IMG/VR virus record: IMGVR_UViG_3300032046_000026
Coordinates: 1-60,660 of that record
Length of the DNA stretch: 60,660 nt
Strand: one strand, 5' to 3'
From: a virus
Shown here: piece after piece, positions 1 to 60,660 of the stretch
How positions within the stretch are numbered: position 1 is the first letter of the stretch
Layout: each line of letters opens with the position of its first letter
The notes under the pieces: model-generated
The model's database searches: none
The model's input: only the letters and a program-made list of their open reading frames with translations
Told to the model about the DNA's origin: nothing
Made by a program: the position numbers and the translations under genes

Positions 1-155
1 ACCGCTTGCTCGGGCAGCAGGGCCGGAACCAATTGGCCAGCTGCATGTTGGCGTCGTAAGGGTGCTGGCGCTCGGGGTCGGCCTGGCGATCCCAGCGGTC
101 GGGATCGGGGTAGTAGCCTTCCTGCGCCTTTGGCGGGCGCGCGCCGAAGTCGCGC
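1..155. repeat. Terminal direct repeat, left copy
   Basis: The first 155 bases match the last 155 of the window with a single difference (T at position 34, C at 60539). The terL reading frame continues through the join, so this is the overlap of a circular assembly or a circularly permuted genome, not a second copy of a gene. A real short terminal repeat cannot be excluded from sequence alone. Confidence 0.9.
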
Positions 156-1435
156 CAGAAGGCGCGCGGGTTGCCCTCGCCGTCGAACATCTCCCACAGT
201 TGATCCTGGGTGAAGTTGCGGTTGGCTTCCCAGCTGGCCAGCTGCAGCCCGAACATGCGCGGGTGCTTTTGCCGGCCTTCGTCGTCAACCTTGAGCGCGT
301 CTTCCAGCAGCCGCATGGCCTTGTCGCGTTCCCATTCGGGGCTGGACAGCACCAGCACGCGGCCCGCGTCCTTGAAGGTGGCGGTGGTGGCGCTCATTTG
401 GTCATACACCATGTCCGCATTATCGCGGCCCTCGGTGTCCTTGAACCGCGCCAGTTCGTCCAGGATCACCATAAAGCTGGTGGCGCCCACCTGGCTGGTG
501 GCCCTGCTGTGGCCGCAGCGGATCACGATGTTCTTTGGCAGGCGGATTTCCAGCCCGCTGATTTCGGCCTGGGGGCGCAGCTGGGCGAACCAATCACCGC
601 CGGTATCGAGGCGATCCTTGATATGCTTGAACACGTTGTTGCGGGCCTGGCGCTCGCTGGGGGCCAGGTTGACGATCTGGATCTCCTGGTTAGGCGCCAG
701 GCCGTAGTACGCCTGGGGATCGGCCAGGGCAAGCAGCTGATAGACCGCATACCACACCACCACGCTGCCGATCACGCCCTTGCCGCTGCGCATGCCGCAC
801 ACCAGGATCAGCGTGCGGTAGCCGTTGGTCGGGTTCATGAACTCGACCAGGACGGCCTCCTGCATTGGGAACATGCGCGTGATGTTGCCCAGGCCGCAGA
901 AGGCGGGATCGGTGGCAAAGGTAAGGGCGTCAACCTGGCCGCCTGGGCCTGCGCCAGCTGGTGGCCCACCTGGCGTCAGCAGGCCGGCGATCTCGGGCTG
1001 GCCGCCGTCCAGCATGGCCTGCTGCATGTTGACGAAGAAGGGCGGCGAATCAACCCGCACGCCCAGGGCGCGGGCGATGTCGTCGGTGGCGTCGCTGGCG
1101 ATCATCAGCGCCCGCATGCGGGCCTGGGCGGTGAGGCCGGTGTTCTGGTGGTCGATCATGGCCTGGCGCAGTATCTCGCGCTTCATGCCCACGTACTGGG
1201 TCAGCACCGGCAGGCCCAGCACTTCGCGCACCTCGGTCTGGTCGGCTTTGTGGATCGCAACCAGGTCGTCAAGGATCGCCTGGTAGGGGGCCTTCTGATC
1301 AGCAACCAGCTGCGGCAGTTCAGCCTTGATCCGTTCAAGGATGCCCGAGGGCGTGTAGCCCATCAGGTCAAGCTGGCGCACGTGCCGCCGGCGCTGGGCG
1401 ATGTCTTCAGCAGGTTTGCGAACGATGGACGCCAT
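1..1435 (-). CDS. terL: Terminase large subunit, N-terminal ATPase part (continues at window end)
   Basis: This is the packaging motor that translocates phage DNA into the prohead. The first ~478 residues are encoded here and the rest at the far end of the window; joined over the 155-bp overlap the protein is 664 residues and stays in frame. Walker A is CGMRSGKG near residues 211-218, and Walker B with the catalytic acid is VILDELARF near 320-328, followed by the coupling-motif segment VLVLSSPEW. The ATG start has no Shine-Dalgarno sequence; a TAAAAT box lies 8 nt upstream, so the message may be leaderless. No small terminase subunit was recognised beside it. Confidence 0.93.
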   Translation of the reverse strand, partial: MASIVRKPAEDIAQRRRHVRQLDLMGYTPSGILERIKAELPQLVADQKAPYQAILDDLVAIHKADQTEVREVLGLPVLTQYVGMKREILRQAMIDHQNTGLTAQARMRALMIASDATDDIARALGVRVDSPPFFVNMQQAMLDGGQPEIAGLLTPGGPPAGAGPGGQVDALTFATDPAFCGLGNITRMFPMQEAVLVEFMNPTNGYRTLILVCGMRSGKGVIGSVVVWYAVYQLLALADPQAYYGLAPNQEIQIVNLAPSERQARNNVFKHIKDRLDTGGDWFAQLRPQAEISGLEIRLPKNIVIRCGHSRATSQVGATSFMVILDELARFKDTEGRDNADMVYDQMSATTATFKDAGRVLVLSSPEWERDKAMRLLEDALKVDDEGRQKHPRMFGLQLASWEANRNFTQDQLWEMFDGEGNPRAFWRDFGARPPKAQEGYYPDPDRWDRQADPERQHPYDANMQLANWFRPCCPSKR

Positions 1436-1501
1436 TGGCGCACATTTTACACCCTGGCAAGCCTCAGTCTAGGGGCCGCGAACCTGGCGCGGGGGATTGG
1501 C

Positions 1502-1547
1502 CGGTTCCGTTTTCGCCGCCTCATATGAGATCGAAAAAGCGGAACCG
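1502..1547. repeat. Long imperfect inverted repeat upstream of terL
   Basis: The arms CGGTTCCG and CGGAACCG are perfect, extended inward by TTTTCG/CGAAAA with one bulged base, and centred on the 10-bp palindrome CTCATATGAG. It lies 67-112 nt upstream of the terL start, between divergent genes. It could be a bidirectional terminator, a regulator site or a packaging-related site; the sequence does not decide. Confidence 0.6.
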
Positions 1548-1617
1548 TTGAATCTGCGGATGCTTGACCGGCCAGTTATTGCAGGGTGGCACTTGTTAAG
1601 TAAGCGGCCCCAGGGGC

Positions 1618-1646
1618 TTGCCATTGCCCCCCGCAGCGGTTATCCT
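1618..1646 (+). promoter_or_regulatory. Plus-strand promoter, leaderless type
   Basis: TTGCCA, a 17-nt spacer and TATCCT. The next start codon, ATG at 1653, comes 6 nt after the -10 box, so transcription would begin at or next to the start codon. The end of the spacer reads GCAGCGGTTA, the half-site of the operator palindrome seen in other promoters of this genome. Confidence 0.6.
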
Positions 1647-1652
1647 TGTCGC

Positions 1653-1886
1653 ATGCGAATCAAGGTGATCAACCGGCGGCGGGCACCCGATTATTTTCCC
1701 TACTACAAGGTGCAATTTTGGTCGGCGCGGGATCGCGCGTGGCTGGATGCCCAAAAACGCTTCCCGACGCCCGAGGCGGCTTGCGAGTACGGGGCCGCCC
1801 AGGTGCGTGGCTCGTGGCGGATCATGGAAGTGACGCGCACGGGCCGCCGGCCGTTGCAGACGTTTGAGCCGCCGCCAGCAGCTTGA
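1653..1886 (+). CDS. Small basic protein of unknown function (77 aa)
   Basis: The family is not recognised. The protein starts MRIKVINRRR and is rich in Arg and aromatic residues (YFPYYKVQFW), with a proline-rich tail. ATG 1653 is preferred over upstream in-frame starts because the promoter -10 box ends 6 nt before it and upstream codons run through the promoter. It heads a short plus-strand operon, with the stop codon 1 nt from the next ATG. Its position beside terL and opposite to almost all other genes suggests an early or regulatory role, but that is inference. Confidence 0.7.
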   Translation: MRIKVINRRRAPDYFPYYKVQFWSARDRAWLDAQKRFPTPEAACEYGAAQVRGSWRIMEVTRTGRRPLQTFEPPPAA

Positions 1887-1887
1887 G

Positions 1888-1977
1888 ATGGTGCCACTGA
1901 TTTGCCTCGAAATCTACGCCGTGACGATGTTCCTTATGGCCAGGATCGCGTGGTACTACGGCACAAAAAAGCCCTAA
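1888..1977 (+). CDS. Possible 29-aa membrane peptide
   Basis: A very short frame starting one base after the preceding stop codon: MVPLICLEIYAVTMFLMARI, then a short polar tail ending in lysines. The hydrophobic stretch is long enough for one membrane span. It overlaps the start of the next gene in another frame, so it may instead be a translational coupling leader. The evidence is position and hydrophobicity only. Confidence 0.35.
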   Translation: MVPLICLEIYAVTMFLMARIAWYYGTKKP

Positions 1978-2240
1978 GCGGGTGTCGCCACCACGGCGAT
2001 TGCTTCACCTGCCCCTTCGCTGACTGCATAGCGGACAACGACGACATCGCGGGCTTTGTACCCGACCGGCCCGTGGGCCATGGGCGCGGCTGGCCCCGTT
2101 ATCGAGCGTGTTGCGACACCATGAGGGCGGACGGTTGCCCGTGCCCGTTGCCTGGGGTTCGTAAGGTGGGGAACCGCATGCTGTGCGCGCGCCACGCCGA
2201 CCGAGCAGAACGCCGCCTTATTGGCCAGCCTGCCGCATAA
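1902..2240 (+). CDS. Cysteine-rich small phage protein
   Basis: A protein of up to 112 residues with two Cys/His groups: CRHHGDCFTCPFADC in the middle and CPCP...LCARH near the end, as expected for zinc binding. The CxxCPFxDC arrangement resembles a class of short phage/bacterial proteins of unknown role. The start is uncertain: TTG at 1902, or GTG at 1950, which still keeps all cysteines. The 3' end overlaps the convergent gene on the other strand by 23 nt. Confidence 0.65.
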   Translation: MPRNLRRDDVPYGQDRVVLRHKKALSGCRHHGDCFTCPFADCIADNDDIAGFVPDRPVGHGRGWPRYRACCDTMRADGCPCPLPGVRKVGNRMLCARHADRAERRLIGQPAA

Positions 2241-2730
2241 TGTTGCCGCCGGCTGCCACCAGCCGGTTGAGCGGCGCTTCCTCCTCGTACTCCGTGCCCA
2301 CGCCGCAATCGTAGACGGCCACGAATTCAGTCCGCGGATAGGCCCAGCGCAGGGCCAGCAGCGTTTCGCCGCTGCCCGTGGGCACCATGTAGGGGCCTTG
2401 GCCGAGATCGCCCACTTCCTCCCGCAGCGCCGTGGCCAGCTGGGCCATAAGGGGCAGGGGCAGGTGGCCAGGCGTGGCGTCAAACAGGTCGGGCCAGGCG
2501 CGATGAATTTCCTCTAGCGTCCACCACTTGCCTGGCTGCAGCGGGCCGCCAGGCGACACCTCGATCACATAGAGGCCGCCGTTGAGGCCCACCCACGACC
2601 GCAGGGCGCGGGCCGCGTTGCCGCAGCTGAAAATGACGGCGCCGCGATAGCCGCCGCTGACGACGTGCCGGCCAATGATCGCGCTGCGGATTTCCTTACG
2701 GCGGGGGATAGGCAGCGGTTCCGCCTGCAT
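2218..2730 (-). CDS. Conserved phage protein, possible PLP-lyase-like fold (uncertain)
   Basis: 170 residues from the ATG preceded by GGAGG with 9-nt spacing; a longer start at 2760 has no such site. Recognisable patches are VIFSCGNAARALR near the N-terminus and MVPTGSGETLLALRWAYP near residue 125. The latter recalls glycine-rich phosphate-binding loops of pyridoxal-phosphate lyases, but no lysine-centred motif is clear, so function is left open. It overlaps the ParB-methyltransferase gene by 35 nt and was probably co-expressed with it. Confidence 0.7.
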   Translation of the reverse strand: MQAEPLPIPRRKEIRSAIIGRHVVSGGYRGAVIFSCGNAARALRSWVGLNGGLYVIEVSPGGPLQPGKWWTLEEIHRAWPDLFDATPGHLPLPLMAQLATALREEVGDLGQGPYMVPTGSGETLLALRWAYPRTEFVAVYDCGVGTEYEEEAPLNRLVAAGGNIMRQAGQ

Positions 2731-4165
2731 CACCTTGCGCCTCCACGTCGCCTGCCTCAATGGTGTCGGGGAAGTTGGCCGGTATCGCCTGCAGTTCGCC
2801 CTTGAAGAACACCAGCACGTTTTGGTGGCCCTTGCCCAGCTTGCGGTGGTGGGTGAACTGGCTGCTCACGCGGATCGGCAGGCTGCCCACGGGCGTGATG
2901 AAGGTGGCCTCGTTGTAGTAGTGCAGGCCCAGGGCGACGAAACCGGCCATGTTGTCGCCCACGAAGTTGCGGTAGGCGCCGGCCTTGTCGCGTATCTCGC
3001 CCACCTTGACGACGACGAAGCGGTTATCGCGCAGCCGCGCCACCGCCTGGGCGAAGACGCGCCAGTAGAAGGCCATGAACTCGGGGTAGGTGGGGAGGGC
3101 GCTGGCGTCCGCCTGGCTGTAGATTTCCAGATCGTAGTAGGGCGGGCTGGTGAAAATCAGGTCGTACTGCGCGCCGGCGGGCAGCAGCCCGTCCAGCTGC
3201 TCGGCGTCGCCGAATATCCACTGGGGCACCAGGTGCAGGGCGTCGGCCTGGGCAACGTTCGCCTCTACCTGCTCGGGCCTGATCTCGATGCCGGTGTACT
3301 GATAGCCCAGGTATTCGGCCACGATCCCCTTGGTGCTTTCGCCGGCGAAGGGATCGAGCACGGCGCCACCAGGTGGACAGAACCACCGGCAGGCCAACTC
3401 GGCCAGCACGGGGTCAAAGATGCTGCTGCCGCTGCCCGTCCAGCCCGTGTCGCCTGGCTGGTAGCTGCCCCAGTTGGCGCGATCCACCGACTTGCTGATC
3501 ATATCGCCGCGCCGGCCAGCGGCAGGGTCAAATGGTTTCCGCAGTTTGGGATTTGATCCAGCCTGCCGGCGACTGGCGGCGCCGCCAAAGCCAACAAGGT
3601 CGCTGGCGCGGCCTTCTTGCGGCGCCACGCCCAGGGCCAACCAGGCCCGCTTGCGATCCTGCCAGTAGCCTTGGCGCGCGTCCAGAACCGAGAAGGGCGG
3701 CACAATGAACCGCTCGGTTAGCTTTCGCCGGCCCTCGCTTGCCGTCATGTGCCCCGTGCCGGCCAGCAGGGCGATCTCGTCGTCGGTGAAGCCGGTAAGG
3801 CTTAGGTCGCCGCCGGCCAGGCGGATTTCCTCCTGGTGCAGCGCCAACTCGGCTTCGTTCCAGCGGCCGGTGATCCGGTTGAGGGCTTCGTTCAGCACCA
3901 TGGCGTCAACCTTGCTGACGTTGACGTACACCACGGGGATCTCCGTCATGCCCATGGCCACGGCGGCTTCCACCCGCTGGTGCCCGCCGATGATGCGCTT
4001 GTCCTGGGCGCGCACCACGATGGGGTCAACAAAGCCCCACCTGTCGAGGGCGCGCTGCAGCGCCTCCATTTCCGCCGGCGGCATAATGCGCGGGTTGCGT
4101 GCGGCCGGTTTCAGGCTGGCGGGGTCGACGTAGCGAATCTCAAGGGGCTTCTTGAGCGTGGGCAT
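2696..4165 (-). CDS. ParB-domain / DNA methyltransferase fusion
   Basis: 489 residues with two parts. Residues ~10-105 form a ParB/Srx-like domain (NPRIMPP, then IIGGHQRVEAA). The C-terminal two thirds are an S-adenosylmethionine-dependent DNA methyltransferase: motif I LDPFAGES near 270 and catalytic motif IV TSPPYY near 337. SPPY favours N4-cytosine modification, although N6-adenine is possible. Such fusions are common in phages and may protect phage DNA from restriction. ATG 4165 follows GGTGGAG; it overlaps the upstream gene by 26 nt, so the two are translated together. Confidence 0.88.
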   Translation of the reverse strand: MPTLKKPLEIRYVDPASLKPAARNPRIMPPAEMEALQRALDRWGFVDPIVVRAQDKRIIGGHQRVEAAVAMGMTEIPVVYVNVSKVDAMVLNEALNRITGRWNEAELALHQEEIRLAGGDLSLTGFTDDEIALLAGTGHMTASEGRRKLTERFIVPPFSVLDARQGYWQDRKRAWLALGVAPQEGRASDLVGFGGAASRRQAGSNPKLRKPFDPAAGRRGDMISKSVDRANWGSYQPGDTGWTGSGSSIFDPVLAELACRWFCPPGGAVLDPFAGESTKGIVAEYLGYQYTGIEIRPEQVEANVAQADALHLVPQWIFGDAEQLDGLLPAGAQYDLIFTSPPYYDLEIYSQADASALPTYPEFMAFYWRVFAQAVARLRDNRFVVVKVGEIRDKAGAYRNFVGDNMAGFVALGLHYYNEATFITPVGSLPIRVSSQFTHHRKLGKGHQNVLVFFKGELQAIPANFPDTIEAGDVEAQGDAGGTAAYPPP

Positions 4166-4637
4166 ACTCCACCCGATCAGCAACGTGGTTGGCCAGGCTG
4201 GTGGACGACCAGGGGCCGTGCCGGCCCAGGGCCATGGTGTAGATGTGCAGCCGCACCGCCTCGGCCGTCTCGGGCACCGCCTCGTCGGCGCGGCAGAAGT
4301 AGCGATCCGGCCTGATCCTGCGCATCACGTCGCAAAGCGAATCCGCCGTGTCAAGCCCGACAATGCGCCACACGGCGCGCAGGCCCTCGATGATGGAGCA
4401 CCGATCAGCCCAGGGCAGGAACGGCCGGCCTTCGCCTTTGAGCACGGCCACACGGGCGTCTGTATCGACACCCACCACCAGCAGGTCGCAGAGCGACGCC
4501 GCCTGCTCAAGCATGGCCACGTGGCCAGGGTGCAGCAGATCGTAGCACCCGTTCGTGATCCCGATGGTGGGCTTGGTGTGCAGGCGCGCCTTCACCACGT
4601 CCTGGGCCAGTTCTGCCAGGCTAACCACCAGCGACAT
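4140..4637 (-). CDS. hldE (C-domain-like): HldE C-domain-like sugar-1-phosphate nucleotidyltransferase
   Basis: 165 residues matching the cytidylyltransferase-like fold. The signature TNGCYDLLHPGH at residues 28-39 carries the HxGH nucleotide-binding histidines and is closest to the heptose-1-phosphate adenylyltransferase half of HldE (TNGxFDxLHxGH). LKGEGRPF and the late SSTSLAN segment fit HldE better than CDP-glycerol enzymes. In bacteria this step makes ADP-glycero-manno-heptose. The partner kinase domain is the adjacent gene, which overlaps by 17 nt, so the phage has a split HldE. Exact substrate is inferred. Confidence 0.8.
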   Translation of the reverse strand: MSLVVSLAELAQDVVKARLHTKPTIGITNGCYDLLHPGHVAMLEQAASLCDLLVVGVDTDARVAVLKGEGRPFLPWADRCSIIEGLRAVWRIVGLDTADSLCDVMRRIRPDRYFCRADEAVPETAEAVRLHIYTMALGRHGPWSSTSLANHVADRVEYAHAQEAP

Positions 4638-5451
4638 CGATCTCCTCCCAGGGCACCGTGGCCCCGAATTCAGGCTTGCGGATGCGCAGGCCAGCCGCCC
4701 AGGCGGCCAGGTGCAGCGCGTCCTGCCGGCTCAACTTGGCGGCGGCCAGGCCAGCGGCCACAAAGGTGGCCAGGAACACGTCGCCCGCGCCGCTGGTGTT
4801 GAGGATCGGCCGGCTGTCCAGCAGGGCCGGCACGCGCACCACACCCGCATCGACCACCAGGACAGCGCCGGCAGGGCCGCCGGTGATCAGCAGGGGCACG
4901 GCGTCAAGGCCAAGGCCGGCCTGCAACGCGAACAGTTCCGCGTCGCTGGGTTCGGCCAGCAGATCAAGGCCCAGGTCGATCCCGCTCACCTTCACCACGT
5001 CGAAACCCTCCCAGCCGGTGGCGGGGATCACGCGGCTGTCGCCCACCAGGCGGCAGCCAAGGCCGCGCAGGTAGGCCATGAGGGCCACGGTGGGCGGTGC
5101 CCCCTGGTAGTCCACGAACACCGCCGCTGCCGGCGCTGTCAGTTGCGGCCACAGGCCGGCGTAGCGTTCGGGCCAGGGATCGTCAACGCGGAACACCTGC
5201 CGTCCGTCCACGACGTAGCGGCTTTTCGACGTTTCAGACAGCGCCACCAGGTGGTTGGGCACGCCCAGGGCATGCAGCTGGTTGGCCACGTAGGCGGCGC
5301 AGCCTGGGAACCGCGTGTGTTTGCCGGAAACAAAAACCGGCAGGGGCACCTCCCGCGATAGGCGGGCGGCCCCTGCCGGTATGATCACGTCGTCGCATAC
5401 GTCGCCGATAACGAGGACTGTTCCGCAACCCTCCCAGGGCGGTGCCTTCAT
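4621..5451 (-). CDS. hldE (kinase-domain-like): HldE N-domain-like sugar kinase (PfkB family)
   Basis: 276 residues of the ribokinase/PfkB fold. The N-terminus VIGDVCDDVI followed by ARLSREVPLPV parallels GDVxLDxY and SRISPEAPVPV of heptose-7-phosphate kinase, and PGCAAYVANQLHALG matches the PGGAANVAxNxxxLG motif. The anion hole and catalytic base are in NTSGAGDVF near residues 216-224. It is about 40 residues shorter than the usual HldE kinase domain. With the next gene it would phosphorylate and nucleotide-activate heptose. It starts at an ATGA overlap with the XRE gene and contains a strong hairpin near its 5' end. Confidence 0.8.
   Translation of the reverse strand: MKAPPWEGCGTVLVIGDVCDDVIIPAGAARLSREVPLPVFVSGKHTRFPGCAAYVANQLHALGVPNHLVALSETSKSRYVVDGRQVFRVDDPWPERYAGLWPQLTAPAAAVFVDYQGAPPTVALMAYLRGLGCRLVGDSRVIPATGWEGFDVVKVSGIDLGLDLLAEPSDAELFALQAGLGLDAVPLLITGGPAGAVLVVDAGVVRVPALLDSRPILNTSGAGDVFLATFVAAGLAAAKLSRQDALHLAAWAAGLRIRKPEFGATVPWEEIDVAGG
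5336..5380. repeat. Perfect long hairpin inside the kinase gene
   Basis: The 12-bp arms ACCGGCAGGGGC and GCCCCTGCCGGT are perfect, with a second stem CCCGC/GCGGG nested inside. It falls in codons ~24-38 of the HldE-like kinase gene, soon after its start. Such a stem could slow transcription or translation. Confidence 0.7.
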
Positions 5452-5681
5452 GCGGCCTTGCCTTTCCCCCTACGCCGCCCGTCACGCTGCCGGTAGCGGT
5501 GCGCCAGGCCCACCAGGGCCAGGGCCAGCATTTCGGGGTGCTGGATCGGTTGCAGGCCGTTTTCCCAACGGCTCATGGTATTGGGGCCAAGGCCCAGGTC
5601 GTCGGAAACAACGGCCTGGCTCTTGCCCCAGCGCCGGCGGAAGTCGCGCAGCATTTCAGGGGTCGCCACGGGTTGTTTCAT
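5448..5681 (-). CDS. XRE-family HTH regulator, candidate master regulator
   Basis: 77 residues, almost entirely a lambda-repressor-like helix-turn-helix (~10-60), with WGKSQAVVSDDLGLGPNTMS as the helix-turn-helix and SRWENG as the usual tail of the recognition region. The tail is strongly basic (RRRGKGK). ATG 5681 follows AGGAGG at 6 nt. Its own promoter carries CCGTGGCGG, the core of the palindrome found in six other phage promoters, so autoregulation and control of those promoters is a reasonable inference. No integrase was found, so it need not be a lysogeny repressor. Confidence 0.8.
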   Translation of the reverse strand: MKQPVATPEMLRDFRRRWGKSQAVVSDDLGLGPNTMSRWENGLQPIQHPEMLALALVGLAHRYRQRDGRRRGKGKAA

Positions 5682-5701
5682 GCCCACCCTCCTGGCGTCC
5701 C

Positions 5702-5730
5702 ATTATGCCGCCACGGCCATGGGCCGTCAA
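5702..5730 (-). promoter_or_regulatory. Promoter of the XRE / HldE-like operon
   Basis: On the minus strand: TTGACG, 17-nt spacer, CATAAT. The spacer ends in GGCCGTGGCGG, the core of the operator palindrome. The -35 box overlaps the stop codon of the upstream gene. Transcription would cover the XRE gene, both HldE-like genes and probably the methyltransferase gene. Confidence 0.65.
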
Positions 5731-6008
5731 GCGGGCAAGGCGGCGTGATCTTCGCTTTCGGCATAGGCGACGGCCCTCACGGTGTGGTGCCAGGCCCCGC
5801 CCGCGCAACTGCGATGGATCGGGTGGTGGCAGACGGAGCACACGCCGTCGCCCATATCCTGCATGTCGCGCACGGCCTTGCCCCACAGTTCGTCCGTCTC
5901 CTGACGGCCTTCGTTCTTGCCCAGTAGGTAGCTGATCCCGCAGCCCGCGATTGCGAACACCAGCAGGATCAAGATGTCGATGGCGTCGGGGTTAGTTAAC
6001 GCCTGCAT
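5727..6008 (-). CDS. Single-pass membrane protein with a Cys/His cytoplasmic part
   Basis: 93 residues. An N-terminal membrane span (IDILILLVFAIAGCGISYLL) is followed by a charged region with CSVCHHPIHRSC, a possible zinc-binding cluster. The family is not recognised. It overlaps the upstream gene by 17 nt and its stop overlaps the XRE promoter. Confidence 0.65.
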   Translation of the reverse strand: MQALTNPDAIDILILLVFAIAGCGISYLLGKNEGRQETDELWGKAVRDMQDMGDGVCSVCHHPIHRSCAGGAWHHTVRAVAYAESEDHAALPA

Positions 6009-6729
6009 GTGGTTCCTCCTTCCCCGTGCGGGCCTGCAGCCAGGCGGCGATCTCGCCGGCGGTGATCCGCCAGGTGCCGTCGCCGTCCCATTTTGCCACG
6101 TAGGCCCATTTGAAGTCTTGGTGGTAGCGCACGGCTATGCCGTCGCTGGTCACGTGCATGAGCAGCGCCAGGGCCAGCTGCGCCGGCCCGCTGCCCCCGT
6201 AGCCCCAGCTGAACCCTGTGGGGCTGTGGTTGAACAGCCGCAACGATGCCTGGTGGGGTAGGTGGCGGCCGTCCACCTCCACCACGTGGGCGCGCTTGCC
6301 CACGAACAAGGCCTCGCCGCTGGCCAGGCGCCGGCAGGCTTCGCAGCCTACGTCGTCCTGGTCGAGCAAGGCCAGGCGCCGGCGCAGGCCGCCCTCGCAA
6401 CAGAGTGCGCGGTAGCCCTCGGGTTCGCCGGCCACATACCAGTGGGTGATCCTGTGATCGTGGCTGCCAGCACGGCGCTCGGCGGCCGCGATCCCGTCCG
6501 GTGCGGTTTGGTTCATCTGCATCCTCCAAACGTCGATCCTGCGCCTGCATTGCATGCAGGTCACTTCCGACAGTCGGCCAGCCTGGTTGACCGACCGCAG
6601 TTCGCGGCGGTGGTGGCTGTGGCCGCACAGAGTCTTGAAGGCCCCGCTGTTGTCGCACACCACCACCAGGTGCCACACCTTACCGCCGCGCAAGGCGGCG
6701 AGCGGCGCCCTTTGTTGGCTTGTGCCCAT
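5992..6729 (-). CDS. DUF6166-like protein with N-terminal Cys clusters
   Basis: 245 residues. The C-terminal half contains SPTGFSWGYGGSGPAQLAL followed by HQDFKWAYVA, which I recognise as the pattern of DUF6166, a domain of unknown function common in phages. Upstream are CMQCRRR and CEGG...CEACRRL, possible zinc sites. Start ATG follows AAGGAGG. The N-terminal ~110 residues are not assigned. Confidence 0.7.
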   Translation of the reverse strand: MGTSQQRAPLAALRGGKVWHLVVVCDNSGAFKTLCGHSHHRRELRSVNQAGRLSEVTCMQCRRRIDVWRMQMNQTAPDGIAAAERRAGSHDHRITHWYVAGEPEGYRALCCEGGLRRRLALLDQDDVGCEACRRLASGEALFVGKRAHVVEVDGRHLPHQASLRLFNHSPTGFSWGYGGSGPAQLALALLMHVTSDGIAVRYHQDFKWAYVAKWDGDGTWRITAGEIAAWLQARTGKEEPHAGVN

Positions 6730-6967
6730 GGCCCCTCCTTCCTGCCACGCGGCGCCGGCCGCGCCAGAGGCGGCCGTTGGCCCGCGTGATGTAGCTGTTC
6801 CGGTGGCCGTTCGTGGTGAGAATCATCTTGCTGGCCCCGCAGGTGCAGGCCCAGCCCTCGGTCTTGGCGTAGTCGTGGCCGATCCTGGCCACCACGTTGC
6901 CAGGATCGCCTTCGGGGTCGATGGGCGACGCCGGCACCCATTTATGCGTGTGGCTGGTGGGGGTCAT
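6680..6967 (-). CDS. Small protein with CxC zinc-like motif, basic tail
   Basis: 95 residues with HTHKWVP at the start, WACTCGASK near residue 40 and a strongly Arg/Lys-rich tail. The tail is encoded in the 50-nt overlap with the next gene, which may explain its composition. A GGGAGG site precedes the ATG. Function unknown. Confidence 0.6.
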   Translation of the reverse strand: MTPTSHTHKWVPASPIDPEGDPGNVVARIGHDYAKTEGWACTCGASKMILTTNGHRNSYITRANGRLWRGRRRVAGRRGHGHKPTKGAARRLARR

Positions 6968-7172
6968 ACCGTACCCTCCCTTCCGCCTTGGCGGCCGCGC
7001 CGGCCTGCATGATCACGCCGTAGCAGGCCTCGGCGATCTTGAGGCGGCCGCTGAAGTACAGGCGGCAGTCGCCGCGCCGCAGCACGGCGCTGACAGCGTT
7101 GAATAGCTGGCCACAGGCCGCGTCCGCCATATCGAACGGCGGCAGTTTGGCAGGCTGGTGGTTGTCACCCAT
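6942..7172 (-). CDS. Hypothetical protein (76 aa)
   Basis: A small soluble protein (CGQLFNAVSAVLRRGDCRLY) with no family recognised. A purine-rich ribosome site precedes the ATG, and it overlaps both neighbours by 8-26 nt, typical of genuine genes in this operon. Confidence 0.6.
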   Translation of the reverse strand: MGDNHQPAKLPPFDMADAACGQLFNAVSAVLRRGDCRLYFSGRLKIAEACYGVIMQAGAAAKAEGRVRYDPHQPHA

Positions 7173-8094
7173 CTTGGCCCCCCTCTCCGTCCAGCACGTC
7201 GATCAGGTCGGCCACGTCGCCCCAGTGGCGGGCGGTGCGCTGCAGTAGGCCACGCCCCCGCTCCTGGTCGGCCTGGGCCTGGCGCCAGTCCGCCTCATCG
7301 ATCAGGTCGCCCTGCACGGCGTCCCTGATCAGGGCGGCAATCACCTGCGGTTGCAGGGCGTCCAGTTCCCAGGATTCTCGGCCGTATTCGGCCAGGTAGC
7401 CGGCAAACCGCGAGTCGGTGATCTTGGCAGGGTTCGGCGGCGGGCCGTATTGGCGCACCTGATCCATCGACAGGCCCAGGCGCCGCACCTCCACGTTGCC
7501 GACGAACAGGTCAAGGCGCGCCTGAATGTCGCGCGTCATGTCGATCCCGCTGGGGTCGTGGTCGCCCAGGTGCAGCACTATGGCGTCCTGGCCATTGGCG
7601 TGGTAGCCGGCCAGGCGTTGGGCGTTGGCCCACATCGAGCTTTGCGACACGTAGCCGCGACAGCTGAAATAGGGCACCGCCAACTCCTCGCAAACGCCGG
7701 CGATCACGCCGGTGAGGGCGTCCTTTTCGATCCACACTTCGGGCCGGCAGGGCTGGTTGGCCCACACGTCGGTGCGGAACTGGCGGGCCGCGCTGGCGAT
7801 CACGTCCCTGGGGCCGGCCCAGTAGGGCTTTTCCTCAAGTTCGCGCGTGCGGTCGCTGATCCGATCCCAGTCGATCAGGCCGGCCAGGCGGGCATCGTTG
7901 ATGATGCTGCCCAGGCGTTTGTACTCCCGTTCGCGGTTGGCGATCCAGCCACGGGCCACGAACTGGTAAAAGAGCTGGCGTAGGGTGAGGTCGAACCCCT
8001 GGGCCTCATACTCGGCCAGGATCACGTTGGCGCGGTCGATGATCGCCTGGGTGCCTGGCGCAAACGCACGGTCGATATAACTGATCTTCGGCAT
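7165..8094 (-). CDS. Toprim-domain protein, TopoVI-A/Spo11-like
   Basis: 309 residues. An N-terminal winged-helix-like segment (LTLRQLFYQFVARG) is followed by a Toprim core: conserved Glu in EVWIEKDAL (~120-128) and the DxD-type motif HLGDHDPSGID near 175. This layout matches phage proteins related to the A subunit of topoisomerase VI. The catalytic tyrosine of Spo11 cannot be assigned with confidence, so DNA cleavage is unproven. A nicking or topology role is inferred. Confidence 0.75.
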   Translation of the reverse strand: MPKISYIDRAFAPGTQAIIDRANVILAEYEAQGFDLTLRQLFYQFVARGWIANREREYKRLGSIINDARLAGLIDWDRISDRTRELEEKPYWAGPRDVIASAARQFRTDVWANQPCRPEVWIEKDALTGVIAGVCEELAVPYFSCRGYVSQSSMWANAQRLAGYHANGQDAIVLHLGDHDPSGIDMTRDIQARLDLFVGNVEVRRLGLSMDQVRQYGPPPNPAKITDSRFAGYLAEYGRESWELDALQPQVIAALIRDAVQGDLIDEADWRQAQADQERGRGLLQRTARHWGDVADLIDVLDGEGGQDG

Positions 8095-8103
8095 GGTGCC
8101 CTC

Positions 8104-8343
8104 CTAGTAGGTGGTGGGGCCGTGCACGCGCAGGGCCTCATCAACTTGCTCGAAAGGGCCGTCAACCATGGCCGACCGCACCCGCTTGCGCTGGCCGCCG
8201 TTAAGGGCCTGCAGGCCCCACAGCAGCGCCCGATATTGGCTCCTGGCGGCCACCCTGCGCTTGAACGTCTCCTCGGGCAGGCGTGCGCTGGCCTCAAGGA
8301 GCATTGTCACCCGATACCAGTGGGCGGGTAGTTTGGGTTTCAT
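8104..8343 (-). CDS. Hypothetical protein (79 aa)
   Basis: A basic helical protein starting MKPKLPAHWYRVTMLLEAS. ATG 8343 follows AAGGAGAG; an upstream in-frame start would include the ribosome site. No family recognised. It is preceded by a two-hairpin intergenic element like those before the two upstream genes. Confidence 0.65.
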   Translation of the reverse strand: MKPKLPAHWYRVTMLLEASARLPEETFKRRVAARSQYRALLWGLQALNGGQRKRVRSAMVDGPFEQVDEALRVHGPTTY

Positions 8344-8371
8344 TGTCGCTCTCCTTCCGGCTCTAACGTCC

Positions 8372-8414
8372 GCCCAGGCCCGCACCTGGGCAGGCGAAGG
8401 GGCCGGAAGCCCCT
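8372..8414 (-). other. Two-hairpin intergenic element A
   Basis: Seven bases after the 8422 stop codon comes the hairpin AGGGGC-N5-GCCCCT, then a second, GCCCAGG-N6-CCTGGGC, then the ribosome site of the next gene. The same order occurs in the two preceding gaps. No T-run follows, so these look more like mRNA-stability or processing elements than classical terminators. Confidence 0.55.
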
Positions 8415-8421
8415 CCGGTGT

Positions 8422-9024
8422 TTAGGCTGTGTGCTCGGCTGGCGCCCGCCGCACCGGCGCCTTGCGCTTGGTCGACGGGGGCGGCCCCAGGTTGGCCCGC
8501 CTGGCCTTGCGCGGCTTGTTGGCGTCGCGGCCGGCAGCGATGGCTTCCAGCCGCGCCGTGGCGTTCACCCGCGCCTTGCGGGCTGGCTTCTCGGGGGCCA
8601 GGCCCCCAGCCGGCGCGTCCTTGGAAGGCCCCATGGGGTCAACCATCACCGGCTCGAAACCCGCTTTGCCCTCGCCCGCGTGGCCTTTGTGGCACTCGGT
8701 TGCCTGCTTTTCGGTCTTGTAGATCGAGCCGCAGGCGGTGCAGCGGAACCGTTGCACCAGGCCGTTGCCGTTCTTCTTCGGCCGGCCGCCCTTGAGCGGG
8801 GCCTTGCCGGCCAGGGAGAAGAACGTCCAGCCGTTGCGCACGCTGCCGGTTGCAGCTGCAGCCGCCGACAGCGACTTGAACCGCTCGCCGGACTTAGGCC
8901 CGTCCAACGCCTCGAACACCATGGTGCCGTCGCCGTTGGCCGCTATGGCGCGAACGTGGTAGGTGGTGCCTTTGTGCGAGCCTTCCAGTTCGTCGCCGAC
9001 TTTGATCGTGCCCTTCTCGATCAT
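8422..9024 (-). CDS. RAMA/DUF4357-like protein with zinc finger and basic tail
   Basis: 200 residues. The first ~70 include ERFKSLSAAAAATGSVRNGW, similar to the RAMA/DUF4357 motif linked to restriction and DNA modification proteins. A zinc-finger segment CTACGSIYKTEKQATECHKGH follows, then a disordered Ala/Lys/Arg-rich tail suited to nucleic-acid binding. ATG follows AAGGAGG. Nucleic-acid binding is inferred, not shown. Confidence 0.65.
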   Translation of the reverse strand: MIEKGTIKVGDELEGSHKGTTYHVRAIAANGDGTMVFEALDGPKSGERFKSLSAAAAATGSVRNGWTFFSLAGKAPLKGGRPKKNGNGLVQRFRCTACGSIYKTEKQATECHKGHAGEGKAGFEPVMVDPMGPSKDAPAGGLAPEKPARKARVNATARLEAIAAGRDANKPRKARRANLGPPPSTKRKAPVRRAPAEHTA

Positions 9025-9047
9025 GTCGTCCTCCTTCTGCGTCGATA

Positions 9048-9094
9048 CGGGGGCAGGCCCGCGCCTGCGCCCGTAAGGGGGCAGAAGGCCCCCT
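9048..9094 (-). other. Two-hairpin intergenic element B
   Basis: Same design as element A: AGGGGGC-N5-GCCCCCT immediately after the 9100 stop, then an extended stem CGGG..CAGG-N6-CCTG..CCCG, then the ribosome site of the 200-aa protein gene. Confidence 0.55.
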
Positions 9095-9099
9095 GCTGG

Positions 9100-9525
9100 T
9101 TATGCCTCCTCCGGTGGCCCCTGCTCGTCGCTGGCCGTCACCGTTTCCGAGGCGGCGCACTCGTCGCACGTAACGGTCACGTCCACTTCCACGCCGTAGA
9201 AGTGCCGCTGGTAGCGCGGGTTCTTGATCGGTTTGCCGTGCCGATCCGTGGTCTGATAGCGGTCGGTGGCCTGCGGATCAGCCGCTTCCAGCGTGTACTC
9301 GGCGTCGCCGGCCTTGCCCGACACGCACTCCTCTTTGTGGTCGAAGTCGGGGTTGCCGGTTGCGGTGTAGCTGGCCGTGGCGGCCGTGTCGCCGCAGCAC
9401 GCGCTGTTGAACGTGGCTTCGATTTCCACGCTCACTTCATCGCCGTCGTACTCCGGTTCGCTGGCCTCGAATTCCGGCTCGTCAAGGCTGCAGAACAGGT
9501 TGCAGCTGGAACACCTGTAGGCCAT
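9100..9525 (-). CDS. Acidic protein with CxxC motifs (141 aa)
   Basis: The start MAYRCSSCNLFCSL and the later CDECAAS give two Cys pairs able to hold one zinc. The body is very acidic (EPEFEASEPEYDGDEVSVEIE) and predicted beta-rich. A DNA-mimic or chaperone role is possible, but the family is unknown. ATG follows AAAGGAG. It is the first gene after the long leader from the promoter at 9967-9996. Confidence 0.65.
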   Translation of the reverse strand: MAYRCSSCNLFCSLDEPEFEASEPEYDGDEVSVEIEATFNSACCGDTAATASYTATGNPDFDHKEECVSGKAGDAEYTLEAADPQATDRYQTTDRHGKPIKNPRYQRHFYGVEVDVTVTCDECAASETVTASDEQGPPEEA

Positions 9526-9550
9526 GGTTCGCGCTCCTTTCGGTCGCTTG

Positions 9551-9652
9551 TTTAACCGTCCGTCCGCCGGCGCTGCCCCGCCGGCGCATGGCAGGTTAAA
9601 GGGTGGCGGCCACCGCTGCCGCCAGGCCCACGTCCAGGGGCAGGAAGCCCCT
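9551..9652 (-). other. Hairpin element C in the leader of the 9525 gene
   Basis: Same hairpin order as elements A and B, with a larger first stem: CGCCGGCG repeated as an inverted pair and bracketed by TTTAACC/GGTTAAA, giving a possible cruciform. TTTAACCGT also resembles a half-operator next to a TAAAC box. Confidence 0.5.
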
Positions 9653-9966
9653 GTTTCGGCTCCATATGCGATTGTGTGTCCAGGGCCTTCTTGGCATGCA
9701 AAGGCGCCCTGGTGGGCGCCCCGTCCTTCCCTTCTTCGGCCCCTTCGCATTCCCCTGGGCACCTGCCCTGGTCGCTTTCGGCCCCGTTCCTCACCTACCC
9801 CCGCGTCGTGGGCACTTCGGGCTCTCTCGGCATCCCCCGCCGGTTGGGGGCTTGCGCGCCGTGACCGTCTCGGTGGTACTGGCGGGCCTACTTGCTGCGG
9901 CGCTTGTTGGGTCTGGCCTGCGCCTTGCCTCGTGTGGGTTCTATTCGCTCGCCTCCTGGTATGTCG

Positions 9967-9996
9967 ACTCTAACCGCCACGGTTAGAACTTGTCAA
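9967..9996 (-). promoter_or_regulatory. Operator-containing promoter toward the 9525-8104 genes
   Basis: Minus strand: TTGACA, 18-nt spacer, TAGAGT (or 17 nt to TTAGAG). The spacer contains the full palindrome TAACCGTGGCGGTTA, which overlaps the -10 box. Binding there would block RNA polymerase. Confidence 0.7.
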
Positions 9997-10046
9997 GTCC
10001 GTTCGGCCTCTATTTTCGGCCTTTCGGCGACTATTTTCAAAAAAGA

Positions 10047-10076
10047 TTGCAGTCTGGCCCCGAAATCGCCTATCCT
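10047..10076 (+). promoter_or_regulatory. Leaderless promoter of the HNH gene
   Basis: TTGCAG, 18-nt spacer, TATCCT; the ATG follows 7 nt later without a ribosome site. The same TATCCT box serves the other plus-strand operon. Confidence 0.6.
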
Positions 10077-10083
10077 TTGGGCC

Positions 10084-10620
10084 ATGGCCTATCAAAAGAC
10101 AATGAATCCATGCCCACAATGCGGCCGCCAGAAGCATGCGGCGGCCCACGTTTGCCATCGTTGCCGGCAGACCATCGATCCGTACTACGCCTGCCGATCC
10201 GCCACCTGCCCCCAATGTGGGCGGAAGATGCGCAAGGGGCGTGCTCTCTGTTGGCGTTGCGCCGAAACGGCTGCGCGCAAAGGCCACGGCAAACCAGGGG
10301 CGGCACGCCGGTTGGCCTTCGTCATGCTTCGGGTGCAGGGCCTCTCATACGCCGAGATCGCGTTCAGGGAAGGCATATCGCGACAGCGCGCCCAACAGCT
10401 TTGTGCACCGCCAGCCGAAACCGTTGCCCTAATCAAAGCCAGGGCGGGCGGCTGCTGCGAGATGTGCCGCAAGGTAACGGCGAGGGGCAACACCCACCAC
10501 GTCCATGTCAGGGGATGCGATCCCGCCGTTTACCATGACCCCGCCAATCTTCTCTATTGCTGCATCGGTTGCCATCGGGCCGCCCACGTCGGCGAAGCCT
10601 CTTGGCCGCGCCATCAATAG
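10084..10620 (+). CDS. HNH endonuclease with zinc ribbons and HTH
   Basis: 178 residues with three parts: N-terminal CPQCGRQ...CHRC and CPQCGRKMRKGRALCWRC ribbons, a sigma-like HTH (LSYAEIAFREGISRQRAQQL, ~85-105), and a C-terminal HNH nuclease (CCEMCRK...THHVHVRG...NLLYCCIGCHRAAH). Free-standing HNH genes of this type are often homing endonucleases; it stands alone on the plus strand, as expected for a selfish insertion. ATG 10084 sits just after a -10 box. The 3' end overlaps the convergent transglycosylase gene by 7 nt. Confidence 0.85.
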   Translation: MAYQKTMNPCPQCGRQKHAAAHVCHRCRQTIDPYYACRSATCPQCGRKMRKGRALCWRCAETAARKGHGKPGAARRLAFVMLRVQGLSYAEIAFREGISRQRAQQLCAPPAETVALIKARAGGCCEMCRKVTARGNTHHVHVRGCDPAVYHDPANLLYCCIGCHRAAHVGEASWPRHQ

Positions 10621-11216
10621 CCCCAGCAGGCGCGCCAGCCGGCCGAACTTGCGGGGTCGATCTGCGGAATCCAGCAGGCAGCGGCCCAGCCTTGCTCGAA
10701 CGGATCGCGGTAGTCGGCGCCTGGGCGTGCGCACTTGGCCCAGGTATCGTCGCTGAACTGTAGCAGGCCGGCGTGTTCGCCAACGGGGTCAACATTCCAG
10801 TGGGATTCGCAGGGGATAATCACGTTGAGGAGGTGGTCAAGTAGGGCCGGCGGCCCGCCGTTGGCGGTGTAGCCGGCGGTGAAGGCGGCGGCAAGGTCGG
10901 CCGGCCCCAACAGCGGCGGGGTTGCCGCTGGGGCCAGCGCGACGGCAGCAGTTAGCGCCTGCCCAGCAGGCGGATCAACCAGGACAGGGCGCCGGTCAAT
11001 GCCGACGCCGGCCCGACCAAGGTTGGCCTCAAGTGGGGCGCGAAGCGAATAGGCTTGTGCGTTGGTTCCTGGTGCCGGCGCGGGCGGCCCGATAACGCTG
11101 CAAACCACAGCGCCACCGTCAGGCCACAGGCCCCCCAGCCAACCGCGAAGCCCAAACCTGCCGATTCTATGTCCATCTGTGCCTCCGTTCCCGAAAACTA
11201 GCGCCAGCGCCACCAT
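10614..11216 (-). CDS. Lytic-transglycosylase-like cell-wall enzyme
   Basis: Up to 200 residues. The C-terminal domain has VIIPCESHWNVDPVG, then AGLLQFSDDTWAKC and DPFEQGWAAACW, matching the goose-lysozyme/Rpf/SLT pattern with a catalytic Glu in ESHWN. It should cleave peptidoglycan, for DNA entry or release. The start is uncertain: GTG 11213 follows GGAGG, but the first ~85 codons share DNA with a better-looking membrane ORF in another frame, so translation may begin near 10960. Confidence 0.7.
   Translation of the reverse strand: MVALALVFGNGGTDGHRIGRFGLRGWLGGLWPDGGAVVCSVIGPPAPAPGTNAQAYSLRAPLEANLGRAGVGIDRRPVLVDPPAGQALTAAVALAPAATPPLLGPADLAAAFTAGYTANGGPPALLDHLLNVIIPCESHWNVDPVGEHAGLLQFSDDTWAKCARPGADYRDPFEQGWAAACWIPQIDPASSAGWRACWGY
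10952..11176 (-). CDS. Small membrane protein overlapping the transglycosylase gene
   Basis: 74 residues with an N-terminal span (LGFAVGWGACGLTVALWFAA), a positively charged middle and a second hydrophobic patch near the end. ATG follows CGGAGG at 5 nt, a better ribosome site than the overlapping frame has. Next to a muralytic enzyme this could be an accessory holin or spanin-like factor; that is inference from position. Confidence 0.55.
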   Translation of the reverse strand: MDIESAGLGFAVGWGACGLTVALWFAALSGRPRRHQEPTHKPIRFAPHLRPTLVGPASALTGALSWLIRLLGRR

Positions 11217-11270
11217 GCCTCCAAGCAGTAGGCGCTGCCGGCGCCGACCGGCTATTGTCCCTTTCTCCCG

Positions 11271-11564
11271 TTACGGGCGTTCATATCGCCCCCCTTCCTG
11301 TGCTGGTTGGGCGGCCGGATTTGAACCGGCGTCTCCGGCCCCGTGGCCGGTGTCCTCCCGCCTGAACGACTGCCCATCAACCGCGCCCAGGGCGCGGAGA
11401 TCGAGGTACGCACTGAAGGCCGCATGATCCAGCTGGCGCACGCCGGCGTCGCTGATCAGGTGCGCCCATTGTTTGCGCAGCCACACAGCGCGGCCAAGGC
11501 GCCTGGCGAACTCAATCGCCAGCGGCGACGCCTGCGGCTGCCGCTTCCGTCTCCACCCGAACAT
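11271..11564 (-). CDS. Hypothetical protein (97 aa) overlapping a tRNA-like element
   Basis: The first ~70 residues look like a folded helical protein (LAIEFARRLGRAVWLRKQWA). The last ~28 are encoded in the tRNA-like element and look less protein-like. It overlaps the Dam-like gene by 53 nt. Function unknown. Confidence 0.55.
   Translation of the reverse strand: MFGWRRKRQPQASPLAIEFARRLGRAVWLRKQWAHLISDAGVRQLDHAAFSAYLDLRALGAVDGQSFRREDTGHGAGDAGSNPAAQPAQEGGRYERP
11304..11376 (-). tRNA. Degenerate tRNA-like element with encoded CCA
   Basis: The minus strand shows a T-arm GCCGG-TTCAAAT-CCGGC, a terminal CCA, a D-arm GTTC-A-GG...A-GGAC, and an acceptor stem TGGGCAG/CCGCCCA with one A-C mismatch. 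It departs from a functional tRNA: the T-stem and acceptor share one C, the anticodon loop has only 6 nt (CACGGG between CCGGC and GCCGG), and U33 is missing. No reliable anticodon can be given. It may be a decayed tRNA, a tRNA mimic or a former attachment site. Confidence 0.45.
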
Positions 11565-12066
11565 CTTTCCAACCGAACCCTCTCAGGTAGCGGCGCCCCA
11601 GCTGGTGGGCGCGCCACACCACGATCACGTTGTCGAAGGGCGCGCTGTTGGCCTCGCCCACGAACCTGACGCGCCGATCCAGCATCCACATTTCGGTGCA
11701 GTCCATGACGTGCCGGTGCCACCACCGGCTGGCGCTGTTGTTGGGCAGCAGGGCCGCCACCAGTTCGCAACGGCCGGCCAGCACTTCCTCATGGGCCTTG
11801 GCCGCCCACTTGCCGATCCCGCGCCCGTAGGGTGGGTTCAGGAATACGGTGCCAAACCAGGAGATCGCCAGGCCGTCGCGCAGCAGTTCTTCTTCCTGAT
11901 CGGGGCCGAAGTAGAACTGGGCCTTGACCTTGTCGGCACGGGCGGCTGGGTCAAGTTCGAACCCGTACTGCAGCCCCAGGTCGGCCGCCACGGCCGCCAC
12001 CAGGGCGGGCGGCGTCTCCCATTCCGTCTTGCCGCTGGACTGTTGGCCGTTACGGTTCCTTCCCAT
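11512..12066 (-). CDS. dam-like: Dam-like phage DNA N6-adenine methyltransferase
   Basis: 184 residues of the phage N6-adenine methyltransferase family (PF05869-like): WETPPALVAAV near the N-terminus, FELDPAA, then catalytic NPPYGRGIGKW near residues 76-86 and VAALLPNNSASRWWH. It methylates adenine, probably to evade restriction. ATG 12066 follows GGAAGG. It overlaps DUF5131 upstream by 17 nt. Confidence 0.87.
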   Translation of the reverse strand: MGRNRNGQQSSGKTEWETPPALVAAVAADLGLQYGFELDPAARADKVKAQFYFGPDQEEELLRDGLAISWFGTVFLNPPYGRGIGKWAAKAHEEVLAGRCELVAALLPNNSASRWWHRHVMDCTEMWMLDRRVRFVGEANSAPFDNVIVVWRAHQLGRRYLRGFGWKDVRVETEAAAAGVAAGD

Positions 12067-12883
12067 CGGCCCGCCTTCCCTTCGGCATGGTGCCACCCTT
12101 GGCCATCAACGCTTCCGGCAGCTGGCGCACCCGCAGATCGGGCGGCCAGTATTCCATGTTCCGGCCGGCAAAGTCCACCTCGCGCACGCCTTCATGCTTG
12201 GCCCACCAGGTGCCCATCTGCTTCATGTAGAACGGCACCCCTGCCGTGGCGGATTGGTCGCGGATCACGCGCGCCCACACTTCGGGGTCAAAGGGCCGGC
12301 CGTCAAGGCCACTTTCGCCACCGACCACGATCCAGTCGAGCATCGGCCTGCCGGTTAGACGATGGAGTGGGTTCGGTAGATAACGCGACAGGTCAATCGG
12401 CCCCAGCTGTGGCTCGCATGACAGCCAGTGGTGGCCTGGTGTGCCCAGCAGGATCGGCACCCGCTCGTCGGCGCGGGCCTGGTTTTCCACGCTCACGCCG
12501 ATCCAGACGTTGCTGTAGGCCCCAGGCCAGCCGGCCAGGGCGGGCGGCCCCACCAGCCAGTCGCGCATGCGCTCGGGCCGCTTGGTCAGCAGCAGGAACG
12601 TGTGGCGCTCGGCGGCCAGCATGACGGCGAACACCGCCAGCAAGTGGCTGTCCGGCACGTCGGGGTGGAAAAGGTCGCCCATGAAAGCCGTGGCCACCAC
12701 CAGGGGATCGCGCCAGGCCAGGGGCGCCGTCAGCACCTTGGGGTTGGTCGGGATCTCGACGTGGCCCCATTCCTGGTGGCGCCGCCGTGCCATGCGCTCG
12801 GCCCAGCAATGGGCGCAGCCCTCGGAAACATGCGAACAGCCGGAAACGGGGTTCCAGCTCTTGGGCGCGTATTGGATCGCCAA
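12050..12883 (-). CDS. Phage Gp37/Gp68-like DUF5131 protein
   Basis: 277 residues. WNPVSGCSHVSEGCAHCWAE near the N-terminus is the hallmark CxxxxxxCxxC cluster of DUF5131 (phage Gp37/Gp68), followed by FMGDLFHPDVPD, LLTKRPERM, GVSVENQ and VVGGESG, all typical of the family. The cysteines suggest a radical-SAM-like iron-sulfur site, but no reaction is established. Members are common in phages beside DNA-modification genes, as here. Confidence 0.88.
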   Translation of the reverse strand: MAIQYAPKSWNPVSGCSHVSEGCAHCWAERMARRRHQEWGHVEIPTNPKVLTAPLAWRDPLVVATAFMGDLFHPDVPDSHLLAVFAVMLAAERHTFLLLTKRPERMRDWLVGPPALAGWPGAYSNVWIGVSVENQARADERVPILLGTPGHHWLSCEPQLGPIDLSRYLPNPLHRLTGRPMLDWIVVGGESGLDGRPFDPEVWARVIRDQSATAGVPFYMKQMGTWWAKHEGVREVDFAGRNMEYWPPDLRVRQLPEALMAKGGTMPKGRRADGKEP

Positions 12884-12895
12884 AGGGTTCCCTCC

Positions 12896-13021
12896 TCACC
12901 TGAAAGGCTGCCTGAACACCCAGGACAGCCACATGTGCATGCGCCGGCGCAGTCTCCGGTGGCCGGCGATCCTGCCCTTGTTGGTGCCGGCACGGCGGTT
13001 GTGCGCCGTGCCGTCGTTCAC
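12896..13021 (-). CDS. 41-aa basic peptide coupled to sbcC
   Basis: A short frame whose GTG start overlaps the SbcC-like stop codon (GTGA). The product is strongly basic (NRRAGTNKGRIAGHRRLRRR) with a hydrophobic aromatic tail, MHMWLSWVF. Coupling supports translation; function is unknown. Confidence 0.45.
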   Translation of the reverse strand: MNDGTAHNRRAGTNKGRIAGHRRLRRRMHMWLSWVFRQPFR

Positions 13022-15159
13022 GACAGGCTGGCCCTTGAACCAGTTGCCGTCTTGGTCACGGTGATCACCTGCGGGAACATTTCCCGCAGGTCGTCTATAT
13101 GGCTGATCACCTGTATCAGCCGAAATTGCTCCTTCACCGTCGCCAGGGCTTCCACCAGGCCCGTCCTGCCATTGCCATCCTGGCTGCCAAAGCCCTCGTC
13201 CACGATCAGCACTTCGCATGGCGCCTGTGCCCTCCTGGCCAGTAACCGCGAAAGGGCGATCCGTATAGCGAAGTCGATCCTGAACCGCTCGCCCCCCGAA
13301 TAATTCTCGTAGGGGCGGGTGCCCTGGGCATCGGCAATGATCACGTCCAGGGTTTCGATCTGCCGCCCCGTTGTCTTGCCGGCGCGCTGCGTCGTCAGTT
13401 CTATGGTCGTCCCGCTGGCCATAAGGGCCAGCAGCCGGTTCGCCTCATCGGTGATCTGCGGCAGGGCCGCGTCGATCAGCATGGCCTGTATCCCGCGCGG
13501 GCCAAAGGTGGCCTCAAGTTGTTCCCACAGGCTGGCGCGTTCGGCCTCGACGGCCCGCGTTTGGCGGGTCTTGTCGGCCTGCGCCCTGGTGCGGGCGGCC
13601 GCTTCCAGCTGCCCTTCAAGGTTGTGCCGGCGGCCCATCTGTTCGTCCAGTTCCGCCTGGCGCGCCTTGGCCTCAGCCTGCCAGGTGGCCACGTTGTCCT
13701 TGGCGTCGCCAGCAGCAGCGCGATCCTGCCGCATCCGGTTGATCAGGACGTTCCGCCGGTTGATTTCGTCAAGCGCGGCCCGCTGCAGTTGGCCCTGTTC
13801 GGCTTGCTGCTGGCGCAGGTTGTCGGCGTTGCGCAGGCGTTCCTCGCCTGCGGCCACGGTGGCCTTTAGGTCGGGCAACGTGCGGGCCGCCGTCTCGGCT
13901 GCCACCAGGGCGGCCGCATCCGGTTGCTCCATGATCGGGATCGCCGCCAGGTCTTGGCGTTCGGCGTCAATGTGCAGTTCCAGCCCATCGATGCGCACCT
14001 GGGTTTCCTGCCGGCGCGCCGCCAGTGTATCGACCATGTGCTGGTGCGCCTCGCCGGCCACCGCCTGGCCGCAGGTGGGGCAGGTTTTCAGATCGGCCGG
14101 CTTTTCCGGCTCGCGGTCAAGGGCCGCCTCGGCCGTGGCCAGGTCTTGCTGCAGCTGGCGCAGGCGGGTGTTGGTGTTCTTGCGCTGCAGTTCGGCCTGC
14201 GTGTAGGCGTCCATCGCCGCCCGCAGGTGGGGCGCCTGGGCGGCCTTGGCGTCGCAATCGACAAGGGCCTGCCGCCTGGTGGCCATCTGCTCGTCGCTGG
14301 GCAGGCTGGCCAGATCGCGGCCGATCTGCAGGATGCGTTCCGCCCGTTCGTCTACTTCCGCCCGCTGCCGCGTGGAGATGTCCAGCAGGCCGGCCAGCTG
14401 GGCGTCGGCGGCCGCCTGTTCCTGCAGCCTGCCCTGCCACGTTGCCACCTGGGCCTCGGCGTCTTCCAGGGCCTTGGTGACGGCCGGTAGGCCCTCGTCT
14501 ATGGCCACCAGCAGCGCGTCAAGGCCCGTGGCGCGCTGCAGTTCTTCGGCTGCGGCTGCCAGCGAGGCGTCGGCGGCCGCAATGTCGGCCTGTGATGCCC
14601 GCAGGCGCTCGTGGGCGAGGCCGGCCCACCCCTGCCAGGCCGTCAGCCCCAGCAGCGACACCAGCACGTCCTTGCGAGCGCCTGGTGCGGCCGTGGTGAA
14701 CTGATCGGCCTGCCCTTGGATCAGGCAGGCGGTGTGGCTGAATGTCTTGTAGTCCATGCCGCAGGCGGCGTTGATCGCCTCCTGGGTTTCGCGGATCGTC
14801 TCCCGCGTCAAGTCCTGAAAGCCGGTGCCGTAGGTGGGGCCGTAAAGCTGGAAGGCCAGGGCGCTCACGCCGGCGCGGCCATCGCGCGGTAGCCGGCGCC
14901 GGCGCACCACACCGTGCAGCTGGCCGCCGGCCTCGAACTCCACCTCCACTTCGCACTCGTCGGCGCCCTGGCGCACCAGGTCGTCGTCGCTGCGGCCGCG
15001 CGCCTCGCCCCACAGGCACCAGGTAAGGGCGTCGACGGCCAGGGCGGACTTGCCGGCGCCGTTCTCGCCGGCAAGGGCCACCAGGTGGCAGCCGGTATAA
15101 TCGATTTCCGTCGCCTCGTGCGACAGAAAGTTGGTCAACCTGATCCGTGTCGGTAACAT
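13018..15159 (-). CDS. sbcC: SbcC/Rad50-like ATPase with zinc hook
   Basis: 713 residues: an SMC-like ATPase that partners the SbcD nuclease to cut DNA ends and hairpins. Walker A GENGAGKS is at 31-38, long coiled coils flank a CPTC zinc hook near 360, the ABC signature SGGE is near 623, and Walker B VLIVDEGFG near 650. It is shorter than E. coli SbcC (~1050) but normal for phage gp46 relatives. ATG follows AAAGGAGG downstream of its own operator-bearing promoter, so it can be expressed separately from sbcD. Confidence 0.93.
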   Translation of the reverse strand: MLPTRIRLTNFLSHEATEIDYTGCHLVALAGENGAGKSALAVDALTWCLWGEARGRSDDDLVRQGADECEVEVEFEAGGQLHGVVRRRRLPRDGRAGVSALAFQLYGPTYGTGFQDLTRETIRETQEAINAACGMDYKTFSHTACLIQGQADQFTTAAPGARKDVLVSLLGLTAWQGWAGLAHERLRASQADIAAADASLAAAAEELQRATGLDALLVAIDEGLPAVTKALEDAEAQVATWQGRLQEQAAADAQLAGLLDISTRQRAEVDERAERILQIGRDLASLPSDEQMATRRQALVDCDAKAAQAPHLRAAMDAYTQAELQRKNTNTRLRQLQQDLATAEAALDREPEKPADLKTCPTCGQAVAGEAHQHMVDTLAARRQETQVRIDGLELHIDAERQDLAAIPIMEQPDAAALVAAETAARTLPDLKATVAAGEERLRNADNLRQQQAEQGQLQRAALDEINRRNVLINRMRQDRAAAGDAKDNVATWQAEAKARQAELDEQMGRRHNLEGQLEAAARTRAQADKTRQTRAVEAERASLWEQLEATFGPRGIQAMLIDAALPQITDEANRLLALMASGTTIELTTQRAGKTTGRQIETLDVIIADAQGTRPYENYSGGERFRIDFAIRIALSRLLARRAQAPCEVLIVDEGFGSQDGNGRTGLVEALATVKEQFRLIQVISHIDDLREMFPQVITVTKTATGSRASLS

Positions 15160-15178
15160 GGGCGCCTCCTTTGCCGGT

Positions 15179-15207
15179 AGTCTAACCGTGGCGGTTATTG
15201 CTGTCCA
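15179..15207 (-). promoter_or_regulatory. Operator-containing promoter of the sbcC-like gene
   Basis: Minus strand: TGGACA, 17-nt spacer, TAGACT. The spacer carries TAACCGCCACGG and continues through the -10 box as a near-perfect palindrome (TAACCG-N3-CGGTTA). It lies in the 35-nt gap after the SbcD-like gene. Confidence 0.72.
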
Positions 15208-16448
15208 GCCCCGATAAGCGCCAGCCCTTCATCCTGCAGCCGGCCACGGCGCTGCTCGTCGGGTTCCGATTGCGCCAGGTAGGCGCGCAGGATTTCCGCC
15301 GGCGGTGCGCCGGCCACGTCCGCGCCTTCCCAGCGGCGGTCAGCCTGGGGCGCATTGCGCTCAATGCCGGCCACCCACCAGGCACCGGCGGCGTCAAGGG
15401 CGCGCTCGGCTGCCAGTTGGTCGAAGGCGGCGGCCTGGTCGGCCGTGGCGAAGTCAATCCGGCAGCGCACAACGGCGCCCGCCACATCGTTTTCCCCAAG
15501 GAACAACTGGAAGCCCACGTTGATTGATTCTGCTGGGCATGACGGCACCACGGTGTAGTGCAACGTCTTGAAGGGCCTGTCGTCCAGCAGGTGCGGCACC
15601 AGGCTGGTGCAACGCTGGCCGGCGGGCAGGCTGGGATCGAGTTCAAACGACCAGAACATCTTGTCCTGGCCCTCCTCGCCGAAGTCGATCCGTGCCATGC
15701 TGCCACAGTAGAAGGCCGGCATGGGCGCCTGCAGCACCTTGCCCCAGTGGTAGTGGCCCAGGATCGCCAGGTCGCAGGGCGGCAGATCGGCGCCGGTGAT
15801 GGTCGGCTCGTAGCCCATCGTCATCCACTGTTCGCTGGCGCGGTCGGCGCCGGCGAAAGCCAGGTGGCCCAGGAAAATCGTCGGCCAGGCGTCGTGCACC
15901 ACCAGGCCGCCCAGCAGCGCAATGTCGTGGTGCAGGGCCTCATTGGCGGCCGCGATCAGCTGATCGTAGGGCAGGCCCTCGGCCTCGGCCACCAGGTGCT
16001 TGACGCGCGCCCAGGGCACCGCGATCACCCAGCAGGGCTTGCCACCGGCCAGCTGGATCGCCCGCGTCTCGGGCCGGTTGAAACCGAAGATGCCGTAGTC
16101 GTCGCCGTAGCAGGTGATCGTATCGATCACGTTGGCGCGGCCTGGCGTGCTGTCGCCCTCGTGGTTGCCCTGATCGATCAGCACCACGATGCCGGCGCGC
16201 TGCAGCCGGCGGAACTGCTCAACCACCGGCGCCAGGATGCGCTGCGGCGGGTTGCGGCTCTTGAACAGGTCGCCGGCGAAGGCAAACAGATCGACCGGCT
16301 CCTTGATCGCCCAGTCCACGGCCTGGCCAAAGTTGCGCAGGTAGTCCTGCACGCGGTAGGGGAGGCCATCGGGGTTATCGCCGCCTACGTTGTCGATCCC
16401 TAGGTGCAGGTCGGCGCAGGCGACGCCCTTGATCGTGGTGCTATTCAT
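15195..16448 (-). CDS. sbcD: SbcD/Mre11-like nuclease
   Basis: 417 residues of the calcineurin-like phosphoesterase fold. Metal motifs are in order: DLHLG (13-17), AGDLF (58-62), GNHE (94-97) and GHYHWG near 233. It should act with the SbcC-like ATPase in end processing for recombination-dependent replication. It lies directly upstream of the sbcC-like gene. Confidence 0.92.
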   Translation of the reverse strand: MNSTTIKGVACADLHLGIDNVGGDNPDGLPYRVQDYLRNFGQAVDWAIKEPVDLFAFAGDLFKSRNPPQRILAPVVEQFRRLQRAGIVVLIDQGNHEGDSTPGRANVIDTITCYGDDYGIFGFNRPETRAIQLAGGKPCWVIAVPWARVKHLVAEAEGLPYDQLIAAANEALHHDIALLGGLVVHDAWPTIFLGHLAFAGADRASEQWMTMGYEPTITGADLPPCDLAILGHYHWGKVLQAPMPAFYCGSMARIDFGEEGQDKMFWSFELDPSLPAGQRCTSLVPHLLDDRPFKTLHYTVVPSCPAESINVGFQLFLGENDVAGAVVRCRIDFATADQAAAFDQLAAERALDAAGAWWVAGIERNAPQADRRWEGADVAGAPPAEILRAYLAQSEPDEQRRGRLQDEGLALIGAGQQ

Positions 16449-16455
16449 CGGGGGC

Positions 16456-16704
16456 CTACTGGCGGTGGGCCGCCGGCGCCAGTAGGCCCCTGGCCACCTT
16501 CTGGAATTGGATCAGCGGGGTGATCAGTTGCTTCCATTCCCGCATGCCGTGTTCGCTTTCCAGCCAGGCGGTCGGATCAAGGAACGGCCCGAGTACATCG
16601 TACCGCTCGATCTCCTCGGCCATTTCCTGCAGCGGCAGGTCAACCACCACCTGGGTGATCAGGCCGATCTTGGTTTGGGTGGCCCTTACTTCTTCGACAA
16701 GCAT
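16456..16704 (-). CDS. Hypothetical protein (82 aa)
   Basis: A small, largely helical acidic protein (LPLQEMAEEIERYDVLGPFL). ATG follows AAAGGAGG about 40 nt after an operator-bearing promoter, so it leads the sbcD operon and may be an early gene. Family unknown. Confidence 0.65.
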   Translation of the reverse strand: MLVEEVRATQTKIGLITQVVVDLPLQEMAEEIERYDVLGPFLDPTAWLESEHGMREWKQLITPLIQFQKVARGLLAPAAHRQ

Positions 16705-16747
16705 GATGCCTCCTTTCGGCCGCTAAGGTGCCCTCGGTTGCCCGCCA

Positions 16748-16776
16748 AGTCTAACCGCTGCGGTTAGCAGGATCAA
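16748..16776 (-). promoter_or_regulatory. Operator-containing promoter of the 16704-sbcD operon
   Basis: Minus strand: TTGATC, 17-nt spacer, TAGACT, with CTAACCGCAGCGGTTAG straddling the spacer and -10 box: a perfect 17-bp palindrome with a 3-nt centre (CTAACCG-CAG-CGGTTAG). Confidence 0.75.
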
Positions 16777-17189
16777 GGGTTGTTGAGCATTTTGTTGAGG
16801 ACGGCGGCCGGCGATTTCAGGCGCGGGTTGGGCACCCGTTCGTCCACGGTGCGCAGCCGCCGGTTGCCCTCAGCGTCGTGGTAGGTTTCATGGCGTTCGA
16901 TCCATACGAGTATGCCATCATGCAGGGCCGCCAAGATCGCGTGCGCACCATGCTTTCGCACGAAGTATTCGGCCCCGAACTGGAAGCCCAGGCGACTTCG
17001 CAGAAACCGCACCAGCCGCGCGTCGGTGGCCGACAACCGGCGGGGGGCCTGGGCGATGGAATTCGGTATGGCAGTCGGAACTACGCGCGGTGTCGGCGAA
17101 TTCACTTCTGGGAAATTGGGCGGGAAACTGTACTGCGGAGCATCGATGTCGAGAACGCCTGGGGGCAGTTTTCGGGCCGGTTGCGGCAT
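16773..17189 (-). CDS. Hypothetical protein (138 aa)
   Basis: A Pro-rich N-terminal third (VNSPTPRVVPTAIP) precedes a helical domain (FLRSRLGFQFGAEYFVRKHG). ATG follows AAAGGAAG. The family is not recognised. Its stop codon overlaps the -35 box of the next promoter. Confidence 0.65.
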   Translation of the reverse strand: MPQPARKLPPGVLDIDAPQYSFPPNFPEVNSPTPRVVPTAIPNSIAQAPRRLSATDARLVRFLRSRLGFQFGAEYFVRKHGAHAILAALHDGILVWIERHETYHDAEGNRRLRTVDERVPNPRLKSPAAVLNKMLNNP

Positions 17190-17244
17190 GGAGACGGCTT
17201 CCTTTCCGCTGTAAAAACGGGCCTTGGGGAGACGATGTAGGGCG

Positions 17245-17273
17245 AGCGTAAAGCCCGCCCCGCGTACCGTCAA
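17245..17273 (-). promoter_or_regulatory. Sigma70-type promoter upstream of the 138-aa protein gene
   Basis: Minus strand: TTGACG, 17-nt spacer, TACGCT. It lacks the TAACCG palindrome, so it may be under different control from its neighbours. A ~55-nt leader follows. Confidence 0.6.
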
Positions 17274-17293
17274 GTCCTTAAAGTGTGTATGCG

Positions 17294-17911
17294 CTATAGC
17301 GTTTCCTCCTCCGCATCGCGCTCGCGCAGGCGCGCCTCGGCGTTGGCCGCCAGGCACAGCGGGCAGGCCCAGTCCGGTTGCTTGTCGTGCATGCCGGTTT
17401 CGTGGTCGGCAATGATCGCGTCGAGATCCTGGGCCGCCGGCATGCCGCCTTCCATCCCCAGCTGCACGCCGGCGATGCGGAAGGCCGCCCCGCACTTCTG
17501 GCCCTGGGCGCGCCACAGGTTGGGCAGGCAGGCAGCGTCCAACTGCTCGGCGTCGAACTTCACCTGCAGGATTTGGGCGCCGCCGGCCTCCTTGGGCTGG
17601 AAGCCGCTGATCCGGCCCGACAGCATGATCTCGAAGATTGGCGCCGGCCCCCAGCCGCGCAGGGTTAGCACCTCGCGCAGCCGTGCAAGGAAGATGGCCA
17701 GCGGCTCGGCCGCCTGGGCGATGGCTTCCGCCGTCGTAAGGGTTTCTTCCCCCTGCAGCGCAACGCCGCTGCCGTCTCGCAGTTGCACGTTTTGCGTGAT
17801 TGTGTCCACCAGGGCGCCCACGTCGAGGCGGTTGTCGAGATATTCCACCGCCATCCTGTAGGCGGTGGTTCCTGGATCGAGCGGCTTCTTGTTCGGTATT
17901 CCCCTGGGCAT
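17294..17911 (-). CDS. Hypothetical protein (205 aa) with C-terminal CxxC
   Basis: A mixed alpha/beta protein, with MPRGIPNKKPLDPGT at the start and CPLCLAANAEARL near the end, a single CxxC. It sits between the annealing protein and the SbcCD operon, so a recombination-linked role is possible. Family not recognised. Confidence 0.65.
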   Translation of the reverse strand: MPRGIPNKKPLDPGTTAYRMAVEYLDNRLDVGALVDTITQNVQLRDGSGVALQGEETLTTAEAIAQAAEPLAIFLARLREVLTLRGWGPAPIFEIMLSGRISGFQPKEAGGAQILQVKFDAEQLDAACLPNLWRAQGQKCGAAFRIAGVQLGMEGGMPAAQDLDAIIADHETGMHDKQPDWACPLCLAANAEARLRERDAEEETL

Positions 17912-17920
17912 CGTACCTCC

Positions 17921-18994
17921 TTATTGCCCCTTCAATCGGCACAGATCGCGCCATGCCCCTGGCAGGTCTTTGACGTCGGTTAGCGCCTGAACCCCCAGGG
18001 CGTTGCAGATCTCGATGGCATTCTTGAAGTGCAGGTGTTGGATCGCAAACCGCTGCAGCTGTTCCATGTTGGCCGGCGGGTTGAGGACGCCCCCGCCGAC
18101 TGGCTCCCGCGTCTCGGCCTTGGGTGGCGGGGGGCGGCTGGTGGTGGCCCGTGCCGGCGGCCGCCCAGGCGCGGGCGCGGCTTCCGCCTTGGCCGGTTCT
18201 TCTTCTGGCCCGTCATGCGCCGGCGTCGGAGTTGAAGGGCTTGGTGGCCGTTCTGCTTCCGCCACCGGCGGCGCTGACGGTTCCTCAACCACCTCGGCGT
18301 CGATGATTTCCCCCCGACCATTCGGATCATCGCCAACGGGGCTGTCAAGTTCGTTGTCAAAGGTGGGCAGGGCCACCTGGGCGATCAGGTTGAGGCAGCG
18401 GCCCTCGGCCCGCTTCATCGCCATGATCGCCGGCTGGGTGATCAGGGGCCGCACCTTGGCCTCGGGGTTGGTGGCGAAGTCCATCACCTGCGCGGGGTTG
18501 TGCGCCGACCTGGCGCCGTCAACTTGGGCCTTCGTCACGCCGAGCTTTTCCATCTCGCGGGTGCTGGGGTAGCGTTCGCCCTCGCGCACCAGGCCATACT
18601 GGATCGTGGGGATCGGGGTGCTCTTGCGGTAGAGGTGGCACATGGCCAGCACGTCGCCTGGGCGGCTGGCCTGCATGGCCTCGCGGATCGCGGGATCGGT
18701 CACGATGCTGGGCTGGATCGCGGCGAAGTCGGGGTGCCGCATGGCCAGGCGCCGGCGGCCGTCGATGGTGACGTACAGGCTGCCCTCGTAGATCATCACC
18801 TCGCCCGCCAGGGGGTGCAGGCCCAGGCTGATCGCCACCGCCGCGAACTCGCGCAGCTTGCCCATGGGCGGCGCGTTCTCGTTGGGCCGCAGGGACATTG
18901 TGAAGTAGCGCGACATCGCCTCCTGCCGTTCAACCGTGACCGGCAGGGGCCGGTAGCCTACTTCCACCAGGGCAGTTTCATTTCCACTCGTCAT
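17921..18994 (-). CDS. recT-like: RecT/Bet-like single-strand annealing protein
   Basis: 357 residues. Residues ~35-210 follow the RecT/Bet plan: an initial helix, then LGLHPLAGEVMIYEGSLYV and TIDGRRRLAMRHPDFA, the usual site where the substrate beta-sheet begins. A long Pro/Ala/Glu linker (~215-300) leads to a small C-terminal helical domain (PANMEQLQRFAIQHL) that could bind a partner such as SSB. It would anneal complementary strands during phage recombination. No exonuclease of the Exo/RecE type was seen; SbcCD could fill that role. Confidence 0.8.
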   Translation of the reverse strand: MTSGNETALVEVGYRPLPVTVERQEAMSRYFTMSLRPNENAPPMGKLREFAAVAISLGLHPLAGEVMIYEGSLYVTIDGRRRLAMRHPDFAAIQPSIVTDPAIREAMQASRPGDVLAMCHLYRKSTPIPTIQYGLVREGERYPSTREMEKLGVTKAQVDGARSAHNPAQVMDFATNPEAKVRPLITQPAIMAMKRAEGRCLNLIAQVALPTFDNELDSPVGDDPNGRGEIIDAEVVEEPSAPPVAEAERPPSPSTPTPAHDGPEEEPAKAEAAPAPGRPPARATTSRPPPPKAETREPVGGGVLNPPANMEQLQRFAIQHLHFKNAIEICNALGVQALTDVKDLPGAWRDLCRLKGQ

Positions 18995-19389
18995 GGGCGC
19001 CTTCCTTTCCAGAGGCTAACTACTGGCCGACTGACGGGCGCACATTCCGGCCGGTCGGCCCCCAGTTTGGGGAGCCAATCGCAGAGCCGGTGATCGCCCC
19101 AGTTGTGGTCGCGGATGATAAGGTAGGCCAGCCGGTTGCGCAAGGCCACCGGCAACCCGTCCAGCTGATCCATGCGCCAATCCGAGGGGCGCACGCGCAT
19201 GGCCACCAGCAGGCGCGCCTCCTGGGCGCTGGCCGGCAGGGCCAGGCCAACATGGGTCACTTCCTTGGGGCAGAACAGGCTGGTGCCCCGCCGCACCACC
19301 CGAGCGCCGCATTGGGCGCACAGCAGCCTTGGCTGGCCGCCTTTGCCCACGCGGGCGGCTTCCACGGCGCGCTCGCGGTCGGTCGTCAT
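18991..19389 (-). CDS. Zinc-ribbon protein (132 aa)
   Basis: LLCAQCGARVVRRGTSLFCP is a zinc-ribbon-like segment; the rest is helical with DWRMDQLDGLP. ATG 19389 overlaps the previous stop (TAATG) and its own stop overlaps the recT-like start. Function unknown. Confidence 0.6.
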   Translation of the reverse strand: MTTDRERAVEAARVGKGGQPRLLCAQCGARVVRRGTSLFCPKEVTHVGLALPASAQEARLLVAMRVRPSDWRMDQLDGLPVALRNRLAYLIIRDHNWGDHRLCDWLPKLGADRPECAPVSRPVVSLWKGRRP

Positions 19390-19532
19390 TACAACACCCT
19401 GAGAATCACAATGCAGGTCGCCGTCAACGCCAGGCAGCATTGGGAGACGACGCGCCAGTACGGCTTGTCGCTGCCCAAGTTGATCGCAATCATGCAAACG
19501 CCAGCAAGAACCAGCCAGCCGTCAGTAGACAT
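19389..19532 (-). CDS. Small two-span membrane protein (47 aa)
   Basis: Too short for many gene callers, but linked at both ends by overlapping stop/start codons. Two hydrophobic segments, GWLVLAGVCMIAINLG and CCLALTATCIVILRVL, are separated by a short polar turn. It could be an early membrane-acting peptide; the function is not known. Confidence 0.55.
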   Translation of the reverse strand: MSTDGWLVLAGVCMIAINLGSDKPYWRVVSQCCLALTATCIVILRVL

Positions 19533-19950
19533 CGGCGTCGTCGCCCTCCTCGCCTTCCGCCGGCACCTCCGGCTCGAAGCCTGGCATGATCGGGTGCCGC
19601 CGCCCCAGGTTGACCTGGGCATATAGCAGTTTGGCGCGGCCCCGCTTGTTCATCCGTGCCGCCTGGGAGAACAGCCGCCGCGCAGACGCTTCAACTTCCT
19701 CGGCATATTCGGCCACGTAGACGCCCCAATCGCCGGTGCACAGCACGAACTCGGTGGCGTCCGCTTTGGAAAGGATCGCCCGCAGGGCGCGGCCTTCGAT
19801 ATCGGAGAAGCAGCCGGCCAGGTCGCGCATGAGGATCGCGGCGCCGGCTCCCACATGGTAGCCGGCCAGGCGCACCACGACCCGCTGGTATTGGTCGGGC
19901 GTGAAATCCCACGGCCCCTGGCCGCGCCGATCCCATGGTTCGCTGCTCAT
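19522..19950 (-). CDS. Hypothetical protein (142 aa)
   Basis: An alpha-helical protein with an acidic tail (EVPAEGEEGDDADVY). Its first residues include WDRRGQGPWDFTPDQYQR. It leads the recombination operon, ~20 nt behind an operator-bearing promoter, with CGGAGG before the ATG. Family unknown. Confidence 0.65.
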   Translation of the reverse strand: MSSEPWDRRGQGPWDFTPDQYQRVVVRLAGYHVGAGAAILMRDLAGCFSDIEGRALRAILSKADATEFVLCTGDWGVYVAEYAEEVEASARRLFSQAARMNKRGRAKLLYAQVNLGRRHPIMPGFEPEVPAEGEEGDDADVY

Positions 19951-19970
19951 GGCGCACCTCCGCTCGCCAA

Positions 19971-19999
19971 AGTCTAACCGTGGCGGCTAGGGGGCGCAA
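19971..19999 (-). promoter_or_regulatory. Operator-containing promoter of the recombination operon
   Basis: Minus strand: TTGCGC, 17-nt spacer, TAGACT. The embedded palindrome is CTAGCCGCCACGGTTAG, one mismatch from perfect. It drives the 142-aa gene, the membrane peptide, the zinc-ribbon gene and the recT-like gene. Confidence 0.72.
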
Positions 20000-20020
20000 G
20001 GGGTCAGAGGGGCTTTTTTG

Positions 20021-20203
20021 CTACCGATGCACGAGGCGAAACAGTGATCCACAGTCGCAGCTGGGCTTCCGCATTCGGAGCAGGGGTTGCACGTCGGCCT
20101 GGTCAACGTCAACCGTCTCGCCGTAGCGGCAGGCGTAGTCCTTGCCGGTGCTGGGGCCGACGATGGTGCGGGGGCGGGCGCCGCAATAGCGCAGGACGGG
20201 CAT
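20021..20203 (-). CDS. Small phage protein (60 aa), head-tail type
   Basis: MPVLRYCGARPRTIVGPSTG with a later VDVDQADVQPLLRM resembles the small beta-rich proteins often found near phage structural or lysis genes (YxGxRxxTIxGPVTG pattern). It ends with a CDCG pair. Its start overlaps the endolysin stop by one base. Specific role unknown. Confidence 0.6.
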   Translation of the reverse strand: MPVLRYCGARPRTIVGPSTGKDYACRYGETVDVDQADVQPLLRMRKPSCDCGSLFRLVHR

Positions 20204-20964
20204 CAGTTCGGCAGGCCGGCCAGGGCGCGGAGGTACTTCATTTCCATGTAGGCTTGTTCGGCCAGGGCAGGATCGCCGGCCAGGATCATGCCGGCCCAGC
20301 GTAGGGCCAGGTCGACGCGGGTGGGGTTTGCGGGCAGCGGAATGGGCATCGTCTCCTCCAATAGCAGGTGCCGGTTGAACATGTCCAGGTCAACGTAGAC
20401 GCCGCCGATCTCGGTGCCGCCGTTGAACTGCTCGCCCACCAGCTGGGCCAGCGTCCAGCCGCCGTAAGGCAGGCCGGCGAAGTCGATATCGGGGTCTTGA
20501 TCCCACAGGGCATTGATCAGCAGGCAGTCGGTGAACGTGGTGGGGTTGCCCATCAGATCGACCCAGGCGTGATAATTGGTGTAGATCGCCCGCCGCTTGG
20601 CGCCGTACTCGAGCGCGGCCAGCAGATCGACGGCCTGGCGCACCGTGCACCAGGGGATGCCAGGCAGTTCCACGTCCACCACCACCAGCACCAGCTGCGC
20701 CCACAGGTCGTCGGGCACGCCGGCGCGCCCCTGCTGCACGTGCCAGGCGCCGTCGTGGTTGCCCGTGACGGAGATATAGCCCATCGGGATCAAGCCGGCC
20801 GCGATTGCGATCCGCAGGTTGTCGATCCGGTTGGCGGGCTGGTCGGCGCCCGTCCACAGGCATTGCCACCAAACCAGTTCGCCGGCGGCCCGCAGATCGG
20901 CCGCCGCTTCGGCCGTCAGCCGCGTGTAGCTGCCGTCGACGCCTGGTATCCAATCAGGGGGCAT
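20203..20964 (-). CDS. lys: GH25-like endolysin
   Basis: 253 residues of a TIM-barrel lysozyme type: WIPGVDGSY at the start, AGELVWWQCLWTG, GYISVTGNHDGAWHV, VVVDVELPGIP with the acidic pair, then IYTNYHAWVDLMGN. This order fits glycoside hydrolase family 25 muramidases that cut peptidoglycan at release. No cell-wall-binding repeat is visible; the last ~60 residues are helical. ATG follows GGAGG. It lies downstream of two holin-like genes. Confidence 0.75.
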   Translation of the reverse strand: MPPDWIPGVDGSYTRLTAEAAADLRAAGELVWWQCLWTGADQPANRIDNLRIAIAAGLIPMGYISVTGNHDGAWHVQQGRAGVPDDLWAQLVLVVVDVELPGIPWCTVRQAVDLLAALEYGAKRRAIYTNYHAWVDLMGNPTTFTDCLLINALWDQDPDIDFAGLPYGGWTLAQLVGEQFNGGTEIGGVYVDLDMFNRHLLLEETMPIPLPANPTRVDLALRWAGMILAGDPALAEQAYMEMKYLRALAGLPN

Positions 20965-21322
20965 GGGCCACCTCCGGCAGCTGGCCACGTGGCAGGGTGC
21001 GGGGCAGGATTGTGCCGCCATCGGCGACAAAGAACGTGGCCGTCAGCTTGATCATATCCGCCTCGTCAAAGTCCCTGCAGCTGAACACGTGCACGGCGCC
21101 GTAGGGCGCCGGTTCGTCCTTGGGGTTCAGGTGCACCGCGATGTGGGATTCGGCGATCAGCTGCAGCAGCATCACCTTGCCGCCAAACCGGCCGCCCATC
21201 TGGTGGATCGCCTGCAGGCCGGTGAGATCCACGGCGGCGGCGATAAAGGCCCGCGCCCGTGTAACCGTCCAGCAGCGGGCCGCGTGTTCAGGGGGCGTGG
21301 TGAATTCGAGGGCCAGGAACAT
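20954..21322 (-). CDS. speD-like: S-adenosylmethionine decarboxylase-like protein (SpeD family)
   Basis: 122 residues, the size of bacterial class 1b SpeD. LIAESHIAVH at 55-64 keeps the Glu58/Ser59 autocleavage site that yields the pyruvoyl group, His64 aligns with the processing His, and Cys82 in VFSCRDFD with the catalytic Cys. It would decarboxylate AdoMet for spermidine synthesis, although some phage SpeD homologs are known to have become arginine or ornithine decarboxylases. It sits between holin-like and endolysin genes, so it is expressed late. Polyamines could help DNA packing. Confidence 0.82.
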   Translation of the reverse strand: MFLALEFTTPPEHAARCWTVTRARAFIAAAVDLTGLQAIHQMGGRFGGKVMLLQLIAESHIAVHLNPKDEPAPYGAVHVFSCRDFDEADMIKLTATFFVADGGTILPRTLPRGQLPEVAHAP

Positions 21323-21331
21323 GGGTGCCCC

Positions 21332-21601
21332 CTACCATATCTTGCCCATCCCGAGCATGTGCGGCCCCAGCCAGCCAATCACCCCAACGATCACGACCAG
21401 GCCGGCCAGGTAGAAGCACCACCAAAAGCTGAACGGGTGGGCCAGCACCGTGCGGGTGACTTCGGTGAGCGTGTCGCCAGGCTGGGCGTTTGCCAGGGCC
21501 AGGATTTCGATCACCAGGAAGGCAGCCGTGAAGGCCAGCACCGCCCCCAGGGCGCCCAGGAACCACATGAGCCAGGCGACGCGGAAGGCTTCGGGTGACA
21601 T
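21332..21601 (-). CDS. Two-span membrane protein, holin candidate
   Basis: 89 residues with spans WLMWFLGALGAVLAFTAAFL and WWCFYLAGLVVIVGVIGWLG joined by a soluble loop. Holins of this size set the timing of lysis, and the position in the lysis cluster supports that, but there is no family match by eye. Confidence 0.6.
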   Translation of the reverse strand: MSPEAFRVAWLMWFLGALGAVLAFTAAFLVIEILALANAQPGDTLTEVTRTVLAHPFSFWWCFYLAGLVVIVGVIGWLGPHMLGMGKIW

Positions 21602-21611
21602 GGGCGGCCCC

Positions 21612-21965
21612 CTACTGGTGCCCCGTGACCAGGGCCAGCAACCAAAAGACGACGGCGCCTACCGCGCCGGCGCCGCCGAATGCCGCGAAGACCCGCAGGA
21701 AGATCAACCCTTGCGTCCGCAGCATCGCCCAGGCGCCCTCGCGCGTTGCCTGGGCCTTCGCCCAGCCGTTGATATCGCGCTTGATGTCGCCCTGGGCGAT
21801 GGCAACCGCGTCAACCTGCCCCTTGATCGCGTCCAGCTTCTCATCGACGGCTTTGCAGAACAGCGGCCATATCTTCTCCTCGAAGTCTTTTTGCGCCTGC
21901 TGCACCGCGCCGACGATTCGATCCAGCGAGCCTTGGGGCATTTTTTGTGAGGCCGTGTCCTGCAT
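21612..21965 (-). CDS. XhlA-like membrane-anchored coiled-coil protein (holin partner)
   Basis: 117 residues: a helical, heptad-rich region (~10-80), then one C-terminal span (FLRVFAAFGGAGAVGAVVFW). This is the layout of haemolysin XhlA-type phage proteins that work with a holin. ATG 21965 follows GGGGAGGG; a GTG further upstream would overlap the GTCGACCATA element. Confidence 0.6.
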   Translation of the reverse strand: MQDTASQKMPQGSLDRIVGAVQQAQKDFEEKIWPLFCKAVDEKLDAIKGQVDAVAIAQGDIKRDINGWAKAQATREGAWAMLRTQGLIFLRVFAAFGGAGAVGAVVFWLLALVTGHQ

Positions 21966-21983
21966 GGCCCTCCCCTTCACCAC

Positions 21984-21993
21984 TATGGTCGAC
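21984..21993 (-). promoter_or_regulatory. GTCGACCATA element before the lysis genes
   Basis: Lies in the 30-nt gap between the sigma factor stop and the lysis operon. On the minus strand it reads CTGTCGACCATAGTGGTGA, sharing GTCGACCATWNNGGTGA with sites at 33603, 37494 and 53584. Confidence 0.6.
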
Positions 21994-21995
21994 AG

Positions 21996-22604
21996 TTATC
22001 GGGGGGCCAGGCCGATGCGCATGCGCCGCACCGCGTGGCGCCGCAGCTGGCGGGCCTCGTCGGGTTCCGTGCCGAACATGGCGGCTATGTTCTCGGGCGT
22101 CTCGCCGGCGTAGTCGCGCATCAACAGCACCGCCCGCTCGCTGGCCGGCAGGGCGGCAATCGTGGCTTCCAGATCGGCCGCCAGTTCTATGGCCCGCCAG
22201 GGATCGATCCGCTGGCCGTCAACGAGCAGCGGTTCGCTCTCGAAGCCTGGGCCAAATTCGTCAACCTCGCCGCTGCGGCCTTCTTCATGGTGGCCACGGT
22301 GCAACTCGGGGAAGGCCACCTCGATGGGGCGGGCCTGGCCGTTGCGGCCCAGGCGCCCGTGCCGGCGCCGGAGATCTATCGCGTGGCCGCGCAGGCGCAG
22401 CCAGAGGAACGTGGTGAACTTGCCCACCTGGGGGTTGTAGTCGCGGGCGGCGATCACGGCCTGCTCTCTCAGTTCCGCCAGCACGTCTTCGCGGGCCAGG
22501 TAGCCCACGCCATCATGGAAGATGCCCGCGCGGTGGGCAGCTGCTTCGATCATGCCGATCACTTCGGGGCTTTGGAGAAGGGCCGCAGCTGCAGGCGCAT
22601 TCAT
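21996..22604 (-). CDS. Phage-encoded sigma-70 family factor
   Basis: 202 residues. Region 2 is seen in DYNPQVGKFTTFLWLRLRGH then IDLRRRHGRLG (~55-90), matching the core-binding and -10 recognition helices. Region 4 is ALPASERAVLLMRDYAGETP with a following HTH (~148-200). A Gly/Glu-rich linker replaces region 3, as in ECF-like or short group-3 factors. It may redirect host RNA polymerase to late phage promoters. ATG 22604 is 7 nt after a TACAAT box and has no ribosome site, so its message is probably leaderless. Confidence 0.88.
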   Translation of the reverse strand: MNAPAAAALLQSPEVIGMIEAAAHRAGIFHDGVGYLAREDVLAELREQAVIAARDYNPQVGKFTTFLWLRLRGHAIDLRRRHGRLGRNGQARPIEVAFPELHRGHHEEGRSGEVDEFGPGFESEPLLVDGQRIDPWRAIELAADLEATIAALPASERAVLLMRDYAGETPENIAAMFGTEPDEARQLRRHAVRRMRIGLAPR

Positions 22605-22611
22605 GGCCCGA

Positions 22612-22641
22612 ATTGTAGCGCCGTTCGCGGCCCCGTGGCAA
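22612..22641 (-). promoter_or_regulatory. Leaderless promoter of the sigma factor gene
   Basis: Minus strand: TTGCCA, 18-nt spacer, TACAAT. The start codon is 7 nt downstream. It has no TAACCG palindrome, so the sigma gene may be under host control from the outset. Confidence 0.65.
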
Positions 22642-22651
22642 GCGACGCCGG

Positions 22652-23206
22652 CTACAGGGACAGCATGACGCGGGGCGCGTTGCCCACCAGGAGGGCACCG
22701 CCGGCGGTGAAGGGGTTCGGCAGGGCGCCGTAAGCTTGGGCCACGCTCCAACCGACATGATTAACCACATCGAGCCCCGTTGGGCTACCCAGGAAGCGCA
22801 GGGCACTGTTGATAGAACAGGCGCGGACGGTCGGCGTGTCGCTGGCCAGCCCCACCAGCCAATACCAGCCTGGCGTCAACGTCTGCGCGATCACGATCGT
22901 CTTAAGGCCGGTAGCGGCCGCCGAGACGTTGCCGGCGTCCAATACCAGGGCACCAGGCACGCCGCTACTGTCCCGATAGATGCCTAACTGGATGCTCGCG
23001 CCAGCCTTAAGCGTTGAGACCTCGATGGAAATGCTGGTGTAGGGCGTCGTCGTGGGCACGAAGAAGGGCATCGCGTAGAGGATGTTTGCTGTCAACGCTA
23101 GCGTGGTTGTTACCGTCTCGCAAAGGTTGCCGTAGAACCGCCCGCCGGCATGGGGCGGCCAGGCGGGGGCTAGTTGCAGGGCATCGGTTCGGTTCCAGCC
23201 TGTCAT
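22652..23206 (-). CDS. Tail appendage / receptor-binding candidate (184 aa)
   Basis: A Ser/Thr/Gly-rich beta protein (VPTTTPYTSISIEVSTLKAG, LTPGWYWLVGLASDTP) resembling phage tail-tip jelly-roll domains. It shares the theme of a displaced short N-terminal region plus a beta sandwich with the next upstream gene, suggesting they are diverged paralogs. It is the last structural gene before the sigma factor. Composition is less GC-rich than its neighbours. Confidence 0.6.
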   Translation of the reverse strand: MTGWNRTDALQLAPAWPPHAGGRFYGNLCETVTTTLALTANILYAMPFFVPTTTPYTSISIEVSTLKAGASIQLGIYRDSSGVPGALVLDAGNVSAAATGLKTIVIAQTLTPGWYWLVGLASDTPTVRACSINSALRFLGSPTGLDVVNHVGWSVAQAYGALPNPFTAGGALLVGNAPRVMLSL

Positions 23207-23207
23207 A

Positions 23208-23879
23208 TTAGAACTCCATTACTACGCGGGGGTGACTAACTGTGCCGTTCTGCATCGTATTAGCCGCCATACTCTGCATGGGGAAGCGCCGAGGCCACCC
23301 AGCCGTGTTGAGCAGACTAAAGGCGTCAATTCTAAGAACGCCCCACAGGCTGACCCATAGTGCCGAGTTCGTGCTAGTAGGATACCCACATCCCAGGAAG
23401 CCAGTGTAGACGGCGTTTGCATTAGCGCGGACAGTCGCGGCGGCAGCCCCATACTGATTGAAGGCCGCAAAACATAGACCCTGCGGCAACTTCTCGTAGC
23501 CGTTCCGGTAAGTGACGGCACCGGACTTGTAGTCGTTTGAGGTGCCCAGGCTGATCGCACCCGTCTCACAGATCAACTTGTCAGGGTAGGGGACCAGCAC
23601 GGGGCGCCGGTGGGCGGCATCCCAGGCGAAAGCCGCGTCGTACATGGCTATTCGGCAGGAAGCCGCATCATTGAAGGTCGTCACCTCGATGCCTAGTTTG
23701 ACCAGCAGGGAGGGCAGCGGAATCCACGACGGAAGGAGCCACAAATAGCTGGTGTTGGTGGTAGTATTTGGGACTGTAGAATTGAATGGGAAGGCAGCGT
23801 CGTAGAACCCGCCGCTGCGGAAGGGTAGGATCGACGGTATCCGGTGCGGCGGCGGCTGGTAGACCTGTAGGCCCTTCAT
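23208..23879 (-). CDS. Tail appendage / receptor-binding candidate (223 aa)
   Basis: A beta-rich protein (LLPSWIPLPSLLVKLGIEVT, LPQGLCFAAFNQYGAAA) with Asn/Thr-rich loops. Codon use is visibly more AT-rich than the surrounding genes, as is often the case for exchanged receptor-binding modules. No catalytic motif seen. Confidence 0.6.
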   Translation of the reverse strand: MKGLQVYQPPPHRIPSILPFRSGGFYDAAFPFNSTVPNTTTNTSYLWLLPSWIPLPSLLVKLGIEVTTFNDAASCRIAMYDAAFAWDAAHRRPVLVPYPDKLICETGAISLGTSNDYKSGAVTYRNGYEKLPQGLCFAAFNQYGAAAATVRANANAVYTGFLGCGYPTSTNSALWVSLWGVLRIDAFSLLNTAGWPRRFPMQSMAANTMQNGTVSHPRVVMEF

Positions 23880-24206
23880 CTAGGCGTTCTCCACTACAGT
23901 TCCGAGCACGTCAACCGACAAGGCGACCGTGGAAAGGCCGCGCAGTTTGTAGGTGTCGTCCTTGATCGTCACCATGCCCCGCCACTGGGCCGATTCGCGC
24001 GCCGGTATGGGCAGCAGGTTGCACAGGTAGCGGCTTATGCCCCCGCCTTCCACCCAAACGTCCAGCGTCAGATCGCTATCGGTCACGTTCGTGAAGTCAA
24101 GGCTCACCACCATGGCGCGCGTGGCCCCGCCCTCCACGAAGGCCTCGTAAAGATCGGTGGCCGCATCGTCAATCTGTGCCGAGACTGGTTGCGGTGTGCT
24201 GGCCAT
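23880..24206 (-). CDS. Small beta-sandwich virion protein (108 aa)
   Basis: VVSLDFTNVTDSDLTLDVWV and TIKDDTYKLRGLSTVALSVD are alternating beta patterns as in phage tail decoration or fibre-connecting domains. It sits between tail tip genes. Specific role unknown. Confidence 0.6.
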   Translation of the reverse strand: MASTPQPVSAQIDDAATDLYEAFVEGGATRAMVVSLDFTNVTDSDLTLDVWVEGGGISRYLCNLLPIPARESAQWRGMVTIKDDTYKLRGLSTVALSVDVLGTVVENA

Positions 24207-24215
24207 GGTGCCCTC

Positions 24216-24713
24216 CTAGAACGCGACCGCGTAGGTCAGCGCCAGTATATCATCGCCCGCGCCACCAGGACTGGCGTAGGCCCCGATCTCGAATTTGGCG
24301 TGGGTGCCGCCCGCCTCGCACGTGCCGCTGATCCAGATGCCCGCGCCGGCGGCCAATTCGGCCTCCAAGGCATCGCAGAAGTGGTCGTGCTCGACATACC
24401 ACGCCACGGTGCCCGAGGTGCCGCCGCCGCCGGTAGCATAGGCCCCGATCAGGTAGTAGGCGCGGCCAGCCACGAACGTGCCGCTGATCCACACGCCAGC
24501 GCCGGCGATCCAATCGGCCCTGGTGCCGGCGCCCAGCAGGTTGCCGTTGTAGAACCAATTCACCGGCGCGTTGGCGGCCGGTATGATGCCGTCGATTGCA
24601 TCGGCGCGGACAGAATCGCCCACCATGACGGCTTCCACCCGCCGCTTGAGATCGCGCAGGGTGATGTCGTGATCCTGCAGCCGTTCATGGATCACCCCTA
24701 TTTGATCAATCAT
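24216..24713 (-). CDS. Tail fibre-like protein with internal repeat
   Basis: 165 residues: a helical coiled-coil start (HERLQDHDITLRDLKRRVEA), likely for trimerisation, then two copies of AGAGxWISGTxxAG...IGAYA separated by ~50 residues. The stalk-plus-repeats plan suits a short fibre. Confidence 0.6.
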   Translation of the reverse strand: MIDQIGVIHERLQDHDITLRDLKRRVEAVMVGDSVRADAIDGIIPAANAPVNWFYNGNLLGAGTRADWIAGAGVWISGTFVAGRAYYLIGAYATGGGGTSGTVAWYVEHDHFCDALEAELAAGAGIWISGTCEAGGTHAKFEIGAYASPGGAGDDILALTYAVAF

Positions 24714-24721
24714 TCCCTACC

Positions 24722-27700
24722 CTACCTGTGCGGGATCGCGGCAAGATTGCCCATCCCAAATGTCGTGGTGGCGATATTCAGTTTCATGTTCGACCAGACC
24801 CCGCTCGCATCCATCGGCGTTAGTTTGCAGACAGCAAAAGCTGGTATATTTGTCGAAACATATAGCGTGTCGGACTCTGCATCATAAGCCGTATCTCTAG
24901 CAGCAACAGCCGCACCGACAAAATCCTGGAGTGTCTGCGAAGGCGAGACGATCCCGAAACTCGTTGCGTAATTGGTCGAGACCAGCGGTCGCCCAAAGTT
25001 GCCCGCGTTGTCTTCACGCCAGACAACGACCTTGCCGCCAAATGTTGCCCCGAGGCCCAAATAGGCGACGCTGGCATCATCTTCGGAGTAAACCGTTGTC
25101 CAGGTGACCCCCAGATCGTCGCTGATCATGATGCACCAGCGGGTAGCCCCCCCCGTTTCAAGCACACCGGAGGCCACGAACCTGCCGTTGGAGAGAATCG
25201 CCGCGTTAAAAGCCCACGGCACCCCAACTGTGCCAATGTTCGGACGTGTGCCGCCTAACGTCTCAGTCCAGGAAACCCCGCGATTGATCGTAGTGCGCGT
25301 GAAGCCATGCATGAACTTGTCCGTACCGAACAGGAACAACATGTTTTGATTAGACGGGTGCGCTGCAATGCACATTGCAACGTAGGTGCCGAATCCCGTA
25401 TCGGCAATCGACACCGTCCAGTTGTCGCCCTCGTCGTCGGAGTACCACACGGAGAATGACAGGGCACCAGCCCCGCCAACGATTGCCCAAATGCGCCCAC
25501 CCGCGTCTCGGCAGAAGGCTTGCGGTGGGCCTATCCCAGCATCGCCAGTGAGGGATGCGGAGAGCGCCGCCCAGGAGATTCCAGTGTTCTTCGTGTATGC
25601 GGGAACGCCCTCGTTGGTGCAGAACCAGTTGGTCGGGGTCGCGCAAAACGGGTATGGGTTGTTGTCCGTGACGCCTGTCATTGCCACAAGAGCCGACCAA
25701 GAGGAGGCGGTAAGATGCGTCGCCTCACGCGGGGAAGCGCTTGTTGTGGTGGCGAGTACACGGCCTGGCTCAACCAATCCTGGCGGGCCGATGGCGATCA
25801 TCTTGCCCCTGGCGCCGGCGGGGCAGGCAGGGAAGGGCGGCGCCGGCCGCGCCTTGTCTACGTTTGCGAAGCGATCCCAGGTCTTGTAAAGGGTGCCGTC
25901 GCTGGCCGTGCCCGACATGCGTTCCGCCGCCAGGAGATATGCCTGCTCAATCCCCGTCCACCAGTAAAGGGCCAGAATGTGGTTGCCCACGTCGCCGGCG
26001 TCCAGCGTAGCCGGCGCCAGGGCGATGGTGCCCACGCCGGCCACGATAGGCATGTTGTAGAGCAGATTGTCGTTGAAACCCACAACGTACTGGCCCGCCA
26101 CATCATTGCAGACCCACTTGCCGCGCGATTTCGCCAGGGCGCCGGCGTCGCCCAGGGCGCGTTTCCAATCGTTGCCGTCAAGGCCGCCGGACAGGCTGGT
26201 GTAGACGGCCGGCGTGTGGGTGGCGCTGTTGAGGATGATCGCCAGGCAGTCGCCGCCGTTGGCGGCGCCGATAATGTAAACGTCCGCCGGATGGCCGCTC
26301 ACCAACAGGTCGGCTTCCAGTTCGCCGGCGATCAGGCCCACGCCCCAGTTGTGGTCGCAGACGGCATCCCAGGCGTAAAACGGGTAGCCGGTGCCGGTGC
26401 CGCCCCAAATCCAGACGCCGCCAGCGACCGGCGTGCCGATACTGTTCAGCCGCAGGGTGGCGATCCCGAACTTCACGCGGCAGTCCTCATATAGCGCCCA
26501 GGTGGCGGCGTCGTCCAGCGAAACGTAGAGTTTGGCGTCCTCGGTGCAGGCCCACACGCGGTTCTTCACCACGATGTCCCACCAAACGCAGGCCATGGGG
26601 CTGCCCACGGCTGCCATGACCAGTGTGGGGGCCGTCGCGGCGTAGTCGGTCGTGCGGTAGATCGCGCCGGCGCTGGTGCCGTAGACGCCGATCCCGAAAT
26701 TCACACCGTCCGCCGCCTTGGCGCTGGTGCTGATACAACCGGCCAATACCTGATCGTACCAGTTGATCCCGCCATCCGGCGACCCGCTGGCGTCAGCATC
26801 GAACGCCAGGAACATGGCCGGTATGTAGACATCGGCGGCACTGGCAGCGAAGGAGATCGGCAGCGTGAGCGTGTCGGTGGCGCCCAGGTTGTCCGTGACG
26901 GTGAGGGTTATTTCCCACGGGCTGCTGATCAGCGCCGCGTCGACGCGCTGCGTCAGCACGGCCGTGGCGCCGGCAACCAGCCCCAGGTTGTCCGACCAGG
27001 CCCAGCTAACGATTGTGCCGTCCGGATCAACGCTGCCGCTGCCGTCCAGGCCCAGCAGGCACCATTCGCGGTCGCCCATGACCTCGCGGTCAACGGCGTG
27101 CGTGAAGAAGGCAAACGGCACCACGTTGATCGTGGCGCCGGCCTCGGGGCCGCCGATAGCCGTCAGCTGGGTGGTGAACTTGCCAGGGCTGAACTCCGAT
27201 TTGTACCCTTCCACAAACCAGCGGCCGGTGGTGCCGCTGTAGGCGGGGTCTTCGATGTTGCACGTGAGGCCCAGCATCACCTGGGGATCGCCGTCGATCT
27301 CGGCCCCCACCTGGGTCATGAGGCGGTTAGTGACGGCCACGCGGCGGCCTGCCACCAGGCCGGCCTTCACCGCCGTGTCGATGAACTGGTTGGGGAACAG
27401 CTCGTCATTATACGCCTGGCTGCCGTCGCCGTTAACCACCCATGGACTGTCGGCGTAGGCGTGTTCTTCGATGGTGATGCTGTCCTGGGTGAGATCGGGG
27501 TTCGTTGACGTGACGACGGCCCCGCGCACCCAGCATTGGTTCTTCACATCGCGCGCCTGCTGGGTGTAGGTGATGCGGCGCAGGCGGGGCCTGCCGCTCA
27601 CGATCCCCGTGGGGTAGCCTTCCACGATGCCCGTCAGCACGCCCGAGAAGTAGGTGCGCCAGCTGGTGGGGGCCGGCACCGGCTCGCGCACGTCCACCCG

Positions 27701-28240
27701 CACCGTGCCATCGGGCAGTTCATACCAGCGGCCGCCGTCGATTTCGGCCAGCTTGTTGATCGCCTCGCCATAGGTGGCGAACGTGACGGTTTGCGGTGCC
27801 ACGGTGCCTGGGGTGTAGGCAGGCAGATCGACGTGGTAGTGGGCAATCTCGGCCGCCGCGAACAAAGCATCGATCAGCTGGTGAACGGTTTTGGTGCCGT
27901 CCGCCGTCACCACCACCTTGTGGTAGTTGTTGTCGAGTGGGGCCGACATGCCCTGGCATTCAATCGTCTGCGCCCGTTCGTCGCCGGTGAGGTTCAGCAC
28001 CGTGCCGGTGAAGACGCGGGTGGTGATACCGTTGAATCCCTTCTCTACCTGCACGCTGGCGTTGAAAATGGCCGTGGCCGGCACCAGCGCAGCCCGCAGG
28101 CGGATGCTGCAGGTCGGCACCTTGCTGTGGGCGTAGGCGTAGGAAACGTTCAGCACCGCCGGCACGTTGACGCCGCCGATCACCACGCGGTAGGCGTCGG
28201 CGCGGGGATCGTTGTTCAGGTAGATGCTTTCTAGGGTCAT
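24722..28240 (-). CDS. Tail hub protein with PKD domain and Asp-box propeller
   Basis: 1,172 residues. The first ~370 look like a baseplate-hub/phage tail protein (gpD-like; GTKTVHQLIDALFAAAEIAH, FSPGKFTTQLTAIGG). Residues ~390-465 form a PKD domain (LDGSGSVDPDGTIVSWAW, TVTDNLGATDT). The remainder shows Asp-box motifs (YSDDEGDNW, SDDLGVTW, TNEGVPAYTKNTGISW), the signature of sialidase-like beta-propellers, so it may bind or cut surface glycans. The 3' third is less GC-rich than the rest, suggesting exchange of the tip. Confidence 0.78.
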   Translation of the reverse strand: MTLESIYLNNDPRADAYRVVIGGVNVPAVLNVSYAYAHSKVPTCSIRLRAALVPATAIFNASVQVEKGFNGITTRVFTGTVLNLTGDERAQTIECQGMSAPLDNNYHKVVVTADGTKTVHQLIDALFAAAEIAHYHVDLPAYTPGTVAPQTVTFATYGEAINKLAEIDGGRWYELPDGTVRVDVREPVPAPTSWRTYFSGVLTGIVEGYPTGIVSGRPRLRRITYTQQARDVKNQCWVRGAVVTSTNPDLTQDSITIEEHAYADSPWVVNGDGSQAYNDELFPNQFIDTAVKAGLVAGRRVAVTNRLMTQVGAEIDGDPQVMLGLTCNIEDPAYSGTTGRWFVEGYKSEFSPGKFTTQLTAIGGPEAGATINVVPFAFFTHAVDREVMGDREWCLLGLDGSGSVDPDGTIVSWAWSDNLGLVAGATAVLTQRVDAALISSPWEITLTVTDNLGATDTLTLPISFAASAADVYIPAMFLAFDADASGSPDGGINWYDQVLAGCISTSAKAADGVNFGIGVYGTSAGAIYRTTDYAATAPTLVMAAVGSPMACVWWDIVVKNRVWACTEDAKLYVSLDDAATWALYEDCRVKFGIATLRLNSIGTPVAGGVWIWGGTGTGYPFYAWDAVCDHNWGVGLIAGELEADLLVSGHPADVYIIGAANGGDCLAIILNSATHTPAVYTSLSGGLDGNDWKRALGDAGALAKSRGKWVCNDVAGQYVVGFNDNLLYNMPIVAGVGTIALAPATLDAGDVGNHILALYWWTGIEQAYLLAAERMSGTASDGTLYKTWDRFANVDKARPAPPFPACPAGARGKMIAIGPPGLVEPGRVLATTTSASPREATHLTASSWSALVAMTGVTDNNPYPFCATPTNWFCTNEGVPAYTKNTGISWAALSASLTGDAGIGPPQAFCRDAGGRIWAIVGGAGALSFSVWYSDDEGDNWTVSIADTGFGTYVAMCIAAHPSNQNMLFLFGTDKFMHGFTRTTINRGVSWTETLGGTRPNIGTVGVPWAFNAAILSNGRFVASGVLETGGATRWCIMISDDLGVTWTTVYSEDDASVAYLGLGATFGGKVVVWREDNAGNFGRPLVSTNYATSFGIVSPSQTLQDFVGAAVAARDTAYDAESDTLYVSTNIPAFAVCKLTPMDASGVWSNMKLNIATTTFGMGNLAAIPHR

Positions 28241-28593
28241 TGCGCGATCAGCTCGATCCGCACCCGCCGGCTGGCCGCCGTGGTGCCGTAGGAACCCATC
28301 ACGGCGTCAAGGCAATCGCAGGCGTTCAGCAGGGCCAACTTGACGACCGGCACCGCCTCCCAGTCCGTGAGGTTGGCCGTGGTGTTCATAAGGGCCGCCA
28401 GGGCCGCCATGCGCGCCGGCGTAAGGTAGAATTCCAGCACGCGCCGGCCACCCGAGATTCCCATGGTTAGAACACTGTCGCGGGCAGCCCCCAGGTTGGT
28501 GTTGATATCGGAAATTGCCTTGCCTGGCGACCACCCGCTATCGGCGACCGGTTCCTCGTCGCCCGCGAACGTGAAGGCCCCGAATGCGGCCAT
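28237..28593 (-). CDS. Small tail protein (118 aa)
   Basis: MAAFGAFTFAGDEEPVADSG then a beta region and LTPARMAALAALMNTTANLT. It lies between tape measure and hub genes, where distal-tail or hub-adaptor proteins are encoded; its stop overlaps the hub start (ATGA). The start follows AGGGGGA. Confidence 0.6.
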   Translation of the reverse strand: MAAFGAFTFAGDEEPVADSGWSPGKAISDINTNLGAARDSVLTMGISGGRRVLEFYLTPARMAALAALMNTTANLTDWEAVPVVKLALLNACDCLDAVMGSYGTTAASRRVRIELIAQ

Positions 28594-28601
28594 GGTTCCC
28601 C

Positions 28602-31600
28602 CTATCCCACGTAAGGACTGAGTGGCGCGCCGGCCAGGTAGGTGTGCCGTTCTGCTTGGCCCATCGCTTCGTTCAGGGCGCGGTCGGCTTCCGCGTGCAT
28701 GGCGCGGCGGATCGCATCCCAGTCGTAGCCGTGGAAGGCCCAGCTGAATTGGAATACCGGCGCCCCGCGCTGATCGGGCCGCAGGATCTCCTCGCCGCCG
28801 TGCACCATGGCCAGCACCGGCGCCCCGAGCGGGCCTGGCACGATCCCACCCTGGTCGAAGTCCAGCGTGGGGATCGGGTTGTCCGGTATATCGAAGCCGA
28901 TCCAGTGGCCCATGATCGAGACGCCCAGCTTGTCGGGGATTATGGCGTTGATCGCGTTGATCCCCGCGTTGATCGCCGTCTTGAACACGGCCAGGATCGC
29001 ACCCGTCAAATCGCCCAGGGCTTCCGGCACGGCTTTCAGGCCCGACATGATCCCGTCGAAAATGGCGCCGCCCAGGCCCAGCGCGCCGCTGAAAAGGCTG
29101 CCGGCCAGGCCGGCCAGCCGCCCAGGCAGGGCGGCAATGGCACCCACCACGCCTTCGACAATCTCCCACGCCTTGCCCGTGAGATCGTTGAGGGCGCCGC
29201 CGGTGATTTCGTTGACCTGATTCCAGCCGGCCTTGAAGCCCTCCACCAGCTGGCCCACAAACCACGACACGGCCTGGCCAATCGGCGTGGCCATGATCGC
29301 CCCGAGCACGTCACCCAGGGCGCCCGTAACAACGCCCACCAGGCCGGCCGCCCCAGTGAGGGCGCCCCTGGCGATCTCCGGTATCTTACCGAACGCCTCT
29401 GCGATCCAGCGCGGCACGTTCTGCGCGAACTCGATGAACAGCCGCCCCGCACCGGCCAGGATGCCAGGCAGGGACGCAAAGGCTTCCGCGATCCAGCCAG
29501 GCACGGACGCAGCGAACTTCTTTATCGCAACCGCCAGGTCGGCAAACAGGCCAGGGATCGCCTTCACAGCTTCAACGAACAGACCAGGCACCGCCTTGAG
29601 AGCGTTGCCGATCCAGCCAGGGATGGACGTAGCGAACTTCTGGATCGCGTTGCCTACCGGCCCCAGTAAGCCAGGGATGGCCTTGAAGGCACCGCCCAGC
29701 CAGCCGCCGACTAGGCCGGCCAGGCCGGCAAAGGCGCCGCCGATTTTGCCCCACGGTATCTTCCGGAAAATGCCAGCGATCCCCTCAGCCATAGCGGGCG
29801 CTACGCGCGTTATCAGCAGCGCCGGAATGCCCAGGAGGGCGAACACCAGCGCGCCGGCGATGAAGCCGGCCACGGCGCCGGCCCAGGCGGGCAGGGAGGC
29901 CGCGAACTGCGGTAGGGCCTCAGTAAACAGGCGCGGGAGGGTGTCTTTGAAGAACGGGCCGAGTTTTTCACGGAATACCACAGCGAGGGCCGTAAGAATG
30001 AGGGCCACCACAACGGCGGCGATGATGACCCAGCCGACAGGCGTTATGGCCACCAGGGTTGCGCCAACGGCAGCGGCCGCCGACGATATGGCGCCGCTGA
30101 TCGCCGTCGTTATGGCGGTTATGGAGATCCCGCTGCCGAGGGAGGCACCGATACCCGCTATGACGCCGCTGGCGAACAGGCCGATTGCCTTGAGGACTTC
30201 CGGTGAACCGCCAAGGCCGCCAAGGACGTTCGCCATCAGGGCGGCAAACCAGCCCTTCGCCCCTTCGCCCGCGTCCGCTGGTGGTGTTATGTCGACGCTC
30301 TGCGTTACGGTGCCGGTCACGGGATTGAGTACGTCGATGATCTTGGCGCCCGTGCGGATAACGTTCTGGAAGACGGTGCCAGCCACGTCGGCCAGGAATT
30401 CGATGATCTTGGCGCCCGTGCGCACCACGTTTTGGGTGATCGTGACGGCCTTGTTCACCAGCTGGGCGGTGGCCGAAACAAAGTCTCCCACCGCCCCGAT
30501 CACATCTTTCAGCACCCCGAGCGGGAATGTCACAATGCCCAGGGCAAAGTCGGCAATCGCCCCAACGAACCCGACGACGGTGGTTATCACCATGGCGACA
30601 AGCAGGGCCGCCACGGCGTCCGCTACCAGGGGGATGAAACGGCTGAGGATATCAAAGTTGTCCGCCGCTGATCGGCCGTCGGGCAACAGATCGGCTATCC
30701 TTTGGCCCCATTCGAAGACCGCGCCAGCAGCCTTTAGGAGCCATTCTGCGATGCTTTTCAGGTTGTTAACCGTTTCGCCCAGCAACAGGAAGAAGGCGGC
30801 CAGCGGGGTGTGCGCGCCCTTGAAGTATTCGTCTAGGGTATCCCCCGTTTTGACGACGTGTTTCAGGTATGTCCACAGCCCGATGAAAACGGTAGTGAGC
30901 CATTGAACCGACTTGCCGAGGCCCTGGCGGATGATCGGTTGGGCCTTGATTAGCAGGTTCAGCAACTTCGTCACGACGGGGATCACCGCGATGCCGATCA
31001 CCAGCTTGAGGCCGCCAACCGCTTCCGTGAGCGTTTTGTGCGCGACGGAATATTGCTTGATCTTGGCGGCGTTCTCGGCCGAGAGCACCAGGCCCAGCTT
31101 GTTGGCTTCGGCCGCCAGGTCGGCCATGCCCTGGCTGCCCAGGTTCAGCAGCGGGATCATGTCCTTGCCGCTGCGGCCGAACAGTTGCATGGCCAGGCCC
31201 GTCTTTTCGATCCCGTCCGGCATGCCCTTGAACACATCGGCCAGCTCGGGCATCAGTTCGGTCATGGGGCGCAGGTTGCCGGCACCGTCGGTTGCCTGTA
31301 TGCCGATATCGGCCAGGATTTGGGCGGTTGATTTGCCGCCGGTGGCGACGCCCGTTTCTTCGTCCTGGACGCCTTTCAGTTTCTTGGCCAGGATGCCAAG
31401 GCTGGCGCTGGCGGCGTCCGAATCGAGGCCGACGCGGCGGAAGGCAAAAAGCATCTCCGACGACTGTTCGGTGGTCATGCCGGTTTCGCGGGCCAGCTTG
31501 CGCACGGAGGCGGCATATTCGTCGGTGTAGCTTATGGCGCTGGCGACGGTCTTGACGGAGAAGATAGCGGCAATGGCCCCGCCGGCAATAGCGGCGGCGG

Positions 31601-31766
31601 CGGCGATCTTGGTCATGACGGCCGACGACCGGCTGCCCATCTCCTCGGCTTTTTGGGCAGCCTGGCCCGTCGCCTTGTCGACGCCGGTTAGCAGTTGGTT
31701 GGCGTCAACGCCAAGCTCAACCAGTAGGCGCTCGACGACGTTGCCGCCGCCGACACCTGGGGCCAT
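28602..31766 (-). CDS. tmp: Tape measure protein
   Basis: 1,054 residues, the longest helical protein after the hub. It begins with ELGVDANQLLTGVDKATGQA, a typical tape-measure opening, and has long hydrophobic stretches and degenerate repeats of the type IPGLxxxxxxAIxxFAxSxPGWI (~680-800). It sets tail length and probably helps DNA cross the membrane. Predicted tail length by the ~0.15 nm per residue rule is roughly 150 nm, which fits a siphovirus. Confidence 0.9.
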   Translation of the reverse strand: MAPGVGGGNVVERLLVELGVDANQLLTGVDKATGQAAQKAEEMGSRSSAVMTKIAAAAAIAGGAIAAIFSVKTVASAISYTDEYAASVRKLARETGMTTEQSSEMLFAFRRVGLDSDAASASLGILAKKLKGVQDEETGVATGGKSTAQILADIGIQATDGAGNLRPMTELMPELADVFKGMPDGIEKTGLAMQLFGRSGKDMIPLLNLGSQGMADLAAEANKLGLVLSAENAAKIKQYSVAHKTLTEAVGGLKLVIGIAVIPVVTKLLNLLIKAQPIIRQGLGKSVQWLTTVFIGLWTYLKHVVKTGDTLDEYFKGAHTPLAAFFLLLGETVNNLKSIAEWLLKAAGAVFEWGQRIADLLPDGRSAADNFDILSRFIPLVADAVAALLVAMVITTVVGFVGAIADFALGIVTFPLGVLKDVIGAVGDFVSATAQLVNKAVTITQNVVRTGAKIIEFLADVAGTVFQNVIRTGAKIIDVLNPVTGTVTQSVDITPPADAGEGAKGWFAALMANVLGGLGGSPEVLKAIGLFASGVIAGIGASLGSGISITAITTAISGAISSAAAAVGATLVAITPVGWVIIAAVVVALILTALAVVFREKLGPFFKDTLPRLFTEALPQFAASLPAWAGAVAGFIAGALVFALLGIPALLITRVAPAMAEGIAGIFRKIPWGKIGGAFAGLAGLVGGWLGGAFKAIPGLLGPVGNAIQKFATSIPGWIGNALKAVPGLFVEAVKAIPGLFADLAVAIKKFAASVPGWIAEAFASLPGILAGAGRLFIEFAQNVPRWIAEAFGKIPEIARGALTGAAGLVGVVTGALGDVLGAIMATPIGQAVSWFVGQLVEGFKAGWNQVNEITGGALNDLTGKAWEIVEGVVGAIAALPGRLAGLAGSLFSGALGLGGAIFDGIMSGLKAVPEALGDLTGAILAVFKTAINAGINAINAIIPDKLGVSIMGHWIGFDIPDNPIPTLDFDQGGIVPGPLGAPVLAMVHGGEEILRPDQRGAPVFQFSWAFHGYDWDAIRRAMHAEADRALNEAMGQAERHTYLAGAPLSPYVG

Positions 31767-31768
31767 GT

Positions 31769-32230
31769 TTACTCCCTGGGCGCCTCAGCCGGCGCAGGGC
31801 CGGCGGCCTTGGGCGTTAGGGCCGTGATCTGCGACATGAGTTCCGCCGCGCCGCCCAGGGCGCTTCGGAAATCGACGGCGGTGATCGCTGCCACCACGGC
31901 CGCGATAGCCTCCGTCAGCGGCGCATCGCCCAGCGTTTGCTGGTCGATGTCCGTCAGCAGGTGGCCCAGCGTGATCAGGTTTTCCGCCCCGAACAAGGGC
32001 AACAGCACCTCGATCACGTCGAACAGGATCGTCGCGTTGCGTTCCTGGTCTTCTGTGCTGGCCGCCGTCAAGGTGGGCGGGTTGGTGATGATCCCGCTGA
32101 TTGTGCCGCGCAGCTGCACCAGGTAGGGCGTGATCAGGGCCGCCGCCTCTAGGCCGCGCCGCGCCGACAGGGGCGGGATCGTGTATTCGGTGCCCCCCAA
32201 TTTGACCGTGACCGCTTCCGTTGATGGCAT
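31769..32230 (-). CDS. Tail assembly chaperone-like protein
   Basis: 153 residues immediately upstream of the tape measure gene: VTVKLGGTEYTIPPLSARRG then a helical body and Ala/Pro-rich tail. Position and the starting beta-hairpin fit a G-type chaperone. No programmed frameshift to another chaperone frame was identified. Confidence 0.65.
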   Translation of the reverse strand: MPSTEAVTVKLGGTEYTIPPLSARRGLEAAALITPYLVQLRGTISGIITNPPTLTAASTEDQERNATILFDVIEVLLPLFGAENLITLGHLLTDIDQQTLGDAPLTEAIAAVVAAITAVDFRSALGGAAELMSQITALTPKAAGPAPAEAPRE

Positions 32231-32236
32231 TGGGCG

Positions 32237-32893
32237 CTACTCCTTCGCTATGAAATCAGTCCCCCGCACGATGATCCCCTGGGGCTGGAAACGCGCCGGC
32301 AATGGTGGCGCCGGCCGGCCCGCCTTTGGTGGTGGCGCCCAGCGCAACGGCGGGAAGCGCAGCCGTTTGCCCTTGGCGTCCACGGGGCCGGCGATTGCCC
32401 ATTCGAACTCCTGCTCCTCGTGTTTGATCACCACCGCTTCCTGCAGGTAGCAGATCGCCTCCTCAGGCCCCAGCTCAAGGATATGGTCGACTGGCCACCC
32501 GTAGGCATGGGCCAGGCGCACAACGATGCTGGAAAGGGCGCGGTTGGGGTAGTCTTCGCCGCTGCGCCGGCCTCCCTGGGCGCCGGTGGCCACCAGGATC
32601 GGCAAGGTGCCGTGCAGGGCGTTCAGGGTGGCCAAGGTATCGACGCCGGCCAAGGCTTCGGCCAGGGTGGCGCCCAGCGCCTCGGGATCAACGCCGGTGG
32701 CCAGCTGCAGGAAGGACAGGATCGCGCTGGGGGCCTTGCCCGTGGTGGCGATCTCGCCCAGGGCGACCTGCAGGGCATAGTGCCGGCCCAGGCGAGCGCG
32801 GGGCACGACAACAACGTGGCCGCCCAATGTAACCTGGGCGGCCGCGTCTTTCAGCCGTAGGGCCTCAAGATAGTCGATGGGCGCCTGTCGCAT
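32237..32893 (-). CDS. Possible second tail assembly chaperone (218 aa)
   Basis: The middle (GWPVDHILELGPEEAICYLQ) resembles the C-terminal motif of tail chaperones that lists W-x-DxxxLxxEE. The C-terminus is Pro-rich. It lies between the tail tube and the other chaperone-like gene. Confidence 0.55.
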   Translation of the reverse strand: MRQAPIDYLEALRLKDAAAQVTLGGHVVVVPRARLGRHYALQVALGEIATTGKAPSAILSFLQLATGVDPEALGATLAEALAGVDTLATLNALHGTLPILVATGAQGGRRSGEDYPNRALSSIVVRLAHAYGWPVDHILELGPEEAICYLQEAVVIKHEEQEFEWAIAGPVDAKGKRLRFPPLRWAPPPKAGRPAPPLPARFQPQGIIVRGTDFIAKE

Positions 32894-32910
32894 ATTCAGT
32901 TAAGGGCCGA

Positions 32911-33549
32911 CTAGAGAACGCTGGGATCGTACCTCAGCAGTTCACCAAAGCGGTGGGCCGCCGGCTTGGCCGTGTCCGCCATGATCATCATCCGCACCTG
33001 CAGGTTCCAGGCGTCGCCGTAGGGCATGGCCAGCGGCGTGGCCTCCACCACCTGCACCTTGTGGAACTGGAAGGCGACAAAGTCGCCCGTGTCCTCGTCG
33101 TAGACCCGCGACAGGAACACGTGCCAGAAGATGTTCTGTGGCAGCACGCCCAGGGGCATCTTCTCGGTTTCTTCGGCGAGGTTGTGCACCACCGTGCCGC
33201 CGCCCAGTATCTTCGTCAAGATCGACAGGGGCAGCATGGCCTTCAAGGTGAAAGCCAGCTCGAAGTTGTCGCGCCGCTGCATGTTGGCCACGATGCCAGC
33301 GGCCGCGCACTTCACCACCGTCTCCGTGCGGGCGTCGCGCAGCTGCAGGTCGTCGTAGCAGCCCACCTCGAACAGGTTGGCGGCGGCGGTGCCACTCATG
33401 CCGTAGTAGAAGCCGTCGCTGTCGGGGTTGTTGTTGTAGGTGGCGCCCCAGTCCTGCATCCAGATGTTGGGGCCGCCTTCGAGATAGAGGGCCTCGGCGT
33501 TGATGATCGGGCCGACTGGGGTTGCGGTGCCGGTTCCTAGTGTGGGCAT
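32911..33549 (-). CDS. Major tail (tube) protein
   Basis: 212 residues with beta-rich content: IINAEALYLEGGPNIWMQDW, then RDARTETVVKCAAAGIVANM and VFLSRVYDEDTGDFVAFQFH. Size, the position before the chaperones, and a dedicated GTCGACCATA element upstream all fit the tail tube. AGGAGGG precedes the ATG. Confidence 0.7.
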   Translation of the reverse strand: MPTLGTGTATPVGPIINAEALYLEGGPNIWMQDWGATYNNNPDSDGFYYGMSGTAAANLFEVGCYDDLQLRDARTETVVKCAAAGIVANMQRRDNFELAFTLKAMLPLSILTKILGGGTVVHNLAEETEKMPLGVLPQNIFWHVFLSRVYDEDTGDFVAFQFHKVQVVEATPLAMPYGDAWNLQVRMMIMADTAKPAAHRFGELLRYDPSVL

Positions 33550-33602
33550 TCTTCCCTCCTCAAGCCGGCGCGGGCGCGACGCCGATGGTTTGCTGCTACC
33601 TC

Positions 33603-33612
33603 TATGGTCGAC
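33603..33612 (-). promoter_or_regulatory. GTCGACCATA element before the tail tube gene
   Basis: Minus strand: TTAAAA, 16 nt including GGCCCCCTG, then GTCGACCATAGAGG, ~50 nt before the tail-tube start. The alignment with the site before the protease/scaffold gene extends over ~35 nt. Confidence 0.6.
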
Positions 33613-33630
33613 AGCGGGCAGGGGGCCGTT

Positions 33631-34047
33631 TTAAGTCTTCATGGCCACGGTGGCGAAAACGATCTCGCCGCGCCAGATCGTGTCTTCGCGGGCGGGGTAG
33701 CTGGTCATCTCGGGGCGCAGTTGCATGCTGGTCAGCCCCGTGCCGGCCAGGCGTTTGCCTTGGATCGCGTTGCGCACCAGGGCCATCACCTGCAGGCATT
33801 CGGCGCTGCTGTCGTCCTTGCTCAGCACGATCAGGCGGCCGGCCAGGGCCAGGTTGGCCTCGGCGCATTGGCCGGTGCCCCAGGGCGAATCACTGGTGAC
33901 GGCCACGCGCACGGCGGGGTATTCAAAGCCCGTGCCCCGCCACTCAGCCTCTTTGATCCGGTCGGCAGCGGTCAGTTTGGCAACCAGCGGCAGGTCGGCT
34001 TTCAGCAGGCTTATGACGGCGGCTTGGATCAGCTCCGGTGACAGCAT
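33631..34047 (-). CDS. Tail completion/terminator-like protein (138 aa)
   Basis: MLSPELIQAAVISLLKADLP and YPAVRVAVTSDSPWGTGQCA fit the alpha/beta tail terminator family (gp17-like), which caps the tube for head joining. It lies between the HK97 gp10-like and tail-tube genes in the usual order. Confidence 0.65.
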   Translation of the reverse strand: MLSPELIQAAVISLLKADLPLVAKLTAADRIKEAEWRGTGFEYPAVRVAVTSDSPWGTGQCAEANLALAGRLIVLSKDDSSAECLQVMALVRNAIQGKRLAGTGLTSMQLRPEMTSYPAREDTIWRGEIVFATVAMKT

Positions 34048-34473
34048 CTAGGGCCTCCCCGTGTGCGCGGCCAGGGCCGCCAGGCCGATCCGCAGCTGGG
34101 CCAGGAACACCTGGGTGGCCTCGGCTTTGCTCTCCTCAAAGGCCGGCCGCAGCCAGGGCATAGTGGCCCCCTTTGCCTGCGAAATCGGGCCTGGGTGCTT
34201 GCCCGCGATGTATTGGTCGTCCTCGGTGTAAATGCCGTAGTCGACGGTGGGGCCGATCTGCACCCACTGTTGCTTGCCCCGCCAGATCGGTTCGTCAACC
34301 GTGATCCCGCGCATCATGCGGCCGGTGTCAACCAGCGCCCGCTGCTGCGCCCGCTGGCGCACGATCAGGCCGGCCTTGTGCAGCCCCAGGGCATTGTTGG
34401 CGTCGAGCAGGCGGGCGTTCGTCCTGACGTTGTACGTCCGCCGCACGCGGTGCTGCCCAGGCCCGCCGGCCAC
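34048..34473 (-). CDS. HK97 gp10-like neck/tail protein
   Basis: 141 residues. VDTGRMMRGITVDEP, WVQIGPTVDYGIYTEDDQYI, and the late MPWLRPAFEESKA match the HK97 gp10 family (RTGxLxxSI, YAxxxExG, PFLRPAxE). The GTG start follows GGGAGG and overlaps the upstream stop codon (TAGTG); longer frames pass through the upstream gene. Confidence 0.75.
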   Translation of the reverse strand: MAGGPGQHRVRRTYNVRTNARLLDANNALGLHKAGLIVRQRAQQRALVDTGRMMRGITVDEPIWRGKQQWVQIGPTVDYGIYTEDDQYIAGKHPGPISQAKGATMPWLRPAFEESKAEATQVFLAQLRIGLAALAAHTGRP

Positions 34474-34841
34474 TATTCCTCCCTGTCGGCGTAGGCGCTG
34501 TGCACCGCCGTCAGCTGGATATGGGATCGCGGGTGGCCCACCGGCAGGCTGGATCGCTGCACGGCCGTTATGCGCAACTTCTGGCCGGCCCAGGGGCCGC
34601 TGCGCGGGATCGCAATGTCCTCGGAACGGATCGCGGGGTAGCGGTCGGGCCACACGATGATCTCCATGCTGCGCACCGTCTCGATGCCCTGCAGGCGCAT
34701 GGCCAGGGGGATGCGGTCGTTGGCGATCCGCGCGCCCACGCCAGCGTAGCGGATCGCGTCCGTGCGAACCGCCCCGCCGACAGGATCATCTGCTCCTTCG
34801 ATCTGCTGGTAGATGTCCAGCAGCACGTTGATGCCCTGCAT
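34473..34841 (-). CDS. Head-tail joining protein candidate (122 aa)
   Basis: MQGINVLLDIYQQIEGADDP followed by a beta-rich region (LRITAVQRSSLPVGHPRSHI). Its place between connector-like and gp10-like genes suggests a head-closure or stopper protein. Confidence 0.6.
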   Translation of the reverse strand: MQGINVLLDIYQQIEGADDPVGGAVRTDAIRYAGVGARIANDRIPLAMRLQGIETVRSMEIIVWPDRYPAIRSEDIAIPRSGPWAGQKLRITAVQRSSLPVGHPRSHIQLTAVHSAYADREE

Positions 34842-34844
34842 CGC

Positions 34845-35561
34845 CTACTCCACGCTGGGCCGCCCACGGAAGGCCGCCATGCGCAGCACCTTATACTTGC
34901 GCAAGAGGCGCGCCGCCATGTTGGCCTGGGGGCTGGCCCCGATCACGGTTTTGCTCAGGAGGCCGCCGGTTTCGCTGTAGTCCATGCTGCGCCAGCTGTT
35001 CACGAAGCCGGCGCCGGCGGTAGCGCCGGCCGTGTCCATCAGTTCCTTGTATTCCTGCGCCAGGATCGCCAGGGCCATCTTGACCGTGCCAGGGAGATCC
35101 GCCGGCGTGTTCCAGATGCCGGCCACGTAGGTCACGTCCACGTTGGTGGGCTTGTTCTCGGCGGCGCAACAGCAGCCGGCCGATAGGGCCAGACCTTCAC
35201 GGCGCACCTCAACCACGCCCTGGCGCCGTTCCCACAGGATCACGCAGCCCGTGATGGTATCGGTTTCGCAACTGCAACTGCCCAGGTCGTGCACCACGGT
35301 GGTGCTGGTGATGCTGATCACGTGGGTCTTGCGCAGTTCAACGAAGCGGAAGTTGGAATCGTAGTCCAGCCAGCCCTGGGGCCAGATGTGGCGTTCGTCG
35401 GCCACGGTGCCGGTCAGCAGGTTGGTGGACAGGAACGTCTCGGCGTCCTCCCAGCCCATTTCCCAGGCCATATCTTCCTGGGCCTGGGTGCCGGTTAGGA
35501 AGCCGACATTGTTCATTTCCAGCTGCAGGGCGTGCAGGGTGGCGGTATCAGGAACACCCAT
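34845..35561 (-). CDS. Head-tail connector (gp6-like) candidate
   Basis: 238 residues. The helical ends (AEDTFLSTN-type start, MALAILAQEYKELMDTAGAT late) with a beta middle containing Cys-rich stretches (SCSCETD, AGCCCAA) resemble phage head-tail connectors. The Cys clusters are unusual and could form disulfide or metal crosslinks in the neck. Confidence 0.6.
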   Translation of the reverse strand: MGVPDTATLHALQLEMNNVGFLTGTQAQEDMAWEMGWEDAETFLSTNLLTGTVADERHIWPQGWLDYDSNFRFVELRKTHVISITSTTVVHDLGSCSCETDTITGCVILWERRQGVVEVRREGLALSAGCCCAAENKPTNVDVTYVAGIWNTPADLPGTVKMALAILAQEYKELMDTAGATAGAGFVNSWRSMDYSETGGLLSKTVIGASPQANMAARLLRKYKVLRMAAFRGRPSVE

Positions 35562-37002
35562 AGAATCTCCTCCGAACGCGTTGTAAGACCTTCCGCCCTC
35601 TCTCCAGCCGTAGTAACGCCATAATCCGCCGCCGCCGCCTGATTAGCCAAGCTGTGTCTCGTCCACTGGAATGGTCGACCGTGGGCGGTGGCTCTAACTC
35701 AGCCATGGGGGTTGTCTCTAACTCAGCCCAAGATAACTGACCGCTGCGTGGGCCAAAGGAAGCGGTCGGCACTTCCGTTGCTGCCCATGAGACATGACCC
35801 TTACGCGGGGCGGTGGGCACCTCGGCCTCAGCCCAGTTCACATTGCCCCTGCGCGGGCCGGTAGGCATTTGGATCTCGCCCCAGGAGAATATCGCCTTGC
35901 GACTGCCAGCAGGAATTTCCGCCTCTGCCCAGCCTACGCCTCCGCGTCGCGGGGCGTCCATGACCTGTAGTTCGGCCCACGACAACAGCGGTCTACGCGG
36001 TGGTGTGGGGCCTTCCAACTCCGCCCACGATAGGATGCCACGCCTGCCGCCCGCCGGCAGTTCTAATTCCTGCCAGCAGATTTCGGCTCGGCGTGGGGCA
36101 TCCGGCGCCGCTAATTCTCCCCACGACATAACGGCACGACGCGGTGCAATGGCAGTCTCCATTTCGGCCCAGGAGAACAGGGTACGGCGTGGCGCAATGG
36201 GATTCTCGAACTCTCCCCACGATATGCACGCCCGACGAGGCAAGGCGGGCACTTCGATCTCGCCCCAGGAAATACACCCTCTGCGCGGGCCGGTGGCGAC
36301 TTGCACTTCGCCCCAGGATAGTTGGCCCCGCCTGTCCTGGGGGGGCTTGAGGGCAATGCTCAGCCGCCCCTGGTATGAGGCAGTGACCAAGGTCGCTGTC
36401 GTCGTGCCGTAGGCACCAGCAGCAGCCTTTATACCGTCCGCAACCCCTACACCACCACCGTTGCCGGTGGTGGTGTTCTGATCAGTGTTGGTATGTTCTA
36501 CAAGTCCTGTCAGGTTGGCGTTAGTCCAGCCCGAAGTTTGGGCCGTATTGGAATCTGTCATGTTGGAGACGGCCACGACGACAAGACACTCGGGAACGGT
36601 CGTCGTGGCGCCTGGGATCGAGACGGCCTGGGCGGACGACCCCAAGGTGTCGCCAGCCGTGATATCCCACGGGTTTCCTGAGGTGATGGAGCCCGAATAG
36701 GCAACGATGAAGGCAATGATGTGGTTGCCCGTCGCAACGGAAACGGTAGGGGCGGCGTCTCCCAAGACTGCCCGCCGCCAGAAGACGGTGAGACGGGTAG
36801 CGGGGTCGCCAGGGGCCGTTCCTACGCCTTGGGGAGAGCCAGTGACCGCCAGCCAACCCGCCGACATAGTAGCAACCTGGTTGCCGGTCTCGATGAAGCA
36901 CAGAAAGATATCGTTGGCCTGCCAACCAGTCGGCAGCGCGGGGATGCAACTGGTTGTTCCGGTAGCCTTCGCGCCGGCGGCACGGAAAGCGGGAGCTGCC
37001 AT
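35548..37002 (-). CDS. Virion protein with 13 tandem SW-repeats
   Basis: 484 residues. Residues 1-220 form a beta-rich, signal-free domain like those at the base of phage fibres. Residues 223-433 are 13 copies of a 16-residue unit, PRRxxxSWxExExPxx, the last with a 3-residue insertion. The strictly spaced Trp/Glu/Arg pattern suggests a solenoid or beta-helix. The tail is strongly basic (LIRRRRRIMALLRLERGRK). It sits in the neck gene group, so a collar whisker or decoration fibre is the likely role. Family not recognised. Confidence 0.7.
   Translation of the reverse strand: MAAPAFRAAGAKATGTTSCIPALPTGWQANDIFLCFIETGNQVATMSAGWLAVTGSPQGVGTAPGDPATRLTVFWRRAVLGDAAPTVSVATGNHIIAFIVAYSGSITSGNPWDITAGDTLGSSAQAVSIPGATTTVPECLVVVAVSNMTDSNTAQTSGWTNANLTGLVEHTNTDQNTTTGNGGGVGVADGIKAAAGAYGTTTATLVTASYQGRLSIALKPPQDRRGQLSWGEVQVATGPRRGCISWGEIEVPALPRRACISWGEFENPIAPRRTLFSWAEMETAIAPRRAVMSWGELAAPDAPRRAEICWQELELPAGGRRGILSWAELEGPTPPRRPLLSWAELQVMDAPRRGGVGWAEAEIPAGSRKAIFSWGEIQMPTGPRRGNVNWAEAEVPTAPRKGHVSWAATEVPTASFGPRSGQLSWAELETTPMAELEPPPTVDHSSGRDTAWLIRRRRRIMALLRLERGRKVLQRVRRRFYGCS
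35704..36336 (-). repeat. 48-bp tandem coding repeat
   Basis: Thirteen in-frame units of 48 bp, last one 57 bp, encode PRRxxxSWxExExPxx. Protein conservation is higher than DNA conservation: codons for Arg, Ser and Trp flanks vary, so units are old and kept by selection. Confidence 0.85.
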
Positions 37003-37015
37003 TAGGGGCTAATCC

Positions 37016-37456
37016 CTATGACGAGTTAGCAATAAAGCGGAGTTGCAGGTCGGCATAGTCCGTTATGGCGTCGGCCTCCCCCGCCGTCAACGTGAAGGTG
37101 CCGGCCGTCCAGCCTTCGCCAATGGCGGCGTGGACTTCGCTGTGGATCAATGCCCCCTGGCTACTCTCGTTCACGTATCCCTGCCGAAGCTGTACAGTCA
37201 CGCCGATTGTGGCGCCGCCGGCCGCGTCCTTCCGATAGCGGTAGCGGATGACATGTCCAGCCGAAGATTGGGGGTCTTCTACGTCCGACAGGTCGACGCA
37301 GCACACAGAGTTCGCCGGTGCCAACTCGCTCTGGATAAAATCGGCATCGTCAGCCACGGCCTCGTCGATCATGGTGTAGAGAGCCGTGCCGCCGCCCGTG
37401 CTCTTGACCCAGGCACCTTCTACTTTGTCCGCGATGGGACGCGCAAATTGAGGCAT
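37016..37456 (-). CDS. Beta-rich virion protein (146 aa)
   Basis: MPQFARPIADKVEGAWVKST, DADFIQSELAPANSVCCVDL and a GDDAxxxYxYRKD-like core give a jelly-roll pattern seen in proteins encoded beside phage fibre or decoration genes. It has its own GTCGACCATT element and terminator upstream, which suggests high or separate expression. Confidence 0.6.
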   Translation of the reverse strand: MPQFARPIADKVEGAWVKSTGGGTALYTMIDEAVADDADFIQSELAPANSVCCVDLSDVEDPQSSAGHVIRYRYRKDAAGGATIGVTVQLRQGYVNESSQGALIHSEVHAAIGEGWTAGTFTLTAGEADAITDYADLQLRFIANSS

Positions 37457-37493
37457 CGCTTTTCTCCTTGTTACCCGTTGCCGTCTTCACCCC

Positions 37494-37503
37494 AATGGTC
37501 GAC
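37494..37503 (-). promoter_or_regulatory. GTCGACCATT element before the 146-aa virion gene
   Basis: Minus strand: TTTTAGTCGACCATTGGGGTGA, immediately after the terminator hairpin. GGCCCCTGGC of the hairpin arm occupies the same place as GGCCCCCTG at other sites. Confidence 0.6.
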
Positions 37504-37509
37504 TAAAAG

Positions 37510-37544
37510 GCCAGGGGCCGCGCACCGTCAACGCGGCCCCTGGC
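37510..37544 (-). terminator. Terminator after the glycosylation cassette
   Basis: Perfect 13-bp stem GCCAGGGGCCGCG-N9-CGCGGCCCCTGGC followed on the minus strand by CTTTTAG. It closes the sugar-modification cassette. Confidence 0.75.
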
Positions 37545-37570
37545 AATCCGTTGCCCAACAGGGCTTGGAA

Positions 37571-38452
37571 TCACAGCAGGAAGGGTTCGTCGTATTGTAG
37601 CAGATCGCCGGCCTGGTGCGCCAGGATCACCTGGCCCTCCTGCACCTCTTGCTTCGACAGCGCAATCGGCTCGCGCCCCACCACGGCAATGGCGCCAGGC
37701 TCAAAGGCCACGGCCAGGCCGGCCTTGCGCAGCTGCAGGCAGTAGTACAGATCGGCAAAGGGCCGGCTGCCGAAGGGGTCGCTGGGGAAAGGGCCAAGGG
37801 TGCGGAACAGGCTGCGGCGCGTGGCCATGAACTGCACCGGCACGCCCTGCAAATCCTGGCGGGCGTATATCTTTGGGTTGTCGGGTGCCCAGCCGGCGAA
37901 GCGGGCGTAGGGCTGCATCATGACGCCGAGCACGTAGCCGGCGGCGCGCATGGCGGGGTCGGGGAAGCCGGCCGGCACAACCTCACCCTGCCATATGCCC
38001 AGGCCGCCCACGGCGCCGATTGTCTCCGGTTCAATGGCGGCCGCCATGGCCGCCCATGCGCCCTCGGCCAGCACCGCGTCGCTGTCGATGAACAGGATCA
38101 GCGGGGCCTGCCCGTGCCCAGCTGCACGGTTGCGGGCATCCCAGCGGTCGCGGCCGCTGCGGTCAAGGCGCAGGTCTTCCTCGCGGGCGATCCGCACCAG
38201 TTCGCCGTGGCGCGCCGCCGCCTGATCGGGGATGGCGTCAGCCAGGGTGATCGTAGCGTCGGCCGGCAGATCGCGCCGCAGGGCCGCCAGGCAGGCGCCC
38301 AGGCGGTCGATGCTGGTGAAGGCCGTCACCACGGCGTCCACGCTGCCACGTAGCGGCAGGGCCACGGTCATGTGGGCCGGTGGGCGGCCAGCCGCCCGCT
38401 CCTCTGCCCTACGCTGTGCCCGCCGGCTGCTCGGGCTTTTCCGTGATCGCAT
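37571..38452 (-). CDS. GT2-like glycosyltransferase
   Basis: 293 residues with a GT-A fold: VVTAFTSIDRLGACLAALRR at the start and a DxD nucleotide-sugar site in LILFIDSDAVLAEGAW near 120. RYFADLYYCLQLRKAGLAV-type region near the end is the acceptor side. ATG follows AGGAGG and overlaps the upstream GT4 gene by 44 nt. It transfers a sugar from an activated donor; donor and acceptor unknown. Confidence 0.8.
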   Translation of the reverse strand: MRSRKSPSSRRAQRRAEERAAGRPPAHMTVALPLRGSVDAVVTAFTSIDRLGACLAALRRDLPADATITLADAIPDQAAARHGELVRIAREEDLRLDRSGRDRWDARNRAAGHGQAPLILFIDSDAVLAEGAWAAMAAAIEPETIGAVGGLGIWQGEVVPAGFPDPAMRAAGYVLGVMMQPYARFAGWAPDNPKIYARQDLQGVPVQFMATRRSLFRTLGPFPSDPFGSRPFADLYYCLQLRKAGLAVAFEPGAIAVVGREPIALSKQEVQEGQVILAHQAGDLLQYDEPFLL

Positions 38453-39620
38453 TCAGCGCCTCCTCTACAACATCAAGGGCCTTATCCCACGTGCGGCTGC
38501 GCGCCCAGGCCAGGGCAGCGTCAACCCGCGCCTGGGCACCTTCCGGCTCCACGCGGATCGACTGGATCATGGTGGCAGCCTGCACCGGCGACGCAAAGCG
38601 GCGCGTCTGGTTGCCGAAGGGATCGATGTAGCTGTACTCGGCCGGCACCAGGTAGCCGCGCCCATCGGCCAGGTTTTCGGCCATGCCGCCGGCGTCGGTG
38701 GCCACCACGGGCAGCGCGCAGGCCATTGCCTCCATCACCGGCAGGCAAAGGCCCTCGGCCTTCGACAGCTGCAGGTAGCAGTCGGCGCCCCAGTAGATCT
38801 CGCGCAGCTGGGCGTCGGTCATGCCGGCCTGCTTTTCGAACTGGAAGAACTGCGTCTGGTTGTGCAGCTGGAAGTAGTCGTTAAGGTTCCAGGTCTGGAA
38901 GCCAATGTGGGTGGGCCGGCGTTTGGTCTTCACTACCAGCCGCACGTCGTCATAGATCGGGCCGTGCAGGATCGGCCGCCGCTTGCCGGCCGGCGGCCAG
39001 GCAAAGCGGTGCCCCAGCAGCAGGGCCACGGTTGCCCACATGGCCGGCAGGTTCTTGCGCTCGTGGTTGTCGCACACCGAGAAAACGATGAACTTATCTT
39101 CCCAGTCTTCGCGCTTGCGCACCGCCGCCCGTTCGTCCGGTGTGGGCGGCCGCCAGAACTCGGTGTCGATCCCCACGGGCAGGTAGCGCGCGGCCAGGCC
39201 ACAGTCCTGGCACAGCTTGGTCGCCCACTCGGTTTCCACCAGGGCGGCGCCCATGCGGTCGATAACCGTTGTCCATTCGCTGGGGTGGATCAGGGGATCA
39301 CTTTCCAGCGGGAAAATGCCGGCGTAGGGCAGGCCGAACTCCATCACCTGCGCCCAGTTGCAATGGTCAACGATGTCGCCGATCCCCAGCAGCACATCGG
39401 GCGCATAGGCGGTTTTGATCATCATCACGTGGCGCAGAAGGCTTCCTGGCTCGCTGGGGCAGGCGTGCACGGGCAGGCGGTGCTCCTGCCCCTGGTAGTT
39501 CAGCGCACAAACCACGACGTCATGGCCGCGCCGGCCCAGGCCGCCGGCAACCTGCTGGGCGATGGTGGTGTAGCCGCTGCCGCCGGCGACGTTGAACTCG
39601 CTGATGCAGGCGATCTTCAT
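38409..39620 (-). CDS. GT4-like glycosyltransferase
   Basis: 403 residues of the GT-B fold. FNVAGGSGYTTIAQQVAGGL opens the N-terminal domain, LPVGIDTEFW lies between the domains, and SKAEGLCLPVMEAMACALPV carries the EX7E donor site near 310. It should retain the anomeric configuration. ATG follows AAGGGGG. Confidence 0.88.
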   Translation of the reverse strand: MKIACISEFNVAGGSGYTTIAQQVAGGLGRRGHDVVVCALNYQGQEHRLPVHACPSEPGSLLRHVMMIKTAYAPDVLLGIGDIVDHCNWAQVMEFGLPYAGIFPLESDPLIHPSEWTTVIDRMGAALVETEWATKLCQDCGLAARYLPVGIDTEFWRPPTPDERAAVRKREDWEDKFIVFSVCDNHERKNLPAMWATVALLLGHRFAWPPAGKRRPILHGPIYDDVRLVVKTKRRPTHIGFQTWNLNDYFQLHNQTQFFQFEKQAGMTDAQLREIYWGADCYLQLSKAEGLCLPVMEAMACALPVVATDAGGMAENLADGRGYLVPAEYSYIDPFGNQTRRFASPVQAATMIQSIRVEPEGAQARVDAALAWARSRTWDKALDVVEEALNAITEKPEQPAGTA

Positions 39621-39779
39621 GGTGCCCCCTTATTTTTCAGGCCCTCTTGCGCATAAGGGCCGACGTTGCTACGCTGCTCAGCGCGGCTCCGGCCGCGATG
39701 AAGGACGGACGGACATCCCCCCACTATTACTGAGACATCAGTAGATCTCTTAAGACGATCTGCTATAGGAAAGTGGGTG
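39621..39779. other. AT-richer intergenic stretch in the sugar cassette
   Basis: No convincing gene. It contains the 13-bp inverted repeat described separately, the short stem TACTGA-N4-TCAGTA and AGATC-N9-GATCT. Composition is clearly lower in GC than the surroundings, as expected at a recent insertion edge. Confidence 0.5.
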
Positions 39780-39800
39780 CTACTCATTCCGTCCTTCATC
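39697..39800. repeat. 13-bp inverted repeat flanking a 78-bp spacer
   Basis: GATGAAGGACGGA (39697-39709) and its exact complement at 39788-39800. The second arm covers the last codons of the 59-aa protein gene beside the HNH endonuclease. It may mark the edge of a mobile insertion or form a long-range mRNA stem. Confidence 0.6.
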
Positions 39801-39959
39801 CCGCGCCGCGTTTTTCTGCTCACGATCCTTAGCATTTGGCGGTGGCCGCCTGGGCAGCACGCCACCCTCCCTGGCAGCCTCTTCAACCGCCAGCAAGCCG
39901 CGCTCGACAAGATAGGTTGCCCGCGCTGCTTGCCTGGCCACAAAGTCCCGCAGACTCAT
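39780..39959 (-). CDS. Small basic protein next to HNH gene (59 aa)
   Basis: MSLRDFVARQAARATYLVER then a disordered Pro/Arg/Lys tail. The ATG overlaps the HNH stop codon (ATGA), so both are translated together. Function unknown; may belong to the same inserted unit. Confidence 0.55.
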   Translation of the reverse strand: MSLRDFVARQAARATYLVERGLLAVEEAAREGGVLPRRPPPNAKDREQKNAARDEGRNE

Positions 39960-40459
39960 TCGTCTAACCATGCCCATCTCTCGCGCTTCTGAATCTGCTG
40001 AACCGTGCGGTGCGTCACACCGTACTGGCGCGCCAGGGCACGCTGCCCAGGCTTTCCGGCGGCCGCCCTGATCACTCGCACGTCGGCTTCGCTCAGCTTG
40101 TTGCAGGAATGGCGTTTGCCTCTGGCGGAATGGCGCAGGCCCAAGACTAGCGCATGACGCATATTCACCGAAGCGGTCACCTTTTCAAGATTGGCAAGGC
40201 GGTTGTCGCTTTTCACACCGTTACGATGGTTCGATTCCTGCCCACCTGCAAAGGGGCCAGTGAAGGCAATTATCACCAGCCGGTGCACCAGTTCGCGCTT
40301 CGACCGCCCTTCGAACTGCAACTGAACGCGAAGGTATCCCCCGCCAGCCAGTTGTGGGCGCAAAAGGCGGCGGGTGCGTGTATTGACGACGCGGCCAGCG
40401 TCCGAAACTTCGTAGGCTTCTTCCCAGCCTACCACCGGCCGCCATGTTTCGTCGGTCAT
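39956..40459 (-). CDS. NUMOD4-HNH homing endonuclease
   Basis: 167 residues: NUMOD4 (WRPVVGWEEAYEVSDAGRV), HNH core (ELVHRLVIIAF, ESNHRNGVKSDNRLANLE), and a C-terminal HTH (RALARQYGVTHRTVQQI). This order is typical of mobile free-standing phage endonucleases. It sits between glycosyltransferase genes, suggesting a recent insertion into the cassette. Confidence 0.92.
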   Translation of the reverse strand: MTDETWRPVVGWEEAYEVSDAGRVVNTRTRRLLRPQLAGGGYLRVQLQFEGRSKRELVHRLVIIAFTGPFAGGQESNHRNGVKSDNRLANLEKVTASVNMRHALVLGLRHSARGKRHSCNKLSEADVRVIRAAAGKPGQRALARQYGVTHRTVQQIQKRERWAWLDE

Positions 40460-41325
40460 TGCAGGCCCCTTCGATCAAGTTCCAGCGCCAACAGTTCGCG
40501 CTTGTCTGCCCACTTTTCGATCAGCAGGCGCTCGTGATCGGCGGCGTGGTTCAGGGCCACGGGGCCGATGTTGGCGCGCGCGGCCTGCCAATCCTTCTGG
40601 CTGCGGTGCACGGCAACGGCCGGCCCGCAGCGTATCCGGTAGCCGGCGGCCTTGATCTGCAGCTGCAGATCGGTTTCCTCATGCCAATGCGGGTTGAACC
40701 GCTCGTCGTACAGGAACACCGGCCAGCCGTCGAGGCCGCGCAGGTTGCGCCAGGCCCAGCAGTAGCCCATCACCAGGTCGGTGTAGTCGCCTGGCGCCGG
40801 CCGGCGGTCGTCGAGGAAGTTGGGCGCCACCCAGGGGCCGGCGAGCAGGCCCGCCCAGTTGAGATAAAAGCCCTCCTGGCCAGCCCCGCCGATCTTGGGA
40901 TCGCTGAATGGCTGCAGCAGCACCTTATCCCAGGCGGGGCCAACCTCAACGTCGTCGTCCACCTGCATGATGAACTGCCCGCGCGCTATCCTGATCCCGT
41001 GATTGCGGACGCAGACGCCCTCGTTGGTCGGCACGTGCATGCTGGTGTAGCGGCGGTGTTCCTCGAACACCCTGGGGTGCAGTTCTTGGATCGCCATGCT
41101 GGTGCCGTCGTCGCTGCCGTTGTCGATCACGATCAGCTCATAATCGGCCACCGGCGTGGCGGTTTTCTGCCATATGCGGTCGATGCAGGCCAGCACCGTG
41201 TCGCGCCGATTGTGCGTCAGCAACACAACGCTGAACAGCAGGTCTTGCGGCGCGGGTTGCCGGCGGCCGCCGCCGCTGGTTTCGCCGTGTTCTATCGGGC
41301 CAACGTGTCCCTGTGCCTGCGCCAT
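40456..41325 (-). CDS. GT2-like glycosyltransferase
   Basis: 289 residues with FSVVLLTHNRRDTVLACIDR, YELIVIDNGSDDGT and a DDD metal site in FIMQVDDDVEVGP near 130, then HEETDLQLQIKAAGY near 225. ATG 41325 follows GGAGGAG. An inverting GT-A enzyme; it overlaps the upstream methyltransferase gene by 34 nt. Confidence 0.88.
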   Translation of the reverse strand: MAQAQGHVGPIEHGETSGGGRRQPAPQDLLFSVVLLTHNRRDTVLACIDRIWQKTATPVADYELIVIDNGSDDGTSMAIQELHPRVFEEHRRYTSMHVPTNEGVCVRNHGIRIARGQFIMQVDDDVEVGPAWDKVLLQPFSDPKIGGAGQEGFYLNWAGLLAGPWVAPNFLDDRRPAPGDYTDLVMGYCWAWRNLRGLDGWPVFLYDERFNPHWHEETDLQLQIKAAGYRIRCGPAVAVHRSQKDWQAARANIGPVALNHAADHERLLIEKWADKRELLALELDRRGLQ

Positions 41326-41849
41326 GCGTTTTGCTCCTCCCAGGCCGCCAGGTGGGCGGCCGTCTTGATCGGCCGCAGCAGCACCCACAGGTTGCCGCGT
41401 TCGCGCCACGCCTGGTCGACAATGGCAAAGTGGTGGGTGATCCCGTAGTCGCTGAACGCTTCCACAAACCCAGGCTCAAAGTAGAGGAAACTGGTTTCGC
41501 TGAACGTGTGGCAATGGGTGGGATCGCCGTGCGCGCCGGCGCTGGCGTAGTAGGGCACCACGATCTCAACCCAGGCATCGGCCTGGCAGATGCGCCAGAT
41601 TTCGGTCATGGTGGCGATCAGATCGTGCAGGTGTTCCAGCGTTTGGTGGGCGATCACCGCCAGGCCGCATTCGTCCTCAAGGGGCCAGGGCCGCACGTTC
41701 AGGTCGTGCACCAGGTCAACGCCTTCCAGCGCAACGCGGTCGACGCCAAAGTAGCCTTCGTTCTTGTGGAGGCCGCAGCCCAGCTCGATCTGCCCTGGCG
41801 CTGCCCGCGTAGGGTAGGGGATCGGTGCCGGTTCTTCGGGATTGGTCAC
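41292..41849 (-). CDS. SAM methyltransferase-like protein (185 aa)
   Basis: IELGCGLHKNEGYFGVD is a SAM-binding motif I; HQTLEHLHD and PYYASAGAHGDPTHCH follow, as in class I methyltransferases of polysaccharide clusters. The GTG start overlaps the upstream stop (GTGA) after GGGGAGG. Probable sugar or peptide O-methylation. Confidence 0.75.
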   Translation of the reverse strand: MTNPEEPAPIPYPTRAAPGQIELGCGLHKNEGYFGVDRVALEGVDLVHDLNVRPWPLEDECGLAVIAHQTLEHLHDLIATMTEIWRICQADAWVEIVVPYYASAGAHGDPTHCHTFSETSFLYFEPGFVEAFSDYGITHHFAIVDQAWRERGNLWVLLRPIKTAAHLAAWEEQNAWRRHRDTLAR

Positions 41850-42427
41850 GGTTTCCTCCCCAGGGCCATGAACTGTGGCGGCCCCATGTGCATGCGCAGC
41901 TTTGTGCGCTCGATCACCAGGCCCGCCTGGTGCAACCATGCCGGCACATCAGTGACCAGCACGCGGCGGTGCAGGGCATCGGGCGGCACCTCGGCATGCA
42001 CCCAAAGCAGCGCCTTCCCGCCAGGGCGCAGGGCCAGGCCGGCGGCCGCCACCAGGCCGGCGGGATCGTCGCAATGGTCGAGAACGTTCAGCAGCAGGGC
42101 CGTGTCGAACGGCCGTGGGTGAGACAGGCATTGATCGACCTCGATCATGGTTTTGTCGTATAACAGACCGGCCTCTCGGTACTGGTGGAACAGCGGATCG
42201 ACGCACCAGACTAAGTCGGGCGGCGGATCGCCGATGTAGGCGGCCGACACAGGGCCGCTGCCGAAGTCGATCACGCGCCCCAGGTTGCCGAACTCGGCAA
42301 AGAAGAAGTCCAGATAGCGATAACCGTAGAGGGCCAGGATGCGCGCCTGGCCGTGGGGCTGCGCCAGCCAGGCGCGCCACCAGTCCAGTTCGCCCTGCTG
42401 CATGGCCGTGTAGTCGGGTTCGTTCAT
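41846..42427 (-). CDS. SAM methyltransferase-like protein (193 aa)
   Basis: VIDFGSGPVSAAYIGDPPPD is motif I; LLLNVLDHCDDPAGLVAAAG is motif IV; LRPGGKALLWVH follows. The ending GPPQFMALGRKP is typical of short class I enzymes. Acceptor unknown. Confidence 0.75.
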   Translation of the reverse strand: MNEPDYTAMQQGELDWWRAWLAQPHGQARILALYGYRYLDFFFAEFGNLGRVIDFGSGPVSAAYIGDPPPDLVWCVDPLFHQYREAGLLYDKTMIEVDQCLSHPRPFDTALLLNVLDHCDDPAGLVAAAGLALRPGGKALLWVHAEVPPDALHRRVLVTDVPAWLHQAGLVIERTKLRMHMGPPQFMALGRKP

Positions 42428-42966
42428 GCCGGTTTCCTTCCGCGCCCGAACACCCCCACGGGGTATTGCCAGTCAGCCTCGGTGGGCGGCGCGTTGCGCG
42501 GCCGCCCGCAACCCTCGGTTTCAATCACCACGTCGAACAGGCCCGCCCGCGACAGCAGGTAGGCCAAGCCGCTGGGCGTGGTGCGCCAGTAGTCGCCGCT
42601 TTGGCCCTTGTCGATCTCGGCGTCGTGCAGGGGGAAGGCGAAACACCAGCTGATGATCAGTAGGCCCCCAGGCAGCAACGCCCTGGCCATGGTGTCAATG
42701 GCCGCCCAGGGTTCCTTCACGTGCTCCAACGTCTCGCAGCACACCGCCGTGCGGAACTTGCCATCGAACTGGTTGCCGGCCTTGAGAATGTCCAGCACCA
42801 GGTCGACGCCTGGCCCTTCCGCCATGTCCACGCCGGTGTAGCCGGCCTGGGGGAAAAGGGGCCGCACCGTGCCGTTAACATTGCGGCTGCCCACTTCGAG
42901 CACGGGCACCTGGGCGCCCTGGGCCTTGATCACGGCAGCCACCCAATCAGAGACTTCGCGGCGCAT
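42424..42966 (-). CDS. SAM methyltransferase-like protein (180 aa)
   Basis: VLEVGSRNVNGTVRPLFPQA and YTGVDMAEGPGVDLVLD form the SAM site, CCETLEHVKEP the motif-IV region, and ALLPGGLLIISW the following strand. ATG follows AGGAG and lies ~75 nt after a TAGACT box. Confidence 0.78.
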   Translation of the reverse strand: MRREVSDWVAAVIKAQGAQVPVLEVGSRNVNGTVRPLFPQAGYTGVDMAEGPGVDLVLDILKAGNQFDGKFRTAVCCETLEHVKEPWAAIDTMARALLPGGLLIISWCFAFPLHDAEIDKGQSGDYWRTTPSGLAYLLSRAGLFDVVIETEGCGRPRNAPPTEADWQYPVGVFGRGRKPA

Positions 42967-43034
42967 GGTATCTAACTCCTGTCCTGGGGTGCCACGGCGC
43001 CCGACAGCGCGTTTTGCCCCCTGGGGCCAGTGGT

Positions 43035-43080
43035 AGTCTAGGCCCCTCAGCGTCAAGGCCACGCCCCTGCCCGCGTGGCC
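43035..43080 (-). terminator. Hairpin and TAGACT box between methyltransferase genes
   Basis: A perfect 8-bp stem GGCCACGC-N8-GCGTGGCC (43057-43080) follows the 43087 stop; TTGACG comes next, then GGGGCCTAGACT. The hairpin could end transcription and the TAGACT box restart it, but the spacing to TTGACG (10 nt) is too short for a normal -35. Confidence 0.45.
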
Positions 43081-43086
43081 CGAATT

Positions 43087-43944
43087 CTAAGGCGCAGTCG
43101 TTGTCACCCTGGCCCGTTTCCACGCCCCGATCCCAAAGTGGCCATCGGGCGGGATCACCGGCTCGAAACCCACGTTGGCGAGCACACTGTCAAGCGATTG
43201 CTGCAGGTCGCGGCTTTCGGGCAGGTGGGTGGGGAACGCCTTGAAACTGTCGTGGGTCAGGATCAGCACCCCATCCGGCGCCAGGCAGGCCACGAACTGC
43301 TGCAGCAGGCCCACCGGATCGGGCACGTGCTCAACGACGTCAAGGGCACACAGGGCACCCCAGGGCTGTGGCCCCAGGCTGCCGGTCGGGTGCAGGGCGT
43401 CGTCTGGCGTCTCCACCACCACGATGGTGCCGGCCGGCCAGGGGTTGGGCAACGGCGCAGCGAGCAGGCCCTCGCGGAGGAACCGCCAGTCGGCGAAATT
43501 GGCCACCTGGCCAAGATCGACGTAGGCCACCTGGTAGCCCAGGCGCGCCAGGAAGATCGCCTGCTGGCCGATCCCGCCCCCGTAGTCAAGGATCGGGCCA
43601 TGGCCGCCCAGGTGTGTCATGTATTGGTGCACGATGTTGGCGCGGTGATCGCCGGCCCACAGTTCGGGCGGCGGGCCTGCCCCGCGCAGCAGTTCAAAGA
43701 TCATGCCGAAATTCTCAACGTAGAACTGGCCAATGCGTGTGCGGTCAAGCAGGGCGGGGGGCGTCAGGTCGTGCCAATCGAGCGCCGGCCCTTCCTGCAG
43801 CACCACGTCCTGCCATTCCAGTTCAAGCAGCTGGGCGGCGTCCACGCCCACGGCAATGTATTCGTAGAAATCCTCCTCGGGCAGCCCAGGCCAATATGCC
43901 GAGCACAGTTCCCAGGCGTATTCAGTCGCCGGATCGGGGTTCAT
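43087..43944 (-). CDS. SAM methyltransferase-like protein (285 aa)
   Basis: A ~100-residue N-terminal helical region precedes the core: ILDYGGGIGQQAIFLARLGY (motif I), YVDLGQVANF, CALDVVEHVPDP and LAPDGVLILTHDSF. ATG 43944 follows AAAGGCGG. The helical extension may recognise the acceptor. Confidence 0.8.
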   Translation of the reverse strand: MNPDPATEYAWELCSAYWPGLPEEDFYEYIAVGVDAAQLLELEWQDVVLQEGPALDWHDLTPPALLDRTRIGQFYVENFGMIFELLRGAGPPPELWAGDHRANIVHQYMTHLGGHGPILDYGGGIGQQAIFLARLGYQVAYVDLGQVANFADWRFLREGLLAAPLPNPWPAGTIVVVETPDDALHPTGSLGPQPWGALCALDVVEHVPDPVGLLQQFVACLAPDGVLILTHDSFKAFPTHLPESRDLQQSLDSVLANVGFEPVIPPDGHFGIGAWKRARVTTTAP

Positions 43945-44140
43945 AGACACCGCCTTTCTGCAGTTCCTTCTGCCGGCGCAGTTGATCGCGCCAGCGTTTG
44001 GGCAGTCGCCGGCGCTCGGCGCGGGGCAGCTGGCCAAAGGTGCAACCAGCGCACATGATCTGATCGCTGCCCAAGCCCTTGGCGCTGAACTCCTCGGGCA
44101 GCACCGCGCCGCATTCGCAGCAGGTGAACACCTTGGTCAA
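43922..44140 (-). CDS. Zinc-ribbon protein (72 aa)
   Basis: FTCCECGAVLP and QIMCAGCTFG form a CxxC...CxxC ribbon, with an Arg/Lys-rich tail. The TTG start overlaps the previous stop (TTGA). Function unknown; nucleic-acid binding is plausible. Confidence 0.55.
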   Translation of the reverse strand: MTKVFTCCECGAVLPEEFSAKGLGSDQIMCAGCTFGQLPRAERRRLPKRWRDQLRRQKELQKGGVYEPRSGD

Positions 44141-44400
44141 GGCGGCCACCGCACCCAGCCAGCCTTGGCCATCTGCTCCTGGTCGAGCGATCCCAGGCTG
44201 GTGCCGGCCGCCAGGCAAATGGCAAACACCTCCACACCGCCCTTGAATAGCAGGGCCTTCTGCAGCGCCGCCACGCCGTCGTATATCTCCCAGGTATCGT
44301 CTTGTGTGGTGCGGGCCACCAGCACGTCGCCGTCCTGCAGCCGCAACCGTTTCAGGGCGATTTCAAGGCCCTCGATGTTAACCGTGGCGGTGGGTGCCAT
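44137..44400 (-). CDS. Hypothetical protein (87 aa)
   Basis: MAPTATVNIEGLEIALKRLR and GDVLVARTTQDDTWEIYDGV suggest a small alpha/beta protein. No family recognised. The TAACCG-like stretch near its start is coding and not a promoter. Confidence 0.55.
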   Translation of the reverse strand: MAPTATVNIEGLEIALKRLRLQDGDVLVARTTQDDTWEIYDGVAALQKALLFKGGVEVFAICLAAGTSLGSLDQEQMAKAGWVRWPP

Positions 44401-44404
44401 GGCG

Positions 44405-44680
44405 TTAACGCGGCGGATCGGGCGCCCGTTGCGGTGCGTCGCGCGGGCCAGCTGGTGCCGCTGCCACCTGCTCGGCGTCCGGCGTGATGGCCTCGGCCTC
44501 GATCAGGGTCAGCTGGCCCTCATCGATCCACACGGCCTCAACCGGCACGCCCTTGTCCTTTTCGACCGCCTGGGCCTGCACCAGTATGCGGACGCAGCCG
44601 TTCAGGTAGGTGCACCGCGCCACCGCAATGCCTTCGTATTCCGTGATCTTGTCGACTACCTTATCGCCTGGGTTGATCAC
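44405..44680 (-). CDS. Small SH3-like phage protein (91 aa)
   Basis: INPGDKVVDKITEYEGIAVA and LNGCVRILVQ follow a pattern common in short phage proteins of unknown role, likely a KOW/SH3-like barrel. The GTG start overlaps the GT4 stop codon (GTGA) after AAGGAG. Confidence 0.65.
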   Translation of the reverse strand: MINPGDKVVDKITEYEGIAVARCTYLNGCVRILVQAQAVEKDKGVPVEAVWIDEGQLTLIEAEAITPDAEQVAAAPAGPRDAPQRAPDPPR

Positions 44681-45666
44681 CAGCGTTCTCCTTCCGCTGC
44701 TTGGCGCAGTAGCGCCTCTATCCGGTCGCCGGCCTTTGCCGGTGAAAAGGTGGCTTCCACGTGGCGCCGGCAGGCGGCGGGGTCGATCTCCAACCACCGC
44801 CGGCCCCGCAGGCCGTTAAGGAACTGGCCGGCGTCTGCCCACAGGAAGCCGGTTTCGCCGTGGACGATATATTCGGGGTTGGCGCCGTGATCGTAGGCGA
44901 ACACCGGCGTGCCGGCTGCCATGGCCTCAAGCATCACGGTGCCGGATGGTTCCTCCGGTTCCGATGTGAACATAAGGCAGCAGGCGCGGGCCAGCAGGGC
45001 CGCCTTGTCGGCGCCGCCCACTTCGCCCCTGATCACGACCTGGCCAGCGCGCATACGGGGCAGGATCTCCGCGTCAAAGTAGGCGGGGTCGTGGGCCGGC
45101 CCCGCGATGTCCAACACCAGGCCCGCCGTGCCGCAAAGGTCAGCCGCGTGGTGCACCCGTTTGTAGGGCATGATCCTGCCCAGGAATAGCGGCGGCCCGC
45201 GCTCTGCCATGGGGCCGCCCAGGCGGTAGGCGGCAGGATCGACGTTGATCAGGGCCACCATGGGGTCGGCAATGCCGTGCGACTGGCCATGGTGGCGCGA
45301 GCAGAAGACGGGGTTGCGGGCGTGCGCTGAAATCTTGGCCCAGCCGTGGCTCTGCGTCACCGCCGGCAGGCTGGGCCACCGCGCCTGGGCCAACTGATAG
45401 AGGCTGTGATCAAATAGCACGTCGGGGTGGGGCAGCCGCTCCATGTGGTCGACAATGGCCGTCTCGGTGTCGCGGGCGCCGCCCCGCATGGGAGCCACCG
45501 TCACCACCTCCACGCCGGCCACGGCCGATCCCTGCAGGCCGAACAGCGTCACGGCATGCCCGCGATCCCGCAGGCCGGCGGCCAGGTTGGCGACGACGCT
45601 CTCCAAGCCGCCCGTGCTGGCCGGCGGCGTGGGCAGGAAGGCAGACGATTGAAGCCAGATTCTCAT
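44677..45666 (-). CDS. GT4-like glycosyltransferase
   Basis: 329 residues, GT-B fold. FLPTPPASTGGLESVVANLA gives the loop for the acceptor, FLGRIMPYKRVHHAADL and SEPEEPSGTVMLEAMAAGTP carry the donor site with EX7E. ATG 45666 overlaps the previous stop (ATGA). Confidence 0.88.
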   Translation of the reverse strand: MRIWLQSSAFLPTPPASTGGLESVVANLAAGLRDRGHAVTLFGLQGSAVAGVEVVTVAPMRGGARDTETAIVDHMERLPHPDVLFDHSLYQLAQARWPSLPAVTQSHGWAKISAHARNPVFCSRHHGQSHGIADPMVALINVDPAAYRLGGPMAERGPPLFLGRIMPYKRVHHAADLCGTAGLVLDIAGPAHDPAYFDAEILPRMRAGQVVIRGEVGGADKAALLARACCLMFTSEPEEPSGTVMLEAMAAGTPVFAYDHGANPEYIVHGETGFLWADAGQFLNGLRGRRWLEIDPAACRRHVEATFSPAKAGDRIEALLRQAAEGERW

Positions 45667-45860
45667 GGTGTGCCCGTCCAAAGGGCCATGTCCAGCCTGG
45701 CGCGCAGTTGCAGCAGCGCAATGAATTCAGCCGCGTTGGCGACCGCCGCGCGGCAGGGCTGGCAAACCAGCAGGTCGGCCAAGCCGAAACGCGAGTAGAT
45801 TTCGCCCAGGGGCGCCAACTTGCGCCGGCGGTTGCCGCAGGCCGCGCACATCGGTTTCAT
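45663..45860 (-). CDS. Zinc-ribbon protein (65 aa)
   Basis: MCAACGNRRRKL and LLVCQPCRAAV give a CxxC...CxxC pair in a compact protein. ATGA overlaps link it to both neighbours. Confidence 0.6.
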   Translation of the reverse strand: MKPMCAACGNRRRKLAPLGEIYSRFGLADLLVCQPCRAAVANAAEFIALLQLRARLDMALWTGTP

Positions 45861-46165
45861 ACTGCCGCCTCGGCCAGGATCGGCCCCGTCCAGATCAGCG
45901 CCCAGGCGGCGCCGTGCAGTTGGCGGAAGGCCGCCCAAAAAACGGTTTCATCGTCGTCAATATAGTCGCCAAACCAGCAGATCGCGGTGCCGATCTTAGT
46001 GGAGGCGTCCTGCATTCCCGCGAAGGCCCGCGCGAAGCGCAGGCAGGCGGCAGCAACCACAGCCCACACGGCCTGGCGCACCAGGTCATCTATCCAGGCG
46101 TCGGGATCGGGCGGTGGTGCCAGCGGGTGCCGGCGGAAGCATTGCCAGGGCCAGCGCAGTTTCAT
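45857..46165 (-). CDS. Hypothetical amphipathic protein (102 aa)
   Basis: It starts MKLRWPWQCFRRHPLAPPPD; the rest is Ala/Trp-rich with QAVWAVVAAACLRFARAFAG, a possible membrane-associated helix. Family unknown. Confidence 0.55.
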   Translation of the reverse strand: MKLRWPWQCFRRHPLAPPPDPDAWIDDLVRQAVWAVVAAACLRFARAFAGMQDASTKIGTAICWFGDYIDDDETVFWAAFRQLHGAAWALIWTGPILAEAAV

Positions 46166-46401
46166 ATGGTGCCCTTTCGGTTGCCGTCAACATCTTCCCA
46201 GTAGCCCCTGCCCCAGCGCCAAGGCCGCCACCAACTGCCGCCGGTGCCGATCCACCGCAGGGCGACCAGGTTGAACCGGCTCTTGGGGCCGCCGCACCTG
46301 GGGCACACGCTCTCGTCGGTGAAGAAGTCGTTGCCTCGCCAGGGGGTGTCAACCACCTTGCCGCAGGGGCAGACCATGCGCTCCTTAAATGGGCCAGGCA
46401 T
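46162..46401 (-). CDS. Zinc-ribbon protein with Trp-rich tail (79 aa)
   Basis: VCPCGKVVDTPWRG and ESVCPRCGGPKSR form the ribbon; the tail has SWWRPWRWGRGYW. Linked to the next gene by a 4-nt overlap. Confidence 0.6.
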   Translation of the reverse strand: MPGPFKERMVCPCGKVVDTPWRGNDFFTDESVCPRCGGPKSRFNLVALRWIGTGGSWWRPWRWGRGYWEDVDGNRKGTI

Positions 46402-46410
46402 AACGGCACC

Positions 46411-46824
46411 TCACTTCCAAAGCTCCAACTGGATCATAATCCGGCCGGCCTCGCGCCCATCGTTGCCCTGGCGCCCTGGGCTGGCCACCTCAAGGCGGCG
46501 GTCGTCGTCAATCAGGCCCAGGCAGTAGCGTTTGCCGGTGGCCTTGGTGGCGACCTTCAAGATGTCGATGATCGGTTTCAGGGTGGCGATGCAGTTGTCG
46601 GCGTCGCCCACCTGCCGGCTGAAAAAGTGGATCGAGGACAGGCGGCCGCCGGTGAAGGGCCTGGCCGCCATAATGGCCGGCGGGATTTGCGCCAGGATCG
46701 CCTGGCCTGCCTCCTCGGCGTACTCCCTGCCGATGCGATGCTTGGCGCCCCAGCTGGTGCGGGCGTTGGCCGTCAGTTGCTTCGGCGGCGCCTGCACCCA
46801 AAAGCGGACGATCTCCCTCATCAT
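46411..46824 (-). CDS. rusA-like: RusA-like Holliday junction resolvase
   Basis: 137 residues. RQVGDADNCIATLKPIIDIL places Asp74 and Asp76 as the metal pair, and GLIDDDRRLEV supplies the further acids at 106-108, as in RusA. It would resolve branched DNA before packaging. Its place inside the late sugar cassette fits late use. Confidence 0.85.
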   Translation of the reverse strand: MMREIVRFWVQAPPKQLTANARTSWGAKHRIGREYAEEAGQAILAQIPPAIMAARPFTGGRLSSIHFFSRQVGDADNCIATLKPIIDILKVATKATGKRYCLGLIDDDRRLEVASPGRQGNDGREAGRIMIQLELWK

Positions 46825-47834
46825 CGTGCCCCCAGTATATCGCGCAGGAAGCCATCCCAGCGGTTGGCGAAGTCGGTCATGTTGGCGTTCTGCTCGGCCC
46901 AGGCGCGGGGGGCGGTGCCCCAGCGATTGCCCTTGACGCGCGCACAGGCGGCCCGCACGGCCGTCGCGTAGTCCTCGGCCGTAGCGGTGATTGGCAGGGT
47001 GTAGCCCACCGGCGACAGGCCCGCCTTGTCGCGTTGTATGTCCTCGAACACGCCGGCGTAACCCGTCACCACCGGCAGGCCCGACGCCAGGGCTTCGAGG
47101 CAGCTGTAGGCGTTGCCCTCATGGCGCGTGGGCAGCAGGAACACGTGCCCGCGCCGGAAGGCGTCGGGTTCTTCTCCCTTGCCCGCGCCCAGGTATTCGA
47201 TGCGGTAGTCGTTGCCCAGCAGGGCGGCGATGCGCGGGATCAACTTGGCGCCCTTCTTCTCATTGCGGCCAGCTGCCTCCACGATCACCCAGGGCGGCCC
47301 AGGCGGCAGCGGCGCTGGCGGTGGGTGGTAGGCGGCCAGGTCGATGCCATGGCAGATCACGGCGCTGGCCGCCCGCCCATGGTGCCGGCGCAACTCACGG
47401 GCGCTGGCGGTGCTGCACGCGACGGGGAAGGCGTTGGGCGCGTTGAATGCCTCCCCCTGGCGCTGCACTTCCAGCCCAGGCCGCAGGCCCATGCGCTCGT
47501 GAAACTCGGCCCAGGTGCCGTGGATCACCGGCACCACCGGCTTGCTGCTGATCCCCAGGCCCCAGTAGCCGTCGCTCACGGCCACGTCATAGTGCACGCC
47601 GAACTGCGGCCCGTCGATCCACTTGCCCAGCAGCAGGGCCTTTTCAGGGTTGGGCAGTTCGGGGAAGCGATCACGGTGGGGGAAGTCCGACCAGCCGATC
47701 AGGATCACGCCCCAGCCCTTGGCGCGCAGGGCCGCGCGCAGGTAGTCGGCGAACTTCTCCACGCCACCCAGTTCGCCGTCGTCGCGCTTCAACCAGCTGA
47801 CGTGGGCCACGGTTAGGCGCTTATCCACCGTCAC
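46821..47834 (-). CDS. GT4-like glycosyltransferase
   Basis: 337 residues. GGVEKFADYLRAALRAKGWG in the N-terminal domain; VICHGIDLAAYHPP and RHEGNAYSCLEALASGLPVV (EX7E) in the donor domain. GTG 47834 follows GAGGAGG; an ATG 15 nt upstream lies within the ribosome site. It overlaps the GT9-like gene by 14 nt. Confidence 0.86.
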   Translation of the reverse strand: MTVDKRLTVAHVSWLKRDDGELGGVEKFADYLRAALRAKGWGVILIGWSDFPHRDRFPELPNPEKALLLGKWIDGPQFGVHYDVAVSDGYWGLGISSKPVVPVIHGTWAEFHERMGLRPGLEVQRQGEAFNAPNAFPVACSTASARELRRHHGRAASAVICHGIDLAAYHPPPAPLPPGPPWVIVEAAGRNEKKGAKLIPRIAALLGNDYRIEYLGAGKGEEPDAFRRGHVFLLPTRHEGNAYSCLEALASGLPVVTGYAGVFEDIQRDKAGLSPVGYTLPITATAEDYATAVRAACARVKGNRWGTAPRAWAEQNANMTDFANRWDGFLRDILGAR

Positions 47835-48747
47835 GGCGGGCCTCCTCAAGGTGCCGACGAACCGCCGGCCAGATTGTCTCGGCCGTCAGATCACGCAACG
47901 ACCGCCCCTGGGGGCAAAGGGTGGTCTTACCTGGGGGGCAATCGGCCTTGCCGGCGACGTGATCACCGCGCCACATGCAGGGTTCGCACAGCTGCTCATT
48001 GCGGATCTCCGTGCACAGTTCGGGCGGCACCCACACCTGCAGGCCGATCCTGGTGGCGCAGGTGAGCACCACGGCCGTCTTGCGCAGGGCGAAGCGCAGG
48101 TTGGACAGGCCGCCCTCGGTGCACACCATGGCGTCGGCGCGCTCAAGGATCGCGGCCGAGTAGCGCATGTCCAGCTGGCCGGTTAGGTTGACAGTAGCAG
48201 ACCAGGGCGCGCCGTGCAGCCGGTGGCCGGCCAGGGTGATCGGCGTGAACCCTTCGTCCAGCAGGCCGAAGATCAGCTGTGACCAGCCCTCGTCGTTCCA
48301 CATCTTGCCGGCCCAGCCGCAGCGCGGGGTGATCGCACACCACCGCTTGGCGAAAGTGTTATGGTGCCTTAGCAGTTCAGCCGCGTCGGCACGTTCCTGC
48401 TCGCGGATGAAGTAGTCCGCCTCAAACCGCGTCTCGGCTGTCCACGGCAGGCCCAGCTGCTCAAAGTAGCGCGCCTGCAGGGGCACGTCCAGCGGCGGCC
48501 CGCCCACGCGGGCATAAAGCAGCGCGACGCCTTTGTGGTCGCCGCGCGGCAGGGGATCGTTGAAGTCGATCAGCTGGTCGATGTGGGGGTTATCCCACAG
48601 CATCTCGTCGGGGGCGCCGCCGCTGCCAGGTTGGCCGGCCTGATCGTATTCGAGGCGGCGCCGGCCCTTGACGTACGTGCGGAAGATGATGTGGCAGTCG
48701 GGTTCGGCCTGCTTCAACATGCGCAGGGCCGGCGTGCTGCAGAGCAC
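47821..48747 (-). CDS. GT9-like (heptosyltransferase family) glycosyltransferase
   Basis: 308 residues from a GTG, but the GT9 motif starts upstream: in the same frame SLAWGLGDVLCSTPALRML matches the GxGDxLxxxPALRxLK opening of ADP-heptose:LPS heptosyltransferases. The frame is open to a stop near 48813, with no ATG, GTG or TTG before the motif; a rare ATC (48795) or ATA (48774) start may be used. The C-terminal donor domain has WAGKMWNDEGW, NLTGQ and CTEGGLSNLRFAL. It fits transfer of the heptose made by the HldE-like pair. Confidence 0.82.
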   Translation of the reverse strand: MLCSTPALRMLKQAEPDCHIIFRTYVKGRRRLEYDQAGQPGSGGAPDEMLWDNPHIDQLIDFNDPLPRGDHKGVALLYARVGGPPLDVPLQARYFEQLGLPWTAETRFEADYFIREQERADAAELLRHHNTFAKRWCAITPRCGWAGKMWNDEGWSQLIFGLLDEGFTPITLAGHRLHGAPWSATVNLTGQLDMRYSAAILERADAMVCTEGGLSNLRFALRKTAVVLTCATRIGLQVWVPPELCTEIRNEQLCEPCMWRGDHVAGKADCPPGKTTLCPQGRSLRDLTAETIWPAVRRHLEEARRDGG

Positions 48748-48770
48748 GTCGCCCAGGCCCCAGGCCAGGC

Positions 48771-48995
48771 TTATGACGTAGGTTTGGGCGCCGATTGTTC
48801 TTCCACCAGTTCAAACAGGGGCTTCTTGCCGCCCGTGCAGCACTCGCCCCGAAAGGCCAACAGCGCCGGCGCATCCTCCGGCACGATCTCGAACTCGCGA
48901 TCCTCGCCTTGGCGTAGACGGTAGAGGCGTCCGCTTGGCATCTTGGTGCGGTCGCCGATCCGCATCGGCCCACCGAAGCGATACCGCACGCGCAA
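48771..48995 (-). CDS. Small beta protein (74 aa)
   Basis: The TTG at 48995 is 6 nt from AGGAGG; the next in-frame GTG and ATG are further. The product, with VRYRFGGPMRIGDRTKM and FEIVPEDAPALLAF, resembles small phage head-associated or linking proteins. It ends where the GT9-like frame begins. Confidence 0.55.
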   Translation of the reverse strand: MRVRYRFGGPMRIGDRTKMPSGRLYRLRQGEDREFEIVPEDAPALLAFRGECCTGGKKPLFELVEEQSAPKPTS

Positions 48996-49005
48996 AGCGG
49001 GCCTC

Positions 49006-49485
49006 CTATCGGCGCAGGCCCCCCTGCGGCTCGAACCCGTCCTTGCCGGCGTTGTGCGTCCTGCGCGCCGGTATGCCCACCTTGGGCGCCTGCGGGTCTT
49101 CGCCATCGCCAGCTGCGGCGGCGTCGCCCGCGCCGGTGTCGCCCTCCTCGGCCTCCATGGGCATGCCAGCCGCCATGGTGCTGCGCTGCGCAGCGGCCTC
49201 GGTGGCCTGGCGGTCGGTTTCGATCAGCGGGTCGCGCTTGCCCATCAGCACGTAAACCTCGTAGACCATCTGCGCGCGCTGCTGGTTGGGGCCTGTGCCC
49301 GCGCGCAGAATGTGCTCGCAGAAGTCGGGGCGGATTATATCCCACCCCTGGGCCAGCAGCCGGTTCAACTCAGGCACGCCCACGGCCACGGTGGTCACGC
49401 GGTAGCAGGCAAAGGGGTTGGTGGCTGGCATTATGTCGAGGGTGGCGGGTGGCAGTTCGGGCGCATCTTGGGGTTCGTCTGGCAT
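49006..49485 (-). CDS. Hypothetical protein after capsid (159 aa)
   Basis: An N-terminal alpha/beta region (FACYRVTTVAVGVPELNRLL, GWDIIRPDFCEHIL) and an Ala/Gly/Glu-rich tail. It is the first gene of the unit driven by the promoter at 49679-49708, so it leads the sugar cassette. Family unknown. Confidence 0.6.
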   Translation of the reverse strand: MPDEPQDAPELPPATLDIMPATNPFACYRVTTVAVGVPELNRLLAQGWDIIRPDFCEHILRAGTGPNQQRAQMVYEVYVLMGKRDPLIETDRQATEAAAQRSTMAAGMPMEAEEGDTGAGDAAAAGDGEDPQAPKVGIPARRTHNAGKDGFEPQGGLRR

Positions 49486-49678
49486 CGTGCCTCCTTCAGT
49501 TTGCTAGGTGTAGGTGAGGGCGGGCGCCGTTTGGCCGTGTAGCGGTTGGCTTTATAACGCCCGTCGCACCCTCGCCTGGCGGGCCTTTCCGAAACGATCC
49601 CCGCCGGTTAGCTCGCGGCACCCTCACGGGCGGCGCACCGGCGGGCGCGCGCTTATCGGCCCTGACCCGTCGCTGAAA
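49486..49678 (-). ncRNA. Structured 5' leader upstream of the sugar-cassette operon
   Basis: About 190 nt from the predicted transcription start to the first ATG without an ORF. It holds a perfect long-range stem CCCGCCGGT/ACCGGCGGG, a GCCCG/CGGGC stem and two GAGGGTGC boxes. This looks like a folded regulatory leader; no known riboswitch class was recognised. Confidence 0.45.
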
Positions 49679-49708
49679 GTTGTACTCCACGGTTAATCGC
49701 TCTGTCAA
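49679..49708 (-). promoter_or_regulatory. Promoter of the sugar-cassette operon with half-operator
   Basis: Minus strand: a consensus TTGACA, 18-nt spacer, TACAAC. The spacer includes ATTAACCGTGGA, a half of the operator palindrome. It starts ~10 nt after the capsid terminator. Confidence 0.68.
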
Positions 49709-49717
49709 GGGGCAAAG

Positions 49718-49747
49718 CTGGGGCCGGCCATTGCGGGCCGGCCCCAG
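49718..49747 (-). terminator. Terminator after the major capsid gene
   Basis: Perfect 12-bp stem CTGGGGCCGGCC-N6-GGCCGGCCCCAG, ~40 nt after the capsid stop codon, followed by CTTTG. It separates head genes from the sugar cassette. Confidence 0.8.
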
Positions 49748-49786
49748 GTGCTTTCGCTATTTCGCCGGCGTTGCCGGCGGCCGTTG

Positions 49787-51328
49787 TTACTGCGGCCTTT
49801 CGGCGTGCAGCAGGGCAGGCGTGCACGGGTGCACGTAGGTGCAGCCGTCGTCCACGATGCCGCTGAACGTGGCCTCGCACAACGCCTGAGCGCACATTGC
49901 TTTCACAACAAGCGCAGTCACCGCCCAAATTTCGAAGGCCACGGCGGTGCAGCCAGGCGTCAAGTCCTTGGCCGCGAGGGGAATCTGCGTCGCCTTGTAG
50001 ATCAGCTCCTCGCCGTTGTGCGTGAGCCGCACGGGGTACAGGATCGCGCGGAAGTTGCCCCCGCCCAGGTCAATCCTGGGGAACCGCGTGTCGCCGATCA
50101 GCGCAACGGGGCCGATCCCCGTCATGATCTGGTTGGCGAAGTGGATTCCAGGCACCACGTTGGCGGCGTCGGCGTACTGCACGAAGTTGTAGCCGTTGGC
50201 CATGTAGCCAAGGCACAACGCCTGCAGGGCGGCGGGGTGGCCCAGGATCGCCTGCGGGTGGGCACAGCCGGCGGCGATGAACTGGTCGAAGTGGCTGGCC
50301 GAGAACGTGCCGGTCATGAACGACGGGCACGCACGGGCACCGTTGGCGGCGGTGATCAGGTTGGTGATCCCGTCGAACTCCAACGGGTTGCCAACCACAT
50401 CGCCGTTCACCAGCAGATCATCCCAGCCGTTGAGCACGTTGATCATGCCCAACCGCATCTCCTTCTCGCGGGCGCTGGCCACCGCCCCGCGCAGCATGGT
50501 GGCCGTGTCCAACTCGCCAGGGAGGCCCTGGTCGTTGAAGCCGCCCACCACCATGTTGATCCCCCAGCCCGCCGCGATGCTGGCCGCCGTGTGGCGGATA
50601 TCCGCCTCGGCCAGCGTTTTCTTCACACCGATGTGCTTCTTGTCGATGTGGTTGTTGGTGGTGCTGTGGGTCTGGTCTTCGGGGCAGGCGCCCTTGGGGA
50701 AGGCGATGCTGTTGCAGCCCGACGCGAAGTCCGAAGCGGTTAGCTCCTTCCAGGCGTCGATCAGCAGCCCCGCCGTGTGCTCGGGGAGGGCGTTGTAAAG
50801 GCCCACCTCCTCGCACAGAACGATCAGCTCGGTGGTGTCGATGGGCGTGCCGAACTCGGTTGCCCAATCGGCCTCCACCGGCGCCGGCGTTGGCCAGATG
50901 TTCGGGTCGGTGTCGCGCACGGCCAGGAACGCCTTGCCGATGGCCGTCCTGATCTGCGCGCCGTCGCCCGACGTCATGGCCGTCTTGAACTCGTCGCCCA
51001 GCTGCGCGTCGAGCGCGGCCAACCTGGCCTTCTGCTCGTCGGTTGCCTGGGCACGATCCACGATGCCCTTGGCCCACGCCAGCACGGCGTCGGGGTCGCG
51101 GGTCATGGTGGCCAGGTCGCGCGGGATGCCGTCGCGGTCAACCGGCGGCAGGTAAGCCCTGTCGCCCTCGGCCGCTGCCCGCTGCTCCTCCACCCACTGG
51201 GGGTAAGGAACGGTGCGGTAGGCGCCGCTGGAAATGTAGCGGCTGTCCACGCCCCTGCCGCTGCCGTACATGTCTGGCGCTACCAGGCCAGGCGGCCGCG
51301 CAAAGGGCAATGTCCTTCGGGTGTGCAT
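49787..51328 (-). CDS. Major capsid protein
   Basis: 513 residues directly downstream of the protease/scaffold gene and upstream of a strong terminator, the usual place. It is long for an HK97 capsid. The first ~110 residues (VEEQRAAAEGDRAYLPPVDR) are charged and may be a scaffold-like arm. The core has EFGTPIDTTELIVLCEEVGL, GWDDLLVNGDVVGNPLEFDG, and an ILYPVRLTHNGEELIYKATQ end. CCxPC-type cysteines near the end (CTYVHPCTP) are unusual. Assignment rests on context and general fold. Confidence 0.82.
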   Translation of the reverse strand: MHTRRTLPFARPPGLVAPDMYGSGRGVDSRYISSGAYRTVPYPQWVEEQRAAAEGDRAYLPPVDRDGIPRDLATMTRDPDAVLAWAKGIVDRAQATDEQKARLAALDAQLGDEFKTAMTSGDGAQIRTAIGKAFLAVRDTDPNIWPTPAPVEADWATEFGTPIDTTELIVLCEEVGLYNALPEHTAGLLIDAWKELTASDFASGCNSIAFPKGACPEDQTHSTTNNHIDKKHIGVKKTLAEADIRHTAASIAAGWGINMVVGGFNDQGLPGELDTATMLRGAVASAREKEMRLGMINVLNGWDDLLVNGDVVGNPLEFDGITNLITAANGARACPSFMTGTFSASHFDQFIAAGCAHPQAILGHPAALQALCLGYMANGYNFVQYADAANVVPGIHFANQIMTGIGPVALIGDTRFPRIDLGGGNFRAILYPVRLTHNGEELIYKATQIPLAAKDLTPGCTAVAFEIWAVTALVVKAMCAQALCEATFSGIVDDGCTYVHPCTPALLHAERPQ

Positions 51329-51343
51329 GGTGATCTCCTTGGT

Positions 51344-53575
51344 TTACTGGTGCGGGTCAAACTGCCCCGCACGGTGGGCGCCACGGAGGGCGAATTCGCG
51401 GATCGTCATGCCGCGTGGCGGGGTCGTCATGCGGGCGGCCCCTTCATCGAGCAGGCTTGGCAGGTGGCCCCGCCTGGGCGACGGCAGGCCGTAGCGCCTG
51501 GGCGGGGGCGGGCCGGCGGGTGGTAGCCCATCGTCGCCCCGCGTTGCCGGTGCCCCCTGCTCGATCAGCTGGCGCAATTCCTCGATCTCGCGCATCAACG
51601 GCGCCTGGGCCTCGGCGATCAGGGCGGCCACGTCCTCAGACGGGGCCTGCACCACGCCGGCCAGGGCCGCCGGTAGCAGGTCGATCAGGTTTTGCGCTTC
51701 GTCAGCTGTCGCATCGCCGCGTCCGGCCATTTCGCCGATGGCGTCAAGGATGCCCCGCACAGTGGCCAGGGCTGTGGTGTCCGGTTCGCCTGGTGGCGGG
51801 TTCACGGCGCCCTCAGCCGCCCCGTCTGGCTTCACGCCGGCACCACCGGCCGCAGGATCATCCCCGCCGGCAGCGGATCGCGCTTCGGCGGCGGTTGCGA
51901 GCACTTGGTTCAAAATCTGGCCGTACTCGGTCAGCGCCTTCTGCACGTTGACAAGGCGGTCGGCCAGGGGTAGGTCTTCGGGGGCGGCCTCCACATTGGC
52001 CGCAATAATGTCCATCAGCGTCCAGCCGGCGTGGTAGGCCGTCTCCATCAGCGCCTCGTTAGTCATTGCCGCCATAAGCGACTGATCGGGCGCGATCTCA
52101 CCGTGGAAGCGTGCCGCGTAGGCGGCGCGGAAGTCCACGCCTGGCTCCACCAGCACGCGCTCGCTGGACTTGGTTTCCGGCTGGTCTTCGGGCAGGTTCT
52201 CCTTGGCCCAGTTGGCCAGCGATTGCAGCGAAGTGATCGCCCCGTTCAACTGTTCAAGCATCTCGCCGCGCAGCCGGCGGCCGGCGCGCTCGTCGGGTGC
52301 CGGCGCTGGTGCGGGGTCGGGCGCTGGTGCAGGTGCGGCCTCAAGGGCCTGCGGGTCGGCCACCAGGGTGCCCAGGGCTGCGCGGAAGTCGGGCAGGCCG
52401 GTGGCGCGGATGAGGGCGATCCCTACTTCGTGGGCGCCCTCGAACATGGCGATGGCTTCGGCCAGCGTGGGCTTGGGCACGGTGCCGGCTTCAACGTCCG
52501 CTCGCAACTGGGCCTGGGCAGCCCCCAGGGCTTCCTGGTCGGCCAGCCTTTCGAGCGTCCAAAGGCCCTGGGCGCGGTGGCGCATGTTGGTGGGATCGAC
52601 TTCCTCCCAGGTGACGCCGTTGTCGGGGCTCACTTCCAGCGGCCCGTCGCCCTCGGCGCGATAGATCAGGCCGTCAACTTGTTCGGTGCGCTCACCGCCC
52701 AGGCTGGCGTCGGTGGCATACAGGCGCTCCGCCAGTTCGTCGCCCACGATGCTGGCGGCGTCTTCGCGGCGTAGCTCGCGGCGGCCGGTCTTGCTGCGCT
52801 TTCCTGGCATGGTGTCCTCCTCGTCTCCCAGGCCAAAATCGACACGGCTATTGCCTGGCCTGGTGGTAAGGGCGATGTGTTCAAGTCCGCCCCGCGTGTA
52901 GGCGATGATCCCGCAATCCTCAATCTCAAATGCTTCGGGGTAGAAGGCGATGCTGGTGCGGATCGCGCGGTGCGCCGGCAGCACCTTGGCCTCGTCAAGG
53001 GCCTTCTCAAAGGCGGCCGCCGCCAGGTTGCGCGTCAGTTCATCGGGCGCATCCGTCAACCAGCGGCCTTCGGCCTTCAACCTGCGCCCGTCCACGTACA
53101 GCCGGTCAACGGTGCCGATCTGGCTGAACCTGCGATAATGGGCGATCCCCAGCCACACGGGCAACGGCCCGCCGGCCGCGATCCCCGCGTTGGCGCGGGC
53201 GCACATATCCTTCTGGAAGTCGATGGTCATGCGCGTGCCGTACAGATCAACGCCGTCATCGCTGCAGGTTGACTTCCAGCGGGCGATCCCGCCGGCGTCG
53301 CGCCAAACCTTGCTGAGATGCCCGTCGCCGACCGCGATGCGGTCGCGCTTCTGCCATTCTCCGTTAACTTGTTTGTAAACGTTCTTAACTGCGCCCCAGG
53401 CCACCGCGAAGGCGTAGGCTTCCTGATCGAGATCCGTCTTGCTCGAATCCCAGCTATCCCAGGCCCCGTTGAAGGCGCTCGCCCATATCTTCTTGGCGCC
53501 ATCGGGCAGGGCCTTCACGGCGTCGGGAAGGGTATCGTCGCCTGGGCCGGTGTAGGGCCGCGTCTGCAGCGTCAT
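51344..53575 (-). CDS. ChaB-prohead protease-scaffold fusion
   Basis: 743 residues. Residues 1-75 form a ChaB-like domain (LPDAVKALPDGAKKIWASAF, QEAYAFAVAWGAVKN). Residues ~80-260 look like a prohead protease: AHRAIRTSIAFYPEAFEIED and GGLEHIALTTRPGNSRVDFG, with the usual His...Ser spacing to be checked. The rest is Ala/Glu-rich with coiled coils, as for a scaffold. Internal starts may release a separate scaffold. A GTCGACCATT element overlaps its ribosome site. Confidence 0.75.
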   Translation of the reverse strand: MTLQTRPYTGPGDDTLPDAVKALPDGAKKIWASAFNGAWDSWDSSKTDLDQEAYAFAVAWGAVKNVYKQVNGEWQKRDRIAVGDGHLSKVWRDAGGIARWKSTCSDDGVDLYGTRMTIDFQKDMCARANAGIAAGGPLPVWLGIAHYRRFSQIGTVDRLYVDGRRLKAEGRWLTDAPDELTRNLAAAAFEKALDEAKVLPAHRAIRTSIAFYPEAFEIEDCGIIAYTRGGLEHIALTTRPGNSRVDFGLGDEEDTMPGKRSKTGRRELRREDAASIVGDELAERLYATDASLGGERTEQVDGLIYRAEGDGPLEVSPDNGVTWEEVDPTNMRHRAQGLWTLERLADQEALGAAQAQLRADVEAGTVPKPTLAEAIAMFEGAHEVGIALIRATGLPDFRAALGTLVADPQALEAAPAPAPDPAPAPAPDERAGRRLRGEMLEQLNGAITSLQSLANWAKENLPEDQPETKSSERVLVEPGVDFRAAYAARFHGEIAPDQSLMAAMTNEALMETAYHAGWTLMDIIAANVEAAPEDLPLADRLVNVQKALTEYGQILNQVLATAAEARSAAGGDDPAAGGAGVKPDGAAEGAVNPPPGEPDTTALATVRGILDAIGEMAGRGDATADEAQNLIDLLPAALAGVVQAPSEDVAALIAEAQAPLMREIEELRQLIEQGAPATRGDDGLPPAGPPPPRRYGLPSPRRGHLPSLLDEGAARMTTPPRGMTIREFALRGAHRAGQFDPHQ

Positions 53576-53583
53576 ATCACCGT

Positions 53584-53593
53584 AATGGTCGAC
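53584..53593 (-). promoter_or_regulatory. GTCGACCATT element before the protease/scaffold gene
   Basis: Minus strand: TATAAA, 17 nt with GCCCCCTG, then GTCGACCATTACGGTGAT and ATG. The GGTGAT end seems to double as the ribosome-binding site. Confidence 0.6.
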
Positions 53594-53611
53594 GGCGCAG
53601 CAGGGGGCGGT

Positions 53612-53944
53612 TTATAGGTCGGGGGCGGTGGGGTGCGTGAGGCGCCGGCACAGCCTGCCGGCAGCTGCAATCGCCATGGCGTTGAACACGAAAGCGGCCA
53701 GGCCACCCACGAATCCGCCGGCGCGGGTGGGTCGCAGCGAGACGGTTCCTTTCCCGTAAGCAGCCTGGCCAAAGGCGATCCACATGCCCGCGCACACGTG
53801 GCAGCAGACCAGTTCCCCCAGCAGCGGGTGGGCCTTGCCGGCCAGATCGCGGGCCGGTTCAAACAGGTCGGATTCGCACAGAAGCGTAGTCGCCTGGTCG
53901 TTCACCAGGCCATGCAGCAGCAAATTGATCAGGCGCCTTGACAT
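53612..53944 (-). CDS. DUF1360-like small membrane protein
   Basis: 110 residues. LGELVCCHVCAGMWIAFGQA is the DUF1360-type CxxCxxxW motif in a membrane helix; a second span is GGFVGGLAAFVFNAMAIAAA. Start/stop overlap (TAATG) with the portal gene. Found in several phage head modules, role unknown. Confidence 0.65.
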   Translation of the reverse strand: MSRRLINLLLHGLVNDQATTLLCESDLFEPARDLAGKAHPLLGELVCCHVCAGMWIAFGQAAYGKGTVSLRPTRAGGFVGGLAAFVFNAMAIAAAGRLCRRLTHPTAPDL

Positions 53945-56187
53945 TATTCTCGCTCCTCGCCCATCCAGTAGGCCGGCTCCCCGCCGGCCACGCTGGCCAG
54001 CAGTTCTTTCTTGTCGAAGGTGACGTAACAGTGGCACACGTGCGGGTGTGCGGGCGGCCCCTGAATGCCCTCGTCAAACACGCTCTCATATTCGAAGTCG
54101 GCCGGCACGGGGCCTTCGTCCATGTTGCTCTGGCAGATGTTACAGGCGACGCCAGGGATGGCGATCCAATGCTTGCGGGTGAGGCCCACGGACGATTGCT
54201 GGGCCAGGGCGGCGCTGGTGCTGGCCGCGTTGATCTCGGTGTTCACAATCGACAGGGCGCGGCCCCTGAACGTCTCGATGATCCCGCGCCGCACGGCGTC
54301 CACCAGCACGTCGCGGGCAATGGCCTGGCTGGACATGCCCACCTCGACGCCGCCCAGTATTTTCTGCGCGATGAAGTACTTCGTGCCGTCGTCGGCGATC
54401 TGCACCAGCTGGGCGCCACGTTTGGCGATCTCGGCCAGCACGGCGGGGTCTTTCAGCACCGCCGTGGTCACGGTAAGGGCGGGGCTGGTGACGGCGCCTG
54501 CAGCGTGCAGCGCGTCCTGTATCTCCTGGGCGGCTTCCAGCAGCCCTTCGCCGTAGGCCAGGGCCAGGCAGTTGGCCACGCGCTCGCCCACGTCGGGCGC
54601 CTTCCACCAGCTGGCATGCTCAAGCAGATCGCGGATCGCCTGGGCAGCGGGCGTGTCCTGGGCGGCGCGTTCCTTGCTGGCTTCCTTGGCCTTGGTGGCG
54701 GCGGCAATGCCGGCGTCCAGCAGATCGGCGATGCGCCCCTTGGTCACTGAGCGGGCGATCCCGTTCATCCACGGGCCAACCACTTTGCCCAGTTCGCGGG
54801 CCGATTTGCTAGAGGTAGGGAAGGCGCGAGGCGGAACCTTGTCGCCCCGCCCGAGCGGGGCCGGCGCTTTTGGGCCGGCGCGTTGGCCCTGCTGAGCCTG
54901 GCTTTCGCCGGTGGTGGTGGCGGCTGCTTCGCCGCTGGGCTGGGCGGCCCCGCCAGCTGGTGCAGCTGGTGCCGCCGGCGTCTCGGCCGGCAGGAAGGTG
55001 GTCAACTCCTCCGGCACTTCGACGGTTATGATCCCCTCCTCAATGGCCTGGGCCAGCGCGATCTGCGGCGGCAGGCCGGCGTTGAGCACCAGGTTGCCGA
55101 TGGCCATGGAGGTTTGGTTCTTGGCGGCGGCCTTGCGCACCACGTCTTCCAGTTCGATGTCGGCCCACTTGAACTCGGCTCCATCGGGCAGCACGTCCAT
55201 GTCGATGCGCTGCTTGATCCGTTTCAGCAGGTGGGCCAGCCCTTGGCGCTTCGACAACTCGATCACCCTGGTGGCGCCGGCCAGGCGCAACTGCTCATTG
55301 AACAGCCCCAGGTCGCCCGTATTCATGCCAAAGGCGGCGCACACCATTTCGGCGTAACGCTTCACCAGTTCGGGCAGTTCGGCCTGGGCGGCCGACGTGC
55401 CGAAGGAGATGAACTGCGCCGGCGCGGCGCTTTCCTTGTCGCGGCCCTCGGCGGTAAGGATCGGCACCTTGAGGCTGTCGATGCCGGCCAGCATGGTTTT
55501 CCAGCTGGCCAGCCAATCAACCGCCTCGTCGTGCGACATGCCCATGACGTCAAGGATGCCAGGCGGTGGGTTGTCGGTGAGCAGCGTTTGCCAGAAGCGG
55601 TCGCTGCGCAGTAGCCCTTGGATCGCCGCCAGGCAGTCCATGCAGGGCGTGCGCGTCCAGCCGTAGAACCTGATCTCCGGCCTGGGCATCCACTTGATGC
55701 GCGACACTTCGGTGGAGCGGAACAGCCTGGGGTCAAGGCTGCCCTGGGTGGGGTGCACCATGGCGTAGGGGAATTCCTTGTTGTAGGTGGGCCGCATAAG
55801 GCCGGCGTCCAGGTGCGCCGTCCAGGCCGTGCCGCCGTCGGGGTAGCTGCCGATCTCCCAGGCGCCGCCGAAGGGCACCGTGAGCGCGTCTTCCACCACG
55901 CGGGCGATCATGTTTTCAAAGCCGCTGCCGTCGTCCGCCTGGGCCAGCACCAGCTCGAAATACTTGCCTTCTTCTTCGTCCTCGTCAACCACTTCCCAGG
56001 CCAGGCCGGTGATCTGCATGATCATGGTGGCAATGCAGCTGCGCACCACGGGCGCGGCACCTACCAGGCGGCGCCACTGTTCGCTGCTGAGGGCGACGGG
56101 ATCGTAGAAGGTGATGGGCGTGCGGGAGAGGAAAGCCGGTTCGCGGTAGCCCTTGGCTTTGGGTTCGGCCGGCGCGTTGGCTGGCAT
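53944..56187 (-). CDS. Portal protein fused to Mu gpF-like minor head domain
   Basis: 747 residues. Residues 1-430 form a DUF935-like portal: FLSRTPITFYDPVALSSEQW, PVVRSCIATMIMQITGLAWE, and FGMNTGDLGLFNEQLRLAGA. An Ala/Pro/Gln linker (~425-490) leads to residues ~560-747, the phage Mu gpF/SPP1 gp7-like domain: VNTEINAASTSAALAQQSSV, CNICQSNMDEGPVP and HPHVCHCYVTF. The portal ring is the DNA gate; the minor head part normally is a separate gene. ATG 56187 follows AAGGAG. Confidence 0.85.
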   Translation of the reverse strand: MPANAPAEPKAKGYREPAFLSRTPITFYDPVALSSEQWRRLVGAAPVVRSCIATMIMQITGLAWEVVDEDEEEGKYFELVLAQADDGSGFENMIARVVEDALTVPFGGAWEIGSYPDGGTAWTAHLDAGLMRPTYNKEFPYAMVHPTQGSLDPRLFRSTEVSRIKWMPRPEIRFYGWTRTPCMDCLAAIQGLLRSDRFWQTLLTDNPPPGILDVMGMSHDEAVDWLASWKTMLAGIDSLKVPILTAEGRDKESAAPAQFISFGTSAAQAELPELVKRYAEMVCAAFGMNTGDLGLFNEQLRLAGATRVIELSKRQGLAHLLKRIKQRIDMDVLPDGAEFKWADIELEDVVRKAAAKNQTSMAIGNLVLNAGLPPQIALAQAIEEGIITVEVPEELTTFLPAETPAAPAAPAGGAAQPSGEAAATTTGESQAQQGQRAGPKAPAPLGRGDKVPPRAFPTSSKSARELGKVVGPWMNGIARSVTKGRIADLLDAGIAAATKAKEASKERAAQDTPAAQAIRDLLEHASWWKAPDVGERVANCLALAYGEGLLEAAQEIQDALHAAGAVTSPALTVTTAVLKDPAVLAEIAKRGAQLVQIADDGTKYFIAQKILGGVEVGMSSQAIARDVLVDAVRRGIIETFRGRALSIVNTEINAASTSAALAQQSSVGLTRKHWIAIPGVACNICQSNMDEGPVPADFEYESVFDEGIQGPPAHPHVCHCYVTFDKKELLASVAGGEPAYWMGEERE

Positions 56188-56278
56188 GGCGGCTCCTTGG
56201 CAAAGTAGGGGCGGGCGTTCCGCATGGCGGACGGCGCCCACAGCCCGCCGGCGGGGGATACGTCCGCCCGCCCGCCTA

Positions 56279-56288
56279 TATGGTCGAC
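56279..56288 (-). promoter_or_regulatory. GTCGACCATA element before the portal gene
   Basis: Minus strand: TGCTATGAT (an extended -10-like box at 56304-56309), 15 nt, then GTCGACCATATAGG. A ~90-nt GC-rich leader follows to the portal start. It is the first element of the head operon. Confidence 0.62.
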
Positions 56289-56304
56289 AGGCGGCCGTGG
56301 CCCA

Positions 56305-56787
56305 TCATAGCAGGGCGGGCTGCATCGCTGCCAGTCGTTCCTGCTCGGCCTGGCGTTGCGCCGCGATCCTGGCGGGCTCGTGGCGGTTGGGGTGGTGGGT
56401 GTCGCCGTGGCAATCGTGGCACAGCACCACCAGGTTGGCCTGGTGGTTGTAGCACGTCATGGAGCGCGGTTGGCCCAGCAACGGCACACGGTGGTGGACT
56501 TCGAGGAACACGCGCACAAGATCGTCGGGATTGGCACCGTCTCTAAGGCCCTGGCCCACGATCCAGTCGCGGGATGCCCAAAACGGCTGGCGCTGGCAGC
56601 GCGCGCAGGTGAAGTGGGCGCGCCGCAGGGCTTCGGGTGCCGCCAATGACCAAAAGTGGTTCTGGCTGAACGCGGTCGTGCAGGCGGGGCAGCAGCACAG
56701 CGCCCTCCGACCATTCAGCGGGCCACGGCACCACAGGCAGCCATCGACCGAAAAGTCGCGGCAGAAGATGCGATCCTGCCAGCTCAT
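56305..56787 (-). CDS. HNH endonuclease (head-module type)
   Basis: 160 residues. Several Cys pairs (CLWCRGP, CCCPAC, CARCQRQ) precede the HNH core FLEVHHRVPLL...NLVVLCHDCHGDTH near 95-135. HNH proteins next to portal and terminase genes often assist packaging cleavage, so this may be a packaging partner and not a homing enzyme. ATG overlaps the previous stop (ATGA). Confidence 0.85.
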   Translation of the reverse strand: MSWQDRIFCRDFSVDGCLWCRGPLNGRRALCCCPACTTAFSQNHFWSLAAPEALRRAHFTCARCQRQPFWASRDWIVGQGLRDGANPDDLVRVFLEVHHRVPLLGQPRSMTCYNHQANLVVLCHDCHGDTHHPNRHEPARIAAQRQAEQERLAAMQPALL

Positions 56788-57032
56788 AGCATCTTTGCCT
56801 GGGCGGTGTAGGCCAGCACCCCAGGCGCCATGCGCGCCAGCTGGTCGATCACACCCTCGTGGAACCACCAGACCTTGGCGGTATCATCCCAGGTGCGCAG
56901 GGCGGCGGGGATCAGCGCCTTGAGCCGGCGCAACCCGTCCACATCGTAGCGGAACTGGACGCACCAGCCTGGCCGGCCCTCGGCGTCGCCGCAGCGCCAC
57001 GCCTTCTGCACGTGCAACTGGGCGGTGCTCAT
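56784..57032 (-). CDS. HARP-like small protein (82 aa)
   Basis: VQFRYDVDGLRRLKALIPAA followed by WDDTAKVWWFHEGVIDQLAR resembles the HARP-type fold seen beside helicases (LKxLPGxRWDxxxKxWxxP). No helicase is attached. Role unknown. Confidence 0.6.
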   Translation of the reverse strand: MSTAQLHVQKAWRCGDAEGRPGWCVQFRYDVDGLRRLKALIPAALRTWDDTAKVWWFHEGVIDQLARMAPGVLAYTAQAKML

Positions 57033-57071
57033 AGCCGGTTCACTTTTTTCTGCCTCAAAGTCACCCGATTA

Positions 57072-57248
57072 TCAGGAACCGGCTGGCTTCTTGAGGCACC
57101 ACAGCATGGTTAGGATCGCCTCGCCGTTATACTCCACCAGCGCCCGCCGGCGCGGCAGGAACCGCAGGACGCGCACCCTGGTGCCATGGGGGATGCGCGA
57201 TCCGTAGGCCCGCGTCCAGCGGTCGCCCTTGAAGATGCGCCAGATCAC
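57072..57248 (-). CDS. Small basic protein (58 aa)
   Basis: Missed by length filters but coupled by a GTGA overlap to the upstream gene. IWRIFKGDRWTRAYGSRIPH, then RVRVLRFLPRRRALVEYNGE, gives a small SH3-like barrel. Function unknown. Confidence 0.6.
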   Translation of the reverse strand: MIWRIFKGDRWTRAYGSRIPHGTRVRVLRFLPRRRALVEYNGEAILTMLWCLKKPAGS

Positions 57249-57454
57249 GGCAGCGGCGTGGGCAGCGCCGCCTGCAGGTCGTCAATCTTGATTTCGATGT
57301 TGGCCAGTTCGAGCATCACCAGCAGGATCAAGGCCAAGGCCAGGGCCACCGGCCACCAGTTGCGGCCGGCCCCGCGCAGCTGGTCGATACCGAAAAGTGC
57401 GATCACCATGGCGACGAACGCTACCACGTCGATTGCCACATCGTAGGCCGTCAT
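57245..57454 (-). CDS. Two-span membrane protein (69 aa)
   Basis: Spans AIDVVAFVAMVIALFGI and WPVALALALILLVMLELA, with a short amphipathic tail. AAGGAG precedes the ATG. Early-region membrane protein of unknown function. Confidence 0.6.
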   Translation of the reverse strand: MTAYDVAIDVVAFVAMVIALFGIDQLRGAGRNWWPVALALALILLVMLELANIEIKIDDLQAALPTPLP

Positions 57455-57930
57455 GGCTTCTCCTTCGTGGCCCGACGCTTTTGCAGTTTGCGGTAGCAGG
57501 CCACGCAATCTTCTGTCCTGCACGTTTCGCCCACCTCGCCGGCCTGCAGTTCGCCGGTGAAGGCCCAGCGGCGGCACAGCGAGTGGCTGTTGACGAAGTA
57601 GTGAAACTTCGACGCCAGCAGCGGCCCGCCCCAGCCCTCGGCCAGCTTGGGCGGCCCAGGCGGGGCAGGTGCTGGCGCCTTGGTGATCCCCAGCACCACC
57701 ACGTCGTGCTGCAGGTAGGAGCCGCCAGGATCGGGGCCGTAGGCCAGCAGGTAGGTCACGCGCACGCGGCAGGTGCGGCCAGTGAACTTGCTGATCTGCG
57801 GCGCGTACTCCTGCAGCAGCAGTTCGTCGCCCACCTGGTAGCCGCGATCATTGACCCGCACGTCGAACGTTTTGGTGCCGTCGAGCACGGCGTCGAATGG
57901 CTTGGGCCAGGTCTTTAGTTCGTGGATCAT
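57451..57930 (-). CDS. DUF3850/ASCH-like RNA-binding protein
   Basis: 159 residues. HELKTWPKPFDAVLDGTKTF and RGYQVGDELLLQEY are the DUF3850 hallmark (ASCH/PUA-like fold). A C-terminal Cys group (CRTEDCVACYRKLQKRR) may bind zinc. RNA binding is inferred from the fold. Confidence 0.8.
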   Translation of the reverse strand: MIHELKTWPKPFDAVLDGTKTFDVRVNDRGYQVGDELLLQEYAPQISKFTGRTCRVRVTYLLAYGPDPGGSYLQHDVVVLGITKAPAPAPPGPPKLAEGWGGPLLASKFHYFVNSHSLCRRWAFTGELQAGEVGETCRTEDCVACYRKLQKRRATKEKP

Positions 57931-58318
57931 CGGGGCGCCTCCTGAATGTGATCACGTAGCCTTCGGGCCGTTGCCCACCTTGGCTGTCTTGCCAGATTAC
58001 GTCAACGTCGTCGCGGCCCACCAGGGCCAGCATGTCGGGCTGCCCAGGCACCCACTTCACCTTCGGCGTCTGCAGACCAGGCTTGAGGCTGACCGGCTCG
58101 GCGTGGGCGAAGACGTTGTAGCAGCGCCAGACGTAGGCCCGCATCGCCATGGGCTGGTTGCACCTGGGGCAGCGGGGCGGCTTGGACGGCTGCTGCAGTT
58201 CCGAGGGGCGCAGGCTAACCAGTTCGGGTTCGTGCGCAAGCAACCAAAGCGTCCACGGGTTCAGTAGGCCGTAGGCGCTGAGGTAGCTGCCGCGATCCAG
58301 TTCAACCGGCGCGGGCAT
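57848..58318 (-). CDS. Zinc-ribbon protein (156 aa)
   Basis: Helical N-terminus (YGLLNPWTLWLLAHEPELVS), then CPRCNQPMAMRAYVWRC, then a beta region with DMLALVGRDDVDVIWQD. ATG 58318 follows GGAAGGG. It overlaps the next gene by 83 nt, the largest overlap here. Confidence 0.6.
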   Translation of the reverse strand: MPAPVELDRGSYLSAYGLLNPWTLWLLAHEPELVSLRPSELQQPSKPPRCPRCNQPMAMRAYVWRCYNVFAHAEPVSLKPGLQTPKVKWVPGQPDMLALVGRDDVDVIWQDSQGGQRPEGYVITFRRRPDDPRTKDLAQAIRRRARRHQNVRRAGQ

Positions 58319-58637
58319 CGGCCGCCCTTCCCATGGTGGGCCTCGGCGGGTTGGCTGGCCGCGCTGGCGTTTCCCGAACCTCGGCGCCTGGACGGAGGCT
58401 TTGTGCCCGCCGGCGGTGCTCATTGGTCAGTTGCCGGCAGGTGCGCGCGATGTCCTGCAGGCAGTCGTTGTTGAAGACGCAGCCGGCCTTCGGATAGAAG
58501 CAATACTGGCGCCAGGGGCCATACCACTTGATCTCGCCCAGGCGGTCGCCGTGCTGCGCAGAATCGACGGCGTAGATCGCCGTCTTGCCCGTGTCGCCGA
58601 TCTTGCGCACGCGCAGGTAGGGGTTAACCATCGTCAT
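58302..58637 (-). CDS. Conserved early phage protein (111 aa)
   Basis: YLRVRKIGDTGKTAIYAVDS and LGEIKWYGPWRQYCFYP, with a later CVFNNDCLQDI, match a pattern widespread in phages for a small beta protein of unknown role. GGAGGG precedes the ATG. Confidence 0.65.
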   Translation of the reverse strand: MTMVNPYLRVRKIGDTGKTAIYAVDSAQHGDRLGEIKWYGPWRQYCFYPKAGCVFNNDCLQDIARTCRQLTNEHRRRAQSLRPGAEVRETPARPANPPRPTMGRAADARAG

Positions 58638-58848
58638 GCGGTGCCCTCCATATTTCGACAGTGGCCAACGTGCCCAGGGCCGCTCCCTCGGCCATGCCCC
58701 GTTTCAGGTGCGCGATGCAGCCGTTGCAGGCCAGGTTGCCCAAGTTGACGGCGCCACAATCGGGGCAGACGGCGTGCGAGTGCGGCGCGACGATCAGACA
58801 GGCCAGGAAGGGGCAGGGGCCATCGAACTGGATTTCGGGCGTCGTCAC
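58624..58848 (-). CDS. Zinc-ribbon protein (74 aa)
   Basis: HAVCPDCGAVNLGNLACNGC is a compact zinc ribbon. The GTG start is 8 nt from AGAGGGGG. Unknown role. Confidence 0.58.
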   Translation of the reverse strand: MTTPEIQFDGPCPFLACLIVAPHSHAVCPDCGAVNLGNLACNGCIAHLKRGMAEGAALGTLATVEIWRAPHDDG

Positions 58849-58858
58849 GTCGCCCCCT

Positions 58859-59125
58859 CTATTCCCTAACGCCAGCCCGAGGGCCTGGGCCGGCGCTGCT
58901 GATTGCGCTGTGCTGGGCGGCCCCCTGCGGGCGGATGAGCCGGCGGTCGTTGCGCACCCACCGGCGCTCGTAGGTATCGGAGAGCGGGTTGTGCGCCAGC
59001 ACTTCGATTTCACGGCCTTCCTTGAACTGCCTCGTGACGGCGCCTGGGCACCAGCCCCACATTTTATGGGCCAGCTTCACGTAGGCTTCCACCAGCTGGC
59101 CCTGGGTGAACGACTGCCGGCTCAA
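58859..59125 (-). CDS. Hypothetical protein (88 aa)
   Basis: QSFTQGQLVEAYVKLAHKMW, then IEVLAHNPLSDTYERRWVRN. No family recognised. Its start overlaps the J-domain gene stop by 4 nt. Confidence 0.6.
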   Translation of the reverse strand: MSRQSFTQGQLVEAYVKLAHKMWGWCPGAVTRQFKEGREIEVLAHNPLSDTYERRWVRNDRRLIRPQGAAQHSAISSAGPGPRAGVRE

Positions 59126-59622
59126 GCGATCCCCCGTTCCTGCTTGATGCGGGCCAGCGCACCGTTCAGGCCCTTCATGGCTTCCGTGTCGCCGCCCTTG
59201 TCGGGGTGCAGGTCGTGGGCGCGGGCGCGGTAGGCGCCCTCGATCACGCTGAGCGGGGCATCCGGCCGCACGCCCAGCACCTCGTAGGGATCGACCATGG
59301 CGGCGCCGGCGGGCAGCATGGCCAGGCCGGCCATCACGAGCGTGTCAAGGATGCCCCGTTGCTGGGCCAGGCGCAACGCCTCGATCACCCGCCAAAGGGC
59401 GTAAAGGTTAAGGGCGAAGTCGCGGGTCTTGCTGCAGCGGATCGTCTGCTTTTTCCCGTCGCGGTAGAAGTCGATCTGCGCGCCGTTGCTGCCGTCCTTG
59501 GGCAGAATTTCGTACTCATCGAGGGCCATGCCCCAGCGGGCGAACTCGGCCCGCACGTCCTGGCGCACCTGGGTGAAGTCCTTCTTTGTCCGGATTTCGC
59601 CGGCCCCTGGGTTAACGCGCAT
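59122..59622 (-). CDS. DnaJ-type J-domain protein
   Basis: 166 residues. The C-terminal 55 form a J-domain: DPYEVLGVRPDAPLSVIEGA with the HPD tripeptide at 139-141 (LHPDKGGD). The N-terminal ~105 are novel. It could recruit host DnaK to phage assembly or replication complexes. ATG follows the DUF4031 gene closely. Confidence 0.85.
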   Translation of the reverse strand: MRVNPGAGEIRTKKDFTQVRQDVRAEFARWGMALDEYEILPKDGSNGAQIDFYRDGKKQTIRCSKTRDFALNLYALWRVIEALRLAQQRGILDTLVMAGLAMLPAGAAMVDPYEVLGVRPDAPLSVIEGAYRARAHDLHPDKGGDTEAMKGLNGALARIKQERGIA

Positions 59623-59632
59623 CCTTGCCTCC

Positions 59633-59905
59633 TTACAGGATTCGTTGCAGGTGCCACTCGACGCCGGTCATGGTGCGCCGGCGCATCCTGGCGCACTCGC
59701 GGCACGTGGTCATTTTGGCGCCGGCCTTGATTGCTTTGGCGAAGTAGGCGAGGCGGAAGTCGCCAACCGCCACGCCCAGGTCGTAGTGCCCGCGCCGATA
59801 CCAGCAGCGTTTCAGGCCGATACTATCGGCAAAATCGTGCAGTTCCCGCCTGCCGGCGGCCCCCAGTAGGCTTGACACCAGGTGCACGCGGTCAGTGAAG
59901 ATCAT
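59633..59905 (-). CDS. DUF4031 family protein (90 aa)
   Basis: MIFTDRVHLVSSLLGAAGRR, ELHDFADSIGLKRCWYRRGH and YDLGVAVGDFRLAYFAKAIK match the DUF4031 pattern (ELHxFAxxIGLxRxWF...HYDL). Function unknown. The ATG lies 6 nt after the -10 box, so the mRNA is probably leaderless. Confidence 0.82.
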   Translation of the reverse strand: MIFTDRVHLVSSLLGAAGRRELHDFADSIGLKRCWYRRGHYDLGVAVGDFRLAYFAKAIKAGAKMTTCRECARMRRRTMTGVEWHLQRIL

Positions 59906-59911
59906 GGGGCC

Positions 59912-59940
59912 AGTTTAACCGTGGCGGTTGTGCTGCGCAA
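59912..59940 (-). promoter_or_regulatory. Operator-containing leaderless promoter of the early block
   Basis: Minus strand: TTGCGC, 17-nt spacer, TAAACT. The palindrome CAACCGCCACGGTTAA crosses the -10 box. It would drive the ~16 early genes down to the HNH gene. Confidence 0.72.
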
Positions 59941-59945
59941 GGGGA

Positions 59946-60660
59946 TCAGCCCACGAACTCCTGCTTGCCGCCCAGCTTGAGGGCGCCGTACACCGCGCCG
60001 GCCACGGCGTCCACCACGTCCTTGCTGCCCTTGTCGGGGTGATCCACCTTCTTGCCCCGCACCAGGTTGAGGGCCTTGGCTTCGCGCTGCAGCGGTTCGT
60101 AGGCGTAGAAGGAAACCTGGCCGGTGTTGATCAATTCCTGCAGGGTGTCGTGGCCCAGGGTGTCGCGGTCAAGGCTGAACTGCCCCACGCGGTAGCCGTC
60201 ATGGCGGAACTGCTGCAGGCTGTCCAGCGATTGCCAGCCGTCATACGTCACGCGGCCGCCCTTCACGTTGAAGCCCCGATCCTGCCAGTCGCGGATCAGC
60301 TGGCGCACGTACTCAAAGCTGATTTCGCCCTTTTCCTCGCGCCGGTGCGGCGGCCTGATCTGCAGTTCCACGTCCACCACGATCTTGCGGGCCTTGGGGT
60401 TTGGTTCGCCGTTGACCAGCGCGTGGTAGGGGCACCCAGGCACCGGCTTGTGCGCCATGCCCAGGCCGCAGGCGTCGCGGGTAAGGCCCAGGTCGACGTG
60501 CACAAACCGCTTGCTCGGGCAGCAGGGCCGGAACCAATCGGCCAGCTGCATGTTGGCGTCGTAAGGGTGCTGGCGCTCGGGGTCGGCCTGGCGATCCCAG
60601 CGGTCGGGATCGGGGTAGTAGCCTTCCTGCGCCTTTGGCGGGCGCGCGCCGAAGTCGCGC
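59946..60660 (-). CDS. terL: Terminase large subunit, C-terminal nuclease part
   Basis: The RNase H-like nuclease half. FVHVDLGLTRDACGLGMAHK supplies the first metal Asp, and DVVDAVAGAVYGAL the last conserved Asp near the C-terminus. It joins the window-start ORF in frame over the 155-bp overlap. It ends 40 nt before the early-block promoter. Confidence 0.93.
   Translation of the reverse strand, partial: RDFGARPPKAQEGYYPDPDRWDRQADPERQHPYDANMQLADWFRPCCPSKRFVHVDLGLTRDACGLGMAHKPVPGCPYHALVNGEPNPKARKIVVDVELQIRPPHRREEKGEISFEYVRQLIRDWQDRGFNVKGGRVTYDGWQSLDSLQQFRHDGYRVGQFSLDRDTLGHDTLQELINTGQVSFYAYEPLQREAKALNLVRGKKVDHPDKGSKDVVDAVAGAVYGALKLGGKQEFVG
60506..60660. repeat. Terminal direct repeat, right copy
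   Basis: Matches positions 1-155 with one mismatch (60539 vs 34). It lies within terL. The mismatch is silent or conservative and points to a mixed population or a sequencing difference. Confidence 0.9.

Follow-up and report, generated by a model that had tools for sequence, protein, structure and literature searches.

An overlapping HldE-related kinase and nucleotidyltransferase in an undescribed phage group may supply an activated sugar to phage glycosyltransferases

A viral contig from IMG/VR (IMGVR_UViG_3300032046_000026; 60,660 nucleotides, all of which were analysed and which we call the window) carries overlapping genes for a PfkB-type kinase and a nucleotidyltransferase (NTase) related to the two domains of HldE (RfaE; heptose 7-phosphate kinase/heptose 1-phosphate adenylyltransferase). 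The pair shares family, fold, catalytic motifs and gene order with HldE, is under purifying selection and is conserved alongside a late glycosyltransferase cassette. Our preferred reading, at slightly better than even odds (probability about 0.55), is that this pair, descended from HldE, produces a nucleotide-activated sugar for glycosyltransferases that the phage itself encodes. The product would probably be something other than canonical ADP-D,D-heptose, because the substrate sites have drifted far from those of HldE.

Results

Both reading frames reported in an earlier note on this DNA are present, adjacent and overlapping by 17 nt, with kinase and NTase in the order of the HldE domains (Table 1). 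A ribosome-binding-like stretch, GGAGGAG, precedes the NTase ATG. Upstream, the stop codon of a gene for a small helix-turn-helix (HTH) protein overlaps the kinase ATG (ATGA), and this gene adjoins the kinase in three relatives as well; downstream, the start of a ParB/methyltransferase gene overlaps the end of the NTase gene. The nearest relative has the pair and its overlap at ~80% identity, and both genes are under purifying selection, with dN/dS values against this relative (0.37 for the kinase, 0.29 for the NTase) near those of other genes of the two phages.

Table 1. Positions of the kinase-NTase pair, its motifs and neighbours, and the late cassette in the window
Feature	Position	Strand	Basis
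ParB-N + DNA methyltransferase, downstream neighbour of NTase	2696..4165	-	Pfam, PHROG
HIGH-motif nucleotidyltransferase (NTase), HldE-domain-II-like, 165 aa	4140..4637	-	Pfam, NCBIfam, predicted fold
NTase RHGPWSST with Arg139	4200..4223	-	alignment counts
NTase HPGH (HxGH) nucleotide-binding motif, residues 36-39	4521..4532	-	alignment of 42 phage NTases
Overlap of kinase 3′ end and NTase start, 17 nt	4621..4637	-	sequence
PfkB/ribokinase-fold sugar kinase, HldE-domain-I-like, 276 aa	4621..5451	-	Pfam, NCBIfam, predicted fold
Kinase GAGD motif, residues 221-224, catalytic Asp224	4780..4791	-	alignment of 50 phage kinases
Small helix-turn-helix protein just upstream of kinase	5448..5687	-	Pfam HTH_31, 34.1 bits
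Late cassette: GT2, GT4, GT2, four methyltransferases, GT4, GT4, GT9	37571..48747	-	Pfam
GT9 (heptosyltransferase-family) glycosyltransferase	47821..48747	-	Pfam PF01075
Major capsid protein, adjoins cassette	49787..51328	-	phrog_212 major head protein, E 5e-5

One possibility raised by this overlapping HTH-kinase-NTase-ParB/methylase operon is that the activated sugar modifies phage DNA, the ParB-methylase fusion belonging to the same unit as the pair. In a close relative, G016, the kinase gene runs straight into the ParB/methylase gene. Nevertheless, DNA modification strikes us as very improbable, as the scanned proteins include no DNA glycosyltransferase, base hydroxylase or deoxynucleotide kinase, and many phages without the pair also have ParB/methylase fusions.

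The kinase matches Pfam PF00294 (PfkB) at 35.4 bits (cut-off 25.8). Its top NCBIfam model is HldE domain I (TIGR02198; 56.2 bits, E = 3e-15, a wide margin below the curated cut-off of 345 bits), and other sugar kinase models score lower. The AlphaFold (AF2) model of the protein (pLDDT 92.6) has B. cenocepacia HldA as its top fold match (Foldseek E = 7.5e-20; VIA Z 26.9, 2.7 Å, 266 residues); all seven HldA chains head the Foldseek ranking, with the next family at 6e-13. The GAGD motif is invariant across the 50 aligned phage kinases except at A222, and we take its Asp224 to be the equivalent of D264, the catalytic Asp of E. coli HldE. The NxxE residues of the E. coli enzyme, N195 and E198, which are presumably functionally important, align with S156 and D159; three relatives retain the N195 equivalent and one the E198 equivalent. 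The substrate pocket differs at positions that do not vary among 45 other HldE-like phage kinases: the Asn of GGAAN is Y54, the Lys of DPK is R140 and the Lys of SDYxKG is lost (VDYQG). The leading Asp of DxxGAGD is also substituted. An alternative alignment that placed NxxE at SDAE (residues 169-172) was rejected, since relative L067 has NSGE aligned to the window's SGID.

The NTase matches PF01467 (CTP_transf_like) at 48.5 bits (cut-off 21), and its top NCBIfam model, HldE domain II (TIGR02199; 85.5 bits, E = 3e-24), scores above the other cytidylyltransferase models. Both this score and the match to CTP:glycerol-3-phosphate cytidylyltransferase (TagD/GCT; TIGR01518, 33.8 bits) lie well below the curated cut-offs of 181.5 and 165.4 bits. 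B. pseudomallei HldC is the top fold match of its AF2 model (pLDDT 92.7; VIA Z 19.8), followed by B. subtilis GCT (Z 17.8). The nearest profiles and predicted folds of both proteins thus bear out the relationship to HldE proposed in the earlier note.

Residues 28-39 of the NTase (TNGCYDLLHPGH) contain the substrate motif TNG (T28-N29-G30) and the HPGH motif, in which H36, G38 and H39 are invariant across 42 aligned phage NTases; a second substrate motif of HldC and HldE, KG, is kept as K67-G68 (PMC7993394). The heptose-site motifs have changed: NSD is DTD, EXTP is lost (ADSL) and KGG is CRA. Of 50 fused viral HldE loci and 68 bacterial ones, most retain these motifs. The heptose-1-phosphate motifs were derived from docking, and a changed motif is no proof of altered specificity. 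Arg139 stands five residues ahead of a Ser, the spacing of the cytidylyltransferase motif RTxGISTT (PMC8262930), and replaces the ATP-stacking hydrophobic residue found there in HldC and HldE. By alignment counts, none of 50 fused HldE sequences from viruses and 1 of 68 from bacteria have Arg at this position. HPGH and R139 at the RTxGISTT spacing together match the cytidylyltransferase motif pattern. Across the pair, the catalytic motifs GAGD, GDxxxD, RxSxExP, HxGH and KGExRP are kept.

Could the pair be decaying or already non-enzymatic? The substitutions of the N195 and E198 equivalents and of the DxxGAGD Asp, together with the loss of the NTase from G016, would fit such a history. We give it only a slim chance, as the frames are intact with dN/dS of 0.29-0.37, GAGD and HxGH are unbroken and the predicted folds are complete and of high confidence.

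The late cassette lies between capsid and tail genes and is largely conserved in four relatives; complete members of the phage group have a glycosyltransferase/methyltransferase cassette that includes GT9 beside the capsid gene. The pair is located in the early/regulatory region, at least 33 kb from the cassette in the window, and therefore the donor enzymes and the transferases are not co-transcribed. The distance would be smaller if the genome were circularly permuted. The separation from the late cassette, and the mixed sugar clusters in which cyanophage versions occur, could indicate that the activated sugar is added to the envelope of the infected host (to block superinfecting phages, for instance) and not to the virion. 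However, a location between capsid and tail genes, which the phage glycosyltransferases have, is what virion modification predicts, and we regard an envelope target as quite unlikely.

The late GT9 gene described in the earlier note is real. It scores weakly (PF01075, 23.4 bits; cut-off 22) and is found in 4/4 full-length relatives at 54-86% identity. Its true start is probably upstream of the called start, taking in WGLGD, and its product has a conserved C-terminal CxxC...H...C finger. Every match of the GT9 group profile is to a heptosyltransferase (ADP-heptose-using) family, and the profile's top PDB match, at only 22.8 bits, is TibC. Like the TibC/Aah autotransporter heptosyltransferases (BAHT), GT9 has an equivalent of TibC Lys230 and a metal-finger-like motif at its C terminus. 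Unlike them, it has a C2HC-like (CxxC-H-C) pattern in place of the four-Cys iron finger, does not conserve the sugar-binding Arg286 and Trp305 of TibC and reaches 22.5 bits against the BAHT model TIGR04414 (cut-off 200 bits).

The GT9 matches favour heptose and so argue against our preferred reading. If the pair were a working split HldE, it would rely on GmhA and GmhB from the host to produce ADP-D,D-heptose, with which GT9 would heptosylate either a protein of the virion or a glycan of the host. HldA and HldC are indeed the nearest families and folds, TibC is a protein O-heptosyltransferase, the Lys230 equivalent and Cys/His finger are present, and GT9 and the kinase occur together in every full-length group member. 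We nonetheless judge ADP-heptose, the product suggested in the earlier note, to be unlikely: the curated HldE cut-offs are missed, NSD, EXTP and KGG are changed or lost, a cytidylyltransferase-type Arg replaces the ATP-side hydrophobic residue, the kinase pocket is altered, two sugar-binding residues of TibC are not conserved and genes for GmhA and HldD are missing from the window. In line with the earlier note's view that GmhA, GmhB and HldD must come from the host, SIS_2 (GmhA) and Epimerase searches of the window were negative and no HAD family was found among the scanned ORFs. We found no evidence for the role in innate immune signaling that it also raised.

The phage group, which is undescribed, consists of five IMG/VR contigs, and both trees place it in a single clade that has good support and a long stem. 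Linkage within the group favours the preferred reading: the kinase is present in 5/5 contigs, the NTase in 4/5, and the glycosyltransferase cassette with GT9 in all four full-length relatives. G016 keeps the cassette and the kinase without the NTase, which we count against that reading. None of the kinase, capsid, portal, GT4 and GT9 proteins matched a named phage. In a prophage-based search for the host with the portal gene as marker, no match was found in 400 Chloroflexota, 398 Pseudomonadota or 346 Actinomycetota genomes, and the sole match in 392 Planctomycetota genomes was a 127-residue C-terminal fragment in one genome.

Discussion

If the two genes represent an HldE-descended enzyme that has come apart into its halves, how might they function? 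The kinase would phosphorylate a sugar, or a sugar phosphate, at C1, the NTase would join the sugar-1-phosphate to a nucleotide, and one or more late phage glycosyltransferases would use the activated sugar, most likely to modify virion proteins. We infer catalysis by the pair, its substrate, the link from donor to acceptor and the virion target. The NSD, EXTP, KGG and kinase pocket changes, the RTxGISTT-type Arg and the long-stemmed clade in both trees suggest substrate drift at the level of sequence, and another sugar, another nucleotide (possibly CTP) or both are more likely than ADP-D,D-heptose.

A more specific proposal, which we hold only tentatively, is that the pair no longer makes ADP-heptose and instead supplies phage-encoded virion glycosylation with a sugar that is activated by CDP or differs in some other way. 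Here the kinase would have lost its pocket for phosphorylated heptose, and therefore a GmhB-type phosphatase would not be required. If true, this would be a previously undescribed route to a nucleotide sugar.

Comparison with known systems shows where the pair is distinctive. With HldE it shares two folds, their order and many motifs, but it consists of two genes, its NTase motifs NSD, EXTP and KGG are changed or lost, and its kinase pocket lysines are lost or replaced. Separate kinase and NTase proteins also occur in Burkholderia, as HldA and HldC, which provide the best PDB structures; however, identity over the structural alignments is 26% and 29%, and the HldC heptose-site motifs are absent from the window NTase. 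TagD/GCT has the second-best fold and an Arg five residues before an STT-like motif, whereas the profile match favours HldE domain II, and the window NTase has an HldE-type KGExRP stretch and a sugar kinase neighbour.

The split pairs of cyanophages (S-T4, S-CAM3, Sf-CH5; PHROG 7878/8133) are also phage-borne and show the NSD-to-DxD change, loss of EXTP and often an Arg before S(S/T)T. These differ from the window pair in that the order is mostly NTase then kinase, the genes belong to larger sugar clusters that also contain epimerase and glycosyltransferase genes, and the kinase retains every HldE pocket residue; identity to the window proteins is ~28% (kinase) and ~35% (NTase).

A split HldE is not unique to the window, as many phages have split or fused HldE-like genes, and in other viral contigs the NTase is fused or adjacent for most HldE-like kinases. 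Among other viral records that carry HldE, GmhA was found in 0/16 split-type or group records and 1/30 fused-type records, so the first pathway step rarely accompanies phage HldE genes. GT9 exceeded the cut-off in 4/30 fused-HldE viral records and is thus no regular partner elsewhere.

Phage-borne glycosyltransferases are known, but the usual assumption is that the host provides their activated sugars. The phage group described here encodes both sugar-activating enzymes and transferases. Our residue comparison also yields a testable rule, that fused phage HldE proteins resemble real heptose enzymes and split ones do not. Since the split genes in the phage records that we examined are mostly annotated as ADP-heptose or heptose kinase genes, this rule would alter how such genes are annotated.

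Gene Pair and Ancestry

At 60,660 bp and 66% GC, the window, an IMG/VR virus record, carries nearly all of its genes on the minus strand. The kinase and nucleotidyltransferase (NTase) ORFs, whose coordinates had been given exactly in the earlier note, overlap by 17 nt in the order kinase then NTase, within an overlapping run formed, in order, by an HTH gene, the kinase, the NTase and a ParB/DNA methylase.

Features of the window and of three cyanophage loci
Feature	Record	Coordinates	Strand	Length
NTase ORF	window	4140-4637	minus	165 aa
Kinase ORF	window	4621-5451	minus	276 aa
S-adenosylmethionine decarboxylase-like gene	window	20954-21322	minus	
Sigma-70-like gene	window	21996-22751	minus	
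NUMOD4/HNH-like gene	window	39956-40459	minus	
GT9 gene	window	47821-48747	minus	
Open frame upstream of GT9	window	48747-48812	minus	21 codons
"Phosphoheptose isomerase"	L015	10930-11277		
"Phosphoheptose isomerase"	L017	8086-8406		
"Phosphoheptose isomerase"	L018	9979-10326		

In Pfam, the kinase belongs to PfkB (35.4 bits) and the NTase to CTP_transf_like (48.5 bits). The top NCBIfam models are HldE domain I for the kinase (56 bits; next, a hexose kinase model at about 24 bits) and HldE domain II for the NTase (85.5 bits; next, GCT at 34 bits), with both proteins far below the curated HldE cut-offs of 345 and 181.5, respectively. AlphaFold gave high-confidence full-length models (pLDDT 92.6 and 92.7). 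The kinase model best matched B. cenocepacia HldA (Foldseek E 7.5e-20, next family 6e-13; VIA Z 26.9, 2.7 A, 266 residues, versus Z 24.9 for ribokinase), and the NTase model best matched B. pseudomallei HldC (Z 19.8), followed by glycerol-3-phosphate cytidylyltransferase (Z 17.8). The profile ranking and fold matches therefore argue for HldE ancestry of both halves, a descent that is well supported by sequence and modeled structure and bears out the proposed relationship to HldE.

Divergence of the Substrate Sites

The kinase retains the GAGD catalytic Asp, GDxxxD, RxSxExP, a TKxR-type Lys/Arg and RxD. At sites that are invariant or nearly so in 45 other phage HldE-like kinases, it carries the changes Y23 to I, N54 to Y, S113 to V, K116 to Q, K140 to R, N156 to S, E159 to D and D218 to N. 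By alignment, N156 and E159 are the equivalents of E. coli HldE N195 and E198, which mutagenesis reportedly found to be important. The lysine changes could represent lost contacts to a phosphorylated heptose.

For the NTase, a docking study of HldC described five heptose-1-phosphate motifs: TNG, NSD, KG, EXTP and KGG (PMC7993394). The window and its relatives retain TNG and KG and have D at the N of NSD, L at the P of EXTP and C/Y/F-R-A/P at KGG. Fused viral HldE keeps the N of NSD in 49/50 sequences, the T and P of EXTP in 45/50 and 46/50, and the K of KGG in 49/50; the bacterial counts are 67/68, 64/68, 63/68 and 67/68. Among split phage NTases, D replaces N in 90/94 and L replaces P in 90/94, and the K of KGG occurs in only 30/94.

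Nucleotide choice may also differ. HldC Phe143 stacks on ATP (PMC7993394), and B. subtilis TagD has an essential Arg113 within RTEGISTT, a motif said to occur only in cytidylyltransferases (PMC8262930). At the TagD Arg113 position, five before S(S/T)T, HldE has a hydrophobic residue, whereas Arg is found in 5/5 members of the window's group, 70/94 split phage NTases (Lys in a further 12/94), 0/50 fused viral HldE and 1/68 bacterial HldE. With its heptose motifs partly lost and a TagD-type Arg, the NTase is thus, as judged by motifs, a hybrid, and use of CTP is a real possibility. Across viral loci L024-L181, heptose motifs are kept in fused phage HldE and mostly lost in split ones, where the cytidylyltransferase-type Arg is frequent, a contrast extending far beyond the window.

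HldE-like Genes Elsewhere among Phages

The matches listed in two viral scans, together with the window and three phage records, comprise 163 loci, classified by profile; the scan listings stop at 80 and some loci share one contig, so the set is not a census. Among these matches, 87 loci are split NTase-then-kinase, 50 are fused kinase-NTase and 12 are split kinase-then-NTase, with 11 NTase only and 3 kinase only. Besides the window's group, only L180 among the loci listed has the kinase directly followed by the NTase. Cyanophages S-T4, S-CAM3 and Sf-CH5 have the reverse order, and in P-TIM68 the kinase comes first, separated from the NTase by an epimerase gene; all four pairs lie within sugar clusters containing epimerases and/or glycosyltransferases. 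The window's group forms one clade in the kinase (100/100) and NTase (99) trees, on long stems (2.0 and 2.3 changes per column), and falls outside the cyanophage-type split clade in both, its placement not being fixed.

The cyanophage "phosphoheptose isomerase" genes lack a SIS domain, and two of the three weakly resemble small HAD phosphatases, below cut-off, so these two could be GmhB-like instead of GmhA.

Conservation in the Phage Group

In G001 (51.5 kb), the nearest relative, the two genes are present at ~80% identity with an identical overlap, and G013, G015 and the partial contig L025 have both at 38–42%. The earlier note had looked to gene linkage in relatives: kinase, late cassette and GT9 gene are indeed present in all four full-length relatives, but the NTase is missing from G016, where a search covering 60.0 of its 60.6 kb detected none. 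There the kinase (39% identity) directly adjoins, and overlaps, the ParB/methylase gene (locus L067). Between the window and G001, the kinase has a dN/dS of 0.37 and the NTase one of 0.29; the values for the capsid, portal and SbcC-like genes are 0.19, 0.18 and 0.45.

The capsid/tail module is common to all four full-length relatives, and so is most of the cassette lying between the capsid and tail genes, with its two GT2 and three GT4 genes, several methyltransferases and the GT9 gene. The cassette also holds the NUMOD4/HNH gene, homing-endonuclease-like by sequence and without a match in the four relatives; a batch Pfam scan of the window gave single matches to NUMOD4 and HNH_3, not assigned to a particular ORF. 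Elsewhere, the S-adenosylmethionine decarboxylase-like gene (Pfam 29.8 bits, cut-off 25) is conserved in three related phages, and the sigma-70-like gene, which has regions 2 and 4 and could encode a phage sigma factor, is matched in all four relatives.

The group is small and undescribed: named phages gave no match to its kinase, capsid, portal, GT4 or GT9 proteins, only six other portal-bearing contigs appeared in an IMG/VR scan, and a portal-gene search of Chloroflexota, Pseudomonadota, Actinomycetota and Planctomycetota genomes found no host.

The GT9 Gene and the Identity of the Sugar

The GT9 gene scores near the Pfam cut-off, and its NCBIfam matches are all heptosyltransferases, all far under cut-offs. 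A profile from five group members best matched, in the PDB, TibC (22.8 bits), then LPS heptosyltransferase II. TibC is an autotransporter protein heptosyltransferase with a four-Cys iron finger (PMC4358343), to which the CxxC, H and C close to the C terminus in 5/5 group sequences are comparable in placement. TibC Lys230 has an equivalent, but Arg286 and Trp305 do not. The GT9 gene offers the best remaining argument for heptose, albeit a weak one. The WGLGD motif, expected to hold the catalytic Asp, sits in the open frame upstream of the first ATG/GTG/TTG, and a rare start codon is probably in use.

In the HldE pathway, GmhA acts upstream and GmhB between the two HldE steps. As had been proposed, GmhA, GmhB and HldD are missing from the window, where searches for SIS_2 and Epimerase were negative and none of the scanned ORFs matched a HAD family. 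Several of the HldE features tested are absent, so we do not class the pair as HldE. Describing the two as phage genes for nucleotide-activated heptose claims more than the data show, and we found no support for a role in innate immunity. Sequence and models instead describe a divergent, HldE-descended activating pair, whose general chemistry would resemble that of HldE and which probably provides the phage's own late glycosyltransferases with a nucleotide sugar. If that sugar is heptose, a Gram-negative host would have to supply the missing enzymes; the kinase and NTase would be enough if the kinase substrate is a sugar that carries no second phosphate.
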